Shown: one piece after another, positions 1-64,000 of the stretch
Numbering within the stretch: the first letter of the stretch is position 1
Layout of the letters: each line of letters starts with the position of its first letter
NCBI RefSeq assembly: GCF_011064595.1
Contig: NZ_JAALJI010000001.1
Location: 310,001-374,000, forward strand
Length of the DNA stretch: 64,000 nucleotides
Source: Paludisphaera soli
GTDB lineage: Bacteria; Planctomycetota; Planctomycetia; Isosphaerales; Isosphaeraceae
Direction: 5' to 3'
Translations under genes and position numbers: made by a program
The notes under the pieces: generated by a model
Seen by the model: the letters and a program-made list of their open reading frames with translations, nothing else
The model's database searches: none
What the model was told of the DNA's origin: nothing

Positions 1-558
1 AAGGTCGCCACCGACGAGGGGGGCTCGCGCGGGCCCGACGTCTCCCGCCAGGGGGTCCAGCGCGACCTGCTGCCGATCGTCGAGGGGACGACGGTGAACA
101 CCAAACACGGCCCGGTGAAGACCGATCACGTCCTCTTCATCGCCGCCGGGGCCTTCCACCGCAGCAAGCCGTCCGACCTGATGCCCGAGCTGCAAGGCCG
201 GTTCCCGATCCGGGTCGAGATGCACGACCTCGCCCGCGACGACTTCGCCCGGATCTTGCGTGAGCCGCGGGCCTCGCTACTCCGCCAGTATGAGGCACTC
301 CTCGGCGCCGAGGGGGTCGTGCTGGAGTTCGCCGACGATGCGATCGAGGCCATGGCCGACCTGGCCTTCCAGGTAAACCGATCGACCCAGAATATCGGCG
401 CCCGCCGCCTCCACACGATCCTCGAACGGGTCCTGGAGGACGTCAGCTTCGAGGCCCCGGATCGGGCCGGCGAGAAGATCGTCGTCGACGCCGACCTCGT
501 CCGCAAACGCCTGGAAGACGTCGCCAGGGACGAGGACCTGAGCCGCTACATCCTCTGA
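1..558 (+). CDS. hslU: ATP-dependent protease ATPase subunit HslU, 3' part
   Basis: The frame is open from the first base and ends at a TGA, giving the last 185 residues of a protein normally about 440 long. The segment [10 protein letters not shown] is the conserved stretch following the I-domain of HslU, and the protein ends in LSRYIL, matching the conserved C-terminal tail that docks into HslV. HslU is the cytoplasmic AAA+ unfoldase that feeds substrates into the HslV peptidase. Walker motifs lie outside the window. The gene is followed by a 12-bp hairpin terminator. hslV would be expected to the left and cannot be seen. Confidence 0.95.
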
Positions 559-592
559 CAGGCGGCCTTGGATCTCGGGCATGGAACCGAAC

Positions 593-623
593 AAGCCCGA
601 CGGCTGCCGCCGCCGTCGGGCTT
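593..623. terminator. Bidirectional hairpin terminator between convergent genes
   Basis: A perfect 12-bp stem (593-604 with 612-623, arms AAGCCCGACGGC and its complement) encloses a 7-base loop. The arms begin and end in AA/TT rather than a long T-tract. It lies between hslU on the plus strand and the lipoprotein gene on the minus strand, where a terminator serving both directions is expected. Confidence 0.65.
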
Positions 624-632
624 CGGGCCGCA

Positions 633-1085
633 TCAGGACTTCTTGATGGGCTTACCCTTGGGATTGACCAGCTTCGGCTCGTGCGAGACCTTGCGCTCGG
701 CGAGGTTCTTGAGGTCTTCGGCGTTGGGCTCCTGCGCGTCTCGCAAGGCGTAGGCGGATTCCTGGGCGGCGTCCCAGTCGCCCGCCCTGGCCTTATCGAT
801 GACCTCCCGGAACGCAGCGTATTCGGCGTCGGAGCACTTGCCCTCGGCCCGCCGCTTCTCGATCTTCGCGACGTTCTCGTCGAGCCACTTGGCCTCGCGG
901 GTGGAGACGGCGGTCGCCAGCGAGACGATCAGCTCGCGGTTCTCACCGGAGACCTGGGTCCCCCGGCTGCAGCCGGGGGCCGAGGCGAGGAGGAAGGCCG
1001 CGAGCAACAGGGCCGCGACGACGGTCGCGCCGAGGTGCATGGGCCGGCGCGAGGACGCGGTCGGCCCGGTCGATGGATTCGGCAT
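633..1085 (-). CDS. Small putative lipoprotein
   Basis: This 150-residue protein has a positively charged N-terminus, a hydrophobic run at about residues 18-36 and then APGC, a weak lipobox that would put the modified cysteine near residue 39. The rest is charged and probably helical (many Lys, Glu and Ala), ending in a lysine-rich tail. I do not recognise a domain. It starts 16 bases after the DUF1559 gene on the same strand, so the two are probably co-transcribed; small lipoproteins often follow DUF1559 genes in planctomycetes. A purine run GGGGGA precedes the ATG. Export is inferred from the signal sequence; function is unknown. Confidence 0.7.
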   Translation of the reverse strand: MPNPSTGPTASSRRPMHLGATVVAALLLAAFLLASAPGCSRGTQVSGENRELIVSLATAVSTREAKWLDENVAKIEKRRAEGKCSDAEYAAFREVIDKARAGDWDAAQESAYALRDAQEPNAEDLKNLAERKVSHEPKLVNPKGKPIKKS

Positions 1086-1101
1086 GGCGTTCGTCCCCCC
1101 G

Positions 1102-2082
1102 TCAGAACTGGTCGGAACTGATGATCTCGCCCCCGGCGCGGGTGGCGAGGGCCGGCCAGACGACCTGGCTGATGTTGGAGCTGGCGAAGCGGACGCTGCC
1201 GTCCCCCATCAGCACGTTGCAGCCGCCGGGGTGGTCGGCGAACATCCCGCAGATCTTGGCCAGCCGCGAGTTGGGGGGGTGGATCAGGGGGGGGGCCTCC
1301 CCGATGTTGGGGCCGCTGTGCAGGAGCACCTGGGTCGGGGCGACGTCGCACGAGGAGAACGCGAACTTGGTGGTGGGGCAGCCGATCGCGCCAGGCACGA
1401 CGCCGACCCAGGTCTTGTCGCTCAGGGTCGCGGAGTGCTCGCCGACGAAGATCGTGTTCGAGAGCCCGTCGGTGACGCTGGCGACGCGGATCCGGCCGTT
1501 GCGGGCGAAGACCCCGTCGGAGAGCGTGGACCAGTCGTCGACCGGGAAAGCCCAGGGCTCCTGACGGCCGGTGCAGGCGCCGTAGTGCGATCGGCTGAAC
1601 GTCGCCATCGTGGCGCCGGTCTCGCTCTTCACGTCGAAGACCCGCGAGGATTCGGGGACCGACGGGCAGAGGTAGGTCGCCACCGAGGGCCGGGCCCCGG
1701 TCGAGTTCGCGAGGTTCCAGCAGGGCAGGTCCACGTTGCAAGCGGCGTACAGGGTGGACTGCTCCATGTACGGCAGGAGCAAGGTCCCCCAGGCCCATCC
1801 CGGGCCCGCGTCGCGCGTGTCGGCGTCGGGTGCGCCCATCGCGGCGTTGCCGCCGAGCAGGGTCAGATAGCCGGGCGGGAACTGTCCCTGGGCGTCGTGA
1901 TAGTTGTGCATCGCCAGCCCCATCTGCTTCAGGTTGTTGGTGCACTGGGCGCGGCGGGCGGCCTCGCGGGCCGATTGCACGGCCGGCAGCAGCAGGGCGA
2001 TCAGCACGGCGATGATGGCGATGACGACCAGCAATTCGATCAGCGTGAAACCGGCCTTCAGCCGGGGACGGATGGCATGCAT
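1102..2082 (-). CDS. DUF1559 protein with type IV pilin-like N-terminal methylation motif
   Basis: The 326-residue protein opens with a short basic leader and the prepilin cleavage motif G11-FTLIEL, with Glu at mature position +5, followed by a hydrophobic helix. The sequence RREAARRAQC-like region after the helix and the C-terminal GGCNVLMGDGSVRFA block are hallmarks of DUF1559 (SBP_bac_10), a family greatly expanded in planctomycetes. Such proteins are thought to be processed like pseudopilins and to sit in the cell envelope; the individual role is unknown. An upstream GGGAG may be the ribosome site. The lipoprotein gene 633-1085 follows closely. Confidence 0.92.
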   Translation of the reverse strand: MHAIRPRLKAGFTLIELLVVIAIIAVLIALLLPAVQSAREAARRAQCTNNLKQMGLAMHNYHDAQGQFPPGYLTLLGGNAAMGAPDADTRDAGPGWAWGTLLLPYMEQSTLYAACNVDLPCWNLANSTGARPSVATYLCPSVPESSRVFDVKSETGATMATFSRSHYGACTGRQEPWAFPVDDWSTLSDGVFARNGRIRVASVTDGLSNTIFVGEHSATLSDKTWVGVVPGAIGCPTTKFAFSSCDVAPTQVLLHSGPNIGEAPPLIHPPNSRLAKICGMFADHPGGCNVLMGDGSVRFASSNISQVVWPALATRAGGEIISSDQF

Positions 2083-2376
2083 CGGACGGAGACTCCCATC
2101 GAAAGAAATGGAAATGATCGAGGAAAGATGGATGGCGGGAGGATCGCGGGAGAGGATCCACGTCTACATCACGCGGCCGCGCCGCGGCCAACGCGACGCG
2201 ACGTCGTCATCCCCAGGGGATGTGGACGCCGGGCGCCGGTTACGATGGAGCGAATGCGCTTCGAGACCCGGGGCGGCTCGTCGCCTGCGCACGAGGGCCC
2301 AGGGGCCGTCACGTGCCGCCGAAACGCGTGCGCCCCGGTCATCCCGGTGAAGGGACAGGGACGCGAGGCGTCGACA

Positions 2377-2745
2377 TCAGACGTTGTGGGACGTGGAGGA
2401 GGTGGCGGGAGGGCCGCGTGAGAGCGACTCGTCGGGCACCTTGCTGGGAGGGGGCGCGACGTGCGAGGCGGCGGGCGCTCGGCCGCTCGGCAGGAGCGTA
2501 AAGCCGACGACCGAATCCGGGTTGTGCGACGTGAGCGAGAGCAGATGGCAGGCCGCACAGTCGTGCGACGTCCCACCGAGCGCGTGGCGGGGACCGCCTC
2601 CGCGTTCGCTCGTGTCCGCGGCGGACAGGCCGGACTGATCGTGATCGAAACCGAGGAGCCCGTGCAGGCTCGGACCCGCGGACAGCACGATCGCGTGGCA
2701 AGCCACGAACGAGATCAGGAGTATCGTGCGGAGACGGGATCGCAT
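2377..2745 (-). CDS. Small secreted protein with a CAACH motif
   Basis: The 122-residue product starts with a basic N-terminus and a hydrophobic signal-like segment (residues 7-24). The middle has HDCAACHLLSL, a CxxCH-type pair of cysteines with flanking histidines; the C-terminal 45 residues are rich in Pro and Ser. One CxxCH could bind haem c or a metal, but the context resembles small planctomycete proteins of DUF2946 type, so I do not call it a cytochrome. A weak TTTTGC-N17-TATAAA pair lies about 130 bases upstream on the minus strand. Codon use is typical and no overlapping gene competes for this span. Confidence 0.5.
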   Translation of the reverse strand: MRSRLRTILLISFVACHAIVLSAGPSLHGLLGFDHDQSGLSAADTSERGGGPRHALGGTSHDCAACHLLSLTSHNPDSVVGFTLLPSGRAPAASHVAPPPSKVPDESLSRGPPATSSTSHNV

Positions 2746-3889
<1,144 letters not shown>

Positions 3890-3932
3890 CGTAGCCCCAT
3901 GATCGAGCTTCGGAAAGCCCGATGGTGTCCAA

Positions 3933-3969
3933 GCGGCGGGGCGGCGGAAGCCTCCCCTCGCCCCGCCGC
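3933..3969. terminator. GC-rich hairpin between convergent genes
   Basis: An 11-bp perfect stem (3933-3943 GCGGCGGGGCG with 3959-3969) has a 15-base loop. It lies between the MIP gene stop (3889) and the stop of the opposing OGFr-domain gene (3986). There is no T-tract, so the call rests on stem strength and position. Confidence 0.5.
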
Positions 3970-3985
3970 CCGATTGGAAGCCGAA

Positions 3986-4504
3986 TCACTCCCTCTCGGC
4001 CAGGGCGGGATCGGTCGCGGCCGCCCAGTAGCGGCGGGTCTCCGGGGTGATCCGCGCTCGGCCTTCCTCCATGAGGCGGAGCAGCGCCTGGTGGAACGCC
4101 TTCGACTGCTCGCCAAGCCCGAGCAGTCGGAGGCTCGTGAGGACGCGGGTGATCCTCAGCCAGTTGTGGTCCGGGGAGAGGAAGATCCCCCGTTTGGACT
4201 CGAAATCCGCCGCGGGCGCCACCGTGTCGTCCTCCCTCGCCAGGCCCAGGAAGGCGAGGAAGCGATCGAACGATCGCAAGAGGTTCTCGCGCAAGGCGGG
4301 ATCGTCGCGGAAGGCCCGCAGGTCCTCCTCGTCGAGGACCGGCGCCTGGAAATTGAACCGACTGGGCTCCTCCAGTGGGAACATCCACTGGATGAAGTCG
4401 TGGTGGAATTCCATCGCGTCGTCGTCGAGGGCCCAGACGTCGGCCAGGGTCCGGCCCGCCGCGTCCTCGCCCGTCCCACGGTAAAATGCCAGTAGTCGCG
4501 ACAC
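3986..4504 (-). CDS. OGFr-domain protein (opioid growth factor receptor conserved region)
   Basis: The 172-residue product matches the conserved region named after eukaryotic opioid growth factor receptor: an N-terminal LLAFYRGTGED, then DFIQWMFPLEEPSRFN, then a helical C-terminus. Bacterial members of about this length are known, but their function is not established. I chose a GTG start at 4504 because GAGGAG lies nine bases upstream and homology begins immediately; the open frame continues further but upstream residues look like antisense of tadA. The gene is divergent from tadA, with 105 bases between the starts. Probably cytoplasmic, as no signal or membrane segment is seen. Confidence 0.8.
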   Translation of the reverse strand: MSRLLAFYRGTGEDAAGRTLADVWALDDDAMEFHHDFIQWMFPLEEPSRFNFQAPVLDEEDLRAFRDDPALRENLLRSFDRFLAFLGLAREDDTVAPAADFESKRGIFLSPDHNWLRITRVLTSLRLLGLGEQSKAFHQALLRLMEEGRARITPETRRYWAAATDPALAERE

Positions 4505-4609
4505 GGCCGAACGCTCCTCGAAGGGTCGTCGATGGCGGCGGCCGTCGACACGGCCGCCTCGTCTCCCATTAAGTTCGAGGGACCGTCGCGATTTCCAGAG
4601 GGTGGTCGG

Positions 4610-5116
4610 ATGGCAAACGGCGGCGACGCGGATGGCGGCGGTGCGGAACAGGCTCGGGACCTGGCGATGATGGATCGGGCCTTGACGCTGGCTCGCGAAG
4701 CGGCGGGGCTGGGCGAGATCCCTGTCGGCGCGGTCGTGGCCTGCGGGGGGATGGTCGTCGCCCAGGCTTACAACCTGCGCGAGACCCTGCACGACCCGAC
4801 GGCCCATGCCGAGCGGATCGCCCTGACGCTGGCGGGCCGGACCCTGGGACGCTGGAGGCTCGACGACTGCACGCTCTACGTCACCCTGGAGCCCTGCGTC
4901 ATGTGCGCCGGGGCGATCGTCCAGAGCCGAATCGCCAGGCTGGTTTACGGCGCGGTCGACGCCAAGGCCGGGGCCTGCCGGAGCCTTTACCGGCTGACCG
5001 ACGATCGGCGGCTGAATCATCGCGTCGCCCTCTCCTCGGGCGTCCTGGAGGTGGAATGCAGCGAAATCCTGAGTCTGTTCTTCCACGAACGCCGTCTTTC
5101 CACTAAACTGCGTTGA
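4610..5116 (+). CDS. tadA: tRNA-specific adenosine deaminase TadA
   Basis: The 168-residue protein is a zinc-dependent cytidine deaminase-fold enzyme. It has HAE (His66, Glu68 as proton shuttle) and PCVMC (Cys96, Cys99), which hold the catalytic zinc. TadA converts A34 to inosine in tRNA-Arg(ACG), allowing wobble reading of CGN codons. The region following PCxxC (GAIVQSRIARLVYG) is typical of TadA rather than free-nucleoside deaminases. The start at 4610 has a GAGGG ribosome-binding sequence; an earlier in-frame start at 4532 would overlap the divergent promoter region and adds unconserved residues. The tRNA-Ser gene begins 15 bases after the stop and could be read through. Confidence 0.93.
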   Translation: MANGGDADGGGAEQARDLAMMDRALTLAREAAGLGEIPVGAVVACGGMVVAQAYNLRETLHDPTAHAERIALTLAGRTLGRWRLDDCTLYVTLEPCVMCAGAIVQSRIARLVYGAVDAKAGACRSLYRLTDDRRLNHRVALSSGVLEVECSEILSLFFHERRLSTKLR

Positions 5117-5131
5117 CCAGCCACGAACACC

Positions 5132-5218
5132 GGAGGGGTGCCTGAGTGGTTGAAAGGGCCGGTCTCGAAAACCGGTGTAGGTGCAAGCCTACCGTGGGTT
5201 CGAATCCCACCTCCTCCG
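5132..5218 (+). tRNA. tRNA-Ser (anticodon CGA)
   Basis: The 87-base gene folds as a class II tRNA. The acceptor stem is GGAGGGG with CTCCTCC (one G-U pair), the anticodon loop CTCGAAA gives anticodon CGA for UCG codons, the long variable arm pairs GTAGG with CCTAC, and the T arm is GTGGGTTCGAATCCCAC. The discriminator is G and CCA is not encoded. The class II arm together with the anticodon identifies serine. Confidence 0.95.
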
Positions 5219-5226
5219 CTGACGAT

Positions 5227-5242
5227 GCCGGACATGTCCGGC
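5227..5242. repeat. Perfect 16-base palindrome after tRNA-Ser
   Basis: GCCGGACATGTCCGGC reads identically on both strands and begins nine bases after the tRNA. It could be a stem that helps end the tRNA transcript or a dimeric protein-binding site. No T-tract follows. Confidence 0.6.
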
Positions 5243-5814
5243 CAAACGACGACGACCCTCCCATTCGTAAGAGGGTGGTGCCGTTCGTGTTGAGCCTCGG
5301 TGAATAGCCTGATCCTACCGGCTATTCTATCGCAGGCCGCTCAGACCCTACATGGAAGGGTCGAAGTGCAAACCGGGGAGCACCCCGGAGATCCTTGGAT
5401 CCGGACGTGACCAGTCGATAGGGCTGGTCAGTCCTGTTAATGTGGCCGAGGTCGATCCCGCCACGAGGCCGGGACGAATCACTTTATGGCCACCCGGATT
5501 CCCAGAATTTCGAGCCCTCAGTGGATGCAGGAACGGGAATCCCGTCATGACTCCGCTTCGCGCTGCAAGCCGCCGTGCCATTCTCTGTGTCGAAAGCCAC
5601 GGAAGGATGGCTTGCATTGATACTGTTGCGGCTGTTCTTTCAGTATTGTCCGAATGGTTAATCGGCTGTTCTTGGTTGTCTTTCGTCGGAGTGTCCTATG
5701 GCTGCACCATACATTGCAGGTGCCCATCGAATCGGGTGAAGAATCCGGCGTGACTCGGTCGGGATGCCAAATCCAAGCTTCAAGGGCTCTCGATGAGTCG
5801 ATGAGGAAGCCGAG

Positions 5815-5843
5815 TTGACCAGCCAGGATCAGCTGCCTATAAT
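5815..5843 (+). promoter_or_regulatory. Near-consensus sigma-70-type promoter
   Basis: TTGACC (5815-5820) and a perfect TATAAT (5838-5843) are separated by exactly 17 bases. Transcription would begin near 5850, about 30 bases before the ATG of the orphan ORF at 5882. This is the best promoter match noticed in the window. Confidence 0.7.
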
Positions 5844-5881
5844 CTTAAGCGTTATTCATCTGTCCCGGAGTTGGACTGCCG

Positions 5882-6268
5882 ATGATCAAAGGGATCGTCA
5901 ACTATGGTATCGCCATCTCGGCGGCCCTGGCGGTCCTGCTGACACTGATTGCTCCCGTCGGCCTCCGGACGGGCGCATCGATTCCTGCCGCTTCCTCACG
6001 CGTCCTGACGCATCGCTATCGCTCCAACTGCAAAATGGAGCGATGGAATCTCGATAAGTGTCAGCAACGACGTCTCTCCTTCGAGCTGTGTCCAACCAAC
6101 CAGCTCGATTTCAAGGAAGTGATGGACGTCGACGAAGAGGAGGAATCGACCTCGGCATTCCTGCCGGTCCCGCCGTCCTTCGACCTCCTCCCCTCTCCAC
6201 GTCCTGATGCGATCGGCAAGGTGAACCGCTCGTCGATCTCGGGCGCGACTCGTCCCTTGCGCTGTTGA
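5882..6268 (+). CDS. Hypothetical exported or membrane-anchored protein
   Basis: The 128-residue product starts MIKGIVNYGIAISAALAVLL, a signal peptide or single membrane helix over residues 5-28. The remainder has three cysteines within residues 50-70, an acidic run of aspartate and glutamate near residues 82-88, and a proline-rich C-terminal third. I recognise no family. Support for its being real comes from the TTGACC-N17-TATAAT promoter directly upstream, a GGAG before the ATG and the hydrophobic start. Composition is less GC-biased than its neighbours at the 5' end, which fits acquired or fast-evolving DNA. Function unknown. Confidence 0.5.
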   Translation: MIKGIVNYGIAISAALAVLLTLIAPVGLRTGASIPAASSRVLTHRYRSNCKMERWNLDKCQQRRLSFELCPTNQLDFKEVMDVDEEEESTSAFLPVPPSFDLLPSPRPDAIGKVNRSSISGATRPLRC

Positions 6269-6553
6269 GCCTCCCGTCCGGGGCGCTCGCACCCACGCCC
6301 GGGTGAAGTTTCGGCGGTTGCTCCGAGCAGGCCGTTGGGCCTCGACAACTCGTCGATCGTCACGTGCAAAAGGTCGCTCGTCCGGAGCGCTGCACGCGCG
6401 GCCTCGTCCGAGGTCTCGTCCGCGCCAGGTCCTGCGCGCCCCAACCCGGTCGCCATCATCGTGGGGATTCTCCTCGCGCCTTCGACGTCGGTGGTTTTCT
6501 CGACGGAACTGGGGAGGTCCCCCATCCACGAACCGCCAGGAGCAGGTCAGGCC

Positions 6554-7822
6554 ATGAAGCGTTTCGTCCTCGCCATGCTGGGCCCTTTCCGTTTCGCCGT
6601 CCGCCGACCCATCACGACGCTGGTCCTGCTCGTCGCCGTCTCGAGCGGCGCGGTGGTGGGAGCGTCGAAGTTGGGAGTCGAGGTCCTCCCACAGCCCTAC
6701 TCGCGCAGGATGCACGTCTATACCGACGATCTCGGCGCGACCGCCAGGCGGTTGAAGGGCTACCTGGTCGGCCAATACGAGCGGTACTTCCAGAAGCATG
6801 AGGAGGAGGCCCATCACGAGGCGCATCGGATCGTGGTCACCAGCCCGCAGGAGAGGGACGAGATCCTCACCGAGAAGTACGTCTGCCAGATTCATTCGCA
6901 GCGACATATTAACATCTGCGCGCTGGACGGAGGGTATCTCGAACAGGTGCTGGTGAAGGAGGGCCAGGCGGTGAAGAAGGGCGATCTCATGTTCAAGGTC
7001 GTCCCGGTGCTGTACCAGGCGAGGATGGAGGCCGAGAAGGCCGAGGCCGACCTCGCGCAGCTCGAATACAACAACACGAAGATGCTGTCCGAATCCAAGG
7101 TGGTCTCCCAGAACGAAGTGCTCCTGCTCCAGGCCAAGCTGGCGAAGGCCCAGGCGAAGGCGAGCCTGGCGAAGGCCGAGCTGAACTTCACCAACGTCCG
7201 CGCGCCGTTCGACGGGATCGTCGACCGCCTGCAACAACAGCTGGGCAGCCTCATCAAGGAAGGCGACGTCCTCACCACACTGTCGGACAACAGCGTGATG
7301 TGGGTCTATTTCAACGTGCCCGAAGCCCAATACCTGGATTACATGGACGGCCTGGATCGGCGCCACGAGAATCCCAAGGTCGAGCTGATGCTGGCCGGCG
7401 GCAGGAAGTTCGAGCAGCCCGGCAAGATCGGCGCGATCGAGGCCCAGTTCAACAACGAGACCGGCAACATCCCCTTCCGCGCGGACTTCCCCAACCCGGA
7501 CAGGCTCTTGCGACACGGCCAGACCGGCACCGTGCTCCTCAGCAAGGTTTCGAAGGACGCCGTGGTGATCCCGCAGCGCGCCACCTTCGAGATCCTCGCC
7601 AAGCGCTACCTGTTCGTCGTCGGCGAGGACGGCAAGGCCCACCAGCGCGAGGTGACGATCAAGGAGGAGCTGGAGGACGTCTTCATCGTCGACAAGGGGG
7701 TTGGCGTCGGGGACAAGATCATCCTGGAGGGTGCGGCGCAGGTCCACGACGGCGAGGAGGTCGAGTACGAATTCAGCCCTCCGGAACTGGTCATGTCGCA
7801 GCTGAAGAACCGGGCCGAATAA
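6554..7822 (+). CDS. RND efflux periplasmic adaptor subunit (HlyD/AcrA type)
   Basis: The 422-residue protein links the RND pump to the outer-membrane factor. Visible are the biotinyl-lipoyl half-motifs (GGYLEQVLVKEGQAVKKGD and NVRAPFDGIVDRL), a long alpha-hairpin between them with Glu/Ala/Lys-rich helices, and a beta-barrel and membrane-proximal region to the end. The start at 6554 is followed at once by VRRPITTLVLLVAV and is preceded by AGGAG; earlier in-frame starts add low-quality sequence. Two oddities stand out: the N-terminus resembles the first helix of an RND pump rather than a lipoprotein signal, and a histidine/glutamate cluster (KHEEEAHHEAHR) sits near residues 80-91. The pump gene follows 72 bases later. 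Confidence 0.93.
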   Translation: MKRFVLAMLGPFRFAVRRPITTLVLLVAVSSGAVVGASKLGVEVLPQPYSRRMHVYTDDLGATARRLKGYLVGQYERYFQKHEEEAHHEAHRIVVTSPQERDEILTEKYVCQIHSQRHINICALDGGYLEQVLVKEGQAVKKGDLMFKVVPVLYQARMEAEKAEADLAQLEYNNTKMLSESKVVSQNEVLLLQAKLAKAQAKASLAKAELNFTNVRAPFDGIVDRLQQQLGSLIKEGDVLTTLSDNSVMWVYFNVPEAQYLDYMDGLDRRHENPKVELMLAGGRKFEQPGKIGAIEAQFNNETGNIPFRADFPNPDRLLRHGQTGTVLLSKVSKDAVVIPQRATFEILAKRYLFVVGEDGKAHQREVTIKEELEDVFIVDKGVGVGDKIILEGAAQVHDGEEVEYEFSPPELVMSQLKNRAE

Positions 7823-7894
7823 CCGCCCGGCCACGATCGCGCGATCGAGTCGGTTTGGACGACCGGTGCAGAACCCTCCGACCCTGTGAGACCC

Positions 7895-10800
7895 ATGTTC
7901 GCGAAAATCCTCCACAGGCCGGCGCTGGCCATCGTGATCTCGACGATCATCCTCTTCCTGGGGGGGCTGTCGATCCAGACGCTGCCCATCTCCCAGTTCC
8001 CCTCCGTCGCGCCGCCCAGCGTGGTGGTGGCGATCTCGTACCCGGGCGCCAGCGCCAACGTGCTTGTCGACTCCGTGTTGATCATCCTGGAGCAGGCGAT
8101 CAACGGCGTCCCGGACATGCGCTACATGGCCTCCGCGGCCACCAGCGCCGGCGAGGCGGCGATCACGATCGTGTTCGAGCCGGGCACGGACCCGAACGTG
8201 GCGGTGCTGAACGTCCAGAACCGCATCCAGACGGTGAAGAACCGCCTCCCACCCCTCGTGGAGCGGGAGGGGATCATCGTCATGCAGAACATGTCCAGCA
8301 TGCTGATGTATGTGAACATCTTCAGCACGGAGGACGGGCACGACCAGAACTTCCTCTACAACTTCGCCTTCGCGAACCTCGTGCCCGAGATCAAGCGGGT
8401 GCGGGGCGTCGGCAGCGCCACGATCCTGGGCAACCGCCAGTACGCCATGCGGGTCTGGCTGAACCTGGACCGGATGCGGGCCTACAATATTTCCGCCGAG
8501 GACGTGGTGAAGACGCTGGGCGAGCAGAGCATGATCGGCTCGCCGGGCCGGCTCGGCCAGGCGACCGGGGTCAAGTCGCAGACGAAGGAGTACGTCCTCA
8601 CCTGGGTGGGCCGGTACAACCGGCCGGAGCAGTACGAGGATATCATCCTGAAGGCGAACCCGGACGGCGAGATCCTCCGCCTGAAGGACGTCGCGAAGGT
8701 GGACCTGAGCGCGGCCTATTACGACATCTACTCGGACATCGACGGCCGCCCGTCGGCGGCGATCGTGCTCAAGCAACTCCCGGGCACGAATGCGTCGGTC
8801 GTCATCGAGGAGGTGAAGGAGCGGCTCAAGGAGATGAAGGAGACGTCGTTCCCCTCGGGGATGACCTACGAGGTCAGCTACGACGTCTCGAGCTTCCTGG
8901 AGGCCTCGATCGAGCAGGTGGTGCACACGCTGTTCGAGGCCTTCGTGCTGGTCTCGCTGGTCGTCTTCCTGTTCCTCGGCGACTTCCGCTCGACGCTGAT
9001 CCCGACCCTGGCGGTGCCGGTGTCGCTGATCGGGACGTTCTTCTGCCTCCAGCTCTTCGGCCTGTCGATCAACCTGATCACCCTGTTCGCGCTGGTGCTG
9101 GCGATCGGCGTCGTGGTCGACGACGCGATCGTGGTGGTCGAGGCGGTCCACGCCAAGATGCACGAGAAGCACCTGTCCCCCTACCGCGCGACCCAGGAGG
9201 TCATGGGAGAGATCAGCGGCGCGATCATCGCGATCACGCTGGTCATGACCGCGGTCTTCGTCCCGGTGACGTTCATGACCGGCCCGGTGGGGACCTTCTA
9301 CCGCCAGTTCGGCATCACGATGGCCACCTCGATCGTCCTGTCCGGCGTCGTCGCCCTGACGCTCACGCCCGTGCTCTGCGCGATGCTCCTCAAGCCGCAC
9401 ACCGGCCACAAGAGCCGCACCCCGCTGGCGATCTTCCTGCGGCTCTTCGACCGCATGGTCGAGAAGGTGACCGGGGGCTACGCGAGCCTGCTGAAGACCC
9501 TGGTCCCGCGCCGGCTGCTGACGATGCTGGTGATCGGGGCCTTCGGGTTCGGCATCGTGGCCGTGAACACGCACCTGCCGACGGGCTTCATCCCGCTGGA
9601 GGACCAGGGGATGATCTACGCGGTCCTCCAGACCCCCCCCGGTTCGACGCTCGAGTACACCAACAGCAAGTCTCACGAGCTTCAGCAGATCGCCGAGAAG
9701 ATCCCGGGGATCGGCTCGGTCTCCTCGCTGGCCGGCTACGAGGTCCTGACCGAGGGCCGAGGCTCGAACGCCGGGACCTGCCTGATCAACCTGAAGTCCT
9801 GGGCCGACCGCAAGATGACCTCGAAGGAGATCATCGAGCGGCTCGAGCACGACTGCCGCGCGATGTCGGACGTGAAGCTCGAATTCTTCGAGCCGCCCGC
9901 GGTGCCGGGATTCGGGGCGGCCGGCGGGTTCTCCACGCGGGTGCTCGACAAGACGAACTCGATGGACTACAAGCGGCTCGGCGAGGTCACCGACAAGTTC
10001 ATGGCCGCCCTATCCAAGCGCAAGGAGGTGAAAGGCCTGTTCACCTTCTTCGCCAGCAGCTATCCCCAATACGAGATCGTCATCGACAACGACAAGGCGA
10101 TGCAGAAGGGAGTGTCCATCGGCAAGGCGATGGACAACCTGTCGATCGTGGTGGGCAGCACGTGGGAGCAGGGCTTCGTCCGCTTCGGCCAGTTCTACAA
10201 GGTGTTCGTCCAGGCCTTGCCGGAGTTCCGACGCTACCCGGAGGACTTCCAGAATATGTTCGTCAAGAACGACAAGGGGGATATGGTCCCTTACTCCGCG
10301 TTCATGACGCTCAACAAGCGGCAAGGCCTGAACGAGATCAATCGCTACAACCTGTATCCTTCCGCCGCCATCCAGGGCTCGCCGGCCCGGGGCTACAGCA
10401 GCGGCCAGGCGATCCAGGCGATCGAGGAGGTCGCCGCCCAGACCTTGCCCCCCGGCTTCGGCCTGGGCTGGGAGGCCCTCTCGTACGACGAGGCGAAGAA
10501 GGGGAACCTGGCGATCTTCATCTTCCTGATCGTCGTGGTCTTCGTCTATCTGGTGCTGGTGGGCCAGTACGAGAGCTTCATCCTGCCGCTGTCGGTGATC
10601 CTGTCGCTGCCGATCGGGATCTTCGGCTCGTTCTTCTGCCTCCAGGCGATGGGGCTGTCCAACGACGTCTACGCGCAGATAGGCCTGGTCATGCTGGTCG
10701 GCCTGCTGGGCAAGAACGCGATCCTGATCGTCGAATTCGCGGTCCAGCGGCGTTGCGAGGGGCTGAGCATCCGGGAAGCCGCGATCGAAGGAGGGAAGCT

Positions 10801-11059
10801 GCGTTTCCGGCCGATCCTGATGACCTCCTTCGCCTTCATCGCCGGCCTGATCCCGCTGGTCAGGGCCAGCGGCCCGGGGGCGATCGGCAACCGCACCATC
10901 GGCACCACCGCGGTCGGCGGCATGCTCCTCGGCACGGTGATCGGCGTGCTGGTCATCCCCGGGCTCTATTACCTGTTCGGCAGGATGGCGGACGGACGGA
11001 AGCTCTTGCAGGACGAGTCGGACGCACCGTTGAGCGAGATCGTCGGTCATGATTCCTGA
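7895..11059 (+). CDS. RND multidrug efflux pump, HAE1 family inner-membrane transporter
   Basis: The 1054-residue protein has the standard RND layout: helix 1 (residues 9-29), a large periplasmic loop, helices 2-7, a second large loop and helices 8-12. The proton-relay aspartates are in GVVVDDAIVVVEAV, and the partner lysine in GLLGKNAILIVEFA. PGASANVLVDSV and the porter-domain motifs resemble AcrB/MexB. It would export hydrophobic compounds using the proton gradient as a trimer with the adaptor (6554-7822) and outer-membrane factor (11469-13343). I chose the ATG at 7895; a GTG three codons earlier is also possible, and neither has a strong ribosome site. Confidence 0.95.
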   Translation: MFAKILHRPALAIVISTIILFLGGLSIQTLPISQFPSVAPPSVVVAISYPGASANVLVDSVLIILEQAINGVPDMRYMASAATSAGEAAITIVFEPGTDPNVAVLNVQNRIQTVKNRLPPLVEREGIIVMQNMSSMLMYVNIFSTEDGHDQNFLYNFAFANLVPEIKRVRGVGSATILGNRQYAMRVWLNLDRMRAYNISAEDVVKTLGEQSMIGSPGRLGQATGVKSQTKEYVLTWVGRYNRPEQYEDIILKANPDGEILRLKDVAKVDLSAAYYDIYSDIDGRPSAAIVLKQLPGTNASVVIEEVKERLKEMKETSFPSGMTYEVSYDVSSFLEASIEQVVHTLFEAFVLVSLVVFLFLGDFRSTLIPTLAVPVSLIGTFFCLQLFGLSINLITLFALVLAIGVVVDDAIVVVEAVHAKMHEKHLSPYRATQEVMGEISGAIIAITLVMTAVFVPVTFMTGPVGTFYRQFGITMATSIVLSGVVALTLTPVLCAMLLKPHTGHKSRTPLAIFLRLFDRMVEKVTGGYASLLKTLVPRRLLTMLVIGAFGFGIVAVNTHLPTGFIPLEDQGMIYAVLQTPPGSTLEYTNSKSHELQQIAEKIPGIGSVSSLAGYEVLTEGRGSNAGTCLINLKSWADRKMTSKEIIERLEHDCRAMSDVKLEFFEPPAVPGFGAAGGFSTRVLDKTNSMDYKRLGEVTDKFMAALSKRKEVKGLFTFFASSYPQYEIVIDNDKAMQKGVSIGKAMDNLSIVVGSTWEQGFVRFGQFYKVFVQALPEFRRYPEDFQNMFVKNDKGDMVPYSAFMTLNKRQGLNEINRYNLYPSAAIQGSPARGYSSGQAIQAIEEVAAQTLPPGFGLGWEALSYDEAKKGNLAIFIFLIVVVFVYLVLVGQYESFILPLSVILSLPIGIFGSFFCLQAMGLSNDVYAQIGLVMLVGLLGKNAILIVEFAVQRRCEGLSIREAAIEGGKLRFRPILMTSFAFIAGLIPLVRASGPGAIGNRTIGTTAVGGMLLGTVIGVLVIPGLYYLFGRMADGRKLLQDESDAPLSEIVGHDS

Positions 11060-11468
11060 GCCGGATGGCCTGGTGGTCGCACCGGAGGCCGAGCCCCAGC
11101 GGGCGCCAGGCCCCTCGGTTGCAAGCAAGAGGCGTCGACGGCGCTTCGCGTCGAATTCGGGTTGACGGCTGCATGAGGTTCTTTTAAAGGAAGCAGGAGA
11201 CATGCTCCCAGTTCGTCCGCGGGGCGATCCTCGCCCTGGAGTCGGGCCCCGTTCCCATCTCGGCCCTCGCTTACCTAGGACAATCCTTCGCGTCCGCTCG
11301 GCGGGTCCCCTTTGGGGGTCTCCACACGCGTGACGATCGGTCAGGACGGTTGCACGAGGCTTGACGCCCGCCAGGATGGCCGGGTCGCCCGAGGTCCATC
11401 GGGCCTTTCATCTTTTCGCCACGAGAGGTCGCGGCGCCCTCGGGGCGAAACCTACAAGGATGCAGCGG
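11060..11468 (+). other. Intergenic region between RND pump and outer-membrane factor genes
   Basis: About 400 bases with no recognised gene. One 43-codon frame (11202-11333) begins just after a good AGGAG but its product is an Arg/Pro/Gly-rich string without family resemblance. Several short GC hairpins exist; none has a T-tract. The gap suggests the outer-membrane factor gene may have its own promoter. Confidence 0.4.
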
Positions 11469-13343
11469 ATGAACTGGTTCCCATGCCCGAGGGCCGACAG
11501 GCCCTTGAAGCCCGTCGCGGCGATCGCCATCGCCTGCGGTTTCCTGCTGGTGCTGCCGTCGTGTTGGATCCCCGCGCAGAGGAGGCCCAAGCCGGGGCCG
11601 GGAGTGCTGGACTCCTACGACCTGCGCAAGGCGGACCCGCAGTCCGACCTGCCGCCGGTCTTCGAGGCGGCGGACAGCGCGGAGAGCTCGGCCGCCCTGA
11701 GGGTCGAGGAATTCTTCGATGATCCCATGCTCGTCGAGCTAATGCGCCAGGCGATCGCCGGCAATCAGGAGCTGAGGATCCTGTCGGAGAACGTCCAGAT
11801 CGCCAGCAATGAGATCATCGCCCGGAAGGGGGCCTACCTCCCCTCCATCTCTCCCGCGGGGGGGGCGTCGATCGATAAATTCAGCCAATTCACGATCCCC
11901 GGGGCCGCCATCTTCAGCGACGAGTACGCGCCCGGCCGGTTCCTCCCCAACCCGCTCCCCAACTTCACCCTGGCCCCGCTGTTCCTCTGGACCCCGGACG
12001 TCTGGTGGCAGTTGCACAACGCGCGCGACGCCGCCGTCATGCGCTATTACGCCGCCGCCGAGAGCCGGAATTTCTTCACGACCCGTCTCATCGCCGACGT
12101 CGCGGGCAGTTACTACCAGCTCATGGCCCTCGACAAGCGACTCGAGATCCTGGACCAGACGATCGAGATCCAGGAACAGAGCCTGGAGACGGCGAGGACC
12201 GTGAAGGAAGGCGCACGCGGCACCGAGCTGCCCGTTCAGCGTTTCCTGGCCGAGGTCCGCAGGAACCAGAGCGAGAAGCAGATCGTCCGCCAGGACATCA
12301 TCGAGGCCGAGAACCGCATCAACTTCCTCCTGGGACGCAATCCCCAGCGGGTCGAGCGGATGACCGGGGACTTCATCGACCTGAAGCTGCACGACTTGAG
12401 TCTGGGCGTGCCCGCCGAGCTGCTCCGCAACCGGCCCGACATCCGCCAGGCCGAACGCGAGCTGGCGGCCGCGGGGCTCGACGTGCTGGTCGCCCGGAAA
12501 CGCTTCTATCCCCAGGGGTTCATCTCCGCGACCGTCGGCTACCAGAGCTTCGACCCCAGGTACATGTTCCTCACGCCGGAAGGCCTGATTGCGGGGGCCG
12601 CCAGCAACGTGCTCGTGCCGTTCATCAACCGGAAGGCGATCAAGGCCGACTACCTGACGGCGGACGCCCGCCAGTTGCAGGCCGTCTACAGCTACCAGCG
12701 GGTCGTCCTCAACGCCTTCGTCGAGCTGGTGAACCGCCTCGCCCGGGTGGAGAACTACCGCAGCAGCATCGAGGTCCGGCGGCGGCAGTTGGACGCCCTG
12801 GAAGAATCGGTCCGCGTCGCGATGAGGCTCTTCCAGTTCGCCCGCGCCGATTACGTGGACGTCCTCTTCGCCCAGCGCGACCTCCGGGACGCCCGAACGG
12901 TGCTCGTCGAGACCAAGCAGCAGGAACTGGTGGCCGTCATCGAGACCTATCAGGCCCTCGGCGGCGGCAACTACCTGTTCCCGATCCCCGTCCCGAGGCC
13001 GATGCAACCGTTCTGGCATCGCTTCCGGACGCACAAGACGCCGGCGGAGGAGGCGGCCCCGGTTCCGATCGGCCCGCCCGTCACGCCGAGCATGCCGGAG
13101 CCCCCGATGAGCCCGGAGGCGGAACCGTTCACCGACCCGCTCGGGACGTCGACGGGGGACAAGATCCCGGCCCCGCCGCCTTCGACGCCGCCGGGGGGCG
13201 GCCTCCCGGACCCCTTGCCGACGCCCTCGGCCGATCGGGCCCTGGCAACGCCGACGTCTCCTGCGGCCGATCGCATCTCGATACCACCCCCGTCGCCGCC
13301 GGCGGGCAGCCTGCCCGACCCGCTTCCCACGCCGGTGGAATGA
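11469..13343 (+). CDS. RND outer-membrane factor (OprM/NodT-like lipoprotein)
   Basis: The 624-residue protein is a TolC-fold outer-membrane channel partner of the RND system. It has a signal with LPSC as a likely lipobox near residue 28, then two repeats of the outer-membrane efflux protein domain with long helices; ELLRNRPDIRQAERELAAAG is the conserved mid-protein motif. The ATG at 11469 has AAGGA eight bases upstream; an ATG three codons earlier is too close to it. After about residue 510 the protein carries an unusual proline-rich tail with two copies of LPDPLPTP, which normal family members (about 450-500 residues) lack. Confidence 0.9.
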   Translation: MNWFPCPRADRPLKPVAAIAIACGFLLVLPSCWIPAQRRPKPGPGVLDSYDLRKADPQSDLPPVFEAADSAESSAALRVEEFFDDPMLVELMRQAIAGNQELRILSENVQIASNEIIARKGAYLPSISPAGGASIDKFSQFTIPGAAIFSDEYAPGRFLPNPLPNFTLAPLFLWTPDVWWQLHNARDAAVMRYYAAAESRNFFTTRLIADVAGSYYQLMALDKRLEILDQTIEIQEQSLETARTVKEGARGTELPVQRFLAEVRRNQSEKQIVRQDIIEAENRINFLLGRNPQRVERMTGDFIDLKLHDLSLGVPAELLRNRPDIRQAERELAAAGLDVLVARKRFYPQGFISATVGYQSFDPRYMFLTPEGLIAGAASNVLVPFINRKAIKADYLTADARQLQAVYSYQRVVLNAFVELVNRLARVENYRSSIEVRRRQLDALEESVRVAMRLFQFARADYVDVLFAQRDLRDARTVLVETKQQELVAVIETYQALGGGNYLFPIPVPRPMQPFWHRFRTHKTPAEEAAPVPIGPPVTPSMPEPPMSPEAEPFTDPLGTSTGDKIPAPPPSTPPGGGLPDPLPTPSADRALATPTSPAADRISIPPPSPPAGSLPDPLPTPVE

Positions 13344-13815
13344 TGGAAGGTTGAGGGGACGCGCCTCCGGCGATCGTCCCCGAAATGCCTCGCCGCGTCG
13401 GGATCGTCGCCCGACCGATTGTCTCGCGCCGCCGTTTCGTGTAGGATCGATCCATCATGAATTTCAAGCATCCGTCATCGGGATCGACCGACTCCATGCG
13501 GCAGTCGAGTCGAGGTCGGTTGCGCCCATGGGATTCGCGGGAATCCAGACGTCGCTCGTCGCTCCTCCTGCATTGCGGATTGACCGGATCCTCAAGTCTG
13601 AGTATTTCAACCGTCGCTCGCCCCTGAGCGGATTCCGCTTCAACGTCCCTCACCGGTCCGGCCCGACTCGCTCGCTCGGTACGATCTTTTGTGCAAGTTC
13701 TCGTCGGCTTTGGCGGACGACTCGATGTATTGGCGGGCGGCGATGGCGGGTCGACGGCCTTCTCGGAAGGTCGAGCGATCCGCGCCTTGTTCGAGAGACG
13801 ACCCGGAGGCGACCC
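13344..13815 (+). other. Intergenic region upstream of the receiver protein gene
   Basis: 472 bases without a convincing gene. Two promoter-like pairs are visible on the plus strand: TTGTCT (13419-13424) with TAGGAT (13442-13447), and TTGACC (13580-13585) with TATTTC (13603-13608), both with 17-base spacers. They may drive the receiver gene at 13816 through a long leader. Frames here lack coding character. Confidence 0.4.
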
Positions 13816-14229
13816 GTGGATCATTTTGCGAACGCTAACGGAGACTCGGCGGTGGCGACCGGGCTCAAGGTCTTGATCGTCGACGACAACGTCGACGCGG
13901 CGACGATGTTCGCCATGCTGATCCAGTTCGAAGGGCACGACGTCAGGACGGCCTTCAACGGTGCCGACGCCATCGAGTCGGTCCGCGGCTTCACGCCCGA
14001 CGCCGTCTTCCTCGACATCAGCCTTCCCGACATGAACGGCTACCGCGTGGCCGAGCTGCTGCGCCGGATCCCCGAGCTGGACAAGGCGATGCTCGTGGCC
14101 ATGACCGGCTACAGCACCGACGAGGACCAGGACCGCTCCCGCGAGGCCGGGTTCGACCACCACGTCGTCAAGCCGGCGGACCACGAGCACGTCAAGCACT
14201 TGCTCGATCAGGCGGCCTGCCGCCGATAA
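13816..14229 (+). CDS. Single-domain response regulator (CheY-like receiver)
   Basis: The 137-residue protein is one receiver domain: VLIVDDN with the acidic pair, phospho-acceptor Asp67 in AVFLDISLPD, the switch Thr in VAMTGYS and Lys119 in VVKPAD. No output domain follows, so it acts by binding a partner or as a phosphorelay intermediate. The start is a GTG at 13816, six bases after GGAGG; the open frame extends much further upstream but that part is not protein-like. No histidine kinase is adjacent, so its partner is unknown. It converges on the ROK kinase gene. Confidence 0.9.
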   Translation: MDHFANANGDSAVATGLKVLIVDDNVDAATMFAMLIQFEGHDVRTAFNGADAIESVRGFTPDAVFLDISLPDMNGYRVAELLRRIPELDKAMLVAMTGYSTDEDQDRSREAGFDHHVVKPADHEHVKHLLDQAACRR

Positions 14230-14260
14230 GGCCGTCGTCCGTCATCCGCCGGGATCTCGT

Positions 14261-15256
14261 TCAGGAGGCGGCGGCCAGGGCGTCGCCGGCCAGCTCGATC
14301 GCACCGTGGACGACGACCTCCTCCCCCAGCACGGCGGGGAGCACGTCGAACGATCCGCGGAACGGCCGGAACACCTGGGCGTCGAGCGACTCGCGGATCG
14401 GCCGGAACCAGAGATCCTCGCCGATCAGGGAGACGCCGCCGCCGAGGATGATACGCCTCGGCGCGAGCAGCGCGACGGCCTGCCCCAGCGCGAAGACCAG
14501 GGCGCGGCGGGCCCGATCCAGGATCTCCCGGCTGAGAGCGTCGCCGGCTTCCGCCGCCCTGGCGATCTCGACCGCGGTGATGCGTTCCGGGAGCCCCGCC
14601 GCGTCCAGAACGCTCCAGCGTTCGCCGCGAGCCGCGACGGCCTCGGCCTCGCGCCGGGCGAGCCGGCCGATCCCCCATCCCGAGGCGACGGCCTCCAGCT
14701 CGGGCCATTCCTCGCGGGAGGCCGGATCGGGCGAGGGGACTCGCAGGTGGCCGATCTCGGCCGCTCCCCGCCCCGCCCCGCGATAGATGCGGCCGTCGAG
14801 GATCAAGGCCCCGCCGATCCCGCTGCCGATCGTCAGGTAGAGCAACGGCGAGCATCCCACGCCCGCGCCCAGGCGCGATTCGGCCAGCCCGGCGACGTCG
14901 GCGTCGTTGTGGACCGTGACGACCGGGACGCCCAGGGTCTCGCGAATCCAGTCGGCCAGCGGAAAACCGGTCCAGCCCGCGACCTGGAACGAGGTCTCCG
15001 TCCGGCCCGCCTCGGCGTCGACCGGGCCGCCGAAGCCGACGCCCGCGGCCTGCACGCTTCCGGCCTCGATCCCGGCCTCGGCGCGCAGTACGTCGAACAT
15101 CTCGCGGATCGAGCGGCGGATGCCTTCGGCGCCTCGGGCAGGGTCGATGGACGACCGTTTCAGGATCTCGATCGAGCCCGGACGTCGGGAGAGGCCGAGC
15201 TGGAGTTTCGTCCCGCCGATCTCGACGCCGAGCCGCCATGCCGCATCGCCGGCCAC
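14261..15256 (-). CDS. ROK-family sugar kinase without the zinc motif
   Basis: The 331-residue protein has the ROK features: N-terminal phosphate loop GVEIGGTKLQLGL, GVGFGGPVD, catalytic HNDADVAGLAE, and GSGIGGALI. It should phosphorylate a hexose or amino sugar with ATP in the cytoplasm. After AEIGH the usual CxCGxxGCxE zinc cluster is replaced by cysteine-free VPSPDPASREEWPELEAVA, so the structural zinc is absent and substrate handling may differ. The gene begins three bases after the stop of the gmhA-like isomerase gene, implying co-translation and perhaps a shared sugar-phosphate pathway. The exact sugar cannot be read from sequence. Confidence 0.88.
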   Translation of the reverse strand: MAGDAAWRLGVEIGGTKLQLGLSRRPGSIEILKRSSIDPARGAEGIRRSIREMFDVLRAEAGIEAGSVQAAGVGFGGPVDAEAGRTETSFQVAGWTGFPLADWIRETLGVPVVTVHNDADVAGLAESRLGAGVGCSPLLYLTIGSGIGGALILDGRIYRGAGRGAAEIGHLRVPSPDPASREEWPELEAVASGWGIGRLARREAEAVAARGERWSVLDAAGLPERITAVEIARAAEAGDALSREILDRARRALVFALGQAVALLAPRRIILGGGVSLIGEDLWFRPIRESLDAQVFRPFRGSFDVLPAVLGEEVVVHGAIELAGDALAAAS

Positions 15257-15259
15257 GGC

Positions 15260-15880
15260 CTAGAGGCCCGCCCTGGCGCCGTTGCGAGCGGCCGGGCGAT
15301 GCTTGGCGGCGAACCGCCGGTGGAGGTCGTCGATCAGCCAGTGGAAGACGACCTGATGGAGGGATTCGACGATCCCCATGTCGTCGATGCCGACGTGCAG
15401 GTTGTGGGTGTTGATCGCCTGGAGCTTCCCGCCCGAGAAGCCGGTGAAGCCCACCGTCTCCATCCCGTGCTCGTTCGCCCACTCGACGGCCCGCAAGATG
15501 TTCGGGCTGTTGCCGGAGCCGGAGATGGCGATCAGGACGTCGCCGGGCGAGGCCAGGTTCTTGAGCTGTTCGAGGAAGATCCGCTCATAGCCCTCGTCGT
15601 TGGCCCAGGCCATGATGCCGGCGGTGTTGTCGGTGAGGCTCAGGACCTTGAGCCGCTTCTGGGACTCGAAGTCGCAGAGGGTGCACTTGGCCAGGTCCTC
15701 GCAGAGATGCGAGGCGTTGGCACCCGAGCCGCCGTTGCCGATGATGAAGACGAACCGGTTCGCGTCGTAGGCCCTCTCGATGACCTCGCTTACGTTCTCG
15801 ACGGAGCGGGCGTCGAGCCTCGCGATCTCGTCGCGCACGCGAGCCAGGTAATCGGCGGCCGACAGCGTCTGTCCCAGCAT
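15260..15880 (-). CDS. gmhA: SIS-domain sugar isomerase, phosphoheptose isomerase-like
   Basis: The 206-residue protein is a single SIS domain with IGNGGSGANASHLCEDL and the ISGSGNSPNILRAVEWA phosphate-binding loop, both characteristic of GmhA, which isomerises sedoheptulose 7-phosphate to heptose 7-phosphate for lipopolysaccharide or S-layer sugars. I start at 15880, where GGGAGGGAG lies about nine bases upstream; an ATG ten codons earlier is less well placed. The ROK kinase follows with a three-base gap. GmhA normally precedes HldE or HddA kinases, so pairing with a ROK kinase is uncommon. A related sugar isomerase role is possible. Confidence 0.82.
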   Translation of the reverse strand: MLGQTLSAADYLARVRDEIARLDARSVENVSEVIERAYDANRFVFIIGNGGSGANASHLCEDLAKCTLCDFESQKRLKVLSLTDNTAGIMAWANDEGYERIFLEQLKNLASPGDVLIAISGSGNSPNILRAVEWANEHGMETVGFTGFSGGKLQAINTHNLHVGIDDMGIVESLHQVVFHWLIDDLHRRFAAKHRPAARNGARAGL

Positions 15881-16032
15881 CAGCGGCACTCCCTCCCGCA
15901 ACGGGCGCACTCGCCGCCCCGAATCCTGCGATCCCTCTCCGCGCCGGGATCATAGCAGCAGGTTCCGCAGCGTGTAAAGTAGAGACCTGCGTGGGCGCGG
16001 AGTCGGCGAGTCCGGGGGGATCGACGCGGAAC

Positions 16033-18258
16033 ATGATGGTCCTGACATTCCTCCTCGGCAACACGCTCGTCCTGCTCGGCGGATGGTGGGGCGCGACGCT
16101 CGGCCTTCGACAGCCGCCGGGGCCGCCCCGGCTGCTGGCCTCGGCCTTGCTCGCCTGGGTCTGGACCACGGTGGGCGTCCAGTTCCTGGGGACGCTGGGG
16201 GTCTTGCACGTCGGCGGGCTGCTGGCCTGGGCGGCGTCGGGCGCGCTCCTGGGCCGGGCGAGCGGCCTCGGCAGGCCGGCTATCGAGGCCCCTCCGCCGG
16301 CCGACGCCGAGGCGATCGGCCGGGAGGGATGGTTCGCCGTCGGGCTGGCCCTTTGGGCGGCCCTCGTCCTGGGGACGTCATCGCTGCTGATGCCGGTCAA
16401 GGTGGTCAGCGACGGGCCGATCTACCACCTGTACTTCGCGGCGCGTTGGTGGAAGGAGGGGCGTCTGTTCCTCGTGGCCTCGCCGTTCGGCGAGAGCGCG
16501 GCGACCTACTTCCCGGCCAACGGCGACCTCTGGTTCGCCTGGCTGATGACGACCTGGGGCGGCGACCGACTCGCCCGCGTCGGCCAGGCTCCGTTCCTCC
16601 TGATGGCCTGCGTAGCGGCCTTCGGCTGCGCCCGCGAGTTGGGGGCCGGGCGGACGGCCGCGCTGGTGGCGACCTCCTTGTTCGCCACGGCCGGCCCGTT
16701 GCTCCTGTTCACGTTCGAGGCCAACGTTGACACGATCTTCGTGGCGGGCTATCTCACGGCCGCTTTCTACTTCCTCCGCTACGGTCTGGGCCGGGACGAC
16801 TGGCCCGCACTCCTGCTGGGAGGGTTGGCGGCCGGCGAGGCCCTGGGGACCAAATCGGTCGGCAACCTGTTCGTGCCTCCGCTGGTCCTCGTCGGTTGCT
16901 GGGCCGTCGCGAGGCGGACGCGGAGGATCCCGCCGACGTTGAAAGGGTCGGCGGTCATCGTGGCCGGGGTCGCGGCGACCTCCATGTTCTGGTACGCGCG
17001 GAATGCGATCCTGACCGGCAACCCGCTGTATCCCCTGACGGTGAAGGTCGCGAGCCGGACCTGGCTTTCGGGCTGGTACGGGTCTGAGGCTATGCGGGAG
17101 AGCATCTACTTCATCCCCGTCTCCAACTGGCGGGCGCTGGTCGACACCCTGGTCGGCGTCCTCGACGCTCGCTCGGTCCCGCTCTGGCTGGCGGCGGTCC
17201 TGGGCGTCTGGGCTCTTGGACGGCGACGCGACCGGGGGGACGGTTGGGTCTGGACCTTCGCCCTGGGGGCCTTGCTCAATGTGTCGCTTTACTGGCTGTT
17301 CATCCCGTACAGGACGCAGCAACGGTTCATGCTGCAGGGGCTTGGGCTGGCCGTCGTCCCGCTCGCCCGGCTGCTCGACCGGGGCCGTTGGCTCCGTGTC
17401 GCGGCGACCTTGATCCTGGCGTTGCACCTGACGACGCCCCAGTCCTGGCCGTTCGGCCCTCGCGACGCCGACATCCCCTGGGACCTCACGCCCCAGATCC
17501 CCAACGCCGTGGGCGCGATCCTGCCGCTGGCGTCCGACCTGGCGCGGCTGGCCGCCGCCCGGTCTTCTCAGGACGTCCTCGCCGCGTTCGACGTTCCCGC
17601 GCTGGCCCTGGTCGCGGGGCTTCTCGTCTGGACCATCTCGCGCCTGTGGCGGGGGCTCCGCGGCCGCGCGACCTGGGGTGCCGGGCTGACGGCGATCGCC
17701 CTGCTCGCGGCCGTCGGCTGGTCGCAGGTGGCCCCCTTCGCCCGCGATCCGAGGCTTCTCGCCTTCCCGGCGTTCCCGGACTTCTATCGGGGATGGATGG
17801 AGCTGGACGCGCGGTCCGGTCCGTCGGGCTCGCGGGTGGCGTACGCCGGAACCAACATCCCCTACTATCTGCTGGGGGCGGGGCTCCGGAACGACGTCCG
17901 ATACGTGAACGTCGAGGGCCCTCGGGGCTGGCTGATGCACGACTTCCATCGAAGGGCCGTCGCCGAGGGGCGGGGCGAATGGCCCAACTCCCGCCCCGGC
18001 TGGGATCGCGAACGTCCCGACTACGACGCCTGGCTCGCGAACCTCCGGGCCGAGGGCGTGCAACTCCTGGTCACGACCCGAGTGAACCCGGGCGAGGGTG
18101 CCCACAACGTCGCCGACCCGGAGGGGTTCCCGATCGAGCGCGGTTGGGCCGACACCCACCCCGAGTCGTTCGAACCGCTCTACGGCGCCCGCGAGGGCGA
18201 CCCCTGGTTCCGTTTGTACCGGATTCGGACGGGCGGTGAATCGAAGAGGGAGATGTGA
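16033..18258 (+). CDS. Multi-spanning membrane protein, GT-C glycosyltransferase-like
   Basis: The 741-residue protein has about a dozen hydrophobic segments in its first 560 residues, followed by a soluble C-terminal domain of roughly 170 residues. The first periplasmic loop contains DGPIYHLYFAARWWKEG, placed like the Asp/His-containing catalytic loop of GT-C enzymes (PMT, ArnT), which use polyprenyl-linked sugar donors. Family assignment is from layout and this loop only. The start is ambiguous: ATG at 16033 begins directly before the first helix, with a purine run upstream, while a GTG at 15991 adds 14 polar residues. The VOC gene begins one base after the stop, so the two form an operon. 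Confidence 0.75.
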   Translation: MMVLTFLLGNTLVLLGGWWGATLGLRQPPGPPRLLASALLAWVWTTVGVQFLGTLGVLHVGGLLAWAASGALLGRASGLGRPAIEAPPPADAEAIGREGWFAVGLALWAALVLGTSSLLMPVKVVSDGPIYHLYFAARWWKEGRLFLVASPFGESAATYFPANGDLWFAWLMTTWGGDRLARVGQAPFLLMACVAAFGCARELGAGRTAALVATSLFATAGPLLLFTFEANVDTIFVAGYLTAAFYFLRYGLGRDDWPALLLGGLAAGEALGTKSVGNLFVPPLVLVGCWAVARRTRRIPPTLKGSAVIVAGVAATSMFWYARNAILTGNPLYPLTVKVASRTWLSGWYGSEAMRESIYFIPVSNWRALVDTLVGVLDARSVPLWLAAVLGVWALGRRRDRGDGWVWTFALGALLNVSLYWLFIPYRTQQRFMLQGLGLAVVPLARLLDRGRWLRVAATLILALHLTTPQSWPFGPRDADIPWDLTPQIPNAVGAILPLASDLARLAAARSSQDVLAAFDVPALALVAGLLVWTISRLWRGLRGRATWGAGLTAIALLAAVGWSQVAPFARDPRLLAFPAFPDFYRGWMELDARSGPSGSRVAYAGTNIPYYLLGAGLRNDVRYVNVEGPRGWLMHDFHRRAVAEGRGEWPNSRPGWDRERPDYDAWLANLRAEGVQLLVTTRVNPGEGAHNVADPEGFPIERGWADTHPESFEPLYGAREGDPWFRLYRIRTGGESKREM

Positions 18259-18259
18259 G

Positions 18260-18682
18260 ATGAAGCCTCGGATCAGCGTGATCACCCTCGCCGTGGAGGA
18301 CCTGGAACGGTCCCTACGGTTCTACCGGGACGGCCTCGGGCTGGCGACGGAGGGGATCATCGGGACGGAATTCGAGCACGGTGCGGTGGCGTTCTTCGAC
18401 CTCCAGCCGGGCCTCAAGCTGGCGATCTGGCCGCGTGCGAGCTTGGCACACGACTCCGGAGTCGCCCTGCACCCCCCGAGCCCGACCGAGTTCACGCTCG
18501 GCTGCAACTTCGCCTCTCGGGAGGAGGTCGACGCCGTGATGGCGAAGGCGGCCGGCGCGGGGGCTGCGATCGCGAAGCGTGCCGGCGGGACCTTCTGGGG
18601 CGGCTACGCCGGCTATTTTCTGGACCCCGACGGCCATCTCTGGGAGGTCGTCTGGAATCCGCACATGCCGCTCGCCGATTAA
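18260..18682 (+). CDS. VOC (glyoxalase/bleomycin resistance fold) protein
   Basis: The 140-residue protein shows the paired beta-alpha-beta-beta-beta modules of the vicinal oxygen chelate fold: LAVEDLERSLRFYRDGLGL at the N-terminus and GYFLDPDGHLWEVVWNP at the C-terminus, the latter carrying the metal-ligand Glu region. Such proteins act as lyases, dioxygenases or binding proteins for toxic compounds; this subgroup has no single known reaction. The ATG is one base beyond the previous stop and GAGGGAG lies upstream, indicating coupling with the membrane protein. Confidence 0.88.
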   Translation: MKPRISVITLAVEDLERSLRFYRDGLGLATEGIIGTEFEHGAVAFFDLQPGLKLAIWPRASLAHDSGVALHPPSPTEFTLGCNFASREEVDAVMAKAAGAGAAIAKRAGGTFWGGYAGYFLDPDGHLWEVVWNPHMPLAD

Positions 18683-18826
18683 GCCTCGCCCGCGACTTTC
18701 GGACGAAATCGAGAATCTCGCACGGATCCCCGCGCCGGCCGCCACTGATATTGGCGGAGACGAGAGGACGCGACGACGGCCGGGCGATCCCGGCGGGGCG
18801 ATCGCGAGGGTGCGGGGGGATTTGCG

Positions 18827-20743
18827 ATGCGACTGACCTTGAGGACGCTGTTGGCCTGGCTCGACGACACGTTGCCGCCGGTCCAGGTGCGGGAGATCGG
18901 CAAGCAGGTGGGGAGCAGTCCGCTCGCCCAGGAACTCGTGCAACGGATCCATCGGGTGACCCGGCAGCGACGGCTCACGGTGCCGAGCAAGAACGGCCCG
19001 GACGCGACCGACCCCAACCTTGTCGCCAGCTATCTCGACAACGACCTGAACGCCGAACAGGTCGCCGAGTATGAGAAGAAATGCCTGACGTCGGACGTCA
19101 ACCTGGCGGAGGCGGCCAGCGTCCATCAGATCCTGAGCCTGCTGGGCCAGCGGGTGCAGGTCCCGCCCGAGGCTAAGGGGCGGATGTACCTCCTCGTCAA
19201 GGGACGCGAGGCCCATGCCGCCTCGGCCGAAGAAGGGGAGCCCGCGGCCGACCCCAGGACGCAGCCGATCGTGCCCTGGGTCGTCCAGGGCCCCGCGCGG
19301 TCGCACTGGCTCGAACGCTTCGGGCCGCTGGCGGCCTGCCTGGCCTTGATCGCGCTCCTGAGCTGGTCGGCCTACGAGAGCCTGAAGTCGGACGATTCGG
19401 CCGCGCCGACGATCGCCCGGGACGTGCCGTCGCGCATCGGAGCCCGGGGCGGACCGGCGGAGCCGGCCGTCGCGGCGGTCGAGCCTCCCGCCCCTCCCCC
19501 CGTGGTCCCGACGGAGGCCGTCAAGGACGAGGAGCCGGCCCCGGAGGTCGCCGCCGAGGAGCCCATGCCCGAAGCCGCCGGGGCCGACGCGGCGACCACG
19601 CCCGTCGCGGCGGCCGTCGATGTCCCCGACGGGGCCGCCGCGGTGATCGCGCACATCGACGGGATGCTCCTGCGCTACGACGGCGAGTCCCGGGAGTGGG
19701 TCCGGAGCCGCGAAGGCGACTCCGTGCCCCCGGGCGACCGCATCATCGCCCCGCCCCCGTTCGCAGGACGGCTGGCGACCGCCAACGGCGCGTTCGACGT
19801 GCTGGAAGACTCCGAGGTGCGCCTGCTCGCCGCGGCGACCGACGGGGGCCCCGCCCTGGAACTGGTGCGGGGTCGGCTCCTGGCCGAACCGTCGACTTCC
19901 GGCGGGCCGTTGCACGTCGCGTTCCAGGGCCGCACCGTGGACCTGGAACGCCCGGCCGACCTGGCCGTCGGGTTCGAGTCCGACGCCCGTTGGTCGTACG
20001 GAGTCAGCCCGAGCGACGCCCCCTCGCTGACCATCCACGTCGGACCCGGCGGCGAGCTGGCGATCAAGGGCGTCAAGGCGACCGAGACGGTCAAGGGCCC
20101 GGCCTCGGTCCGGCTGAACGCCGCCGGCGCCGTGGAGCGCCTGGAAGGCGCGAACGCTCCGGAATGGCTCGCGGGGGCGCCGACCTCGGCCGAGCTGACT
20201 GCCCTCCGGGAACGCTGCCTGAAGGAGTTCGCCGAAGACCGTCCGGTCCTCGCCGACATCGTGTCGGCGACCGAGAACGAGGACCCCGACGTGAAGCGGA
20301 TGGCCGTCGCCGCCCTGAGGGGGCTCGGCGACCTTTCGCTGCTCACCCCGATCCTCGATCGCCCCGCCGATCCCGAGGCGCGTCAGGCCGCCATCGCCGC
20401 GATCCGCGAGGAGCTTGCGGCGGGCGAGGCGGCGTCTCGGCGGGCCTGGGAGCAGCTCCAGCTCGATTTCGGCGCGGTCGACCGCAACCGCCTGGGCAAG
20501 CTCCTGCTGGGCTTCCCGGCGGCCGACGCGGCCAGCGCCGAGACGCTGGAGTCGCTCGTCCAGGACCTCGCGCCGACCGAAGAATCGCTGGCCGTCCGCG
20601 AACTGGCGATCGACAACCTGAAGCGGCTGACCGGTCGCGAGGCCCCCGCCTACGACGTCGATCGGCCCGAACAAGGTTACGCCGCCTGGCGTAAACTCCT
20701 TGACGACCGCCAGCTCAGGCCGGCGGCCCCCGCCGCGAAGTGA
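18827..20743 (+). CDS. Membrane protein with anti-sigma-like N-terminus and FecR-like domain
   Basis: The 638-residue protein has four parts. Residues 1-115 form a helical cytoplasmic region with ASYLDNDLNAEQVAEYEKK, resembling anti-sigma zinc-finger domains but without their Cys/His ligands. A membrane helix lies at about 163-185. A Pro/Ala/Glu-rich linker follows to about 265. A FecR-like beta domain (SVPPGDRIIAPPPFAGRLA, then a region of about 170 residues) precedes a C-terminal helical HEAT-like part with DPDVKRMAVAALRGLGD. A GGGGGGA run precedes the ATG. It heads a same-strand block with two giant proteins. No sigma factor gene is nearby. Regulation of envelope genes is a guess; the family seems planctomycete-specific. 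Confidence 0.72.
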   Translation: MRLTLRTLLAWLDDTLPPVQVREIGKQVGSSPLAQELVQRIHRVTRQRRLTVPSKNGPDATDPNLVASYLDNDLNAEQVAEYEKKCLTSDVNLAEAASVHQILSLLGQRVQVPPEAKGRMYLLVKGREAHAASAEEGEPAADPRTQPIVPWVVQGPARSHWLERFGPLAACLALIALLSWSAYESLKSDDSAAPTIARDVPSRIGARGGPAEPAVAAVEPPAPPPVVPTEAVKDEEPAPEVAAEEPMPEAAGADAATTPVAAAVDVPDGAAAVIAHIDGMLLRYDGESREWVRSREGDSVPPGDRIIAPPPFAGRLATANGAFDVLEDSEVRLLAAATDGGPALELVRGRLLAEPSTSGGPLHVAFQGRTVDLERPADLAVGFESDARWSYGVSPSDAPSLTIHVGPGGELAIKGVKATETVKGPASVRLNAAGAVERLEGANAPEWLAGAPTSAELTALRERCLKEFAEDRPVLADIVSATENEDPDVKRMAVAALRGLGDLSLLTPILDRPADPEARQAAIAAIREELAAGEAASRRAWEQLQLDFGAVDRNRLGKLLLGFPAADAASAETLESLVQDLAPTEESLAVRELAIDNLKRLTGREAPAYDVDRPEQGYAAWRKLLDDRQLRPAAPAAK

Positions 20744-20801
20744 CCCGCGAGGGCGTCGGGTCCGTCCCGACTCGGGGGCGGCCCGGCGGCCGCGCGTTTC
20801 C

Positions 20802-20830
20802 TGGAAAGGGGGCGGTCTGCGTGGTATATT
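20802..20830 (+). promoter_or_regulatory. Candidate promoter upstream of the first giant protein
   Basis: TGGAAA (20802-20807) and TATATT (20825-20830) are 17 bases apart; each matches four or five of six consensus positions. The proposed TTG start is 110 bases downstream. If real, the giant genes can be transcribed without the FecR-like gene. Confidence 0.3.
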
Positions 20831-20939
20831 CCAGTCGCGGCGACGCTCGCGTCGGGTCGCCCGCTCCCGTCGCCCCCGCCGGCGCCGATCCCGAACCGCA
20901 ACATCGCGCCGGGCATCCTGTCCAACGAGTGCTGATGCG

Positions 20940-23900
20940 TTGAGAGACTCGACACCGTCCGGGATTTTGGGCGTCCGCGTCGCGCTGCTCGTCGCCTGCT
21001 GGGCGGCCGTCGGGACGGCCCGCGGCCAGCAGCCCGCGCCGGTCGTCCCGGCCCCGATCGAGGCCGCACCCCCCGCCGGGCCGACCCCGGCCACGCCCGC
21101 ATGGCCCCGCGAGGTGATCATCCTCCAGAGGGCGGCCGACGCCGAGGAGTTCTGGAGGAAGATCGTCGCGCCCGACTGGATCGTCACCCGCCCCACCCCC
21201 GAGCGCATGAAGGCCGCCGCCGACGGGGTGCGCGACCCGGCCGGCTCGAACGTGGAGGCCGTCCAGGTCAGGGGGACCGTCGAGGGCGACCGCGCCCGGG
21301 TGGAGCTGACGATCGCCTGCGCCCTCCAGGAGTCCGGACCTGCGTGGGTCCCGCTCGGGATCGACGGCTCGATCGTCCTGGGCGGACGCGAAGGCGATCG
21401 CGAGCTGGAGATGCGGCTGGGGGCGGGCGAGCGGTGGGAAGCCAGGCTGGAAGGCGCCCGGACGCACCGGCTCCGGATCGAGCTGACGGCGCCGATCCGG
21501 ATCAACGCCGAGCGACGGTCTCTGGACCTGGCGATCCCCATGGCCGCCGCGACCTCCTTCGATCTGGTGCTCCCCAGGAGGGCCTACGACGTCGAGGCCC
21601 GCCCCGGCGAGCCCGTCCGGCCGACGCCCGCCGCGGAGGGCGACGGCGTCCTGGCCTCCGCCAGCGTCTCCCCGAGGTCCCCCCTCGTCGTGAGCTGGAG
21701 CGAGCCGGGCGAGGCCGGCGAGCGAGCCGCGCCACTGCTCTCCGCCCAGGTCGAGATCGCCGTCGACGTGGATGCGGAGTCGGTCGCGGTCCGATCGTCC
21801 TGGGCGATCGCCTGCGCCCGGGGCGTCGCCCGCGGCCTCCAGATCCGCCTGGAGGACGACGAGGCCGTCTCGCGGATCCAGCTCAACGACCAGGTGCCGG
21901 CCTCGGGGATCGAACGTTCCCAGGGGGGCAACCTGCTGACGATCCAGCTCGCCGAGCCGATGCGCGCGGGCGAGTCGCGGCGGCTGGTCCTGGAGACGCG
22001 CAGGCCTTCGTCGGGCTCGCGGGTCCTGCACTTCTCGGGGTATCCGCTGGCCGACGCCGGCGAGCAGTCGGGATTCCTCGGCGCGACCTGCACCGGGCCG
22101 AACCTGTTCGTGAGCGTGGTCAAGTCCCAGGGCCTGCGGCGGATCGACCCCCGCGACCTCCCCACGGCGTTGAAGGCCCGTCCCAACACGACCCTGGCCC
22201 TCCAGTTCCTGGAGCAGCCCTTCGACCTGGCGATGGGAGTGGAGGACGCCCCGCCCCTCTTCGCGACGTCGGCGACGGCCGAACTCTCGATCGACCCCGA
22301 CGTGGTGCGCAACGAGACGACGCTCCTCGTGCGGCGAGTGCGGGGGACCCTGTTCGAGATCGAGGTGGCCGTTCCGGCGGACATGAAGGTTGTCTCGGTC
22401 GGGCCGCCGGACCTCGTCGAGTCCGCCACGCCGCCCCAGCCGGGGGCGACGGCCGGCGGCGACCCCGCCGCGGGCCGCGTGCTGAAAATCCGCCTCACGC
22501 CCCAGGGGAGAGACCGTCCGTCGTTCGCCCTGAAGCTCTCGGGGCGTCAGGCCGCGCCGGGGCCGGGAGATGCGAGTCTCGGCCTGTTCGCGCCGCAGGG
22601 CGCGGTGTCGACGTCCAGCGCATTCGTCGTTCGCGCCGGCCGCGACGTCGGCCTTGAGCCGCGCGACCCCGCGCTCGTCAAGGAAACGGCGGCCGAGGCG
22701 TCGCCCGCGGCCGCGTCGAAGTCCGAGGCCGACCCCGGCCCGCCCCCGCTCCGGCTCCAGACCGGCCGCAACCCGGCCACGCTCGACCTCCGCCTCGAAC
22801 GCCGGCCCTTGATCGTCCGCCGGCGGACCAGGCTCGCGGCCCGGGTCTCGCGGCGCACCGTCGAGGTTCGTCAGGAGACGACGTTGCAGGTCCGCCACGG
22901 GGCGCTCGCCTCGCTCGACGTGGTCGTCCCCGAGGGCGTCTCCGCCCGCTGGGAGGCTTCCGGGGACAAGCAGCCGATCCGAACCGAGGACCTGGAGGAC
23001 GCCAAGTCCGGCGCGCGACGGGCTCGCCTCCTGTTCGACCGCCCCGTCGTCGACGCCGCCTCGTTGACCTTCCAGTACCGAATCCCGCTGGGAAGGCCTC
23101 TCGACACGGCCGCCCCGACCGCCCTGCGCATCCCCTGGATCGAGCCCGAGACGGGCGAGCCCGGCGACTGTCTCGTCGAGCTGGCTTCCGACCCGGAGGT
23201 CCAACTCGTCGTCGACGATCCCGCCTGGGCCGAGGTCGACGAGGAAGCTCGCATCGGAGCGCGCTCGATACGAGCTTTCCGACTGGATCGGGATGACGCC
23301 GCCGAGGGCCTGGCGGTCTCGGCGCGGCTGGCGGAGGCCGTCGCGCTGCCCCCCGTGGTGGCCTCGCGGGCGCTCATCCGATCGACGCTCGAACCCGAGG
23401 GGGACCTTCGCGTGCGCGCCTGGTACGCGGTCGATTCCCACCCCGCGTCGATCGCGATCACCCTCCCGGAGGGTGCCCGCTGGCTCCGAGCCCGGGTGGA
23501 CGGGAAGACCCTGGAGCGGATCGACCTGGGCCCGGGCGGTGCGGCGAGCCGGCTCGACCTGCCCGCCGAGTCGGCCGCCCGGCCGGTCCTGGTCGACCTG
23601 GAATACCACCTGCCGGCCGCCTCGGTCCGTCGGCCCTGGCTGGCCCCCGCGCTGCTCGACGGAGCCGAGGTGCTTCAGACCTACTGGCTCGTCCAGGTCC
23701 CCTGGAGCCAGGCCGTGGCGGGCCAGCCTCGCGGGTGGGCCGACGAGAACGAGTGGTACTGGGACGTGTACGCCTGGAAGCGAAGGCCCGTCGCGGGCTC
23801 GGCCAAGCTGATCGCCTGGGCCGCCGGACCCTCCGCCCCGGCGGCGGCCGTCGACGACGCCCTCGACGTCGAGGACGCCTCCCACGGTTATCTCTTCAGC

Positions 23901-24380
23901 CGCGCGGGGCCCCCTTCGCCGATCCATCCGTGGGTGGTCTCGCGCGCCTGGACCGTGCTCGTCTGCTCGGGACTGGCGCTGGCCGCGGTCGCGGGGCTGA
24001 CGTTCGTCCCTTCGTCGGCCCCCTGGATCCTCGGCGCCGCGGCGGCCGTTGGGCTGTCGGCGGCCATGTTCCTGCCCGCCGGCGTCTTCGCCCTGGTCAT
24101 CCAATCCTCGAGCTTCGGCGTCGCGCTTGGGCTGCTGGCCTACCTGGGCCGTCGGATGGCGCTGCGAGAGGCGGCCGCCGCGGCCCCGCCACGACCGGCC
24201 GGCGGCCCCAACGTCGTCGTGCCAGACACCTCCCAGCGATCCGTGGGGGTCGGATCGGACGACTCGACCGCGATTCGTGTCCGGACTTCCTCGACCATGG
24301 ATTATCTCTCGCCGCCGTCCGGCCTCGAGGCCGACCCCCCGCTCAGCTCGCGTCGCGAGCAGGGCCTCAGGACGGAGTGA
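20940..24380 (+). CDS. Giant exported beta-rich protein with C-terminal membrane anchor (unit 1)
   Basis: The 1146-residue protein has a signal peptide (VALLVACWAAVGTARGQ), then about 950 residues with alternating short hydrophobic strands typical of beta-sandwich domains, then two or three membrane helices at about residues 1000-1070 and a hydrophilic tail. I recognise no catalytic motif. The N-terminal EFWRKIVAPDWIVTRPTPER is distinctive. No ATG lies at a sensible place; the TTG at 20940 directly precedes the signal peptide and is my choice, while the frame upstream to 20700 is Arg-rich and not protein-like. The next gene starts five bases after the stop. It is probably a periplasmic or surface protein of unknown function. 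Confidence 0.72.
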   Translation: MRDSTPSGILGVRVALLVACWAAVGTARGQQPAPVVPAPIEAAPPAGPTPATPAWPREVIILQRAADAEEFWRKIVAPDWIVTRPTPERMKAAADGVRDPAGSNVEAVQVRGTVEGDRARVELTIACALQESGPAWVPLGIDGSIVLGGREGDRELEMRLGAGERWEARLEGARTHRLRIELTAPIRINAERRSLDLAIPMAAATSFDLVLPRRAYDVEARPGEPVRPTPAAEGDGVLASASVSPRSPLVVSWSEPGEAGERAAPLLSAQVEIAVDVDAESVAVRSSWAIACARGVARGLQIRLEDDEAVSRIQLNDQVPASGIERSQGGNLLTIQLAEPMRAGESRRLVLETRRPSSGSRVLHFSGYPLADAGEQSGFLGATCTGPNLFVSVVKSQGLRRIDPRDLPTALKARPNTTLALQFLEQPFDLAMGVEDAPPLFATSATAELSIDPDVVRNETTLLVRRVRGTLFEIEVAVPADMKVVSVGPPDLVESATPPQPGATAGGDPAAGRVLKIRLTPQGRDRPSFALKLSGRQAAPGPGDASLGLFAPQGAVSTSSAFVVRAGRDVGLEPRDPALVKETAAEASPAAASKSEADPGPPPLRLQTGRNPATLDLRLERRPLIVRRRTRLAARVSRRTVEVRQETTLQVRHGALASLDVVVPEGVSARWEASGDKQPIRTEDLEDAKSGARRARLLFDRPVVDAASLTFQYRIPLGRPLDTAAPTALRIPWIEPETGEPGDCLVELASDPEVQLVVDDPAWAEVDEEARIGARSIRAFRLDRDDAAEGLAVSARLAEAVALPPVVASRALIRSTLEPEGDLRVRAWYAVDSHPASIAITLPEGARWLRARVDGKTLERIDLGPGGAASRLDLPAESAARPVLVDLEYHLPAASVRRPWLAPALLDGAEVLQTYWLVQVPWSQAVAGQPRGWADENEWYWDVYAWKRRPVAGSAKLIAWAAGPSAPAAAVDDALDVEDASHGYLFSRAGPPSPIHPWVVSRAWTVLVCSGLALAAVAGLTFVPSSAPWILGAAAAVGLSAAMFLPAGVFALVIQSSSFGVALGLLAYLGRRMALREAAAAAPPRPAGGPNVVVPDTSQRSVGVGSDDSTAIRVRTSSTMDYLSPPSGLEADPPLSSRREQGLRTE

Positions 24381-24385
24381 CGTCG

Positions 24386-27300
24386 ATGAAGGCCCCCCGG
24401 TCGAGGCTCTCCCTACTCAAGTGGCTCCTCGCAACCCTCGCGATCGCCCCCTCGTTTGGCGCGGGGCCGGTCGACGGGGAGCCCCCCGCCGTGATCCGCG
24501 TCCGAATCCCTTCGAGTCAGGTGGGCTCCCAGTTCCCGGCCGATACGCCGCTGAAGGTCCTGACGGCGGAAGAGTTCGACGGGCTCCTGCGGACGATCGA
24601 GGCCCGGGGTCGCGATCGCGAACGGGGGGGCCCCCGGCTGGTCCGGGCCCGACACCACGCTCGGTTCAGTCCCGGCGTGCTCGTCGGCCGTTCCGAGCTG
24701 GTCTCGGCGAGCCCGCCCGGGCCTTCCACGGTCTCGATCGAGCCCTGGTCGCCTGCCATCCTGAAAGGGCCCGAGTCCGCGGCGACGGTCGCGGCCTCGA
24801 CCGTGGGCAAGACGCTCCTCCGCCTGGAACCGGCGACCGATCCTGCGGTCCCCGGCGAGACGACGACGGTCCTGGAGTGGGAGTTGCGGGCGCGGCCGGA
24901 CTCGCGGGGCAGGATTTTCGCCCTCTCCTTGCCGGGGGACGAGACGACGAGCCTGACCCTCGACGTGCCGGAGGGTTGGGAGCCCTCGGGTGCGGCGGCC
25001 CGCCGCGAGGGACCCTCGCCGGGCGACGGGCCGGGACGCGAGACCTGGCGGTTTCACGGCCGTGTCGGCGGCCTCGACCTCCGGCTGACGAACCTGGCGG
25101 AGGCGCGGGCGTCCGGGAACCCGGCCCGGATCTGGGTCGGCGGACCGACCCGGATCGACCTCAACGCCGCGGAAAGACTGGCGACCCGGCCCGTCAACTG
25201 GACGACCGACTGGACGTACCAGGCCGACGAGCCCGGCGACGGATCGTTCGCGGTCGAGCTCGATCCCGGGCTGGAGCTGCTGAGCGTCGAGGGGCCGGAC
25301 GTGCGCGAGTTTCGGGCGGAGCCCGGCGCGCCGGGTAAGGTCGTGGTCACGATGACCGCGACGGGCCACCAGGCGTCCTCCGTACGCTTCCGCGGCCATG
25401 CGCGGGTCCCGGCCGAGGGGCCCTGGATCGTGCCGGGGATCCGCCCGCTGGCCCCGCTCTCCTGGACGGGCGGCTCCACGACCGTCGTGCTGGACGAGCG
25501 CCACGTCGTCCGCGAGTGCCGCGAACGCGAGGGCCGCCGGGTCCCGCCGCCGCCGGGGGAGGCCGCGAACGCGGCGGCCACGGTGCTCGTCTTCGACTCG
25601 TCCTCGCCCGGCCCGGTGGCCGAGCTGACGTTCCGGCCCGCCGGAGTCGAGCCGATCTACGGCGTGCGCGGGCGGATCGCCCTCCGCCCGTCGTCCATCC
25701 GGTTCGAATGCGAGGTCTCGGGGCTGGGCCTGCCCGGGTCCGTCCCGGAGCACGAACTGGCGATCTCGCCCGGCTGGGCCGTCGACCGCGTCGAGCTGGC
25801 GGGCGTCGAAGAGGCGGTCCCCTGGAGCCGGACCGTCCTCCCCGACGGATCCACCCGGCTCCGCGTGCTGGCACCGGCCTCGGACGCGGCCCCCGGCGGC
25901 CGGACTCTCGTCGTGGGGGCGGTCGCGCCCGCCGCCGAGGCCGAAGCCGACGCGCCCGCGAGGCTGATGCTCCCGCGCCTTCGCCCGACCCGCGGGCGGA
26001 TCGCTGAGGAAGTCTGGGTCGCCTCGATCGAGGGCGGCGTGCAGCTCCAGCCGGGCGCGGTGAAGGGGATCGCCTGGATCGACGCCGCCCAGGCGCCGGG
26101 CCTGCTCCCGCCCGCGTCCCCGGCCACGGCGGACCTTCGGCCGGTCCTCGCCTGGCGATGGACGGCCGACGACGCCGAGGCGCCCGTGGAGGTCCGCCGG
26201 GCGGACCCGAGCCCCAGGGGCTGGGTGCAACTCAAGGCGAGGCTGGAAGACGACGGCCGGCGAGTGGCGGTCTCGGGCAGCATCACGATCGCCGGGGCGG
26301 GCGCGGGGGCCTCCGCGGTCCGGGCCTGGATCGGCGAGCCGGCCGGCGGCCTGTCCGCCTGGACGTTCACCGATGCGGCCACCGGGGCCCGGCTGGCCCC
26401 GACGATCCTGGCCGAGCCCGATCGCCGACGACTGGGCTTCCCGGCTGGCGGCGTGGCCCTGGAGTTGACCGCCGAGCCCTCGCTGCGGGGCAGGGCCGCG
26501 GTGCGCTTCTCCGCGGCCCTCCCGTGGGACGGGCGTGGGACGATCCCCCTGCCCTGCCTCGCCGGCGTGGACGCGCCTCGGGGCGTCGTGGTGATCGAGA
26601 CCCCCGAGAAGGTCCGTACGCGGATCGACGGCGAGGGGCTGAGCCGGATCGAACCGTCGCTCGCCGAGGCCCTCGCGCCGGGGCCGGAAGCCTCGGCGCC
26701 GGTCCCGGCCGGGGCGGGTTGGAACACACAGGCGTTGACCTATTCGTCGGCCAGCTGCCGCCTCGACCTGGCGACCGAGCCGTTGACCCCGGCACCGACT
26801 CCGGGGCTGATCCGCGAGGCCCGGCTGAAGACGCGGGCGTTCCGCGACGGACGCTCGGCCAACCGCCTCTGGATGCTCGTGGCGGCCGATCAGACGCAGG
26901 CGTTGAGCTTCCGGCAGCCGGCCGGGGCCGTGCTGGCCTCGGCGCGGGTGGACGGCCGCGCCGTCGACCCCATTCGCTCGGGAGGCCGGATGACGATCCC
27001 CCTGCCCCCCGGAACCGGCGATGGGACGCGCGCCGTGGTGCTGGACTACCGGATCGAATCGGCGGGCCCTCCGGGAGACGGGCTGCTCCGGCCCGCGGCG
27101 CCCGAGATCGACCTCCCCTGCCTCTCGTTCAGTTGGGACCTGTCCTTGCCGCCCGGCGAGCTGTTCGGCGAGGCCGGCCCGGGATTCGTGGTCGACGCGG
27201 CCGAGCCCCGTCCGGTCTGGCCTTTCGGGGCCCTGGGGGTCTCCCGATGGCGTTGGCCCGGCGAGCGCCCCGCGACGCGGGCGCCGCGGGAGGACGCCCT

Positions 27301-30300
27301 TCGGCGGCTCGACGACCTGCTCGGCGAGTCTCCGGGCGAGGACCTGACGCTCGCCGAGGCCTTCATGCGCTGGGACGCCTCGCCCGAGCCGCTGCTCGTG
27401 GATCGCTCGGCCCTGGCCGCGGAAGGGATGGGGCCTCGATCGCGATTCGCCCCGATCCCCCCCGACCCCGGGAGGGCGGCGGTATCCCTGTCGGGCCTCC
27501 AGGCCCGAGGGCTGACGCTGGTCGTGGTGGACGACGCTCTGGTCGTGACCTCGCGCCGCGCCGCAGGCTCGCCCTCGGGTCCGCCGACGTGGCGCTCGGC
27601 CGTGGCGGAGGCGGTCCTTTGGGGATCGGACGCGACCGACCGCTTCCAGTCGGCCGCGCGTTGGCGAGGCGAGCCGACGGCCGCCGAGTCGTCATCGGTC
27701 GTACCGATCGACGGCCGGGATCGGGCCCCGGGCTGGTCGACCTGGAGGTTGACCGCGAGCGCCTGGCCACCCGCCGACGCCTGGGTCTCGACGGCGGACG
27801 CCGGCACGCGCGCCCTGACGGGGTGGGCCGCCGCGCTCGTGGTGCTGGCCGTCGGGCTCCGCCGCGCCGTCTCGCCGCGCCGCGGCCTGATCGCCCCCCT
27901 GCTGCTCATGATCGCCTCGGTTGCCCTGCACGACTGGTGGGCGGCGGTCCCCGCCCCGCTGACCGCCGGGGTCTTCGTCGGGGCCTTCGTGACGCTGCTC
28001 ATCCGCCTGGGCCGGCTCCTGCGCTCGACGTTCCGGGAACGCCGGGGCGCGACCGGCCCGTCGCGTCGCGGCGGGACGGCCCTGCTCCGACGTCGCGGGT
28101 TCCGCGCGGCCGCCTGGGCCCTCGCGGCCGCCGGGCTCTCTCGGGCCTCCGCCGATCCGGCACCGGGCGAGGTCGCCCCGATCGTCGCCCTGCTCCCCTA
28201 CGACGGGGAGTTCGATCCCGCCGCGGCCCCTTCGCTGGTGATCCTCCGCCAGGCCGACCACGAACGCCTCCGCGGCTGGTCCGAGGCCCCGCCGCCCCCG
28301 GCCGAGGAGCGCGCCGCGATCGTCATGGCCGAGCATCGGATCGCCCGCGCGGCCGAGCCCGACCTGACCGTGGAGAGCACCTACACTGTGCGCGTCGACG
28401 ACGGACCGGCCACGGCGTTCGAGTTCCCCGTCGGCGGCGCCCGCGACCTGGCCGCGACGCTGGCAGAGGATCCTGTGCCCGTGATCGTCAAGCCGGGGGG
28501 CGAGGTCGCGGCGGTCGTCCTGCCCGGAGGCCGAACCAGTCGGCTTCGGATCCGACGCTCCGTCACGCCGGACCGCGACGGCTCCCTAGATACGATCGAC
28601 CTGAAGATCAACCGTTCGCCGTCCGCACGCCTGACGCTTGATCAGCCCCCGGGGGCCCGGCCGGTTCAGCAACTGGCGGCTCGGGGCCGCGTGGTCGCCA
28701 AAGGGGACCAGACGATCGAGGCGGTCCTCGGGCCCGTGGACCGGATCGGCGTCTCCTGGACCTCGGCCGAGCCGGAGGTCGGCCAGCCCTCGGCGACCGT
28801 CGAGAGCCTGATGCTCTGGGACCTGGACCCGGCGGGCGAGCGAGTCCGCGCCCGGCTGACCTACCGCACCCGGCGGCGGACCTCGACGATCCGGATCGCC
28901 CTGGAGCCCGGCCTGGTGCCGCGATCAGTCCAGATCCCGGGGCTGGTCGACGCGTCGTGGGCGGGGACGGACCAGAACCCCGAGTGGATCGCCCGGGTGG
29001 ATCCCCCTCTGCCGGATCGGACGACCGTGTTCCTGGACTTCTGGCGTCCCTTGCGCACCGACGCCGCCGCCGGGATCGAAGGGCCGACGGCCCGGCGCTT
29101 CCCGCGCCTCGAACCCCTGGGCGTGGACCGCGAGGCGGGACTCCTGGCCGTCCGACGGCCGGGGCACTGGACGGGCCGGCTCGAACCGCCAAGGGACGCC
29201 GAGCCTGTGGGCGACGAGAGCTTCGTCCGGTCGTGGGGGGCCCTGCCCGACGACGTCCTGACCTTCGCCGGGACCGTCCGATTCAAGCCCCAGGACGTCG
29301 TCGAGTTCCGGACCGGGCCGACTCCCACGCGATGGCGGCGCAGGCCGGCGGTCCAGCTCCAGATCGAGGCCGGGCGGGTCGACTGCCGCTACGAGGTCGA
29401 GATGTCGGAGATTTCGGGCCTCCTCGATCGCGCGGAGCTGGCCCTGCCGGCCGAGCTGCTCGTGCTGGATGTCGAGTCGCCCGGCATGACCGACTGGAGC
29501 CGACCGCCGGGCGAGCCCCTCCGCGTCCGTTTCGACCGGATCGATCTGAAGTCCCGGCGCACGATCACGGTGCGTGGCAGGATCCCGGTGTCGCAGCTCG
29601 GGCCCGGACCCGGCCCGCGACAGCACCGAATCCGGCTCCCGTGGGTCGACCCCTCGGAAGGGCGAGACGCGGCGGGGACGCTGGAGGTCCTCTCGCGAGG
29701 GGGCGTCGACCTGCCAACCACGCCCGGGGGAGCGACGCTCGTGTCGTCCGAACCCTCGGACTCCGGCGATTCGCGGATCCGGCAGACCTATCGAATCGAC
29801 GACCCGGGCCGCGTGGGCGAGCTGCGATGGGCCCCCCGGCCCCCGCGCACGAACGTGGTGGTCGGGAGCCAGGCGACAATCCATCCCGACTCGGCCGAGT
29901 GGGTCGCCGTGCTCCGCTACGAGGTCGCGGGGGGGCCGCTGGACGCGATCCATCTGAAGGTGCCCGCCGCCTGGGCGGGGGACGACGCGCGAATACGGCT
30001 CGCGGGGCGGGACCACCAGCTCACGACCGAGTCTCGAGACGGCTGGACGTTCTGGACCATCACCCCCGATCGGCCGATCTGGGGGTCCCAGCGGCTGGTC
30101 CTGAGGTCCCGCTCGCCGATCGCCTCGGGCCAGGAGATGGCCTTCCCGCAGGTCGTCCCGCTGGGGCAAGGGCTGGTCGACACGTCGATCGCGTTGGTGT
30201 TCGCCACGGAGTCGGTGCCGACGACGGCCGGATCGGCCGGGCTCCGGCAGATCTCCTACGCAGGGCGATTCCAGGACGAGGAGTTCGGGGGCGCGACCGG

Positions 30301-31516
30301 CCTGGCCGCGCGGGCCTATCACGTCGAGGTCGAGAGCGATAAATGGTCGCTCGTCGTCCAGGCCCCGCCGGGCGAGGACGTGGGGGCGGACGCCGACGGT
30401 TCGTTCGCGAGGGTGCGCGACGCGGACGTCGCCTGCGTGCTGGCGGCCGACGGCTCGATGCTCGGCTCGGCCTCGTATCGGACCGAGCCGCGATCGGGCC
30501 AGTTCCTCATCATCGCGCCGCCGGGGCGCGGGCGGCTGCTCCGGGCCGCGGTGGACGGCGCGGCGGTCACGCCTCTCCTGGACCGGGAGTCTCGGTGGAC
30601 GGTCCCGCTGGGCGACCAGACCGCCAGGGTCGTCAGCCTGACCTGGGCCGTGGACCGCCCCGCCGCCGGCGCGGGAGGGGGGGCCCTGGCCCTCGACCTG
30701 CCCCGGGTGGGGGACGGCCGCACCCCGACCCTGCTCAGCGTCCACGTCCCGGCGGAGGCGACCCTCAAGGCCTCCTCGGTGGGCCTGACGCCGATCGCGC
30801 CGGAACGTCTCCAGCTGGATCGGGCCGACCGCGCGGCCCGGCGGGCCTTCGACCTGATCGCGGCGATGGATCGCGGGTCGGGTCGCGACCGGGGCCTGCT
30901 GGTTTCGCTCCTCATCGAGCACGAGTCGGCCCTGCGCGGTGCCGAGCGTGTACTGGCGGCGGCCTCCAAGGGCGCGGACCGGGCGCGTCGAGACCGCGCG
31001 GCTCGCGACCTGGAGGTGGTCAAGGCGTCGCGCCTCCAGGTCGTCGAGGCGCTTCGCTCGACCGGCCTGGACGAGCCGGTCGCCGCCGCATGGTCCTACC
31101 TCGGACTTCGCGGGAAGGGCCCGGACGTGGCCCCGAGCGGCGCGGGCGTACCCGAGCAGGTCGACCGCGAGCGGGTGCGTCGGCTGGGGCGGCCGGCCTA
31201 CTTCGCCGGGCCGGCGCCGGGGCTGACCGACCCGCCGATGCGCCTGGAGGTCGAAGGCGATCGCGCGCCGGAGTACGTCGCGGTCAGCGAGGGCCGCGCG
31301 CGCTCGCTGCTCCTTCTGGCCCTGCTGATGGGCCTGGGTCTGGCGGGATTGACCTCGGCCGGCCAGGCCGGGGCGCAGAGCCTGATCGCCGCCGCGACGC
31401 TCTCGCTGGCGGCGGTCGCGGGGGGGCCGCTGGCGCTCTCGGCCGGCGCCGCCGCCCTGGCGTGGGGTTGGCTGACGCGAGGGCCCGCCCCGCGCGAGGC
31501 GGGGTCGGGCTTCTGA
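24386..31516 (+). CDS. Very large exported protein, apparent fusion of two giant-protein units
   Basis: At 2376 residues this is the largest gene of the window. It starts with a signal-like LKWLLATLAIAPSFGAG; CGGAG lies eight bases before the ATG. Residues 30-1140 are beta-rich, with an STN-like segment near 975-1058 (LTLAEAFMRWDASPEPLLVD, later LTLVVVDDALVVTSRR). Membrane helices occur at about 1145-1215. A second signal-like segment (RAAAWALAAAGLSRASA, near 1237-1253) is followed by another beta-rich stretch of about 1050 residues and terminal helices at about 2307-2365. The layout signal, beta body, helices therefore occurs twice, like the preceding gene. No internal stop or frameshift is visible. 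Function unknown. Confidence 0.75.
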   Translation: MKAPRSRLSLLKWLLATLAIAPSFGAGPVDGEPPAVIRVRIPSSQVGSQFPADTPLKVLTAEEFDGLLRTIEARGRDRERGGPRLVRARHHARFSPGVLVGRSELVSASPPGPSTVSIEPWSPAILKGPESAATVAASTVGKTLLRLEPATDPAVPGETTTVLEWELRARPDSRGRIFALSLPGDETTSLTLDVPEGWEPSGAAARREGPSPGDGPGRETWRFHGRVGGLDLRLTNLAEARASGNPARIWVGGPTRIDLNAAERLATRPVNWTTDWTYQADEPGDGSFAVELDPGLELLSVEGPDVREFRAEPGAPGKVVVTMTATGHQASSVRFRGHARVPAEGPWIVPGIRPLAPLSWTGGSTTVVLDERHVVRECREREGRRVPPPPGEAANAAATVLVFDSSSPGPVAELTFRPAGVEPIYGVRGRIALRPSSIRFECEVSGLGLPGSVPEHELAISPGWAVDRVELAGVEEAVPWSRTVLPDGSTRLRVLAPASDAAPGGRTLVVGAVAPAAEAEADAPARLMLPRLRPTRGRIAEEVWVASIEGGVQLQPGAVKGIAWIDAAQAPGLLPPASPATADLRPVLAWRWTADDAEAPVEVRRADPSPRGWVQLKARLEDDGRRVAVSGSITIAGAGAGASAVRAWIGEPAGGLSAWTFTDAATGARLAPTILAEPDRRRLGFPAGGVALELTAEPSLRGRAAVRFSAALPWDGRGTIPLPCLAGVDAPRGVVVIETPEKVRTRIDGEGLSRIEPSLAEALAPGPEASAPVPAGAGWNTQALTYSSASCRLDLATEPLTPAPTPGLIREARLKTRAFRDGRSANRLWMLVAADQTQALSFRQPAGAVLASARVDGRAVDPIRSGGRMTIPLPPGTGDGTRAVVLDYRIESAGPPGDGLLRPAAPEIDLPCLSFSWDLSLPPGELFGEAGPGFVVDAAEPRPVWPFGALGVSRWRWPGERPATRAPREDALRRLDDLLGESPGEDLTLAEAFMRWDASPEPLLVDRSALAAEGMGPRSRFAPIPPDPGRAAVSLSGLQARGLTLVVVDDALVVTSRRAAGSPSGPPTWRSAVAEAVLWGSDATDRFQSAARWRGEPTAAESSSVVPIDGRDRAPGWSTWRLTASAWPPADAWVSTADAGTRALTGWAAALVVLAVGLRRAVSPRRGLIAPLLLMIASVALHDWWAAVPAPLTAGVFVGAFVTLLIRLGRLLRSTFRERRGATGPSRRGGTALLRRRGFRAAAWALAAAGLSRASADPAPGEVAPIVALLPYDGEFDPAAAPSLVILRQADHERLRGWSEAPPPPAEERAAIVMAEHRIARAAEPDLTVESTYTVRVDDGPATAFEFPVGGARDLAATLAEDPVPVIVKPGGEVAAVVLPGGRTSRLRIRRSVTPDRDGSLDTIDLKINRSPSARLTLDQPPGARPVQQLAARGRVVAKGDQTIEAVLGPVDRIGVSWTSAEPEVGQPSATVESLMLWDLDPAGERVRARLTYRTRRRTSTIRIALEPGLVPRSVQIPGLVDASWAGTDQNPEWIARVDPPLPDRTTVFLDFWRPLRTDAAAGIEGPTARRFPRLEPLGVDREAGLLAVRRPGHWTGRLEPPRDAEPVGDESFVRSWGALPDDVLTFAGTVRFKPQDVVEFRTGPTPTRWRRRPAVQLQIEAGRVDCRYEVEMSEISGLLDRAELALPAELLVLDVESPGMTDWSRPPGEPLRVRFDRIDLKSRRTITVRGRIPVSQLGPGPGPRQHRIRLPWVDPSEGRDAAGTLEVLSRGGVDLPTTPGGATLVSSEPSDSGDSRIRQTYRIDDPGRVGELRWAPRPPRTNVVVGSQATIHPDSAEWVAVLRYEVAGGPLDAIHLKVPAAWAGDDARIRLAGRDHQLTTESRDGWTFWTITPDRPIWGSQRLVLRSRSPIASGQEMAFPQVVPLGQGLVDTSIALVFATESVPTTAGSAGLRQISYAGRFQDEEFGGATGLAARAYHVEVESDKWSLVVQAPPGEDVGADADGSFARVRDADVACVLAADGSMLGSASYRTEPRSGQFLIIAPPGRGRLLRAAVDGAAVTPLLDRESRWTVPLGDQTARVVSLTWAVDRPAAGAGGGALALDLPRVGDGRTPTLLSVHVPAEATLKASSVGLTPIAPERLQLDRADRAARRAFDLIAAMDRGSGRDRGLLVSLLIEHESALRGAERVLAAASKGADRARRDRAARDLEVVKASRLQVVEALRSTGLDEPVAAAWSYLGLRGKGPDVAPSGAGVPEQVDRERVRRLGRPAYFAGPAPGLTDPPMRLEVEGDRAPEYVAVSEGRARSLLLLALLMGLGLAGLTSAGQAGAQSLIAAATLSLAAVAGGPLALSAGAAALAWGWLTRGPAPREAGSGF

Positions 31517-31546
31517 CGCGCGGCGAGGCCGGACGAGTCCCCGGGT

Positions 31547-32833
31547 TCAGCCCACCAGCTCGGCGATCGGGGTGCCGCCGTCGACGACCTTCATCGGCCG
31601 GCCCCGCGGCGAGGTGTACTGGGTGTCCAGGCCGATGCCCATCGTCTTGGTCATCGTGGCGACCAGATCCATGACGCCGATCGGCCGGTCGGAGACGTCC
31701 ACGCCGTCCTTGTCGGTCGAGCCGACGACCTGGCCGGACTTCATGCCGCCCCCACCCATAACGACCGACCAGCTCCGGGGCCAATGGTCGCGGCCGGCGT
31801 TCTGGTTGATCCGGGGCGTGCGCCCGAACTCTCCCATCCAGACGATCATCGTCGTGTCCAGCAGTCCCCGGCTCGCCAGGTCGGCCGTCAGGGCGCCCAT
31901 GCCCTGGTCCAGCTCGGGGAGGAGGCGGTTCGAGAGGGCGTCGAAGTTGTCGGCGTGGGTGTCCCAGCCCCCCATCGCGACCTCGACGTACGTCACCCCC
32001 TGCTCGACCAGCCGTCGGGCCAGCAGGCAGCCCGACCCGAACGAGTGCTTGCCGTAGGCCTCGCGGACCGCCGGGGACTCGGAGTCGAGCTTGAAGATGT
32101 CCTTGTACTTGGAGTTCATCATCCGGATCGTCTTCGCGTAGACCGCCTTGTGGTCGACGGCCGGCGCCGCCCCGCGCTGCTTGATGAACTCGTTCTCGAC
32201 GCGGCTGAGGAGCTGGAGCCGGCGGTCGAGCCGCATCTCGTCCACGTCGGCCGGCGGCGCGAGGTTGGCGATCGGCGCGTTGGGGTTCTGGACCATGAAG
32301 GGAGTGTACGACATCCCCAGGAAGCCCGCCCCCTGGCCGGGGGTGTTGATCGAGACGCAATGGGGGAGGTCGAAGTCGTCGAGCCGGCCGCCGATCTCGA
32401 AGGCCGCCGTCGAGCCCCATCCGGGGTGGACGACGGTCGGGTTGGGGACGTATCCCGTGTGCATCAGGTACGTCCCGCGCTCGTGGTTGCCCTCCTTGGA
32501 GTCGAGCGAGCGGAGGACGTTGAGGTGGTGCATCTGCTTGGCGGTGTTGGGCATGTGCTCGCTGATCATCACGCCGGGGGCGGACGTCGCGATCGGCCTG
32601 AACGGCCCGCCGTTCTTCTCGCTGTCGGGCTTGAGGTCCCAGATGTCGAGGTGGCTGGGGCCGCCCGACATCCAGAGCACGATGCAGCTGCGATGGGCCT
32701 TCTTCGCCGCCGCGGCGTTCGCGCGGAGACTGGAGAAGAACTGCGCCGCCGGGATCCCGAGCGCCGTCGCGGCGAGGTGGCCCAGGAAGTGCCGGCGGTG
32801 CATCCCGCGCGGGGTGACGAGAGGGGGCGTCAT
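31547..32833 (-). CDS. Tat-exported DUF1501 protein
   Basis: The 428-residue protein has a twin-arginine signal (RRHFLGHLAATALG) and the DUF1501 signature regions: CIVLWMSGGPSHLDIWDLKP, EVAMGGWDTHADNF and MGEFGRTPRINQNAGRDHWP. DUF1501 belongs to the alkaline-phosphatase/sulfatase-like superfamily; planctomycete members are nearly always paired with a DUF1549/DUF1553 protein, as here, and are thought to act together in the periplasm. Chemistry is not established. AAGGAG sits ten bases before the ATG at 32833. A gap of 34 bases separates it from the partner gene upstream, so the two form an operon. Confidence 0.93.
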   Translation of the reverse strand: MTPPLVTPRGMHRRHFLGHLAATALGIPAAQFFSSLRANAAAAKKAHRSCIVLWMSGGPSHLDIWDLKPDSEKNGGPFRPIATSAPGVMISEHMPNTAKQMHHLNVLRSLDSKEGNHERGTYLMHTGYVPNPTVVHPGWGSTAAFEIGGRLDDFDLPHCVSINTPGQGAGFLGMSYTPFMVQNPNAPIANLAPPADVDEMRLDRRLQLLSRVENEFIKQRGAAPAVDHKAVYAKTIRMMNSKYKDIFKLDSESPAVREAYGKHSFGSGCLLARRLVEQGVTYVEVAMGGWDTHADNFDALSNRLLPELDQGMGALTADLASRGLLDTTMIVWMGEFGRTPRINQNAGRDHWPRSWSVVMGGGGMKSGQVVGSTDKDGVDVSDRPIGVMDLVATMTKTMGIGLDTQYTSPRGRPMKVVDGGTPIAELVG

Positions 32834-32867
32834 GAGCTTCGGCTCCTTGGGGACGTCCGCGTCGGGG

Positions 32868-34535
32868 TCAATGGATCAGGATGAACTCGTTGGAGTTCAA
32901 GAGGGCCCAGAAGAGGTCCTGCAGGTACGGCAGGGCGTCGGGGTACGACTCCAGATACCGCACGGAAGCGTTCCGCTCGGAGGCGGTCGGGAAGCGGCTG
33001 AGCGCGGCCAGGTGGAGCTGATCCACCATGAACGAGGCCGGCGACCGCCGCTGGCGGCCGGCCTGATCCAGGGCGTCGGCCAGGAAGCTCCCCGGCTTGC
33101 CGGAGAGGGCGTCGCGCATGAGATCGCCGTTCATCATCATGAGCGACTGGGGGATGGTCCCCTGGAAGCTCGTCGCCTCGTCCCCCTCGTCGTTGCCGAA
33201 GGCGAACAGGAACTGCCGCATCCAGGCCTCGCGCTTGGCGTCGTCGCGGCCCGAGCCGGCCCGATGGGCGGCGGTGGCGGTCAGGAGCGAGTCGAAGAGC
33301 TGCTCCGGAGACATGGGGCGTAGGGCCATTGCGCTGAACAGGTCGTCCTCGGGGCGGGACTTGCCCGGCCGGAGGCTCGAAGCCTGGTACGCGGCCGACG
33401 AGGTGATCCAGCGGACCAGCTGCTTGACGTCGCAGCCCCCCTCCCGGAATTCCTCGGTCAGCTTGTCGAAGACCTCCGGGAGCGCGGGCTGGTTGTGCGG
33501 GCCGATGTCGTCGACCGGGTTGACGAACCCCCGCCCCAGGAAGTGGGCCCAGGTCCGGTTGACCATCGCGCGGGGGAGCAGGTCGCTCTCCGGGTCGGTG
33601 ATGAACTTCGCCAGCTCCACCCGGCGGACGACGCCGTCGGGCTTCTCGATCTTGCGGCCGTCGATGAACTTGGGGAAGGCCACGCCCATCATGCCGTTGC
33701 GGCGGTCGAAGCGGGCGAAGGCGTCGGTGGGGGCGTCGGACAGCTCCATGTGGTCGAACTTTTCGACACCGGCGGCGTCGACGGCCCGCTTCTCCTCGGC
33801 CTTCAGGCCCCGGAAGAACGCGTTGACACCCCAGAAATCGGCCTGCTTCCAGTCGTTCTGGGGGTGGTCGTGGCACTGGACGCACTGGAGCTGCTGGCCG
33901 AGGAACAGCCGGGTCGTCCGCGAGGTCAGCGGCACGGCCTCGGCCTCCAGGTGGGCCAGCGTGAAGTTGACCGCGCCGTTCTCCTTGTTCGAGCCGCTCG
34001 CGGTCACCAGGTCGTAGACGACCTCGTTCCAGGGGCGGCCGGCGGCGAACTGCTTGCGGAGCCAGGCCGTGAGGGCGTCTCGGTCGACGTTGCGCTCCTG
34101 GCGGCCCCGGCCGATGAGGAGGTTGGTCCACTCGGTCGCGAAGTTCTTGGGGAAGTCGACGTGGTCCAGCAGCGCGTCGACCAGTGCGGCCCGCTTGTCC
34201 GGCTCGCGGGAGGCGAGGAAGGCGCGGGCCTCGGCCACGGTCGGGATGCGGCCCAGGACGTCAAGGTAGGCCCGACGGAGGAACTCGTCGTCGCGGGCGA
34301 CCTGAGGCGGCTTGAGCCCGGCCTCCTTCCAGGCCTCCTGGAGCAGCGGGTCGAGGAAGTTCACGCTCCCCGGCGAGGCCCGCTCCGAGCCGGCGGACTT
34401 GGGGGCCGGCCGGTCGCCGGCCTCGGACCGGATCGCCGCCGAGGCCAGCATCAGGGCCGCGGCCGCCGTCGCGGCGACCGAGCGCCACGTCCCGAAGCCC
34501 CCCCGGGCGTCGGTCCTTCCATCACGCTTCGGCAT
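32868..34535 (-). CDS. DUF1549/DUF1553 domain protein
   Basis: The 555-residue exported protein has a signal-like hydrophobic stretch at residues 19-38. DUF1549 follows, with the typical DEFLRRAYLDVLGRIPTVAEA and the haem-like CVQCHDHPQNDW. DUF1553 comes next, with ELAKFITDPESDLLPRAMVN and AYQASSLRPGKSRPEDDLFS, and the protein ends in LLNSNEFILIH, a standard C-terminus of the family. The start at 34535 follows a GGGAG; the frame runs on for 62 unconserved codons upstream. The single CxxCH suggests redox or metal chemistry but this has not been proven for the family. It leads the operon with the DUF1501 gene. Confidence 0.93.
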   Translation of the reverse strand: MPKRDGRTDARGGFGTWRSVAATAAAALMLASAAIRSEAGDRPAPKSAGSERASPGSVNFLDPLLQEAWKEAGLKPPQVARDDEFLRRAYLDVLGRIPTVAEARAFLASREPDKRAALVDALLDHVDFPKNFATEWTNLLIGRGRQERNVDRDALTAWLRKQFAAGRPWNEVVYDLVTASGSNKENGAVNFTLAHLEAEAVPLTSRTTRLFLGQQLQCVQCHDHPQNDWKQADFWGVNAFFRGLKAEEKRAVDAAGVEKFDHMELSDAPTDAFARFDRRNGMMGVAFPKFIDGRKIEKPDGVVRRVELAKFITDPESDLLPRAMVNRTWAHFLGRGFVNPVDDIGPHNQPALPEVFDKLTEEFREGGCDVKQLVRWITSSAAYQASSLRPGKSRPEDDLFSAMALRPMSPEQLFDSLLTATAAHRAGSGRDDAKREAWMRQFLFAFGNDEGDEATSFQGTIPQSLMMMNGDLMRDALSGKPGSFLADALDQAGRQRRSPASFMVDQLHLAALSRFPTASERNASVRYLESYPDALPYLQDLFWALLNSNEFILIH

Positions 34536-34968
34536 GAAGGGCACTCCCACGTTGATGAGGCCGGGTTGGGCGAACGTGCGCCGGACGGGTCGACGGGCTC
34601 GCGGCGACGCGACCGGACGGGGTCGCCGCGTCATCTTTAACCTTATATTACGGCGGGAGCGGGCGGGACGTGACCCTCCTTGAAATAATTCGGCCGGCCC
34701 GGTCTGGGTTGATGGGTGCATGGGGTTGGAGAGGACGTCTCCGGCGGCGTTGCATCGCCGTTATCGCGGGCGCATAATGAACCCCTTCCGGCGGATCCGC
34801 GTAAGGATGCTTGACGATCGAGCATCCTCGGCGGTCGATCCGCGACCGGAGTCGTGAAGGGCGGTCCCCCCATCGACCGCCGGCCGCTTCCGGAGCGGCG
34901 AGGGCCCGCGTCCCGCGCGGGCCGGCCGTAATGAGTCTGTCACCAGGGCCTGGGAGGTACGCATCGGC
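34536..34968. other. Divergent intergenic region
   Basis: 433 bases between the DUF1549 gene (minus) and the ABC ATPase gene (plus). An A/T-rich island at about 34635-34695 includes TAATATAAGG on the minus strand, a plausible -10 for the DUF1549/DUF1501 operon. A plus-strand promoter candidate lies at 34750-34778. No gene is seen. Confidence 0.45.
34750..34778 (+). promoter_or_regulatory. Candidate promoter for the Gld-like ABC operon
   Basis: TTGCAT (34750-34755) and CATAAT (34773-34778) have a 17-base spacer. The -10 matches five of six positions, the -35 only three. The first gene starts 190 bases downstream. Confidence 0.3.
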
Positions 34969-35697
34969 ATGTCTACGCCGGTCATGATCGAAGCCGACGG
35001 GCTTTGCAAGCAATTTGGGTCGTTCCTGGCGGTGCGCGACGTGTCGTTCTCGATCCCGAAGGGCCAGGTGGTCGCCTTCCTCGGCCCCAACGGCGCCGGC
35101 AAGACGACCACCATGCGACTGCTCACGGGGTTCACCGCGCCCACCCACGGCTCGGCCCGGATCGCCGGGATCGACGTCCAGGAGGACCGCATCGCCGCGG
35201 CGGAACGCCTCGGCTACCTCCCGGAGAACGGCCCGCTCTACACCGACATGACCCCCCTGGGCCTGCTCCGGTTCTTCGGCTCGGCGCGCGGGCTCTCGGC
35301 CGCGAGGCTCCGCACCCGGCTCGACGAGGTCGTCGCCCAGTGCGCCCTGGAGGCCGTGGCCCACAAGCCGATCGCCAAGCTATCGAAGGGCTATCGCCAG
35401 CGCGTATCGATGGCCCAGGCGATCCTCCACGACCCCGAGGTCCTGATCCTCGACGAGCCGACCAGCGGCCTCGACCCGAACCAGATCAAGGGGGTCCGCT
35501 CCTTGATCCGCGAGCTGGGCCGGACCAAGACCGTGCTGGTCTCGACCCACATCCTCCAGGAGGTCGAGCCCATCGCCGGCCGCGTGCTGTTCATCCACGA
35601 CGGCAAGATCGTCTTCGACGGCTCGCCGGCCGACCTCGCGAAGCGCAACGGCTCGCTCGAGGAAGCCTTCTACAAGCTGACCGCCCAGCCGGTCTGA
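34969..35697 (+). CDS. ABC transporter ATP-binding protein, GldA-like
   Basis: The 242-residue ATPase has Walker A GPNGAGKTTT, signature LSKGYRQRVSMAQ, Walker B VLILDEPTSGLD and the switch His in VSTHILQEVE. It resembles GldA/CcmA-type ATPases that drive ABC-2 exporters. The next genes encode an ABC-2 permease fused to a GldG-like domain and a DUF4340 protein, the usual partners of such systems. In Bacteroidetes the related GldA-GldF-GldG complex is needed for gliding; in planctomycetes the substrate is unknown. GGGAGGT lies about eleven bases before the ATG. Confidence 0.92.
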   Translation: MSTPVMIEADGLCKQFGSFLAVRDVSFSIPKGQVVAFLGPNGAGKTTTMRLLTGFTAPTHGSARIAGIDVQEDRIAAAERLGYLPENGPLYTDMTPLGLLRFFGSARGLSAARLRTRLDEVVAQCALEAVAHKPIAKLSKGYRQRVSMAQAILHDPEVLILDEPTSGLDPNQIKGVRSLIRELGRTKTVLVSTHILQEVEPIAGRVLFIHDGKIVFDGSPADLAKRNGSLEEAFYKLTAQPV

Positions 35698-35805
35698 CCC
35701 GACGCCGACTTCGCACCGACATCCGCATGGAAGGCCCGGGGGGCCCGTCCCGCCCCCCGCCGCCCGTTTCCCGACCATTTGACGCCCCAATCGAGGAATC
35801 CCGCG

Positions 35806-38568
35806 GTGGCCACGCTTCAAACCGAATCCAGCAAGCAGCCCGCGCCCGCCGTCGCCCGACCGGCGCGGGCCGCGATCCGCCCGTTCCGGGCCAACGTCAT
35901 CTGGGCCGTCTTCAAGCGCAACTTCCAGAGCTACTTCAGCAACCCGACCGGCTACGTGTTCATCACGCTGTTCGTGCTGGTCAGCTCCATCCTCGCCTTC
36001 TGGATGCCCGAGTTCTTCACGAGCAACCTGGCGAACCTGGACCAGTTGAACACCTACATCCCGTACCTCCTGCTGCTGTTCGTCCCGGCGATCACGATGA
36101 GCCTCTGGGCCGACGAGCGGCGGCAGGGGACCGACGAGCTGCTCTTCACCCTGCCGGCCCACGACCTCGACGTCGTCCTGGGCAAGTACCTGTCGGCCGT
36201 GGGGATCTACACCGTCGCCCTGCTCTTCTCGACGAGCCACCTGCTGGTGCTCTCCTACCTGGGCTCGCCCGACGCGGGGGTGATGTTCTCGACCTACCTC
36301 GGCTACTGGCTCATGGGGTCCATGCTGATCGCCGTGGGGATGGTGGCGTCGCTGCTGTCGTCGAACGTCACGGTCGCGTTCATCCTGGGGGCTCTCTTCT
36401 GCGCCCTGCCGATCTTCGTGGGGCGGCTGGGCTCGTCGACCGGCGGCAACCTCCGCCGCCAGCTCGAAGGCTGGTCGGTCCCCTCGCAGTTCGCCGACTT
36501 CGGCGACGGCGTGATCTCCCTCTCGGCCGTCTTCTACTTCGTCTCGCTCGCGGCGGCGATGATCTACCTGAACATGCTCCTCCTGGGCCGGCGCCACTGG
36601 GCCGGCGGCGAGTCGAGCAAGGGCCTGGGCCTGCACTCCGCGGCCCGGCTGGCGCTGCTCCTCGTCGCCCTCTTCAGCGCCAACGTCCTGATCGAGCATT
36701 GGGACCGGCGGGCCGACGCCAGCAGCGAGAGGCTGAACACCCTCTCCGCCGAGTCGATCGAGCTGATCGGCAAGATCCCGACCGACCGTCCGGTCTTGAT
36801 CCAGGCCTACTACAGCCCGGAGGTCCCGAGCGAGTACGTCGAGGCCCGGAACGACCTGCTGCGCTACCTGAAGGAGTACCAGGCCCGCAGCGGCGGCCGG
36901 CTCCAGCTCAACCTGATCCCGACCGAGGTCTATTCCGAGGCCGCGCGCGACGCCGAGAAGCGGTTCGGCATCGAGCCCCGGCGGGTCTTCTCCCAGGACC
37001 AGGCCAAGCAGAGCTCGTCCGAGATCTTCCTGGGCGTCGCCTTCACGTCGGGCCTGGAAGAAGTGGTCATCCCCTTCTTCGACCGCGGCCTGCCCGTGGA
37101 GTACGAGCTGACCCGGTCGATCCAGGTCGTCTCGCGGAGCGCCCGCAAGAAGGTGGGGATCCTCACGACCGACGCCAAGTTGATGGGGGGCTTCGACCAG
37201 CGGAGCTTCGGCCAGACCCCCGAATGGTCGATCGTCAGCGAGCTGAAGAAGCAGTACGAGGTCAGCACGGTCGCCCCCGACGCCCCGATCGCCACCGACC
37301 TGGGTGTGCTGCTGGTGGCCCAGCCGTCGTCGCTGACCCAGCCCCAGATCGACAACCTGACGGCCTACGTCAAGGCCGGCGGGCCGACGCTCCTGCTGAT
37401 GGACCCGTTCCCGGTCGACAACCCGCAGATCGCCCCCGAGGTCCCCAAGGCGCCCCCGGGCGGACCGTTCGGCGGCGGCGCCCAGCCCGAGCCGAAGGGG
37501 AACCTCCAGCCGCTCCTGGACCTGATGGGCCTCGACTGGCCGTCGACCGAGATCGTCTGGAACACCTACAACCCGCACCCGCAGCTGGCCGACATGCCCC
37601 CCGAGGTCGTCTTCATCGGCCGCGGCAGCGGCGAGGCCGACGCCTTCAACCCCGACCAGCCGGCCACCTCGGGCCTCCAGGAGATCGTCGCCCTCTTCCC
37701 CGGCCTGCTCCGGTCCAGGTCCGGCGGCGCGGGGCCCGAGTTCACCCCGCTCTTGCGGACGAGCGACCAGGGGGGCGTGATCGCCTGGTCCGAGGCCGTT
37801 CAGCAGGGCTTCATGGGGGTCTCCGGCGTCAACCCCCGCCGCCGCCACTTCGCCAGCGGCACCGGCTACACGATCGCCGCTCGGATCAAGGGCGCTCCCC
37901 AGGCCGAGCCCCCCAAGGCCGAGGCGAAGAAGGACGAGAAGCCTGCCGACGCCAAGCCCGCCGACGTCAACGTCATCGCCATCGCCGACCTGGACATGGT
38001 CTCCGAGCAGTTCTTCGAGATCCGCCGCCGCAAGATCGAGAACCTCGACTTCGACAACGTCACCTTCGTGCTCAACTGCGTCGACGTCCTGGCCGGCGAC
38101 GAGTCGTTCGTCGCCCTCCGCAAGAAGCGGCCCCAGCACCGCACGCTGACGGCGATCGAGAACCAGACCCGTTTCTTCCTGGAAGACCTCCAGAAGCAGA
38201 CAAAGGTCGCCGAGGACGCCGCCAAGGCCAAGCTCGACGAGGCCCAGAAGGCCTTCGAGAAGCAGGTCGACCAGGTCCGCTCCCGCACCGACCTCGACGA
38301 GCGCACCAAGGAGATCATGCTGACCAACCTCCAGGACGTCGCCCAGCGCCGGCTGGATGTGGAGAAGCAGAAGATCGAGGACGAGAAGCTCAACAGCATC
38401 CGCGAGGGGAAGGCCGAGTCCGAGCTCAAGACCCGGGCGATCGAGAACCGGGTCCGCTACCTGGCCGCCGGCGTGCCGCCGCTCCCCCCCCTGATCCTCG
38501 GCCTGCTCGTCCTGCTGGCCCGGCTCCGCCGCGAGAACCTCGGCGCCAGCCCCAAGCGGCTGGCCTGA
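35806..38568 (+). CDS. ABC-2 permease fused to GldG-like domain
   Basis: The 920-residue protein combines two partners. Residues about 30-290 are an ABC-2 type permease with six helices (SYFSNPTGYVFITLFVLV; ADERRQGTDELLFTLPAHD is the conserved cytoplasmic loop), as in GldF. After a helix near 285-305 comes a periplasmic GldG-like region (ABC-type uncharacterised transport domain; LLRYLKEYQARSGGRLQLNL, later LLLMDPFPVDNP). A coiled coil occupies about 795-875 and a final helix 887-908. GTG at 35806 is preferred because GAGGA lies nine bases before it; a TTG at 35779 is less likely. In Bacteroidetes GldF and GldG are separate proteins. Confidence 0.9.
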   Translation: MATLQTESSKQPAPAVARPARAAIRPFRANVIWAVFKRNFQSYFSNPTGYVFITLFVLVSSILAFWMPEFFTSNLANLDQLNTYIPYLLLLFVPAITMSLWADERRQGTDELLFTLPAHDLDVVLGKYLSAVGIYTVALLFSTSHLLVLSYLGSPDAGVMFSTYLGYWLMGSMLIAVGMVASLLSSNVTVAFILGALFCALPIFVGRLGSSTGGNLRRQLEGWSVPSQFADFGDGVISLSAVFYFVSLAAAMIYLNMLLLGRRHWAGGESSKGLGLHSAARLALLLVALFSANVLIEHWDRRADASSERLNTLSAESIELIGKIPTDRPVLIQAYYSPEVPSEYVEARNDLLRYLKEYQARSGGRLQLNLIPTEVYSEAARDAEKRFGIEPRRVFSQDQAKQSSSEIFLGVAFTSGLEEVVIPFFDRGLPVEYELTRSIQVVSRSARKKVGILTTDAKLMGGFDQRSFGQTPEWSIVSELKKQYEVSTVAPDAPIATDLGVLLVAQPSSLTQPQIDNLTAYVKAGGPTLLLMDPFPVDNPQIAPEVPKAPPGGPFGGGAQPEPKGNLQPLLDLMGLDWPSTEIVWNTYNPHPQLADMPPEVVFIGRGSGEADAFNPDQPATSGLQEIVALFPGLLRSRSGGAGPEFTPLLRTSDQGGVIAWSEAVQQGFMGVSGVNPRRRHFASGTGYTIAARIKGAPQAEPPKAEAKKDEKPADAKPADVNVIAIADLDMVSEQFFEIRRRKIENLDFDNVTFVLNCVDVLAGDESFVALRKKRPQHRTLTAIENQTRFFLEDLQKQTKVAEDAAKAKLDEAQKAFEKQVDQVRSRTDLDERTKEIMLTNLQDVAQRRLDVEKQKIEDEKLNSIREGKAESELKTRAIENRVRYLAAGVPPLPPLILGLLVLLARLRRENLGASPKRLA

Positions 38569-38628
38569 CCCGATCGTCGATCGTCGAATGATGCGAGAAT
38601 CCGAGCAGTTGATCCAAGAGGACCGACG

Positions 38629-40161
38629 ATGACCGAGATATCGAAAACCGGGATCTTCGCGGCCGTCGCCCTGACGCTCGCCAGCCTGGCGATGGTCGCG
38701 ACCCGCGACCGGACCGTCCGCAGCGACGCGTTCAACGATCAGGGCCAGCCCTTCTTCCCCGACTTCAAGGACCCGCTGGCCTGCACCAACCTGGAGGTGG
38801 TCGACTTCGACCCCTCCACAGCCACCGCCTCGCGGTTCCAGGTGAAGTTCGAGAACAATCGGTGGGTCATCCCGTCCCACTACAACTACCCGGCCGACGC
38901 CCGCGACCGCCTCTCCAAGACCGCGGCGGCGCTCATGGACCTCACCAAGGACACCATCCGCACCGACTCGCCCGACGATCACGAGGCGATGGGGGTGATC
39001 GACCCGCTCGACGCCAAGGTGAGCGCCCTCAAGGGCCGAGGCAAGCGGATCACCCTCCGCGACGCCTCCGAGGGGGTGCTGGCCGATTTCATCATCGGCG
39101 AGCCGATCAAGGACCGCTCGGGCCAGTTCTACGTCCGCGTGCCCAGCTCGAAGCGGGTCTACGGCGTGAACCTGAAGGCCGAGCCCTCCACCCGGTTCGC
39201 CGACTGGATCGAGACCAACCTGCTGAAGCTCGACGCCGGCAAGATCCGCAAGGTCGAGTTCGACAACTACAAGGTGAACCTGGAACAGGGCTACCAGAAG
39301 GGGGAAATCCTCGACGTCGAGCGCAAGAACTCGACCGACCCCTGGACCCTCGCCGGCGGCCTGCCGGAGGACAAGCAGCTCGACGACGACAAGCTCCGGG
39401 CGCTCACCACCGCGCTCGGCGACCTCAAGATCGTCGGCGTCCGCGCCAAGCCCGCCGGCCTGACCCGCGACCTGAAGAAGGCCGACGACAAGGGGATCAC
39501 CCTGTCGGCGTCGACCGTCGCCTCGCTCCAGGGGAAGGGCTTCTACATGACCCGAGACGGCCAGCTCCTCTCGAACCAGGGGGACGTCCGCGTCTACACC
39601 GAGGACGGCGTGGTCTACACCCTGCGGTTCGGCGAGGTCACCTTCGGCAAGGGAGACGACCTGTCGGCCGGCACCCCGGACGACGTCGAGACGAAGGCCG
39701 ACCCGGCGAAGAAGGACGAGACGAAGTCCGAAGGGTCGACCGAGAACCGCTACGTCATGGTCACGGTCGCCTTCGACCCGTCGCTGATCCCGGCCCCCAA
39801 AGCCGAGGAGAAGCCGGCCCCCGCCGAGGGCGAGCTGCCCGAGCAGGTCATCGCCCCCGACCCCGCGACGGCCAAGGCCGATGAGGAGAAGGCGGCCCGC
39901 GAGAAGGCCGACTACGAGAAGAAGGTCGCCGAGGGCAAGAAGAAGGCCGAGGAGCTGACCGACCGGTTCGCCGCCTGGTACTACTTGACCCCCGGCGACA
40001 GCTTCCGCTCGATCAACCTCGACCGCGCGGCGCTGGTGATCCCCAAGAAGCCCAAGGCCGAGGCCGGCCCCGCCGGCTTCCCGGGCGGCTTCCCCGGGGG
40101 ACCCGGCGGCCTGCCGTCGCTTCCCGGCGGCGGCTCCCTCGGGCTTCCCCCCGAGGAGTGA
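38629..40161 (+). CDS. DUF4340 protein of the Gld-like ABC operon
   Basis: The 510-residue protein has one N-terminal membrane anchor (residues 8-25) and a periplasmic body with two DUF4340-type beta-rich repeats (YPADARDRLSKTAAALMDL; later LDDDKLRALTTALGDLKIVG). It contains an acidic/lysine-rich coiled segment around residues 400-445 and ends in a glycine/proline-rich tail (GGFPGGPGGLPSLPGGG). DUF4340 genes typically follow GldFG-like genes and are assumed to help the exporter. AAGAGGA lies about six bases upstream of the ATG. The gap to the permease gene is 60 bases. Confidence 0.88.
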   Translation: MTEISKTGIFAAVALTLASLAMVATRDRTVRSDAFNDQGQPFFPDFKDPLACTNLEVVDFDPSTATASRFQVKFENNRWVIPSHYNYPADARDRLSKTAAALMDLTKDTIRTDSPDDHEAMGVIDPLDAKVSALKGRGKRITLRDASEGVLADFIIGEPIKDRSGQFYVRVPSSKRVYGVNLKAEPSTRFADWIETNLLKLDAGKIRKVEFDNYKVNLEQGYQKGEILDVERKNSTDPWTLAGGLPEDKQLDDDKLRALTTALGDLKIVGVRAKPAGLTRDLKKADDKGITLSASTVASLQGKGFYMTRDGQLLSNQGDVRVYTEDGVVYTLRFGEVTFGKGDDLSAGTPDDVETKADPAKKDETKSEGSTENRYVMVTVAFDPSLIPAPKAEEKPAPAEGELPEQVIAPDPATAKADEEKAAREKADYEKKVAEGKKKAEELTDRFAAWYYLTPGDSFRSINLDRAALVIPKKPKAEAGPAGFPGGFPGGPGGLPSLPGGGSLGLPPEE

Positions 40162-40399
40162 CCGCCCGTCCGAGCCGGCCGCGACCACGTCGGGACGCCC
40201 CGAACATCCCCCCGGCGCCGAACCTCTCGGCGACCGGGGGGCTCTGGTTTTCTCGGCATGTCGGCGACGGCGCGAGTTGTGGTACACTGTCGCGTCCGCG
40301 TGCGAACGATCCGAACCAGGGCTCCGATTCATCGAAACCGTCGCCGGAATCCGGCCGACGACTCTCGGCGGGCCCGCCGCCGATCTTGAGGAAGTGGTG

Positions 40400-41020
40400 A
40401 TGGCAAACGAACCGGCTCAGTCCTCGAACTCCTCCGCCAAGGAACCCTCGCAGACGCGGGGCAACCGCCACGTCCTCTCCGCCCTGGTGCAGAACCGGCC
40501 CGGCGTACTCGCCCACGTCTCCGGGATGTTCGCGTCGCGTGGCTACAACATCGACAGCCTGGCCGTCGGCGAGACCGAGGACCCGGTCCTCTCGCGGATC
40601 ACCGTGGTCGTCAAGGGGGACGAGCGGTACCTGGAGCAGGTCCGCAAGCAGCTCGAGAAGATCGTCACCGTGGTCAAGGTGCACGACATCTCCCGCGAGG
40701 ACTTCGTCGAGCGCGACCTGATGCTGATCAAGATCAAGGCCACGCCCGCGAACCGGATGGAGATCCAGTCGCTGGTGCAGATCTTCCGGGGCCGGATCGT
40801 CGACGTCAGCCCGGACGCGGTCATCATCGAGATCTCGGGCCAGGAGCGCAAGGTCGAGGCGTTCATCGACGCCGTCCGCGACTTCGGCATCCTGGAGCTG
40901 GCCCGGACCGGCCGGATCGCCCTTGTCCGCGGCGTCCCCCGGTTCGACGAGCCCGACGCCCCCGCCCCCACCCCGGTCGAGGACGCCGAGCCCATGGTCC
41001 ACGGCCACTCGGAACTCTGA
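40400..41020 (+). CDS. ilvN: Acetolactate synthase small (regulatory) subunit
   Basis: The 206-residue protein starts with an ACT domain ([34 protein letters not shown]) that binds valine for feedback control, followed by the C-terminal ALS small-subunit domain ([30 protein letters not shown]). It activates the large catalytic subunit in the first common step of valine, leucine and isoleucine synthesis. The large-subunit gene is not next to it, which is unusual. The ATG at 40400 has GAGGA upstream; the frame extends upstream without conservation. TACACT at 40283-40288 could be a -10. ilvC follows, separated by a terminator-like hairpin. Confidence 0.93.
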
Positions 41021-41090
41021 CCCCCCACGCTACGGGCCCCGGCCGAAGACGCCCCCGCCCGGAGTGCATCGACCCGACCTCTGCAACGAA

Positions 41091-41127
41091 CCCGGCCGCC
41101 GGACGACCCGGCGCCGGGGCTTCTTTT
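41091..41127 (+). terminator. Terminator-like hairpin between ilvN and ilvC
   Basis: The arms CCCGGCCGCCGG (41091-41102) and CCGGCGCCGGGG (41108-41119) pair with one bulged C around a five-base loop, and TTCTTTT follows (41121-41127). It sits 43 bases before the ilvC start. It may end the ilvN transcript or attenuate ilvC expression. Confidence 0.55.
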
Positions 41128-41169
41128 CCCCCCTCACCTTTCGCTGACGACGCCGACGAGGAGACCGTG

Positions 41170-42174
41170 ATGCCCGCCCAGATGTATTACGACCAGGACG
41201 CCGACCTTTCGCTGCTCAAGGGTAAGACGGTGGCGATCATCGGCTATGGCAGCCAGGGGCACGCGCACGCCCAGAACCTGCGCGACTCCGGCGTCAACGT
41301 GGTCGTCGGCCAGCGGCCGGGTTCCGCGAACTACGATCTGGCCGTGGACCACGGCTTCAAGCCGGTGTCGGCGGCCGAGGCGGCCGAGGCGGGCTACCTC
41401 GTCAACATGCTCCTCCCCGACGAGGTCCAGGGCGACGTCTACAACAAGGATGTGAAGCCGAACCTCAAGCCAGGCGACCTGCTGCTCTGCTCGCACGGCT
41501 TCAACATCCACTTCGGCCAGGTCGTCCCGCCCAAGGGCGTGGACAGCGCCCTGGTGGCCCCCAAGGGCCCCGGCCACCTCGTCCGCAGCGAGTACGTCCG
41601 CGGCGGCGGCGTCCCCTGCCTGATCGCCACGGCCGACGACTGCTCGGCCGAGGGGAAGGCCAAGGCCCTCGCCTACGCCAAGGGGATCGGCGGCGCCCGC
41701 GCCGGCGTCCTCCAGACCACGTTCGCCGAAGAGACCGAGACCGACCTGTTCGGTGAGCAGGTCGTCCTCTGCGGCGGCCTCTCCGCGCTTCTCAAGATGG
41801 GCTACGAGACGCTCGTCGAGGCCGGCTACCAGGAAGAGAGCGCGTACTTCGAGTGCGTGCACGAGCTGAAGCTGATCGTCGACCTGATCTATCAGGGCGG
41901 CCTCGACTATATGCGGTACAGCATCTCGAACACGGCCGAGTACGGCGACTACATCCGCGGCGAGCAGATCATCACCGAGGACACCCGCGCCGCGATGCGT
42001 CGGGCCCTCAAGGAGATCCGCTCGGGCCAGTTCGCCCGCGAGTGGATCCTGGAGAACAAGGCCAACCGCCCCTACTTCAACGCCCGCAAGCAGCTGGAGC
42101 GCCAGCACCCAGTCGAGGTGGTCGGCAAGCGGCTGCGGGCGCTGATGCCGTGGATCAAGGCCAAGACCGTCTGA
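41170..42174 (+). CDS. ilvC: Ketol-acid reductoisomerase (class I)
   Basis: The 334-residue enzyme converts acetolactate to dihydroxyisovalerate using NADPH and magnesium, the second step of branched-chain amino acid synthesis. It shows the Rossmann motif [26 protein letters not shown], and the magnesium-binding [13 protein letters not shown] region; the length is that of class I (short) enzymes. The start is the ATG at 41170, with GACGAGGAG just upstream; a GTG codon directly before it is in frame. The gene following it encodes an unrelated membrane protein. Confidence 0.97.
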
Positions 42175-42199
42175 GCCATCCCCCCCGGGACTCCGCCGC

Positions 42200-43141
42200 A
42201 TGCCTCGCTTCTGGGAGTGTCCTTCGTGCCGGGCCCTGCTGACCCGCGAGCGCCTCGAGGCGACCGCCGGCCGCTGCCCGTACTGCGACGCCCGCGTCGG
42301 AGCCCCCGCCGAGTTCGCGGACCCGGACGCCCCCCCGGCCCATCAGCCGAGGGGGGCGCGGCCCGGGCCCTTCGTCGTCCCCGGGACCGTCGCGGGCAAG
42401 CTCGCGGCCTCTTTCCAGCTGCTCTTCGAGCACCTCGCGGTCATCGCGGGCCTGGTGCTGATGATCGCCCTGCCGTCGAACGCGGCGGTCGAGCTGATCG
42501 TCGCCCGCAACTTCGACGCGGCCGATCAGTTCGCCGCCTTGCGACTCAAGGTCCTGGTCGACAAGTTCTTCGGCCCGATCGCCGCGGCCGGCGTCGTCAC
42601 GCTGCTGGCCGCCCGCATGGGCGGGCGGTCGATCACGTTCCTGGAGGCCGTCCGCGCCGGCATCGATTCCTGGCTGAGGGTGCTCGCCGCCCGGATCGTC
42701 GCCGCGTTCTTCATCCTCATCTCCTGCTTCGGCTTCCTACTGCCGGGCCTGCCGCCGGCCCTCCGGGCCTTGTTCCTGCTCCCCGGCCTGGTCCTGACGG
42801 TCCGCTACTGCCTGGTCGACCAGGTCGCCGTGCTGGAACCGACCCCGATCCTGGAGACCCGCCGACGGAGCGCGGAGCTGGTCTCGGGCCGAGCCTGGCC
42901 GATCGTAGGCGCGGCCTCGGCGTCCTTCCTGCTGATCGTGGGCTTCTCGATCCTCGTCGGTCGCGCGGCCGAAGCGGTCGGCATCCTGGAGGACCCGCTG
43001 GCGCGGGCGCTCTGCGACTCCGTACTGGACGTCTTCGCCGTCTTCTTCTCGATTCTGCTCTTCCTCTTCTACTGGGAGGCCCGGTCCGAGCGCGAGGGCG
43101 ACGTCGCCTTCAAGCCGGCCCTGGAGGAATACCCGCTCTGA
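42200..43141 (+). CDS. Membrane protein with N-terminal zinc ribbon
   Basis: The 313-residue protein begins WECPSCRALL and RCPYCDARVG, a four-cysteine zinc ribbon over residues 7-29. A proline-rich linker precedes five or six membrane helices (about residues 70-295). The arrangement resembles membrane proteins related to DUF975 or to the membrane domain of glycerophosphodiesterases, in which RRSAELVSGRAWPIVG-like loops recur, but I cannot assign a function. It starts 25 bases after ilvC; the ferredoxin gene follows 43 bases later. Cytoplasmic side zinc ribbon with membrane domain suggests a sensor or scaffold, which is speculation. Confidence 0.7.
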   Translation: MPRFWECPSCRALLTRERLEATAGRCPYCDARVGAPAEFADPDAPPAHQPRGARPGPFVVPGTVAGKLAASFQLLFEHLAVIAGLVLMIALPSNAAVELIVARNFDAADQFAALRLKVLVDKFFGPIAAAGVVTLLAARMGGRSITFLEAVRAGIDSWLRVLAARIVAAFFILISCFGFLLPGLPPALRALFLLPGLVLTVRYCLVDQVAVLEPTPILETRRRSAELVSGRAWPIVGAASASFLLIVGFSILVGRAAEAVGILEDPLARALCDSVLDVFAVFFSILLFLFYWEARSEREGDVAFKPALEEYPL

Positions 43142-43184
43142 AGAGGAGCAGGGAGGCCCGCCCCGTGAAGGGCGGTTGAACCCG

Positions 43185-43415
43185 ATGGCCGATCCCGCCC
43201 TGAGAACTCCCGAAAACGCATCCGGCCGCTTCTACGTCGATGAGAACTGCATCGACTGCGACCTCTGCCACGAGACCGCCCCCGGCGTGTTCGCCCGCAA
43301 CGAGGACGAAGGCCGCAGCTTCGTCGCCCGTCAGCCCGCCTCGCCCGAGGAGGAGGCGCTCTGCCGCGAGGCCCTGGAGTCCTGCCCCGTCGAAGCCATC
43401 GGCGACGACGGCTGA
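43185..43415 (+). CDS. Single [4Fe-4S] ferredoxin
   Basis: The 76-residue protein has CIDCDLCHETAPGVF, giving three cluster cysteines in CxxCxxC spacing, and the fourth in SCPVEAIGDDG near the C-terminus. It is therefore a one-cluster ferredoxin like those of Thermotoga and some actinobacteria, acting as a soluble electron carrier. ATG at 43185 is chosen; a TTG three codons earlier is in frame. The convergent neighbour, 18 bases away, is a Rieske oxygenase that needs an electron donor, but opposite orientation means a functional link is unproven. Confidence 0.9.
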   Translation: MADPALRTPENASGRFYVDENCIDCDLCHETAPGVFARNEDEGRSFVARQPASPEEEALCREALESCPVEAIGDDG

Positions 43416-43433
43416 ACCCCCTCGACCGCAGGC

Positions 43434-44546
43434 CTACTCCGCCCCGCGCACCAGCTTGTCGAAGGCGTGCAGCAGGTCCTCGCGGGGCGAGTACGGCCCC
43501 GGCCGATACGCCCGGGACCGCAGCCCGAGCTGCATCTGCTCGCAGACGTGCCAGTCCTGGCGGTTGGTGAGGTCCCAGAAATCGACGGCGGCTCGGGGGT
43601 CGAACCCCGGGGCCTCGGTCGACTCGGGCCGGAAGTGCCACTCGCAGACGATTTCGGTCCGCCCCAGGCCTCGGGGCCGGAGCCGGTGCGTCATCAGGTA
43701 GTCGGGATGCAGGCTCAGGAGCAGGTTCGGAAGCACCGCATAGTAGTGCACCCGCCGCAGGTCCTCGCCTTGGAGCCCCGGCACGACCTCGCCGACGAGC
43801 CGGCCGTCGACCGACAGGGTCTCGATCCCGTCGCGGAGGTCCATGGCCCCGCCGAGGTAGGAGTCGGTCGGAGGGGCGTTCTCGCCGCTGAGGAAGTGGG
43901 AGAGCCGCTGGAGCGCCGGGTGGACCCCCGGGCAGTGCAGGCACTCGGAGTAGTTCTGCACGATCAACTTCCAGTTGGCCGCCACGTCGTAGACGATCCG
44001 ATGGGCGAGCTTCAGCTCCGCCATCCGCCAGGGTCGGAACCTGGCAACGAGGTCTCCGAGCTGCTCGGCGAGGGGCGGCGGGTCGGCGGCGAAGTTCAGG
44101 AAGACGTGCCCGTCCCAGTCGTCGGCGCGGGCCTCGACAAGTGGGTAGTCCTCGGCCCGGAAGTGGGGCGATCGGTCCATCCCGGGCGCGCCGAGGAGCC
44201 GGCCGGCGAGGTCGTAGGCCCAGGCGTGGTAAGGGCATCGGATCGCCCCGGCGAACGTCCCGGCGGGCTCTTCGCAGAGGCGGGTCCCCCGGTGGCGGCA
44301 GACGTTGAAGAAGGCCCGGATCCGCCCGTCGTCGCCCCGGGTCAGGATCAGGCTCTCGTCGCCGATCTCGCGGAGCGTGTAGTCGCCCCGGTCGGGGATC
44401 TCGGCCTCGCGGCCGGCGTAGAACCAGCGGCCGAGGAACAGGCGTTCCAGCTCGGTCGCGTGACGGGCCTCGTCGAGGTAGTATTCCGCCGGCAGGCTCA
44501 GGGCGTCGGCCGGTAGCGCGGGGCGCGGCTTCTCTTGGTCGCTCAT
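43434..44546 (-). CDS. Rieske non-haem iron oxygenase, alpha-subunit type
   Basis: The 370-residue protein has an N-terminal Rieske [2Fe-2S] domain with FFNVCRHRGTRLC and RCPYHAWAYDLAG, ligands in CxH and CxxH. The C-terminal catalytic domain follows, with NYSECLHCPGVHP supplying the two iron-binding histidines and the bridging region. Overall it resembles choline monooxygenase and related ring-hydroxylating or demethylating enzymes, with a single-component alpha-like length. The substrate cannot be deduced. No reductase gene is adjacent; the small ferredoxin gene converges on it. Confidence 0.9.
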   Translation of the reverse strand: MSDQEKPRPALPADALSLPAEYYLDEARHATELERLFLGRWFYAGREAEIPDRGDYTLREIGDESLILTRGDDGRIRAFFNVCRHRGTRLCEEPAGTFAGAIRCPYHAWAYDLAGRLLGAPGMDRSPHFRAEDYPLVEARADDWDGHVFLNFAADPPPLAEQLGDLVARFRPWRMAELKLAHRIVYDVAANWKLIVQNYSECLHCPGVHPALQRLSHFLSGENAPPTDSYLGGAMDLRDGIETLSVDGRLVGEVVPGLQGEDLRRVHYYAVLPNLLLSLHPDYLMTHRLRPRGLGRTEIVCEWHFRPESTEAPGFDPRAAVDFWDLTNRQDWHVCEQMQLGLRSRAYRPGPYSPREDLLHAFDKLVRGAE

Positions 44547-44809
44547 GGCTCACTCGGAGGTGGCGGCCGATCCGGCCCCGGGAGGCGACCTCGCCTTCTC
44601 GTCGGGGCCTCCCCATGGTAAGACGCCCGGCCGGGGCCGCCAAGCCGCCCTTACAATCGGACCAGTCGGCGCAACGCGGACCGGGTCGGGGAGCCCGGCG
44701 GTCGCGCCGTGAGCGCCGGGGGGGCGGACGCCGATACAAAGTCCCTAGTGGGGGGCGAGGAGCTTCGACGCCCTTCAGATGCCCAGGGTTGGGGTCGCAG
44801 GAGGCGATG

Positions 44810-45826
44810 ATGACTCGGCGCAGGATGATCGCGGCCCTCATGGGCTGCCTGGCGGCATGGCAGATCGGGACGACGACGGGCTTCGCGGCGAACTGGGCGG
44901 ATTCCCTGTTCGCGGAGAAGTCCCACCATTTCGGGCCGGTGCCCCGGGGCGCGAAGGTCAAGCACGAGTTCGTGCTGACGAACCGCCTGGGCGAGCCCGT
45001 GACGATCCTCAACCTCCGACCCTCGTGCGGCTGCACCAGCGGCCGGGCGAGCGCCTCGTCGGTCAATCCCGGCGAGTCCGCGACGGTCGAGGCCCAGATG
45101 GACACCCGCAACTTCCTCGGCGAGAAGGCCACGATCCTGTTCGTGACCCTGGTGACGGCCAGCGGCCGCGAGGCCGAGGTGCGGCTGTACGTGACCTCGC
45201 ACATCCTGGCCGACATCGTGCTGAACCCCGGCTCGATCGACTTCGGGACCGTCGTCAAGGGTCAGGCCTCGGCCCAGTCGCTCACGATCGACCGGATCAA
45301 CGGGGCCAACTGGCGATTCGAGCGGATGGTCTCGGCCAGCCGGGCGATCACGGCCCAGCTCGTGGAGACCAAGCGGGAGCCCAACGGCGCGGTGTCGTAC
45401 CGCCTGGACGTCGGCATCAAGCCCGACGCCCCCGCCGGCCCGATCCGCGACGAGATCCGCCTGCTGAGCAACGACCGCGAGGCGCGGAGCGTCCCGGTTA
45501 TGGTCACGGGCTGGGTCCGGGGAGACCTGTCGGCCTCCCCCTCGCTCCTGACGATGGGCGAGGCGGCCTCGGCCGAGGGGAAGCAGGGCAAGTTCATCAT
45601 CCGCGCCTCCCATCCGTTCGCCATCACCGCCGTCGAGGGGGCCGGCGACGGCTTCTCGGTGTCCCCGACCGACGGGACCCGCAAGGCGATGCACATCCTC
45701 TCGGTGGCCTACAAGCCCGAGGAGGGGACGACCCGGGGCGACCTCCGACGCGTCTTCCGCGTCACGACCGACATCCCGGGCGAGCCCCCGCTCGACCTCA
45801 CGGCCACCATCCACGTCGCCCCCTGA
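44810..45826 (+). CDS. Secreted DUF1573 protein
   Basis: The 338-residue protein has a signal peptide (MIAALMGCLAAWQIGTTTGF region) followed by a DUF1573 domain: FGPVPRGAKVKHEFVLTN, and LRPSCGCTSGRAS with the CGCT motif typical of the family. Later repeats of the same immunoglobulin-like fold follow (NPGSIDFGTVVKGQ; SPSLLTMGEAASAEGK). DUF1573 proteins are periplasmic, common in planctomycetes and Bacteroidetes, and of unknown role. AGGAGG is five bases before the ATG at 44810; an ATG directly preceding it is too close. TACAAT at 44652-44657 could be a -10 element. Confidence 0.9.
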   Translation: MTRRRMIAALMGCLAAWQIGTTTGFAANWADSLFAEKSHHFGPVPRGAKVKHEFVLTNRLGEPVTILNLRPSCGCTSGRASASSVNPGESATVEAQMDTRNFLGEKATILFVTLVTASGREAEVRLYVTSHILADIVLNPGSIDFGTVVKGQASAQSLTIDRINGANWRFERMVSASRAITAQLVETKREPNGAVSYRLDVGIKPDAPAGPIRDEIRLLSNDREARSVPVMVTGWVRGDLSASPSLLTMGEAASAEGKQGKFIIRASHPFAITAVEGAGDGFSVSPTDGTRKAMHILSVAYKPEEGTTRGDLRRVFRVTTDIPGEPPLDLTATIHVAP

Positions 45827-46028
45827 CGCGGCGGCCCACCTTACAACGAGTGCAGGCCTCGGACCGGCGTCCCATGACGATGGGGCGTCGGCCGAGTTCA
45901 TTTCGAATGCCCGCTCGGCCGACCGGGGTCGCCGAGTCGGGCCGGCTTGCTACAATGCCGATAGACTTTGCCGGGGTCGACGCGCCTCTCGATTCGGATC
46001 GGAACGCCGCGGACGAGGAGGGCCGGTC

Positions 46029-47378
46029 ATGCAGGGAAGTATCCTGGATCACATCGGACGGACGCCCCTGGTCCCGCTGAGGCGCGTCGCCGAGGGGCTG
46101 GCGGCCACGGTCGCGGTGAAGCTGGAGGCCTTGAATCCGGGCGGGAGCATCAAGGACCGTGTGGCGCTGGCGATGATCGAGGACGCCGAAAAACGGGGCA
46201 ACCTGCGGCCCGGCGGCACGATCATCGAGGCGACGGCCGGGAACACGGGCGTGGGCCTGGCGATGGCCGGCGCCGTCAAGGGCTACCGCTGCATCTTCGT
46301 CCTGCCGGACAAGATGAGCGGCGAGAAGCTCCGCCTCCTGGCCGCCTTCGGGGCCGAGATCGTCGTCACCCCGACTTCGGTCCCACCCGACTCGCCCGAG
46401 AGCTACAACGGCGTCGCCGACCGCCTGGCGAGGGAGATCCCCGACGCCTGGCGGCCCAACCAGTTCGCGAACCTCGCCAACCCGGACGTCCATTACCGCA
46501 CGACCGGGCCGGAGGTCTGGGAGCAGTCCGGGGGCCGGGTCACCGTCTTCGTCGCGGGAGCCGGGACCGGGGGCACGCTCTCCGGGGTCGGCAAGTATCT
46601 CAAGGAGAAGAATCCCGAGGTCCGCATCATCGGCGCCGACCCCGAGGGCTCGGTCCTCTCGGGAGACTCTCCCAAGCCTTGGAAGGTCGAGGGGATCGGC
46701 GAGGACTTCGTCCCCAAGACCCTGAACAGCCACGTCGTGGACGAATGGGTCCGGGTCGGCGACGCCGAGGCGTTCCACGTCGCGCGCGAGCTGGCCCGCA
46801 AGGAGGGGATGCTCGTCGGCGGCTCCAGCGGGACGGCCGTCGCCGCCGCCCTGCGGTTCGCCCGCCGACTCACGGCCGACGACCTCGTGGTCGCCCTCTG
46901 CCCGGACACCGGCCGGAACTACCTGAGCAAGTACTTCGACGACCAATGGCTCCAGGAGGCCGGGCTGAGCTGGGAGGACGCCCCGAGCGAGTCCGTCGGC
47001 GACCTTCTGCGGCACCGAGGGCCCAGGTCGCTGGCGACCGTCACGCCCGAGACGACCGTCCGCGAGGCCGTCGCCGCGATGCAGGACGCCGGGATCTCGC
47101 AGCTCCCGGTGGTCGACCGCGGGGTCGCCGTGGGGAGCATCCAGGAGGTGACCGTCGCCCGGATCCTCCACGACCGTCGGGACCCGGCCAAGGTCCCCGT
47201 CGGCGAGGTCATGGCCCGCCCCCTCCCCCAGGTCGATGTGAAGATGAACCTCGACGAGGCCTACCGCCTGCTGCTCGCCGGCAACCCCGGCGTGCTGGCG
47301 ACCTCGGAAGGCGCCGTGGTCGACATCGTGACCCGCATCGACCTCGTCCAGTACTGGAATCGCAACGGCGAACCCTGA
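46029..47378 (+). CDS. cbs: Cystathionine beta-synthase
   Basis: The 449-residue enzyme is a fold-type II PLP protein. NPGGSIKDRVALAM holds the PLP lysine, EATAGNTGVGLAM the substrate loop, and GAGTGGTLSGVGKYL the phosphate loop. Two regulatory CBS domains follow (residues about 330-449; DAGISQLPVVDRGVAVGSI). It joins homocysteine and serine to cystathionine, first step of reverse transsulfuration. The cystathionine lyase-type gene 30 bases downstream strongly supports this over O-acetylserine sulfhydrylase. GAGGAGGG precedes the ATG. TACAAT at 45951-45956 is a plausible -10, although its -35 is weak. First gene of a four-gene cluster. Confidence 0.93.
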   Translation: MQGSILDHIGRTPLVPLRRVAEGLAATVAVKLEALNPGGSIKDRVALAMIEDAEKRGNLRPGGTIIEATAGNTGVGLAMAGAVKGYRCIFVLPDKMSGEKLRLLAAFGAEIVVTPTSVPPDSPESYNGVADRLAREIPDAWRPNQFANLANPDVHYRTTGPEVWEQSGGRVTVFVAGAGTGGTLSGVGKYLKEKNPEVRIIGADPEGSVLSGDSPKPWKVEGIGEDFVPKTLNSHVVDEWVRVGDAEAFHVARELARKEGMLVGGSSGTAVAAALRFARRLTADDLVVALCPDTGRNYLSKYFDDQWLQEAGLSWEDAPSESVGDLLRHRGPRSLATVTPETTVREAVAAMQDAGISQLPVVDRGVAVGSIQEVTVARILHDRRDPAKVPVGEVMARPLPQVDVKMNLDEAYRLLLAGNPGVLATSEGAVVDIVTRIDLVQYWNRNGEP

Positions 47379-47408
47379 TCCCACCCCGAACCCGGGACGC
47401 CCCCGACC

Positions 47409-48581
47409 ATGAGCCACGATCCGCCGAAGGAACCGCACGGCTTCGCCACGCGGGCCATCCACGCCGGCCAGGACGCCGACCCGACGACCGGGGCCACCGT
47501 CGTGCCGATCTACGCCACCTCCACCTTCACCCAGGAGGCCCCGGGCTCGCACAAGGGGTACGAATATTCCCGCAGCGGCAACCCGACCCGCGCGGCGTTG
47601 GAGACCTGCCTGGCCTCGCTGGAGGGGGCGGAGCGAGCCCTGGCGTTCGCCTCGGGCCTGGCGGCGTCGACGGCCGTCCTCTCGACGCTCCGGCCGGGGG
47701 ACGAGCTCGTGGCCTCGGCCGACCTCTACGGCGGGACCTACCGGCTCCTGGAGCGGGTCTTCCGGCCGATGGGGGTCGTCGCCCGCTATACCGAGGCGTC
47801 CGACCCCGCGAGCTTCGAAGCCCTCACGACCCCGAAGACGAAGCTGGTCTGGATCGAGACCCCCACCAACCCACTGCTCCAGATCCTCGACGTCCGGGAG
47901 ATCGCACGCGTGGCGCACGAAGCCGGCGCGGTGCTGGCCGTGGACAACACGTTCGCCTCGCCTTACGTCCAGCGGCCGATCGGCCTTGGCGCGGATCTCG
48001 TCGTCCACAGCACCACGAAGTACATCGGCGGCCATTCCGACGTGGTCGGCGGGGCCGTCATGGGCCCTCGGTCGCTCCTGGAACCCATCCAGTTCTACCA
48101 GAACGCCGCCGGCGGCGTCCCCGGCCCGTTCGACGCCTGGCTGACCCTCCGGGGCCTGAAGACGCTGGCCCTCCGCATGGAGCGGCACAACGCCAACGCC
48201 CTGGAGCTGGCGACCTGGCTGGAGTCGCGCGGGGAGATCGAGCGGGTCTACTACCCGGGCCTCGCCTCGCATCCGGGCCACGCGCTCGCGGGGCGGCAGA
48301 TGGACGGATACGGCGGGATGATCAGCATCAGGCTCCGCGGGGGCGGGCCCGCCGCGACGCGATTCCTGAAGGCGACCCGTCTGTTCAGCCTGGCGGAGAG
48401 CCTGGGGGGGGTCGAGTCGCTGATCTCGCACCCCGCGACGATGACCCATGCCAGCATCCCCGTCGAGGTCCGCGCCGCGAGGGGCGTGGACGACGGCCTC
48501 GTCCGGCTGAGCGTCGGCGTTGAGGACGTGCGCGACCTGCGGGCCGACCTGGCCCAGGCGCTGGAACGGCTGTCCGAGTGA
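47409..48581 (+). CDS. Cystathionine gamma-lyase / gamma-synthase family enzyme
   Basis: The 390-residue protein is a fold-type I PLP enzyme of the Cys/Met metabolism family: YEYSRSGNPTRAALE, WIETPTNPLLQILD, AVDNTFASPYVQRP, and the PLP lysine in HSTTKYIGGHSDVVGG. SHPATMTHASIP near the C-terminus is also typical. Gamma-lyase (cystathionine to cysteine, 2-oxobutyrate and ammonia) is favoured because the CBS gene lies directly upstream, but gamma-synthase cannot be excluded from sequence alone. The following gene starts 14 bases after the stop. Confidence 0.9.
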   Translation: MSHDPPKEPHGFATRAIHAGQDADPTTGATVVPIYATSTFTQEAPGSHKGYEYSRSGNPTRAALETCLASLEGAERALAFASGLAASTAVLSTLRPGDELVASADLYGGTYRLLERVFRPMGVVARYTEASDPASFEALTTPKTKLVWIETPTNPLLQILDVREIARVAHEAGAVLAVDNTFASPYVQRPIGLGADLVVHSTTKYIGGHSDVVGGAVMGPRSLLEPIQFYQNAAGGVPGPFDAWLTLRGLKTLALRMERHNANALELATWLESRGEIERVYYPGLASHPGHALAGRQMDGYGGMISIRLRGGGPAATRFLKATRLFSLAESLGGVESLISHPATMTHASIPVEVRAARGVDDGLVRLSVGVEDVRDLRADLAQALERLSE

Positions 48582-48595
48582 CCGGAGGCGACGCG

Positions 48596-49885
48596 ATGGC
48601 GAGCGAGGACGAGACGAAGACCAAGAAGCCCGAGGCCCGGGCGATCGCCGGGGCCGCCGACGAGATCGAGGTCCGGGGACACATCGTCGACTCGCTGTTG
48701 CTCCCGAAGATCCTCGACCGCATCCTCCAGATGGGGGGGACGTTCGAAATCCACGAGTGCCGGATCGGCGTCAAGCGGACCGACCCGAGCTACGCGCGGA
48801 TCGGGATCCGGGCCGAGTCGCCCGAGCTGCTCGCCGAGATCCTCGGCGACCTCGTCGAGCACGGTGCGTCGCCCGTGAACCTGGAAGACGCCCGGGTCGC
48901 GGCGGCCGACGTGGCCTCGGCGTTCCCGGAGGATTTCTACAGCACGACGAACCAGCGGACCCAGGTGCGGTCGAAAGGGCTCTGGATCGACGTCGAGGAT
49001 CAGGAGATGGACTGCGGCATCGCCCTCGACGTCGAGGCCGGCCGCGCCCGCTGCATCCCGATGGTCCACGTGACGCTCGGAACTCCGATCGTCGTCGGCC
49101 ACGCGGGGGTGCGCGTGATCCCCGAGGAGCGTCCCCGCGAGACGTCGCTCTTCGGCTTCATGAACTCGAACGTGTCGAGCGAGAAGCCCAAGGCCGTGAG
49201 CCTCCAGAGCGTGGCCGACGGCATCCGGGCCACCCGCGCCGCGGGCAAGAAGGTCCTGCTCGTGGGGGGGCCGGCGATCGTCCACACGGGCTCCGCGCCT
49301 CATGTCGCCCGGCTGATCCGAGAGGGCTGGATCCAGACCCTCTTCGCCGGCAACGCGCTGGCGACCCACGACGTCGAGCAGTCCCTCTACGGCACCAGCC
49401 TGGGGGTCTCGATCGCCAAGGGCGAGAGCATCGAGCACGGGCACGAGCACCACCTGCGGGCGATCAACACGATCCGACGCCTGGGGAGCCTGAAGGCCGC
49501 CGTCGAGAAGGGGGTCGTGACCTCGGGCATCATGTACGAGTGCGTGAAGAACGGGACCGACTTCGTCCTCGCCGGCTCGATCCGCGACGACGGCCCGCTG
49601 CCGGACGTGATCACCGACGTCCTGGAGGCCCAGGACCGGATGCGGGCGGCCTCGCGCGAGGTTGGCTTCGCGCTCTGCATCGCCACGGCCCTGCACTCGA
49701 TCGCCACGGGCAACCTGCTGCCGGCCTGGGTGAAGGTCGTCTGCGTGGACATCAACCCGGCCACAGTGACCAAGCTGGCCGATCGGGGCTCGTTCCAGAC
49801 GATCGGGATCGTGACCGACGTCGAGCCCTTCCTGCGCTCGCTGGCCGTCGAGCTGACCGCCGACCGCGAGGCCGCCGGCCGCTGA
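48596..49885 (+). CDS. TIGR00300-type ornithine cyclodeaminase (LOR/SDH-like)
   Basis: The 429-residue protein matches the LOR/SDH bifunctional-enzyme conserved-domain family (TIGR00300). Archaeal members and the C-terminal half of cyanobacterial AgrE/ArgZ are ornithine cyclodeaminases (ornithine to proline plus ammonia, using bound NAD). Visible: GHIVDSLLLPKILDRIL at the N-terminus, VGGPAIVHTGSAPHVARLI, and FAGNALATHDVEQSLYGTSL with EHGHEHHLRAINTIRR. GGAGG lies seven bases before the ATG at 48596; a GTG at 48578 would overlap the previous stop. The next gene encodes the other half of AgrE/ArgZ. Activity is inferred. Confidence 0.87.
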   Translation: MASEDETKTKKPEARAIAGAADEIEVRGHIVDSLLLPKILDRILQMGGTFEIHECRIGVKRTDPSYARIGIRAESPELLAEILGDLVEHGASPVNLEDARVAAADVASAFPEDFYSTTNQRTQVRSKGLWIDVEDQEMDCGIALDVEAGRARCIPMVHVTLGTPIVVGHAGVRVIPEERPRETSLFGFMNSNVSSEKPKAVSLQSVADGIRATRAAGKKVLLVGGPAIVHTGSAPHVARLIREGWIQTLFAGNALATHDVEQSLYGTSLGVSIAKGESIEHGHEHHLRAINTIRRLGSLKAAVEKGVVTSGIMYECVKNGTDFVLAGSIRDDGPLPDVITDVLEAQDRMRAASREVGFALCIATALHSIATGNLLPAWVKVVCVDINPATVTKLADRGSFQTIGIVTDVEPFLRSLAVELTADREAAGR

Positions 49886-49912
49886 CCCGACCCTTCGACG
49901 AGGGCCCTCGCC

Positions 49913-50764
49913 GTGACCGACGCCGCGCCGCGGATCCTGATGTGCCCGCCCGACCACTTCGGGATCGAATACGAGATCAACCCCTGGATGAACGTCCGCC
50001 AGGGGGCCGACCCGGCGCGGGCCTCAGCCCAGTGGCTCGCGCTGGAGGCGACGCTCCTGGACCTGGGGGTCGAGGTCGACCGCCTGGCCCCCGCGCCGGG
50101 GCTGCCCGACCTGGTCTTCACGGCCAACGCCGGGCTGGTCCATCGTCGGACGTTCATCGTGTCGCGGTTCCGCTTCGGGGTCCGCCAGGGGGAGACGCCC
50201 CACTTCGAGGCCTGGGCGCGGGGGCGGGGTTTCGAGGTCGTCTCGCCGCCGGAGGGGATGAACTTCGAGGGGGCCGGCGACGCCCTGTTCTGCGGCGAGA
50301 CCTTGTTCGCCGGCTACCGCTTCCGGAGCGACGTGCGCAGCCACCAGTGGGTCGGCGAGCGGCTCGGGGTCGAGGTCTTGCCGATGGAGCTGGTCGACCC
50401 GCGCTATTATCACCTGGACACCTGCTTCTGCCCGATCGCCCCCGACGCGGCCCTCTACTACCCCGGCGCGTTCGACGAGTACGGCCGGTCGGTCATCCGG
50501 GCCCGGATCCCGACCCTGATCGAGGTTCGGGCCGAGGAGGCCCAGAGCTTCAGTTGCAACGCGGTGGTCGTCGGCCGGACCGTGATGTTGAACCGGGGGG
50601 CGCCGAGACTCGCCGAGGACCTGGAGCGGCTGGGCTACGCGACTCGGCCGCTTGACCTCTCCGAATTCATCAAGTCGGGCGGGAGCGCCAAGTGCCTCAC
50701 GCTGCGGATCGACGGCGAGGAGGCCGCGGCGTGGAAGGCCGGGGGGGCGGGCGGCTCCCCTTGA
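49913..50764 (+). CDS. Arginine dihydrolase-like guanidino hydrolase (ArgZ N-domain type)
   Basis: The 283-residue protein belongs to the amidinotransferase/dimethylargininase fold. Seen are PGLPDLVFTANAGLVHRR, FEGAGDALF with the acidic residues, the catalytic His in YYHLDTCFCPI and the nucleophilic Cys in GSAKCLTLRIDG near the C-terminus. The closest characterised context is the N-terminal domain of cyanobacterial ArgZ/AgrE, which turns arginine into ornithine, CO2 and two ammonia. Dimethylargininase or arginine deiminase activity is possible. It begins at a GTG 27 bases after the cyclodeaminase gene, completing an arginine-to-proline route. Confidence 0.85.
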   Translation: MTDAAPRILMCPPDHFGIEYEINPWMNVRQGADPARASAQWLALEATLLDLGVEVDRLAPAPGLPDLVFTANAGLVHRRTFIVSRFRFGVRQGETPHFEAWARGRGFEVVSPPEGMNFEGAGDALFCGETLFAGYRFRSDVRSHQWVGERLGVEVLPMELVDPRYYHLDTCFCPIAPDAALYYPGAFDEYGRSVIRARIPTLIEVRAEEAQSFSCNAVVVGRTVMLNRGAPRLAEDLERLGYATRPLDLSEFIKSGGSAKCLTLRIDGEEAAAWKAGGAGGSP

Positions 50765-50888
50765 CGGCCGTCGCGGCCGCCGCGACCATGGGAGGAGAGG
50801 CGACTCGCGCGGGCGGACCGCACGCCGTCCCCCTTTCGAGGGGCCGATCCCCGGGTTTCCCCCGCGCGCCAACCCATGAAGGTCCACG

Positions 50889-53759
50889 ATGGCGGAGCGC
50901 GAGCCGACCCTGGAGAAGACCGGACAGTCCGAGGGGCGGGCCGCCTGCTCGAACTGCCATCGCGTCCTGATCTTCTCCGGCGAGGCCCCCAAGTTCTGCG
51001 GCTACTGCGGGGCCCCGCTCGACCCGGCCGACGTCTCCGACCCCGATCGCACGCGACCCTTCTCCTCGGCCGACGAGACCGCGGACTTCACCCCGGCCTC
51101 GGGCTCGCCCCGCCACCGCGACGACGAGCGATTCCCCGAACGGATCGCCGGCTACCGCCTGCTCCGCAAGCTGGGCTCGGGGGGCATGGGCACGGTCTTC
51201 GAGGCGGTCGAGGAGAGTCAGGGGCTGCGGGTCGCCCTCAAGCTGATCGCCCCGGCGAACCTCTCCTCGGACGAGGCCCTCCAGCGGTTCCGCCAGGAGG
51301 GCCGCACGGCCAGCGCCGTGACCCATCCGCGCTGCGTGTTCGTCCTGGCGGTCGACGAGGAAGAGGGGCGGCCCTACCTCGTCATGGAGCTGATGCCGGG
51401 GACGACCCTCCAGTCGCTCGTCGAGGATCGCGGGCCCCTGGAGCCGGCGGAGGCGATCCCGAAGGTTCTGGACGCGATCGAGGGCCTGGCCGAGTTCCAC
51501 AAGCTGGGGATGATCCATCGCGACGTCAAGCCGTCGAACTGCTTCCTGGGGGACGACGGGCGGGTCAAGATCGGCGACTTCGGGCTCTCGAAGTCGCTCG
51601 AAGGGGGGGCCGAGCTGACGCGGACCGGGGCCTTCCTGGGGACGCCGCTCTACGCCTCGCCCGAGCAGATCAAGCGCGAGCCGCTGGACGAGCGGACGGA
51701 CGTCTACTCGGTCGCGGCGACGCTCTACTACCTGCTCACCGGCCGCGCGCCGGTCCTCGCCAAGGACGCGGCCGAGGCCCTGGCTCGGATCGTCTCGGAG
51801 CCGGCGCCGCCCCCCCGCACGCACGCCCCGGGCCTCTCGCGATCGCTGGAGTCGGTGATCCTCAAGGGGCTGGATCGGGACCGCTCGCGGCGCTGGCGGA
51901 ACCTCCGCGAGCTGCACGACGCCCTCCTGCCGTTCGTCCCCGAGCGGGTCGACATGGGCTCGATCGGCCTGCGGGTGGGGGCCCAGGCGCTCGACCTGGC
52001 GCTTTTCTACATGGCGGCCTGGGCGGCCTTCGCGGTCACGTTCCTGCAGCATCGCGGGCGGGTGCTGGAGACCCTGGCCTTCAACGAGCGGCACGGGCGG
52101 ATGGTCGAGATCATCGGCGCGGGCGCCTGGATCCTCTACTTCACGCTGGCCGAGGGGCTTTTCGCGGCCTCCGTCGGCAAGTGGATCGTCGGCCTTCGGG
52201 TGGCCCGGGCGACCGATGGTGAGCCTCCCGGGCTCGGCCGGGCCTTCGTCCGCTCGCTGATCTTCGTCCTGCTGCTCGGGCTGGGGACCGAGGTCTACGA
52301 CGCGGCCTTCCCGCCCGATCCCCATGCGACGGGCAAGCTTTATCACACGGCGTTCCTCGCCGGGCTGAACCTGGTCGGCCTGGCCGTCCTCGCGGCCCCG
52401 ATGCGCCAGCGTTCGGGATTCCGAGGCGTGCACGAGTGGGCCAGCGGGACTCGGGTGATCCGGGTCGTGCGGGCCCGTCGTCGGCACTGGTTCCGGCGCG
52501 TCGTCCGGCGGCGGCCGGCCTCCGGGATGCGGCCTCGCGCCGCCGGGCCGGGCGAGGGCACGGTCGCGCAGGTCGGTCCCTACCGGATCGACGGGGACGT
52601 CTCCGCATGCGGGGGGTGCAAGGTCCTCTCGGGCCGCGACGCCACGCTCGACCGCCAGGTCTGGCTCGTGCTCCGCGACCCGGGCTCGGCCCCGCCAGGC
52701 GCGACCCGAAGGTCGCTCAACCGCCTGACCCGGCCGCGATGGATCGGCGGCGGCGACCAGCCCGACGCCCGCTGGGACGCCTTCACCGCCCCCGCCGGCC
52801 GCCGGCTGCGCGAGGCCGTCGAGTCGGGCCCGCTCGCCTGGGCCGAAGTGCTGCCGATCCTCACCGACCTGGCCGAGGAGTTGGAGGCGGCCCGCGGCGA
52901 CGGCACCTTGCCCGACCGCGTCTCCGTCGATCACGTCTGGGTTCACGACGACGGCCGGGTCCAGCTCGTCGACCCCCTGGCCTGGGGCGACCAGGACGAC
53001 CCTCCCCCGCCGACACCCTCGCCCGGGACCGATTCCCACGACCCCGAGGAGGTCCGGGCCTTCGCCTTCCTCCGCGACGTGGCGAAGCTCGCCATGGAAG
53101 GGGACCGGCCCCACCGCCGGCTCTCGCTGGCCGCCTGGTCCCGGCGCGATGGCGAGCCGAACGGGCGGATCCGTGGGGCCGTCCCCGAGCGCGCCGGCGT
53201 GCTGCTCGATCGCCTGACCGGCCACCGCTCCCCCTACCCCCGGCTGGCCAACCTCCGCGCCGACCTGGTCGCCGCCGCCGAGCGGCCAACCGAGGTCCGC
53301 GCGGGGAGGCGGGCCGTCCAGCTCCTGATCCAGTCCTTCCTGATGTCTCCGGGGCTCCTCTTCCTCCTGGTCCTCAGCAGCCCGGAGGTCCTGCCCGATC
53401 TGGTCCCCTGGGATTTGCAGTTGCTGACGGCGATCCCGCTGGCGTGGACCGCCTGGGCCATGATCCTGCGCGGGGGCGTGAGCTACCCGCTCGCGGGCCT
53501 GGCCCTGGTGGGCCGCGACGGACGCGCCGCCGGCCCGCTCGCCTGCGGCCTGCGGGCGTTCCTCGTCTGGGCGCCCCCGTCGCTGCTGTTCGTGGCCTCG
53601 CAATGGCTCCAGCATCGTTCCCCCGAATCGCTCATGACCGCCTGGACGCTCTGGCTCGCCGGCCTGCTGTTGCTGGTCGCGTATGTGGCCATGGCACTCC
53701 TCTTCCCCAGCCGAGGCCCTCACGACCACCTGGCCGGCACCGCCGTCGTCCCGATCTAG
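50889..53759 (+). CDS. Ser/Thr protein kinase with RDD domain and a second degenerate kinase-like half
   Basis: The 956-residue membrane protein starts with a zinc ribbon (Cys20, Cys23, Cys37, Cys40). An active-looking Hanks-type kinase follows: GSGGMG loop near residue 97, VALKLI lysine near 117, HRDVKPSN at about 210, DFG near 230 and APE-like SPEQ. An RDD membrane domain with several helices occupies about 355-525. Residues about 563-700 begin GPYRIDGDVSACGG and look like a second kinase domain, but HRD is replaced by VSVDHVWVHDDG and DFG by VDP, so it is probably inactive. A second RDD-like helix set (815-940) ends the protein. It would be a signalling kinase of the inner membrane; targets unknown. 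Confidence 0.9.
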   Translation: MAEREPTLEKTGQSEGRAACSNCHRVLIFSGEAPKFCGYCGAPLDPADVSDPDRTRPFSSADETADFTPASGSPRHRDDERFPERIAGYRLLRKLGSGGMGTVFEAVEESQGLRVALKLIAPANLSSDEALQRFRQEGRTASAVTHPRCVFVLAVDEEEGRPYLVMELMPGTTLQSLVEDRGPLEPAEAIPKVLDAIEGLAEFHKLGMIHRDVKPSNCFLGDDGRVKIGDFGLSKSLEGGAELTRTGAFLGTPLYASPEQIKREPLDERTDVYSVAATLYYLLTGRAPVLAKDAAEALARIVSEPAPPPRTHAPGLSRSLESVILKGLDRDRSRRWRNLRELHDALLPFVPERVDMGSIGLRVGAQALDLALFYMAAWAAFAVTFLQHRGRVLETLAFNERHGRMVEIIGAGAWILYFTLAEGLFAASVGKWIVGLRVARATDGEPPGLGRAFVRSLIFVLLLGLGTEVYDAAFPPDPHATGKLYHTAFLAGLNLVGLAVLAAPMRQRSGFRGVHEWASGTRVIRVVRARRRHWFRRVVRRRPASGMRPRAAGPGEGTVAQVGPYRIDGDVSACGGCKVLSGRDATLDRQVWLVLRDPGSAPPGATRRSLNRLTRPRWIGGGDQPDARWDAFTAPAGRRLREAVESGPLAWAEVLPILTDLAEELEAARGDGTLPDRVSVDHVWVHDDGRVQLVDPLAWGDQDDPPPPTPSPGTDSHDPEEVRAFAFLRDVAKLAMEGDRPHRRLSLAAWSRRDGEPNGRIRGAVPERAGVLLDRLTGHRSPYPRLANLRADLVAAAERPTEVRAGRRAVQLLIQSFLMSPGLLFLLVLSSPEVLPDLVPWDLQLLTAIPLAWTAWAMILRGGVSYPLAGLALVGRDGRAAGPLACGLRAFLVWAPPSLLFVASQWLQHRSPESLMTAWTLWLAGLLLLVAYVAMALLFPSRGPHDHLAGTAVVPI

Positions 53760-53772
53760 TCGGCCCGACATC

Positions 53773-53883
53773 GGCTTCGTTCGCGCCGGGTCGAAAACGA
53801 AGCCATCGAATGCAACATTCGATCGGGTAACGCTTTGCGGGCGTTTCTGCTCGTCGGCAATTGGCTTCGTTCGGCGCGTTTTT
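53773..53883. repeat. First pair of GGCTTCGTTCG repeats, 90-base period
   Basis: Copies of GGCTTCGTTCG begin at 53773 and 53863. The first is followed by CGCCGG, the second by GCGCG, and both keep Asn-Glu-Ala-Asn in frame on the minus strand. The same two variants in the same order and spacing recur at 54093 and 54183. Confidence 0.7.
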
Positions 53884-54083
53884 CCACGCTCCTCACTCAA
53901 CACCCCCGCTTCGGGGTCGTCGAGGGACGTTGAACAGGGTGCCACGGCTTCGGAGAACCCGTGAATCGGCGTCGGGCCGCTCCCGAGCCGTGGCCGAGGT
54001 CCCCCGGCCAGTCCACGGGTTCTCCGAACCCGTGGCACCCTGAGTCTTTCCGCCACGACTTGGTGGTGCTGAGTGAAGAGTGT
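53884..54083. repeat. Nested inverted repeats forming a possible long hairpin
   Basis: The inner arms are 53935-53963 and 54013-54042, nearly complementary over 28 bases; the right arm itself contains the perfect hairpin CACGGGTTC-TCC-GAACCCGTG. The outer arms, 53884-53904 and 54065-54083, match at about 16 of 19 positions. The structure could act as a bidirectional terminator, a REP-like element or a cruciform. Confidence 0.65.
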
Positions 54084-54092
54084 CAAAAGATT

Positions 54093-54203
54093 GGCTTCGT
54101 TCGCGCCGGACTGCGATCGAACCCGTCGGACCGAAAACCTTTCTGGTAATGGTCTTGCGATGAGGCTTCGGCCCCCGGAATTGGCTTCGTTCGGCGCGCT
54201 TTC
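54093..54203. repeat. Second pair of GGCTTCGTTCG repeats, 90-base period
   Basis: Copies begin at 54093 (CGCCGG variant) and 54183 (GCGCG variant). Spacing and order repeat the first pair, but the 70 or so bases in between are diverged, so the unit is old or only its ends are constrained. Confidence 0.7.
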
Positions 54204-54342
54204 TGGGCGACTCCGCGCGGGCCGAGTCTCTGTCCCATCACGCTTGCCGTGCGGACGAGAGACGCCGGCCGAGAGCTGCGCGTACCGTCCCCTACTGACA
54301 CGATGCGCCACGACGCGGAAATGCGAACGCAGCGATGAAGAC

Positions 54343-56172
54343 CTAGGGGACGGCCGGGGCCGTTGCGTCGCCGTAGGGGACGACCGGGATCGGCTCCATG
54401 CGGCCGATGCCCGGGAAGCCGGCCGCGCCGGGGGGGACGCCCATCTCGATAGAGTCGGCCGCGCGGGCGAAGGCCTCGTACTTGAAGCGGCGGAGGGTCG
54501 GGTCGAACGAGGCCGGCCCGGTGATCTCGTACGACATCATCCCCCAGAGGCAGAGGGTCCGCCAGGCGCCGGGGTCGAGCTTGAAGTGCTCCGCGCACTC
54601 GGCCGGATCGAGGACCGGCTCGGGGGCGTCGGCCGGCCAACCGAAGGCCCGGCGGGCGTGAAGGCCCCGGAGCACCGCCTGGGCCAGGGCGAGCTGGCCT
54701 CGGTACGAGGGGTGCATCGCGTCGTGGAAGAGGCGGTCGTCCAGCAGGCCGTCCGGGCTGACGGCGTGAAAGTACGCCTGGCCGTCCACGTAGATCGCGT
54801 CGTGGCGGCGCGCCGTGTCGCGATAGACCTCCTGGAAGGCCGTCGGGCAGCGCTGGGGGTAGCCGTCGAGGTCGCGGGCTGCGATGGCCTGCTCATACGC
54901 GCCGGCCGTGTCCCCCTGCTCCGCCAGCAGCCGGGCCAGCCGCCAGCGCGCCGCCGCGAAGCCGGGCGCCCGCTCCAGCAGGTCGCGATAGCCCTTCATG
55001 GCGGCCGACGGGTCGGATTCTTCGAGCCCCTTTGCGGCGAGATACGCCCGCTCCACGGCCTGCCGCTCGATCTCGGGGGTCTCCGGCGGGAGGTAGGAGC
55101 GGTTCGGGTCGTAACCCGAGTCGTTCCCCGGCGGGGCGATCAGGACGAGGATCGAGCCCAGCTTTTCGGCATAGGAGGCGATGGCCTCGAGACGGCGTCG
55201 GAAGTCGCCCAGCAGGAGGTCGTATTCCTCGGGCGTGTAGGCGGGGGAGTCGATGAGCGCCCGGTTCCCGTTCGACGGCGGCGGGATGGCAATCCGGCAT
55301 TTCTCGATGTTGCGGGCGACGAGCTTGTGCACGAAGGACCAGGCCACGGCCTTCTCCGCCAGCGTCGACGCGAGGCTCGGCCTGTCGGCGTCGGCGTAGT
55401 AGGCCCGGTCGCGCGAGAGGGGGATGCGGGCGGAGAATTCGTTGTGCCCGCAATAGACGATCAGCACGTCCGGCCGGTGGCGGATCTCGGCCAGGTGCTG
55501 GTGCTGCCCCTCCAGGGTGTCGCCGGATCGTGCGAGGGTCTCGTGCTGGAACGCCCGGCCCGGTATCGCCCGTTCGAGGCCCCAGGACACCACGCTCCCG
55601 ATCGACAGCCAGCGATCGAACGGCACGCCCGCCGCGCTCGATTCGCCGACGACGGCCACGGTCAGGCGATCGGACTTCTCGGGGAACTCGGTGGGCAGCT
55701 CCACCTCGTCGATCGGCTTCGGCAGCTTGCGGCCGACCTTCTCGTCATCCCTCGCCGAGGCGGACCCGCCGGCCGGGAGGGCCGACCGCCGCCCCTGTCG
55801 CGCCAGGATGATCGCGGAGGCCGCTTCGAGCCCGAGCGCCCCCAGCAGGATCGAGCCGGTCAGGAGGACGATCCGGAACGATCGCTCTCGACGGGGCGAC
55901 CGCCCCCGCCGACTCAGCCCGTGCCAGGCCAGGGCCAGGCCCAGGACGGCACCGAACACGGCGACTGCGTAGAGCGCGTCGATCCCCTGGAGCACCCGCA
56001 GGCCGATCGCCCAGTAGACCCACTGGGGGGTGGTGTCGGCGATGTGGAAACCGCCGTAGATCCCCGCCAGGACCACGGGCGCGAGCACGGCCGCGAGGAT
56101 CCCGAGCGATCGGAGAGACGGCATCGTCCGAGGAGGCGGGGTGGGGTCCGGGGAGGGCGAGGTCGGGTCCAT
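54343..56172 (-). CDS. Membrane-anchored SGNH-hydrolase-like protein
   Basis: The 609-residue protein has three N-terminal membrane helices (about residues 24-45, 55-82 and 100-125) and a large outer domain. That domain carries SGNH-type blocks: VAVVGESSAAGVPFD in place of GDS, VYCGHNEFSARI as the Asn/His block and DAMHPSYRG as the Asp-x-x-His block. A helical TPR-like segment (AMKGYRDLLERAPGFAAARW) is inserted before the last block. Related proteins add or remove acyl groups on envelope sugars, but the substrate here is unknown. It starts 27 bases after the sigma-54 regulator gene, so the two-component system may control or be co-transcribed with it. Confidence 0.8.
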   Translation of the reverse strand: MDPTSPSPDPTPPPRTMPSLRSLGILAAVLAPVVLAGIYGGFHIADTTPQWVYWAIGLRVLQGIDALYAVAVFGAVLGLALAWHGLSRRGRSPRRERSFRIVLLTGSILLGALGLEAASAIILARQGRRSALPAGGSASARDDEKVGRKLPKPIDEVELPTEFPEKSDRLTVAVVGESSAAGVPFDRWLSIGSVVSWGLERAIPGRAFQHETLARSGDTLEGQHQHLAEIRHRPDVLIVYCGHNEFSARIPLSRDRAYYADADRPSLASTLAEKAVAWSFVHKLVARNIEKCRIAIPPPSNGNRALIDSPAYTPEEYDLLLGDFRRRLEAIASYAEKLGSILVLIAPPGNDSGYDPNRSYLPPETPEIERQAVERAYLAAKGLEESDPSAAMKGYRDLLERAPGFAAARWRLARLLAEQGDTAGAYEQAIAARDLDGYPQRCPTAFQEVYRDTARRHDAIYVDGQAYFHAVSPDGLLDDRLFHDAMHPSYRGQLALAQAVLRGLHARRAFGWPADAPEPVLDPAECAEHFKLDPGAWRTLCLWGMMSYEITGPASFDPTLRRFKYEAFARAADSIEMGVPPGAAGFPGIGRMEPIPVVPYGDATAPAVP

Positions 56173-56199
56173 CGGGGTCTCGGTGGGTGGGGCGAGGGT

Positions 56200-57621
56200 T
56201 CAGTCGAGCCCGTACTTGCGGAGCTTCTGGCGGAGCGTCGAGCGGTGGATGCCGATCCGCTGGGCGGCGACCGCCTTGTTGTTCGACTCGCGGCGGAGCA
56301 CGGCCCGCAGCATTGGCGGCTCGACCTGCGCGAGGAAGCGGTCGTAGAGCGATTCGGCGTTCGGGTCTTCCGCGTCCTCCTCCGTCGTCCCGGCCGCCTC
56401 GTTCAGGGCCGCGTCGGTCCAGCGGGCGATCCGGGCGTCGAGGCCGTCGCCGCCGGGGCCGTCCTCGGCCGTCGAGAGGATCGGCGGCGGGAGGTGCTCG
56501 GGGAGGATCGGCCCGCCCCGCGCGACGATCGCCGCGCGTTCGATGGCGTTCCGAAGCTCGCGGACGTTCCCCGTCCAGGGCCTTCGCATCATCTCCGCCC
56601 GCGTGTCGTCCCGGAGCGCCACGTCGCCCCCCTGGCGCGGGTCGACTTCCTTCAGGAAGTGCCGAGCCAGCTCAGGGAGGTCTTCCAGGCGGTCGCGGAG
56701 CGGGGGGATGTGGATCGGGAAGACGCTGAGGCGGAAGAAGAGGTCCTCGCGGAAGTGGCCGTCGGCCATCAGCTTCGGCAGCGGGCGGTTCGTCGCGGCG
56801 AGGAATCGGACGTCGATCGGCCGGGGTCGGGCGTCGCCGACGGGTGTGACCTCGCGATGCTCGATCGCCCGCAAGAGCTTGACCTGCATCCCGAGCGGCA
56901 CGTCGCCGATCTCATCGAGGAGGACGGTCCCGCCGGCGGCCAGTTCCAGCAGCCCCTTGCGATCCTGGCTGGCGCCGGTGAACGAGCCCCGCATGTGGCC
57001 GAACAGCTCGCCCTCGACGAGCCCCGGGCTGAGGGCGGCCGGGGTGATCGGCAGGAACGTGCGGGCGCGTCGCGGGCTGTTCTGGTGGATGGCGCGGGCC
57101 ACCAGCTCCTTGCCCGTGCCGCTCTCGCCGGTGATGAGGACGGGGACGTCGGTCGCGGCGACGAGCGCGATCTGCTTGAACAAAGCCTGCATGGGCGGCG
57201 ACGACCCGACCAACCTCGGGCCCGCGCCGGAGTCGGCCTTCGCGGGGCCGGCCCCGGCCGCGCCGGACTCCATGGCCCGGGTCACGACCGCCCCGGCCTG
57301 GTCGAGGTCGAACGGCTTGACCAGGTAGTCGAAGGCCCCGGCCTCCATGGCCCGGACCGCCGTGTCGAGGCTGCCGAAGGCCGTGATGATGATGATGGGC
57401 GCCCCGCCCAGGCGTTCGCGGAAGGCCCCCATCGCGGCCAGGCCGTCCATGCCCGGCAGGCGGACGTCGAGCACGACGGCGTCGAACGGGCCGCCGCGCG
57501 CGGCGTCGAGCCCCTCCTCGGCCGAGGAGGCTACGGCGACCTCGTGGCCCAGGTCGCCCAGGAATTCGCCGAAGGCCCAGCAGATGCTGGCCTCGTCATC
57601 CACGATCAGGACGCGACTCAT
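56200..57621 (-). CDS. NtrC-type sigma-54-dependent response regulator
   Basis: The 473-residue protein has a receiver domain (phospho-acceptor Asp52 in VVLDVRLPG), an AAA+ domain at about 140-370 and a Fis-type helix-turn-helix at the C-terminus (NNKAVAAQRIGIHRSTLRQK). The AAA+ domain has Walker A GESGTGKE, GTVLLDEIGD and FREDLFFRLSVFPI. It would activate promoters read by RNA polymerase with RpoN. The sigma-54 contact loop reads GSFTGA instead of GAFTGA, a tolerated variant. Its first 26 bases overlap the end of the histidine kinase gene, showing translational coupling. Confidence 0.94.
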   Translation of the reverse strand: MSRVLIVDDEASICWAFGEFLGDLGHEVAVASSAEEGLDAARGGPFDAVVLDVRLPGMDGLAAMGAFRERLGGAPIIIITAFGSLDTAVRAMEAGAFDYLVKPFDLDQAGAVVTRAMESGAAGAGPAKADSGAGPRLVGSSPPMQALFKQIALVAATDVPVLITGESGTGKELVARAIHQNSPRRARTFLPITPAALSPGLVEGELFGHMRGSFTGASQDRKGLLELAAGGTVLLDEIGDVPLGMQVKLLRAIEHREVTPVGDARPRPIDVRFLAATNRPLPKLMADGHFREDLFFRLSVFPIHIPPLRDRLEDLPELARHFLKEVDPRQGGDVALRDDTRAEMMRRPWTGNVRELRNAIERAAIVARGGPILPEHLPPPILSTAEDGPGGDGLDARIARWTDAALNEAAGTTEEDAEDPNAESLYDRFLAQVEPPMLRAVLRRESNNKAVAAQRIGIHRSTLRQKLRKYGLD

Positions 57622-59014
57622 GGGCGGGGCTCGTCTCCGTCTCGGCCTCGTCGCGAGGCAGGGTCAGGCGGAACCAGGTCCAGCCGTCGTTGCGACGCCA
57701 GCCCAGCGTTCCGCGATGGACCTCGGCCACCCGGCGGGCCAGGGCCAGGCCGAGGCCCACGCCCTCGGGCTTGCCGGTCACGAACGGGTCGAAGATCCCC
57801 GGGGCGAGATCCGGCGGTGGTCCGGGGCCGTCGTCGCCGACCTCGATCATGATCGGATCCTCGTCCGCAATCAACCGGAAGCAGACTCGGCCGCCCGGCC
57901 CGGCCGCCTCCAGCCCGTTCCAGGCGAGGTTGAGCACCGCGGCGCGGACGCTCGGCTCGTCGACGCTCGCGACCGCGGGCGCGTCGGGCGTCTCGACCTC
58001 CAGGGCCACCCGGGCGTGCCGGGTCGTGGCGTCCAGCAGGGAGGCCACGTCGCGCAGGAGGGCGGAGAGTTCGCAGGGCCGATGCGGACGCTGTTCGAGC
58101 CGGCCCAGGGTCAGGAGTCCTCTCACCTGTTCCTCGGCCAGCTCCAGTTGCCGGACGGCCACGGCCAGCGCCGAGTCCTCGCCCGCCCCGGTGCGCCGGG
58201 CGTGGAGCTGGACGCCGAGCCGAGCGCCGGTCAGCGTGTTGCGGAGCTGGTGGGCGAACCCGGCCGCGAGCTGCGCCAGGAGCTGCGTGCGCTCGGCCAC
58301 GGCGATGGTGCGGCGCATGTCGCGGAGCTGCCGGCTCATCTGGTTGACGGATCGAATCAGGTCGCCGACCTCGTCCTGGTCCTCGCCCGGCTCGATCTCC
58401 TGGAAGTCGCCGTCGGCGATCCGCGCGACCTGCTCGCGCAGCCGATGCACGCGGCGACCGATCCGGTCCGCGAACCACCGCGTGGCCTGAGCGGTCAAGG
58501 CGATCGCGGCCAGCCCCAGCGCGACCGGCGCGGCGGCCACGTCCCAGAGGGCGGCGCGCCAGCTCGATTCGGGATAGAGGACCAAAAGCGACGCGCCGGG
58601 TCCGACGCTCGACGCCGGGGCCGGGATCCGCGCCGCGAAGTAGGTCCGACCCGCGACCGTCGTGGTGGGCCACTGCCGCCACGACCGCGAGTCCGCCGGC
58701 CGGACGCCGGGCGCAGCGCGCGGCCCGGGGGCCTCCGCGCCGAGCGTCTCGTCGCTGGCCGCGACCGCCCGCCCCGCCGCGTCCTGGACGACGAAGTGGG
58801 CCTCCGAGAGCCCGTGCATCCGCGTCAGCACCTGCGAGGTCAGCGGGAACGTCGAACGCTCCAGCACCTCGATCACCCCCGCCAGCCGCGCCGCGCTCTG
58901 CCGCTCGTCCCGCCAGGCCGCCAGCCCGACCGCCGCCGCCGTGATCGCCACGATCGTCGCCGACTGGATGGCGACGATGGGGATCAGGATCTGGCGACGT
59001 ATGGGGCCGTTCAT
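57596..59014 (-). CDS. Sensor histidine kinase, NtrB/ZraS-like
   Basis: The 472-residue membrane kinase has helix 1 at about residues 7-30, a periplasmic sensor region of about 120 residues, helix 2 at about 155-175, a HAMP domain (RIGRRVHRLREQVARIADGD), the phospho-acceptor His near 253 in AAGFAHQLRNTLTGARLG, and a catalytic ATPase domain (NLAWNGLEAAG, VGDDGPGPP, GVGLGLALARRVAEVH). It would autophosphorylate in response to an envelope signal and pass phosphate to the overlapping regulator gene. I start at 59014; the frame extends upstream into unconserved sequence. Confidence 0.93.
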   Translation of the reverse strand: MNGPIRRQILIPIVAIQSATIVAITAAAVGLAAWRDERQSAARLAGVIEVLERSTFPLTSQVLTRMHGLSEAHFVVQDAAGRAVAASDETLGAEAPGPRAAPGVRPADSRSWRQWPTTTVAGRTYFAARIPAPASSVGPGASLLVLYPESSWRAALWDVAAAPVALGLAAIALTAQATRWFADRIGRRVHRLREQVARIADGDFQEIEPGEDQDEVGDLIRSVNQMSRQLRDMRRTIAVAERTQLLAQLAAGFAHQLRNTLTGARLGVQLHARRTGAGEDSALAVAVRQLELAEEQVRGLLTLGRLEQRPHRPCELSALLRDVASLLDATTRHARVALEVETPDAPAVASVDEPSVRAAVLNLAWNGLEAAGPGGRVCFRLIADEDPIMIEVGDDGPGPPPDLAPGIFDPFVTGKPEGVGLGLALARRVAEVHRGTLGWRRNDGWTWFRLTLPRDEAETETSPAHESRPDRG

Positions 59015-59051
59015 GGAGTGTCGGGTCTGTCCCCGGGGGCGTCGCGGTAGG

Positions 59052-59300
59052 TCATTCGGCCTCAGCCATCGCCACCAATTCTCGGCTGGCTGATTGGACG
59101 AGATGATCGGCCTGCGCGAAGTCGAGCTCGTACGCGACCGCTCGGCTATCCGAAGGCAGGATCTCAATCTTCAAACGGCGGTCCATGTCGTCGATGTAGA
59201 GGACGAACCACAGGAAGTCCCGGCCCACCCAGAATTCGGCGACTGGCAAGAAGCAACCGGGCTTGTTCGCCCAGAGTAGCCCCAACTCCGGATTCGCCAT
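59052..59300 (-). CDS. Small hypothetical protein
   Basis: The 82-residue product begins MANPELGLLWANKPGCFLPV and contains FWVGRDFLWFVLYIDDMDR, an aromatic-rich stretch, then a charged helical end. No signal peptide or domain is recognised. The start follows a short GAGAG and a GTG codon; the ORF is free of overlap with other genes and lies 37 bases upstream of the histidine kinase start on the same strand, so it could be the first gene of that operon. Amino-acid composition is protein-like. Role unknown. Confidence 0.5.
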   Translation of the reverse strand: MANPELGLLWANKPGCFLPVAEFWVGRDFLWFVLYIDDMDRRLKIEILPSDSRAVAYELDFAQADHLVQSASRELVAMAEAE

Positions 59301-59485
59301 CACGTCAATCTCTCAAGAGTCCGTCGGCCCACTCGCCGACGTCAGGGGAACGACCAGAACTCCACAAACAACTGCCTGGCAGGTTTTCACCTCCACCCGG
59401 CCTTCGGCACGCTAGGTACTAAGGGGACGTACGCGAGTCCCAACGTCCTACCCCCCGCGAGGGGGAAGTCTTTTTGGTCAAAGCC

Positions 59486-60607
59486 TCACTCCGGCGCAGT
59501 AGGGGTGTCGACCCAGGCGCGGCGGCGGTGGGAGTCGAGGACGGCGTCGGCGACGATCTGGGCGTTGAGGCCGTCGCGGAAATCGGGGACGGCGGGGCGG
59601 CCCTCGACGATGGCGGAGATGAACTCCCACATCAGGTCGTAGCGGAAGACGGTGGCGGGGGCGCCTTCCGAGGGGTCTCGGGGGCTGCCGGCGGGCTTCA
59701 GGAACTCGTCCGGCACGGGGACGGGGGCGAGGTCCTGGCCGGTCTTGCCCAGGAGGATGACGTTGGGCTCGTGGAGCCTGTAGACGACGGAGCCCTCGGA
59801 GCCGTTGATCTCGGCCCATTCGTGGCCGAAGCCTTCGCGATGGTAGCCCTTCGCGAGTGTGGTCCCCTCCCAGACGCCGGTCGCGCCCGACTCGAACTCG
59901 CCGATCAGCGAGGACCAGTCGTCGACCTCGGACGGCTTGCAGGGCTGGCCGTCGGCGGTCCTGTCGCGGGGGGCGAAGCGGGCGACGGCGCCGCAGACGC
60001 GGGCGATCGGGCCCATCAGGTCGATGGCGAAGTCGATGCGGTGGATCGTCATGTCGAACAGGTCGCCGGCCCCGGCGCGGTCTTTGTACTGCCGCCATCC
60101 CCAGCTCGTCTCGGGCCAGTCGAGGAACCGCTGCGAGCGGAAGTGCCGCGGCTCGCCGATCGAGCCCGACCTCACCAGGCTGCGGAGGTAGCGCATGGCC
60201 GGGGCGAAGCGGTAGGTGAAGGCGGTCATGTGGACGACGCTCGCGTCGCGCGCGGCCTCGTACATGTCGCCGACCTCGGCCGCGTTGAGGCCCAGGGGCT
60301 TCTCGGCCATGACGTGCTTGCCGGCCTCGGCGGCGGCGACGGCGATCGGCCGGTGGGTGTCGTTGGGGGTCGCGATGATCACCGCGTCGATGGAGTCGTC
60401 GCGGCAGAGGGCCAGAGGGTCGGTCGTGGCGTTCTCGATCCCCCACTCGGCCTTCCGCTTCTCCAGGAGCGCGGGGTCGGCGTCGCAGATGGCCGCCAGC
60501 CGGGCCCGGGGGTCGAGCTGGAGGGCCGGCAGGTGGTGGTAGGCGGTGACGGCGCCGAGGCCGATGAAGCCGACGCGGACGGGGCGGGAGGCGGAGAACT
60601 CGGGCAT
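59486..60607 (-). CDS. Gfo/Idh/MocA family oxidoreductase
   Basis: The 373-residue protein has an N-terminal Rossmann fold (VRVGFIGLGAVTAYHHLPAL), the catalytic-region motif AEKPLGLNAAEV with the conserved lysine, and GDLFDMTIHRIDFAIDLMG with the active-site histidine. Such enzymes oxidise or reduce sugars and cyclitols with NAD(P). Substrate is unknown. ATG at 60607 is chosen because GAGGA lies about nine bases upstream; a TTG three codons earlier is possible. It is divergent from a second member of the family. Confidence 0.92.
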   Translation of the reverse strand: MPEFSASRPVRVGFIGLGAVTAYHHLPALQLDPRARLAAICDADPALLEKRKAEWGIENATTDPLALCRDDSIDAVIIATPNDTHRPIAVAAAEAGKHVMAEKPLGLNAAEVGDMYEAARDASVVHMTAFTYRFAPAMRYLRSLVRSGSIGEPRHFRSQRFLDWPETSWGWRQYKDRAGAGDLFDMTIHRIDFAIDLMGPIARVCGAVARFAPRDRTADGQPCKPSEVDDWSSLIGEFESGATGVWEGTTLAKGYHREGFGHEWAEINGSEGSVVYRLHEPNVILLGKTGQDLAPVPVPDEFLKPAGSPRDPSEGAPATVFRYDLMWEFISAIVEGRPAVPDFRDGLNAQIVADAVLDSHRRRAWVDTPTAPE

Positions 60608-60630
60608 GCTGGTCAATCCTCGCGGTACGC

Positions 60631-60659
60631 TTGCCTTCGACTTCGGGCCCCACTATCCT
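60631..60659 (+). promoter_or_regulatory. Candidate promoter for the second Gfo/Idh/MocA gene
   Basis: TTGCCT (60631-60636) and TATCCT (60654-60659) are separated by 17 bases, each matching four of six consensus positions. The coding start is 71 bases downstream, and the site lies in the divergent region between the two oxidoreductase genes. Confidence 0.35.
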
Positions 60660-60729
60660 GCACCTTACTCCAGACGGAGTCCACTCTCGACAGGGTCGAT
60701 CGGCGACGACAACCAGGGGATCTTCGACG

Positions 60730-61860
60730 ATGGCGAGCGAAAAGCCCATCCGCGTGGCGATCATCGGCCTCGGCTTCGGGGCCGAGTTCATCCCGATCTA
60801 TCAGAACTACCCCGGCGCGGAGATGGCCGCAGTCTGCCGTCGCGACCCGAAGGGGCTGGAAGAGGTCGGCGAGAAGTACGGCATCAAGGGCCGCTACACC
60901 GACTACCGCGACCTGCTGAAGGACCCGGAGATCGACGCGGTCCACATCAACTCGCCGATCCCCGACCACGCCTGGATGTCGATCGAGGCCCTGGAGGCCG
61001 GCAAGCACGTCGCCTGCACCGTGCCGATGGCGACGAGCATCGAGGACTGCAAGAAGGTCGTCGACGCCCAGCGGTCCAGCGGCAAGGTCTACATGATGAT
61101 GGAGACCGTGGTCTACAGCCGCGAGTACCTGTTCGTCCAGGAGCTGTACCAGAAGGGCGAACTCGGCCGTCTCCAGTTCCTCCGCGGCAGCCACCAGCAG
61201 GACATGGACGGGTGGCCCGAGTACTGGCCCGGCCTGCCGCCGATGTGGTACGCCACCCACTGCGTCTCGCCGTGCCTGGCCCTCCTGGGCAAGCACGCCG
61301 AGAGCGTCGTCTGCCACGGCTCGGGCCGGATCCGCGAGGACCTGGTCGCCAAGTACAACAGCCCCTTCGCGGTCGAGAGCGCCACGTTCACGATCAAGGA
61401 CAGCGACGTCGTCGCCGAGGTGACCCGCAGCCTCTTCGACACGGCCCGCCAGTACCGCGAGAGCTTCGACGCCACCGGCAGCCGCAAGTCGTTCGAGTGG
61501 CAGCAGGTCGAGGGCGAGGACCCGGTGATCCACACCAAGAGCACCGCCGAGAACCCGATCGCCGAGCCCGACATCCCGAAGCGCGTGAAGGTGCCCGACT
61601 ACGCCCACCTGCTCCCCGAGGGCATCCGTCGCTTCACCCAGCCCGCCGCGATCCAGGACGCCGACCACCTGTCGTTCCTCCAGGGGGGCGGCCACGGCGG
61701 TTCGCACCCGCACCTCGTCCACGCCTTCCTCAGCGCCGTGAAGGGGGACCGCCCCGCCCTCCCCGACGCCGAGACCTCGGCGAACTGGACGATGGTCGGC
61801 CTCTGCGCCCACGAGTCGGCCATGAGCCGCGGCGACCGGATCGACATCCCCACGTTCTGA
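60730..61860 (+). CDS. Gfo/Idh/MocA family protein lacking the EKP lysine
   Basis: The 376-residue protein has a Rossmann start (IRVAIIGLGFGAEFIPIYQN) and family layout, but where relatives have CEKP it reads GKHVACTVPMATSIEDC, so the catalytic lysine is replaced. METVVYSREYLFVQELYQKG and WYATHCVSPCLALLG keep the His-containing active-site helix. Either catalysis uses another residue or the protein has lost the usual chemistry. A strong terminator follows the stop. The two neighbouring family members in opposite directions may share a sugar pathway. Confidence 0.9.
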   Translation: MASEKPIRVAIIGLGFGAEFIPIYQNYPGAEMAAVCRRDPKGLEEVGEKYGIKGRYTDYRDLLKDPEIDAVHINSPIPDHAWMSIEALEAGKHVACTVPMATSIEDCKKVVDAQRSSGKVYMMMETVVYSREYLFVQELYQKGELGRLQFLRGSHQQDMDGWPEYWPGLPPMWYATHCVSPCLALLGKHAESVVCHGSGRIREDLVAKYNSPFAVESATFTIKDSDVVAEVTRSLFDTARQYRESFDATGSRKSFEWQQVEGEDPVIHTKSTAENPIAEPDIPKRVKVPDYAHLLPEGIRRFTQPAAIQDADHLSFLQGGGHGGSHPHLVHAFLSAVKGDRPALPDAETSANWTMVGLCAHESAMSRGDRIDIPTF

Positions 61861-61916
61861 CCGACCGATCCGCGAACCTCGACGCACGTCGAAGGCTCGA
61901 TCCGGTATCCTTGAAG

Positions 61917-61952
61917 CCCGCGCGCCGGCCCTCCGGCGCGCGGGTTCGTTTT
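61917..61952 (+). terminator. Rho-independent terminator
   Basis: A perfect 12-bp GC stem (61917-61928 CCCGCGCGCCGG with 61933-61944) and a four-base loop are followed by TTCGTTTT (61945-61952). It lies 57 bases after the oxidoreductase stop. Best terminator of the window. Confidence 0.85.
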
Positions 61953-61980
61953 CCCGCCCCACCGCCGCGAGCGCCTTCCC

Positions 61981-62844
61981 ATGGATCACGCCGGTTTGAC
62001 TTCGCATTCCCTAGAAGCATCTCCCGAGACCTCGGCGATCCAGGCCCGAGGGGTTGGGGTCTATAGGGCCGGTCGCTGGATCCTGAAGGACGTGGATTGG
62101 ACCGTCCCCGCCGGGGCCTGCGTCGCGGTGCTCGGGCCGAACGGCTGCGGCAAGAGCACGCTGACGCGGGTGGTCTCGGGCTACCTCTGGCCGACCGAGG
62201 GGACCGTCTCGGTGCTGGGCGAGGCCTTCGGCGAGGTGGACCTGCACGAGCTTCGCGAGGACCTGCGGCTGGTCCAGCCGACCGGGCTGGCCGAGCCCGA
62301 CCCCGAGATGTCGGCGCTCGACATCGCGGCCACCGGCGCCTTCGGGACGGTCGGCCTCTATCGCGAGGCGACGCCCGAGATCCGCCGCGAGGCCGAGCGG
62401 CTGCTGGCGACCGTCGGCCTCCGCTCGGTGATGCAGACGCCGTATCAGAACCTGAGCAGCGGCGAACGCATCCGTTGCCTGATGGCCCGCGCGATGGTCC
62501 GCAAGCCCCGGCTGCTGCTGCTGGACGAGCCGACCTCGGGCCTGGACCTGCTGGCGCGCGAGCAGGTCCTCGCCACCATCCAGTCGCTCCACGACCAGGA
62601 CGACCCGCCGACGGTCGTCCTGATCACCCACCACCTGGAGGAGCTTCCCCCCGCCGTCTCGCGGGTGCTGGTGCTGCAGGACGGCCGGGTCGCCGCCCAG
62701 GGGGAGCCGGGGGAGGTCCTGCGGTCGGACCTGCTCTCCGAGGTCTATCAGTGCCCGCTCGAAGTCGTCCGCTCGGAGGGCCGGTACTACTCGCGCGTGA
62801 GCCCCGGGGCCTGGGCGTCCTTGCTGGCGAGCGACGAGGGCTGA
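61981..62844 (+). CDS. Orphan ABC transporter ATP-binding protein
   Basis: The 287-residue ATPase has Walker A GPNGCGKSTLTRV, signature LSSGERIRCLMARAMV, Walker B LLLLDEPTSGLD and the switch His in LITHHLEELP. It resembles the single-domain ATPases related to molybdate and iron uptake systems. No permease or binding protein gene is adjacent, so its partner is encoded elsewhere or it acts without transport. The N-terminal 18 residues are unconserved and the ribosome site is weak, so the true start could be downstream. Confidence 0.9.
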   Translation: MDHAGLTSHSLEASPETSAIQARGVGVYRAGRWILKDVDWTVPAGACVAVLGPNGCGKSTLTRVVSGYLWPTEGTVSVLGEAFGEVDLHELREDLRLVQPTGLAEPDPEMSALDIAATGAFGTVGLYREATPEIRREAERLLATVGLRSVMQTPYQNLSSGERIRCLMARAMVRKPRLLLLDEPTSGLDLLAREQVLATIQSLHDQDDPPTVVLITHHLEELPPAVSRVLVLQDGRVAAQGEPGEVLRSDLLSEVYQCPLEVVRSEGRYYSRVSPGAWASLLASDEG

Positions 62845-62958
62845 CGTCGGGGACCGTCCCACGTCCGGGAAACGATGGGATATACTGGAAGCGACGCGTG
62901 TCTCACCGCGTCGAACCCCGACCAGAGTCCACCCCACTGAGCATCCCCGGAGTCGTCC

Positions 62959-63408
62959 ATGTCTCACCCTCGTCGGACCCTCCGCCTCGCCTGCCTGGCC
63001 GTCGCGGCCCTGACGGCCGCCACGTCGGCCCGGGCGCAGGGCGTCTCGCCCGCGAAGTCCTCGCCCCAGGCCGTCTATGGCGCGCCCCAGGCGTCGGCCG
63101 TCCTCTATCAGGGGCGCCCCTTCACGCCCCAGCCGATCACTGTCACGCCGCTGCCGCCGCCGACCCCGATCGTCCCCGCGCCGGTGGTCGCCTCGCCGCA
63201 GGCTTCGGCCCAGGGGCCGGCCTCGTGCGCCTGCTATTACCCCCAGGGCTACTGCCCGTTCCCGCAGGGCAACTGCGCCTTTCCGCAAGGCTTCTGCCCG
63301 ATGCCCCAGGGGAACTGCGTGGCTCCCGAGCCCTACTACGCCCCGGCCCCCTCGGGCCAGTCGTTGGCGAGCCCCGTCTACGCCGACCCGCAGGCGGGCG
63401 GCTTCTGA
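62959..63408 (+). CDS. Secreted proline-rich protein with cysteine heptad repeats
   Basis: The 149-residue protein has a clear signal peptide (LRLACLAVAALTAATSARAQ). A proline/alanine-rich region follows, then four consecutive seven-residue repeats of the form C-x-[FYM]-P-Q-G-x starting at residue 92, plus a degenerate fifth. The cysteines would be regularly spaced and could cross-link with other chains outside the cytoplasm. No family is recognised. GGAG lies eight bases before the ATG, and TATACT at 62881-62886 could be a -10 element. A role as a wall or surface structural protein is a guess. Confidence 0.75.
   Translation: MSHPRRTLRLACLAVAALTAATSARAQGVSPAKSSPQAVYGAPQASAVLYQGRPFTPQPITVTPLPPPTPIVPAPVVASPQASAQGPASCACYYPQGYCPFPQGNCAFPQGFCPMPQGNCVAPEPYYAPAPSGQSLASPVYADPQAGGF
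63232..63315 (+). repeat. Four tandem 21-base coding repeats
   Basis: Four exact-length units of 21 bases encode the heptad C-x-[FYM]-P-Q-G-x. The units differ at silent and variable positions, so the protein sequence rather than the DNA appears conserved. A fifth unit (63316-63336) is degenerate. Confidence 0.8.
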
Positions 63409-63505
63409 AGCCTCGGCCGTTTGCGTCCGACCCGGGCCGCGATACACTTCGGTGGACGTCGCCCGGGCGCGACGGCGCAGCCGGAATCGTCACCGGGGAT
63501 CGACC

Positions 63506-64000
63506 ATGAGCCTTCCCGCCGTGCTGGACATCGACGAGCTGGTCGCCCCGATCTCGGAGGCCGACCCCGTCGGCGAATACCTCCGCTGGGAGGACGAGTA
63601 CGCGGAGCTGGAGGAGGCCCGACGCGCCGACGAGGACGCCGGCGGCGACGACGTCTGGTCGCGCGACAAGAAGACGTCGGACTGGCCGGCCATCCGCAAG
63701 CTCGGCTCGAAGCTCCTGGCCGAGAAGTCGAAGGACCTCCAGATCGCCGCCTGGGTCGCCGAGGCCCTCGCCCACCAGCACGGCCTGGTCGGCGTGCGCG
63801 ACGGGCTGAAGCTCGTGCTGGCCATCCAGGACGCCTACTGGGACGCCGCCCACCCCGAGCGCGGCGACCTGGAGCTTCGCGAGGCGGTGTATGACTTCAT
63901 CGACCACGACCGCCTGTTCCCGTTCCTGGTGCGGGGCGCGATCGTGACGTACGTCCCGGGCGCCCCGGATTACACGTATACGTTCCTCCGCTACGAGGAG
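63506..64000 (+). CDS. tssA: Type VI secretion system protein TssA (ImpA), 5' part
   Basis: 165 residues are visible before the window ends in frame. DIDELVAPISEADPVGEYLR followed by an acidic stretch and DWPAIRKLGSKLLAEKSKDL is the ImpA N-terminal domain of TssA. TssA caps the growing tail tube and coordinates sheath assembly at the baseplate. GGGGAT lies a few bases before the ATG. Other tss genes are expected to the right, outside the window. The C-terminal subtype-defining domain cannot be seen. Confidence 0.9.
   Translation, partial: MSLPAVLDIDELVAPISEADPVGEYLRWEDEYAELEEARRADEDAGGDDVWSRDKKTSDWPAIRKLGSKLLAEKSKDLQIAAWVAEALAHQHGLVGVRDGLKLVLAIQDAYWDAAHPERGDLELREAVYDFIDHDRLFPFLVRGAIVTYVPGAPDYTYTFLRYEE

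What the first reader, a model, noticed from the sequence alone, without database searches (positions are those of the whole stretch)
18827..31516. Three-unit giant envelope protein locus headed by a FecR-like membrane protein
The 12.7-kb same-strand block encodes a FecR-like/anti-sigma-like membrane protein and then two huge exported proteins (1146 and 2376 residues). All giant units share the layout signal peptide, about 1000 beta-rich residues, C-terminal membrane helices, and no catalytic motif is seen. The upstream regulator-like protein has lost zinc ligands and has no sigma factor nearby. I know no described system with this composition; it could be a planctomycete envelope scaffold or surface complex.
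Basis: partly seen in the sequence, partly recalled or inferred. Interest (0 to 1): 0.8.

Follow-up and report, generated by a model that had tools for sequence, protein, structure and literature searches.

The report
Planctomycete giant periplasmic three-unit protein pair
Two neighbouring bacterial genes encode giant, apparently membrane-anchored proteins that seem to be built from many copies of a beta domain known from a sugar-transfer complex and from peptidases; the pair occurs in many planctomycetes and its job is unknown.

Summary
The block is real: P1 (638 aa), P2 (1146 aa) and P3 (2376 aa) on one strand. Two things change. (1) The conserved system is P2-P3, not P1-P2-P3. In loci I chose from profile hits, a second giant-unit gene follows P2 in 48 of 53 class loci and 18 of 20 loci from other classes. 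P1 is just upstream only in the window's family (20 of 26 loci; 0 of 27 elsewhere in the class). P2 has its own promoter-like site, conserved in the six genomes of the genus examined. (2) The giants have a recognisable fold. P2 and the two halves of P3 are homologous units (A, B, C) of about five beta domains plus C-terminal membrane helices. Predicted models of A and B both match the doubled luminal domains of ribophorin I/Ost1 and the N-terminal domain of M1 aminopeptidases; profile comparison supports the M1 link for two or three of 15 domains. No protease motif is present. Best reading: a non-enzymatic, inner-membrane-anchored periplasmic scaffold or receptor, possibly monitored by anti-sigma-type proteins (an ECF sigma/anti-sigma-vWA pair precedes it in five taxonomic families). 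Architecture is well supported; function is inferred.

The parts
18827..20743 (+). P1: anti-sigma-like N-terminal region (by weak zf-HC2 similarity in relatives), one TM helix (aa 165-183), proline-rich linker, FecR-like beta region (weak), HEAT-like C-terminus
   Evidence: neighbour of P2-P3 only in the window's family
20802..20830 (+). promoter-like site TGGAAA-17-TATATT with TG before the second hexamer, between P1 and P2
   Evidence: 1 found in 18600-21100, 0.0 expected in shuffles; aligned and conserved in G000-G005, changed in G011
20940..24380 (+). P2 (unit A), 1146 aa: N-terminal hydrophobic stretch, five beta domains, three C-terminal helices, tail
   Evidence: TTG start conserved in the six genus genomes aligned
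21228..23789 (+). P2 tandem beta domains (approx. aa 97-259, 260-437, 438-600, 601-772, 773-950; boundaries set by me from the model)
   Evidence: AF2 model; fold matches for the first two; profile comparisons
23943..24179 (+). P2 C-terminal helices (aa 1002-1080)
24252..24284 (+). P2 tail motif GSDDSTAIRVR (aa 1105-1115), predicted cytosolic
   Evidence: alignment; my tail pattern hits 22 of 26 loci of the family and 0 of 27 elsewhere in the class
24386..31516 (+). P3, 2376 aa: units B and C in one gene
   Evidence: unit genes are separate in L138 and L148
24386..28048 (+). P3 unit B (aa 1-1221): five beta domains, an alpha/beta insert, TM helices (aa about 1140-1214)
28049..31513 (+). P3 unit C (aa 1222-2376): five beta domains by homology, TM helices (aa about 2304-2360)
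   Evidence: not folded

Best explanation
P2 and P3 form a non-enzymatic, inner-membrane-anchored periplasmic complex of three homologous units (A = P2; B and C = the halves of P3). SHOWN by computation: three co-linear homologous units; the A gene followed by further unit genes in most loci inspected across the phylum; tandem beta domains, of which some match the M1-aminopeptidase-N-terminal/ribophorin-I type by predicted fold or by profile; C-terminal TM helices; no HExxH or GxMEN motif. INFERRED: that all 15 domains are of that type; that the products are exported and assemble together; that they form long periplasmic arms that bind or tether an envelope partner (protein, glycan or peptidoglycan); and that their state is reported to the cytosol by single-pass anti-sigma-type proteins: an ECF sigma/anti-sigma-vWA-YfbK pair in some lineages, possibly P1 in the window's family. 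P1 would be a linked accessory, not the head of the system.
For: Unit homology: A-B, A-C and B-C hhalign probability 99.8-99.9 over 791-845 columns; at most 1.2 against P1. All 15 comparisons of corresponding domains score 80-98%. Adjacency 48 of 53 class loci and 18 of 20 out-of-class loci. P2-profile matches in 166 of 198 class genomes and 80 of 244 phylum-drawn genomes, some of them partial. Folds: unit A aa 99-255 vs LTA4H Z 14.2, rmsd 3.1, 155 aligned; A aa 101-436 vs an oligosaccharyltransferase chain read as ribophorin I, Z 15.4, 310 aligned; the unit B model gives the same two kinds of match at its last two domains. M1-N profile vs A-D2 86% and A-D3 79%; 90 shuffled and 15 reversed controls at most 1.1%. 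ECF sigma, anti-sigma-YfbK, P2, P3 in that order in 5 of 20 out-of-class loci, each from a different family; Pfam confirms sigma regions 2 and 4, VWA and YfbK_C in 5 of 5, zf-HC2 over cut-off in 4 of 5.
Against: No experiment on localisation, assembly or ligand. Models are middling (mean pLDDT 69.8 and 60.2), and the two-domain alignments have rmsd 18-22 A. The M1-N profile matches only 3 of 15 domains above 40%; the other 12, including A-D1 whose fold matches best, are at 5.5% or less, and D1 and D5 do not match D2-D4 by profile within unit A beyond 18%. The window genome has an ECF-YfbK pair unlinked to P2-P3, so that association may be incidental. L125 and L129 have P2 without P3 beside it; in L039 no P3 is found after a scaffold gap. 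In 25 of 53 class loci the gene just upstream of P2 is inositol-monophosphatase-like, which suggests ordinary inherited neighbours.
Confidence: 0.5

Rival explanations
1. Ost1-like accessory complex of a periplasmic GT-C glycosyltransferase: the arms bind glycosylated or substrate proteins, as Ost1/ribophorin I is reported to do in the oligosaccharyltransferase, and work with the PMT-like GT-C encoded upstream (16033-18258).
For: Best fold matches of both models are oligosaccharyltransferase chains read as Ost1/ribophorin I. Ost1 has two similar beta luminal domains and is reported to bind glycosylated peptides (PMC7226087, passages). A GT-C gene (w12 cluster) lies one or two genes upstream of P1 in 16 of 21 loci with P1.
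Against: The GT-C gene goes with P1 rather than P2-P3: it lies beside P1 in L055, while P2-P3 of that genome is on another contig (L098). No Ribophorin_I (PF04597) match in 21 relatives at E <= 1. M1-N domains match about as well per domain.
Confidence: 0.15
2. Protease-derived chaperone or quality-control arms: catalytically dead relatives of M1 peptidase N-terminal domains that capture unfolded exported proteins.
For: M1-N fold and profile matches with no HExxH.
Against: The same fold search also lists non-peptidase chains (TFIID, oligosaccharyltransferase), so the fold does not imply peptide capture. I recognised no chaperone or protease cluster recurring beside the pair among the neighbours printed; not all were annotated.
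Confidence: 0.12
3. P1-P2-P3 is one regulated operon in which P1 is the dedicated anti-sigma-type sensor of the giant complex.
For: P1 is upstream on the same strand in 20 of 26 loci of the family (19 by script plus L049), overlapping P2 by 4 bp in L049. Topology resembles the ECF-linked anti-sigma-YfbK proteins: N-terminal region, hydrophobic helix, large remainder.
Against: Own conserved promoter-like site before P2 in the genus; no P1 in the fetched stretch of 27 of 27 other class loci; no HxxxCxxC in 19 of 19 and no ECF sigma factor in the window.
Confidence: 0.15

Closest known systems
Ribophorin I / Ost1 (oligosaccharyltransferase subunit)
   Same: Tandem M1-N-like beta domains on the non-cytosolic side and a C-terminal membrane anchor (Ost1 side from recall and PMC7226087 passages); best fold match of two separately predicted units.
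   Different: Two such domains in Ost1, about five per unit here; no PF04597 match; no known STT3 partner. The result tables name the complex, not the subunit: reading the chains as Ost1/ribophorin I rests on recalled chain naming and on chain lengths.
M1 aminopeptidases (LTA4H, ERAP1, PepN), N-terminal domain
   Same: Fold of single domains (Z about 14, rmsd 2.8-3.1) and a remote profile match of A-D2 and A-D3.
   Different: No HExxH or GxMEN motif and no Pfam peptidase match; domains in tandem and membrane-anchored.
ECF sigma / anti-sigma fused to vWA-YfbK gene pairs
   Same: Directly upstream of P2-P3 in 5 of 20 out-of-class loci.
   Different: None found in the window; the window genome has such a pair elsewhere, unlinked. 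P1 shows no vWA match and no HxxxCxxC.
Planctomycete 'giant genes' (>5 kb)
   Same: P3 (7.1 kb) falls in this size class, counted in Isosphaeraceae genomes (PMC5352709, passages).
   Different: That category is defined by size; the passages I saw do not describe this family.

Membership tests
Ribophorin I / Ost1 | two tandem M1-N-like beta domains, luminal | tested here: met
   Fold only: Foldseek E 1.1e-10 and 4.5e-8, VIA Z 15.4 and 14.6 for units A and B; rmsd 18-22 A over two domains; subunit identity of the matched chains recalled
Ribophorin I / Ost1 | sequence match to PF04597 | tested here: not met
   0 of 21 genomes at E <= 1; no such Pfam match of P2/P3 or their relatives
Ribophorin I / Ost1 | subunit of an STT3-type oligosaccharyltransferase | not testable with these tools
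   needs a pull-down or structure
M1 aminopeptidase | N-terminal beta-saddle domain | tested here: met
   A aa 99-255 Z 14.2, rmsd 3.1; B Z 14.1, rmsd 2.8; profile 86% and 79% for A-D2 and A-D3, B-D3 43%, 12 others at most 5.5%, controls at most 1.1%
M1 aminopeptidase | catalytic HExxH and GxMEN motifs | tested here: not met
   none in P2 or P3
FecR family (P1) | Pfam FecR domain | tested here: inconclusive
   not in P1 at E <= 1; 1 of 19 family members at E 0.077
zf-HC2 anti-sigma factor (P1) | HxxxCxxC zinc motif | tested here: not met
   0 of 19 family members; Pfam zf-HC2 matches 2 of 19
zf-HC2 anti-sigma factor (P1) | cognate ECF sigma gene nearby | tested here: not met
   profile of five ECF proteins finds none in the window
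alpha-2-macroglobulin / MG-domain proteins | MG-domain fold | tested here: inconclusive
   complement C3 at rank 22 for unit B, probability 0.38

The most novel reading that the evidence does not exclude
Planctomycetota have an ancient, phylum-wide three-subunit periplasmic machine built from tandem ribophorin-I/M1-N-like domains, coupled to transcription through anti-sigma-type partners; in architecture it is a prokaryotic counterpart of the Ost1 luminal arm, for which a 2016 survey found no promising prokaryotic relative.
Probability: 0.25. Interest if true: 0.85.

Novelty: new variant of a known kind. Interest (0 to 1): 0.62.

Why it matters
Planctomycetes have an unusual cell envelope and many giant genes of unknown role. 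A three-unit giant system found in most sampled genomes of its class, with a testable domain model, is a good candidate for envelope architecture in this phylum. Its similarity to Ost1 touches an open question: a 2016 study reports no promising prokaryotic relatives of the non-catalytic oligosaccharyltransferase subunits (PMC4973528, passages seen).

Tried and rejected
Pfam, NCBIfam and PDB sequence searches with P2/P3 or their alignments gave no credible family (NCBIfam was run on the window proteins only). PHROGs and PADLOC were not searched. Self-trained gene calling chose antisense frames in this 70% GC window and was replaced by a model seeded with four genes. That model failed on low-GC loci (L050-L054), so stop-to-stop frames plus profiles were used, then models trained on the unit genes of each locus. 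In one search the iterative profiles absorbed each other's families; unit homology rests. Inositol-monophosphatase and acetyltransferase neighbours (one of each checked by Pfam) were judged ordinary inherited neighbours. A split P3 in L129 was suspected, but the next genes look unrelated. The DDSTAIR tail could be a kinase site, but my pattern finds it only in the window's family within the class. In the B model, integrin alpha chains (from rank 5), complement C3 (rank 22) and CD109 (rank 45) follow the top oligosaccharyltransferase rows; in the A model integrins start at rank 7.

I did not use the third Foldseek job or two VIA jobs. The only genome-contig scan returned 7 loci, so the structure alignments had 8 and 5 rows.

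Papers: PMC10632474 (passages and section 9), PMC5352709, PMC7226087 and PMC4973528 (passages), PMC8567305 (outline and abstract). Other papers were seen only in search listings. No listed title or abstract start named this gene pair; this covers only the open-licence library and the listed rows.

Full report
OBSERVATION. The window is a 70% GC sequence at C1:310001-374000 of its genome. The three genes exist as described: P1 18827-20743 (638 aa), P2 20940-24380 (1146 aa, TTG start) and P3 24386-31516 (2376 aa). P2 homologues in five other genomes of the genus are 51-76% identical with no stops. P3 is a single frame of 2360-2391 aa in four of these five and 2384 aa in G011. In the fifth, G004, Ns begin shortly after P2 and no P3 match is found in the rest of the stretch, so I cannot say whether P3 is missing or lost in the assembly.

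WHAT IS CONSERVED. A P2 profile matches 166 of 198 genomes sampled from the class and 80 of 244 drawn from the phylum, 56 of the 80 outside the class by the kinship column. Some matches, mainly in family f3, are weak or partial. I inspected 53 class loci that hold P2 (window itself not counted), chosen from the hits and not a random sample; four genomes contribute two loci. P2 is followed on the same strand by a profile-supported second unit gene in 48 of 53. The five misses are L039 (gap, above), L042 (contig end), L097 (a 2467-aa gene of the right size below threshold), and L125 and L129 (no P3 beside P2). Gaps in the 48 run from -59 to 386 bp, often a 4-bp overlap. In 20 loci from other classes, also chosen, 18 show adjacency; L139 is cut by a contig end and L142 held only the large gene.

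P1 IS A SEPARATE FAMILY. P1 homologues occur in 19 of 21 genomes, own included. P1 lies upstream on the same strand within 5 kb of P2 in 19 of 26 loci of the window's family by script, plus L049, where a 4-bp overlap made the script call it downstream: 20 of 26. It is in none of the 27 other class loci. That the family is Isosphaeraceae is inferred: one search returned records titled Isosphaeraceae (L062) and Singulisphaera (L064) whose contig lengths equal those of G009 and G118. Between P1 and P2 a promoter-like site (20802-20830) is conserved in the six genomes of the genus aligned, and altered in G011. P1 therefore need not head the P2-P3 unit. None of 19 aligned P1-family members has HxxxCxxC. 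Pfam finds zf-HC2 in 2 of 19, FecR in 1 of 19 at E 0.077 and HEAT_2 in 12 of 19.

ANATOMY. Profile comparison shows that P2 (unit A) and the two halves of P3 (units B and C) are homologous along 791-845 columns at 99.8-99.9% probability, with at most 1.2% against P1. Each unit contains internal repeats offset by about 155-195 residues. All 15 comparisons of corresponding domains across units score 80-98%; many pairs among D2-D4 match each other, whereas D1 and D5 mostly match only their counterparts (domain limits set by me). In L138 three consecutive genes of 1112, 1237 and 1138 aa take the place of the pair. All three score highest with the broad P2 profile; between the B and C profiles the second gene prefers B (209.9 vs 125.0 bits) and the third C (185.1 vs 110.6). 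L148 also has three separate genes, both later ones preferring B. L154 holds three unit genes but starts at a contig end. P3 is thus a fusion of two units, or the separate genes are fissions.

FOLD. AlphaFold2 of P2 (8 rows) gave mean pLDDT 69.8, mostly 70-91 over aa 100-900, a chain of beta domains and three C-terminal helices. Foldseek's best matches are oligosaccharyltransferase chains (E 1.1e-10), which I read as ribophorin I/Ost1 from recalled chain naming and from chain lengths. VIA gives Z 15.4 over 310 residues (rmsd 21.7, read as a hinge) and, for aa 99-255, LTA4H at Z 14.2, rmsd 3.1. Unit B, folded separately from 5 rows (pLDDT 60.2), gave the same two kinds of match at its last two domains: Z 14.6 (rmsd 18.6) to the yeast chain and Z 14.1, rmsd 2.8 over 148 residues to an M1 peptidase. 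Unit C was not folded. A separate sequence test used 13 planctomycete M1 N-terminal domains, of 14 found (one cut by a contig end was dropped). They matched A-D2 at 86%, A-D3 at 79% and B-D3 at 43%; the other 12 domains, A-D1 included, were at 5.5% or less. Ninety column-shuffled and 15 reversed controls reached at most 1.1%. So M1-N-like type is supported by fold for A-D1, A-D2, B-D4 and B-D5, by profile for A-D2 and A-D3, and by homology only for the rest. P2 and P3 contain no HExxH or GxMEN. The match cannot separate kinship with Ost1 from kinship with M1-N domains in general.

NEIGHBOURS. In 5 of 20 out-of-class loci (L140, L145, L147, L150, L151, each from a different family) the order is ECF sigma, anti-sigma fused to vWA/YfbK, P2, P3, with overlaps or gaps of at most 65 bp between the first three genes. 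Pfam finds Sigma70 regions 2 and 4 in 5 of 5, VWA and YfbK_C in 5 of 5, and zf-HC2 over its cut-off in 4 of 5, not L145. The window genome has an ECF-YfbK pair on contig C165 with no P2-P3 beside it, so the association is suggestive only. In 25 of 53 class loci the gene immediately upstream of P2 belongs to one inositol-monophosphatase-like cluster (one member checked by Pfam), and an acetyltransferase cluster has 9 members downstream of P3 (one checked). A GT-C glycosyltransferase lies one or two genes upstream of P1 in 16 of 21 loci with P1.

MECHANISM. I take P2-P3 to be a non-enzymatic, inner-membrane-anchored periplasmic scaffold or receptor of three long multi-domain arms, with envelope status relayed by single-pass anti-sigma-type proteins where they are linked. 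The architecture is computed; export, assembly, ligand and signalling are inferred. An Ost1-like glycosylation role and a chaperone-like role are the main rivals.

KNOWN AND NEW. P3 falls in the 'giant gene' size class reported for Isosphaeraceae (PMC5352709, passages). Ost1's doubled beta luminal domains and its reported binding of glycosylated peptides come from PMC7226087 (passages). A 2016 survey reports no promising prokaryotic relatives of the non-catalytic OST subunits (PMC4973528, passages). My nine literature searches listed no title or abstract start that describes this pair; they cover one open-licence library. Since the domain fold is known and the arrangement is not, to my knowledge, described, I rate it a new variant of a known kind.

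Noticed in passing
L051, L120, L122 (versus L052, L119, L121): G018, G024 and G041 each carry two P2-P3 pairs (G195 too); in these three, one pair lies beside genes that look like a Tad pilus system (recalled naming, from sequence printed).
   Followed up: partly
window 24252-24284: The predicted cytosolic tail of P2 carries GSDDSTAIRVR; a loose pattern for it hits 22 of 26 loci of the family and 0 of 27 elsewhere in the class. It could be a phosphorylation or docking site.
   Followed up: partly
L055 and L059: P1-family genes sit near genes that look like HPF, PtsN, HPr or PTS enzyme I (recalled naming) in two other families.
   Followed up: no
L159 4837-8025 (window genome, contig C165): An ECF sigma/anti-sigma-YfbK gene pair unlinked to P2-P3; a second YfbK homologue lies on contig C116.
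   Followed up: partly
window 35806-38568: ABC_transp_aux (GldG-type, recalled) protein beside an ABC ATPase and a DUF4340 protein.
   Followed up: no
window 63506-64000: ImpA_N domain, a type VI secretion marker, running off the window edge.
   Followed up: no
window 16033-18258: PMT-like GT-C glycosyltransferase that keeps company with P1 in the family.
   Followed up: partly
window 24386-28048, P3 aa about 960-1100: Unit B has an alpha/beta insert before its membrane helices that resembles, by eye, an STN domain; Pfam did not call it.
   Followed up: no
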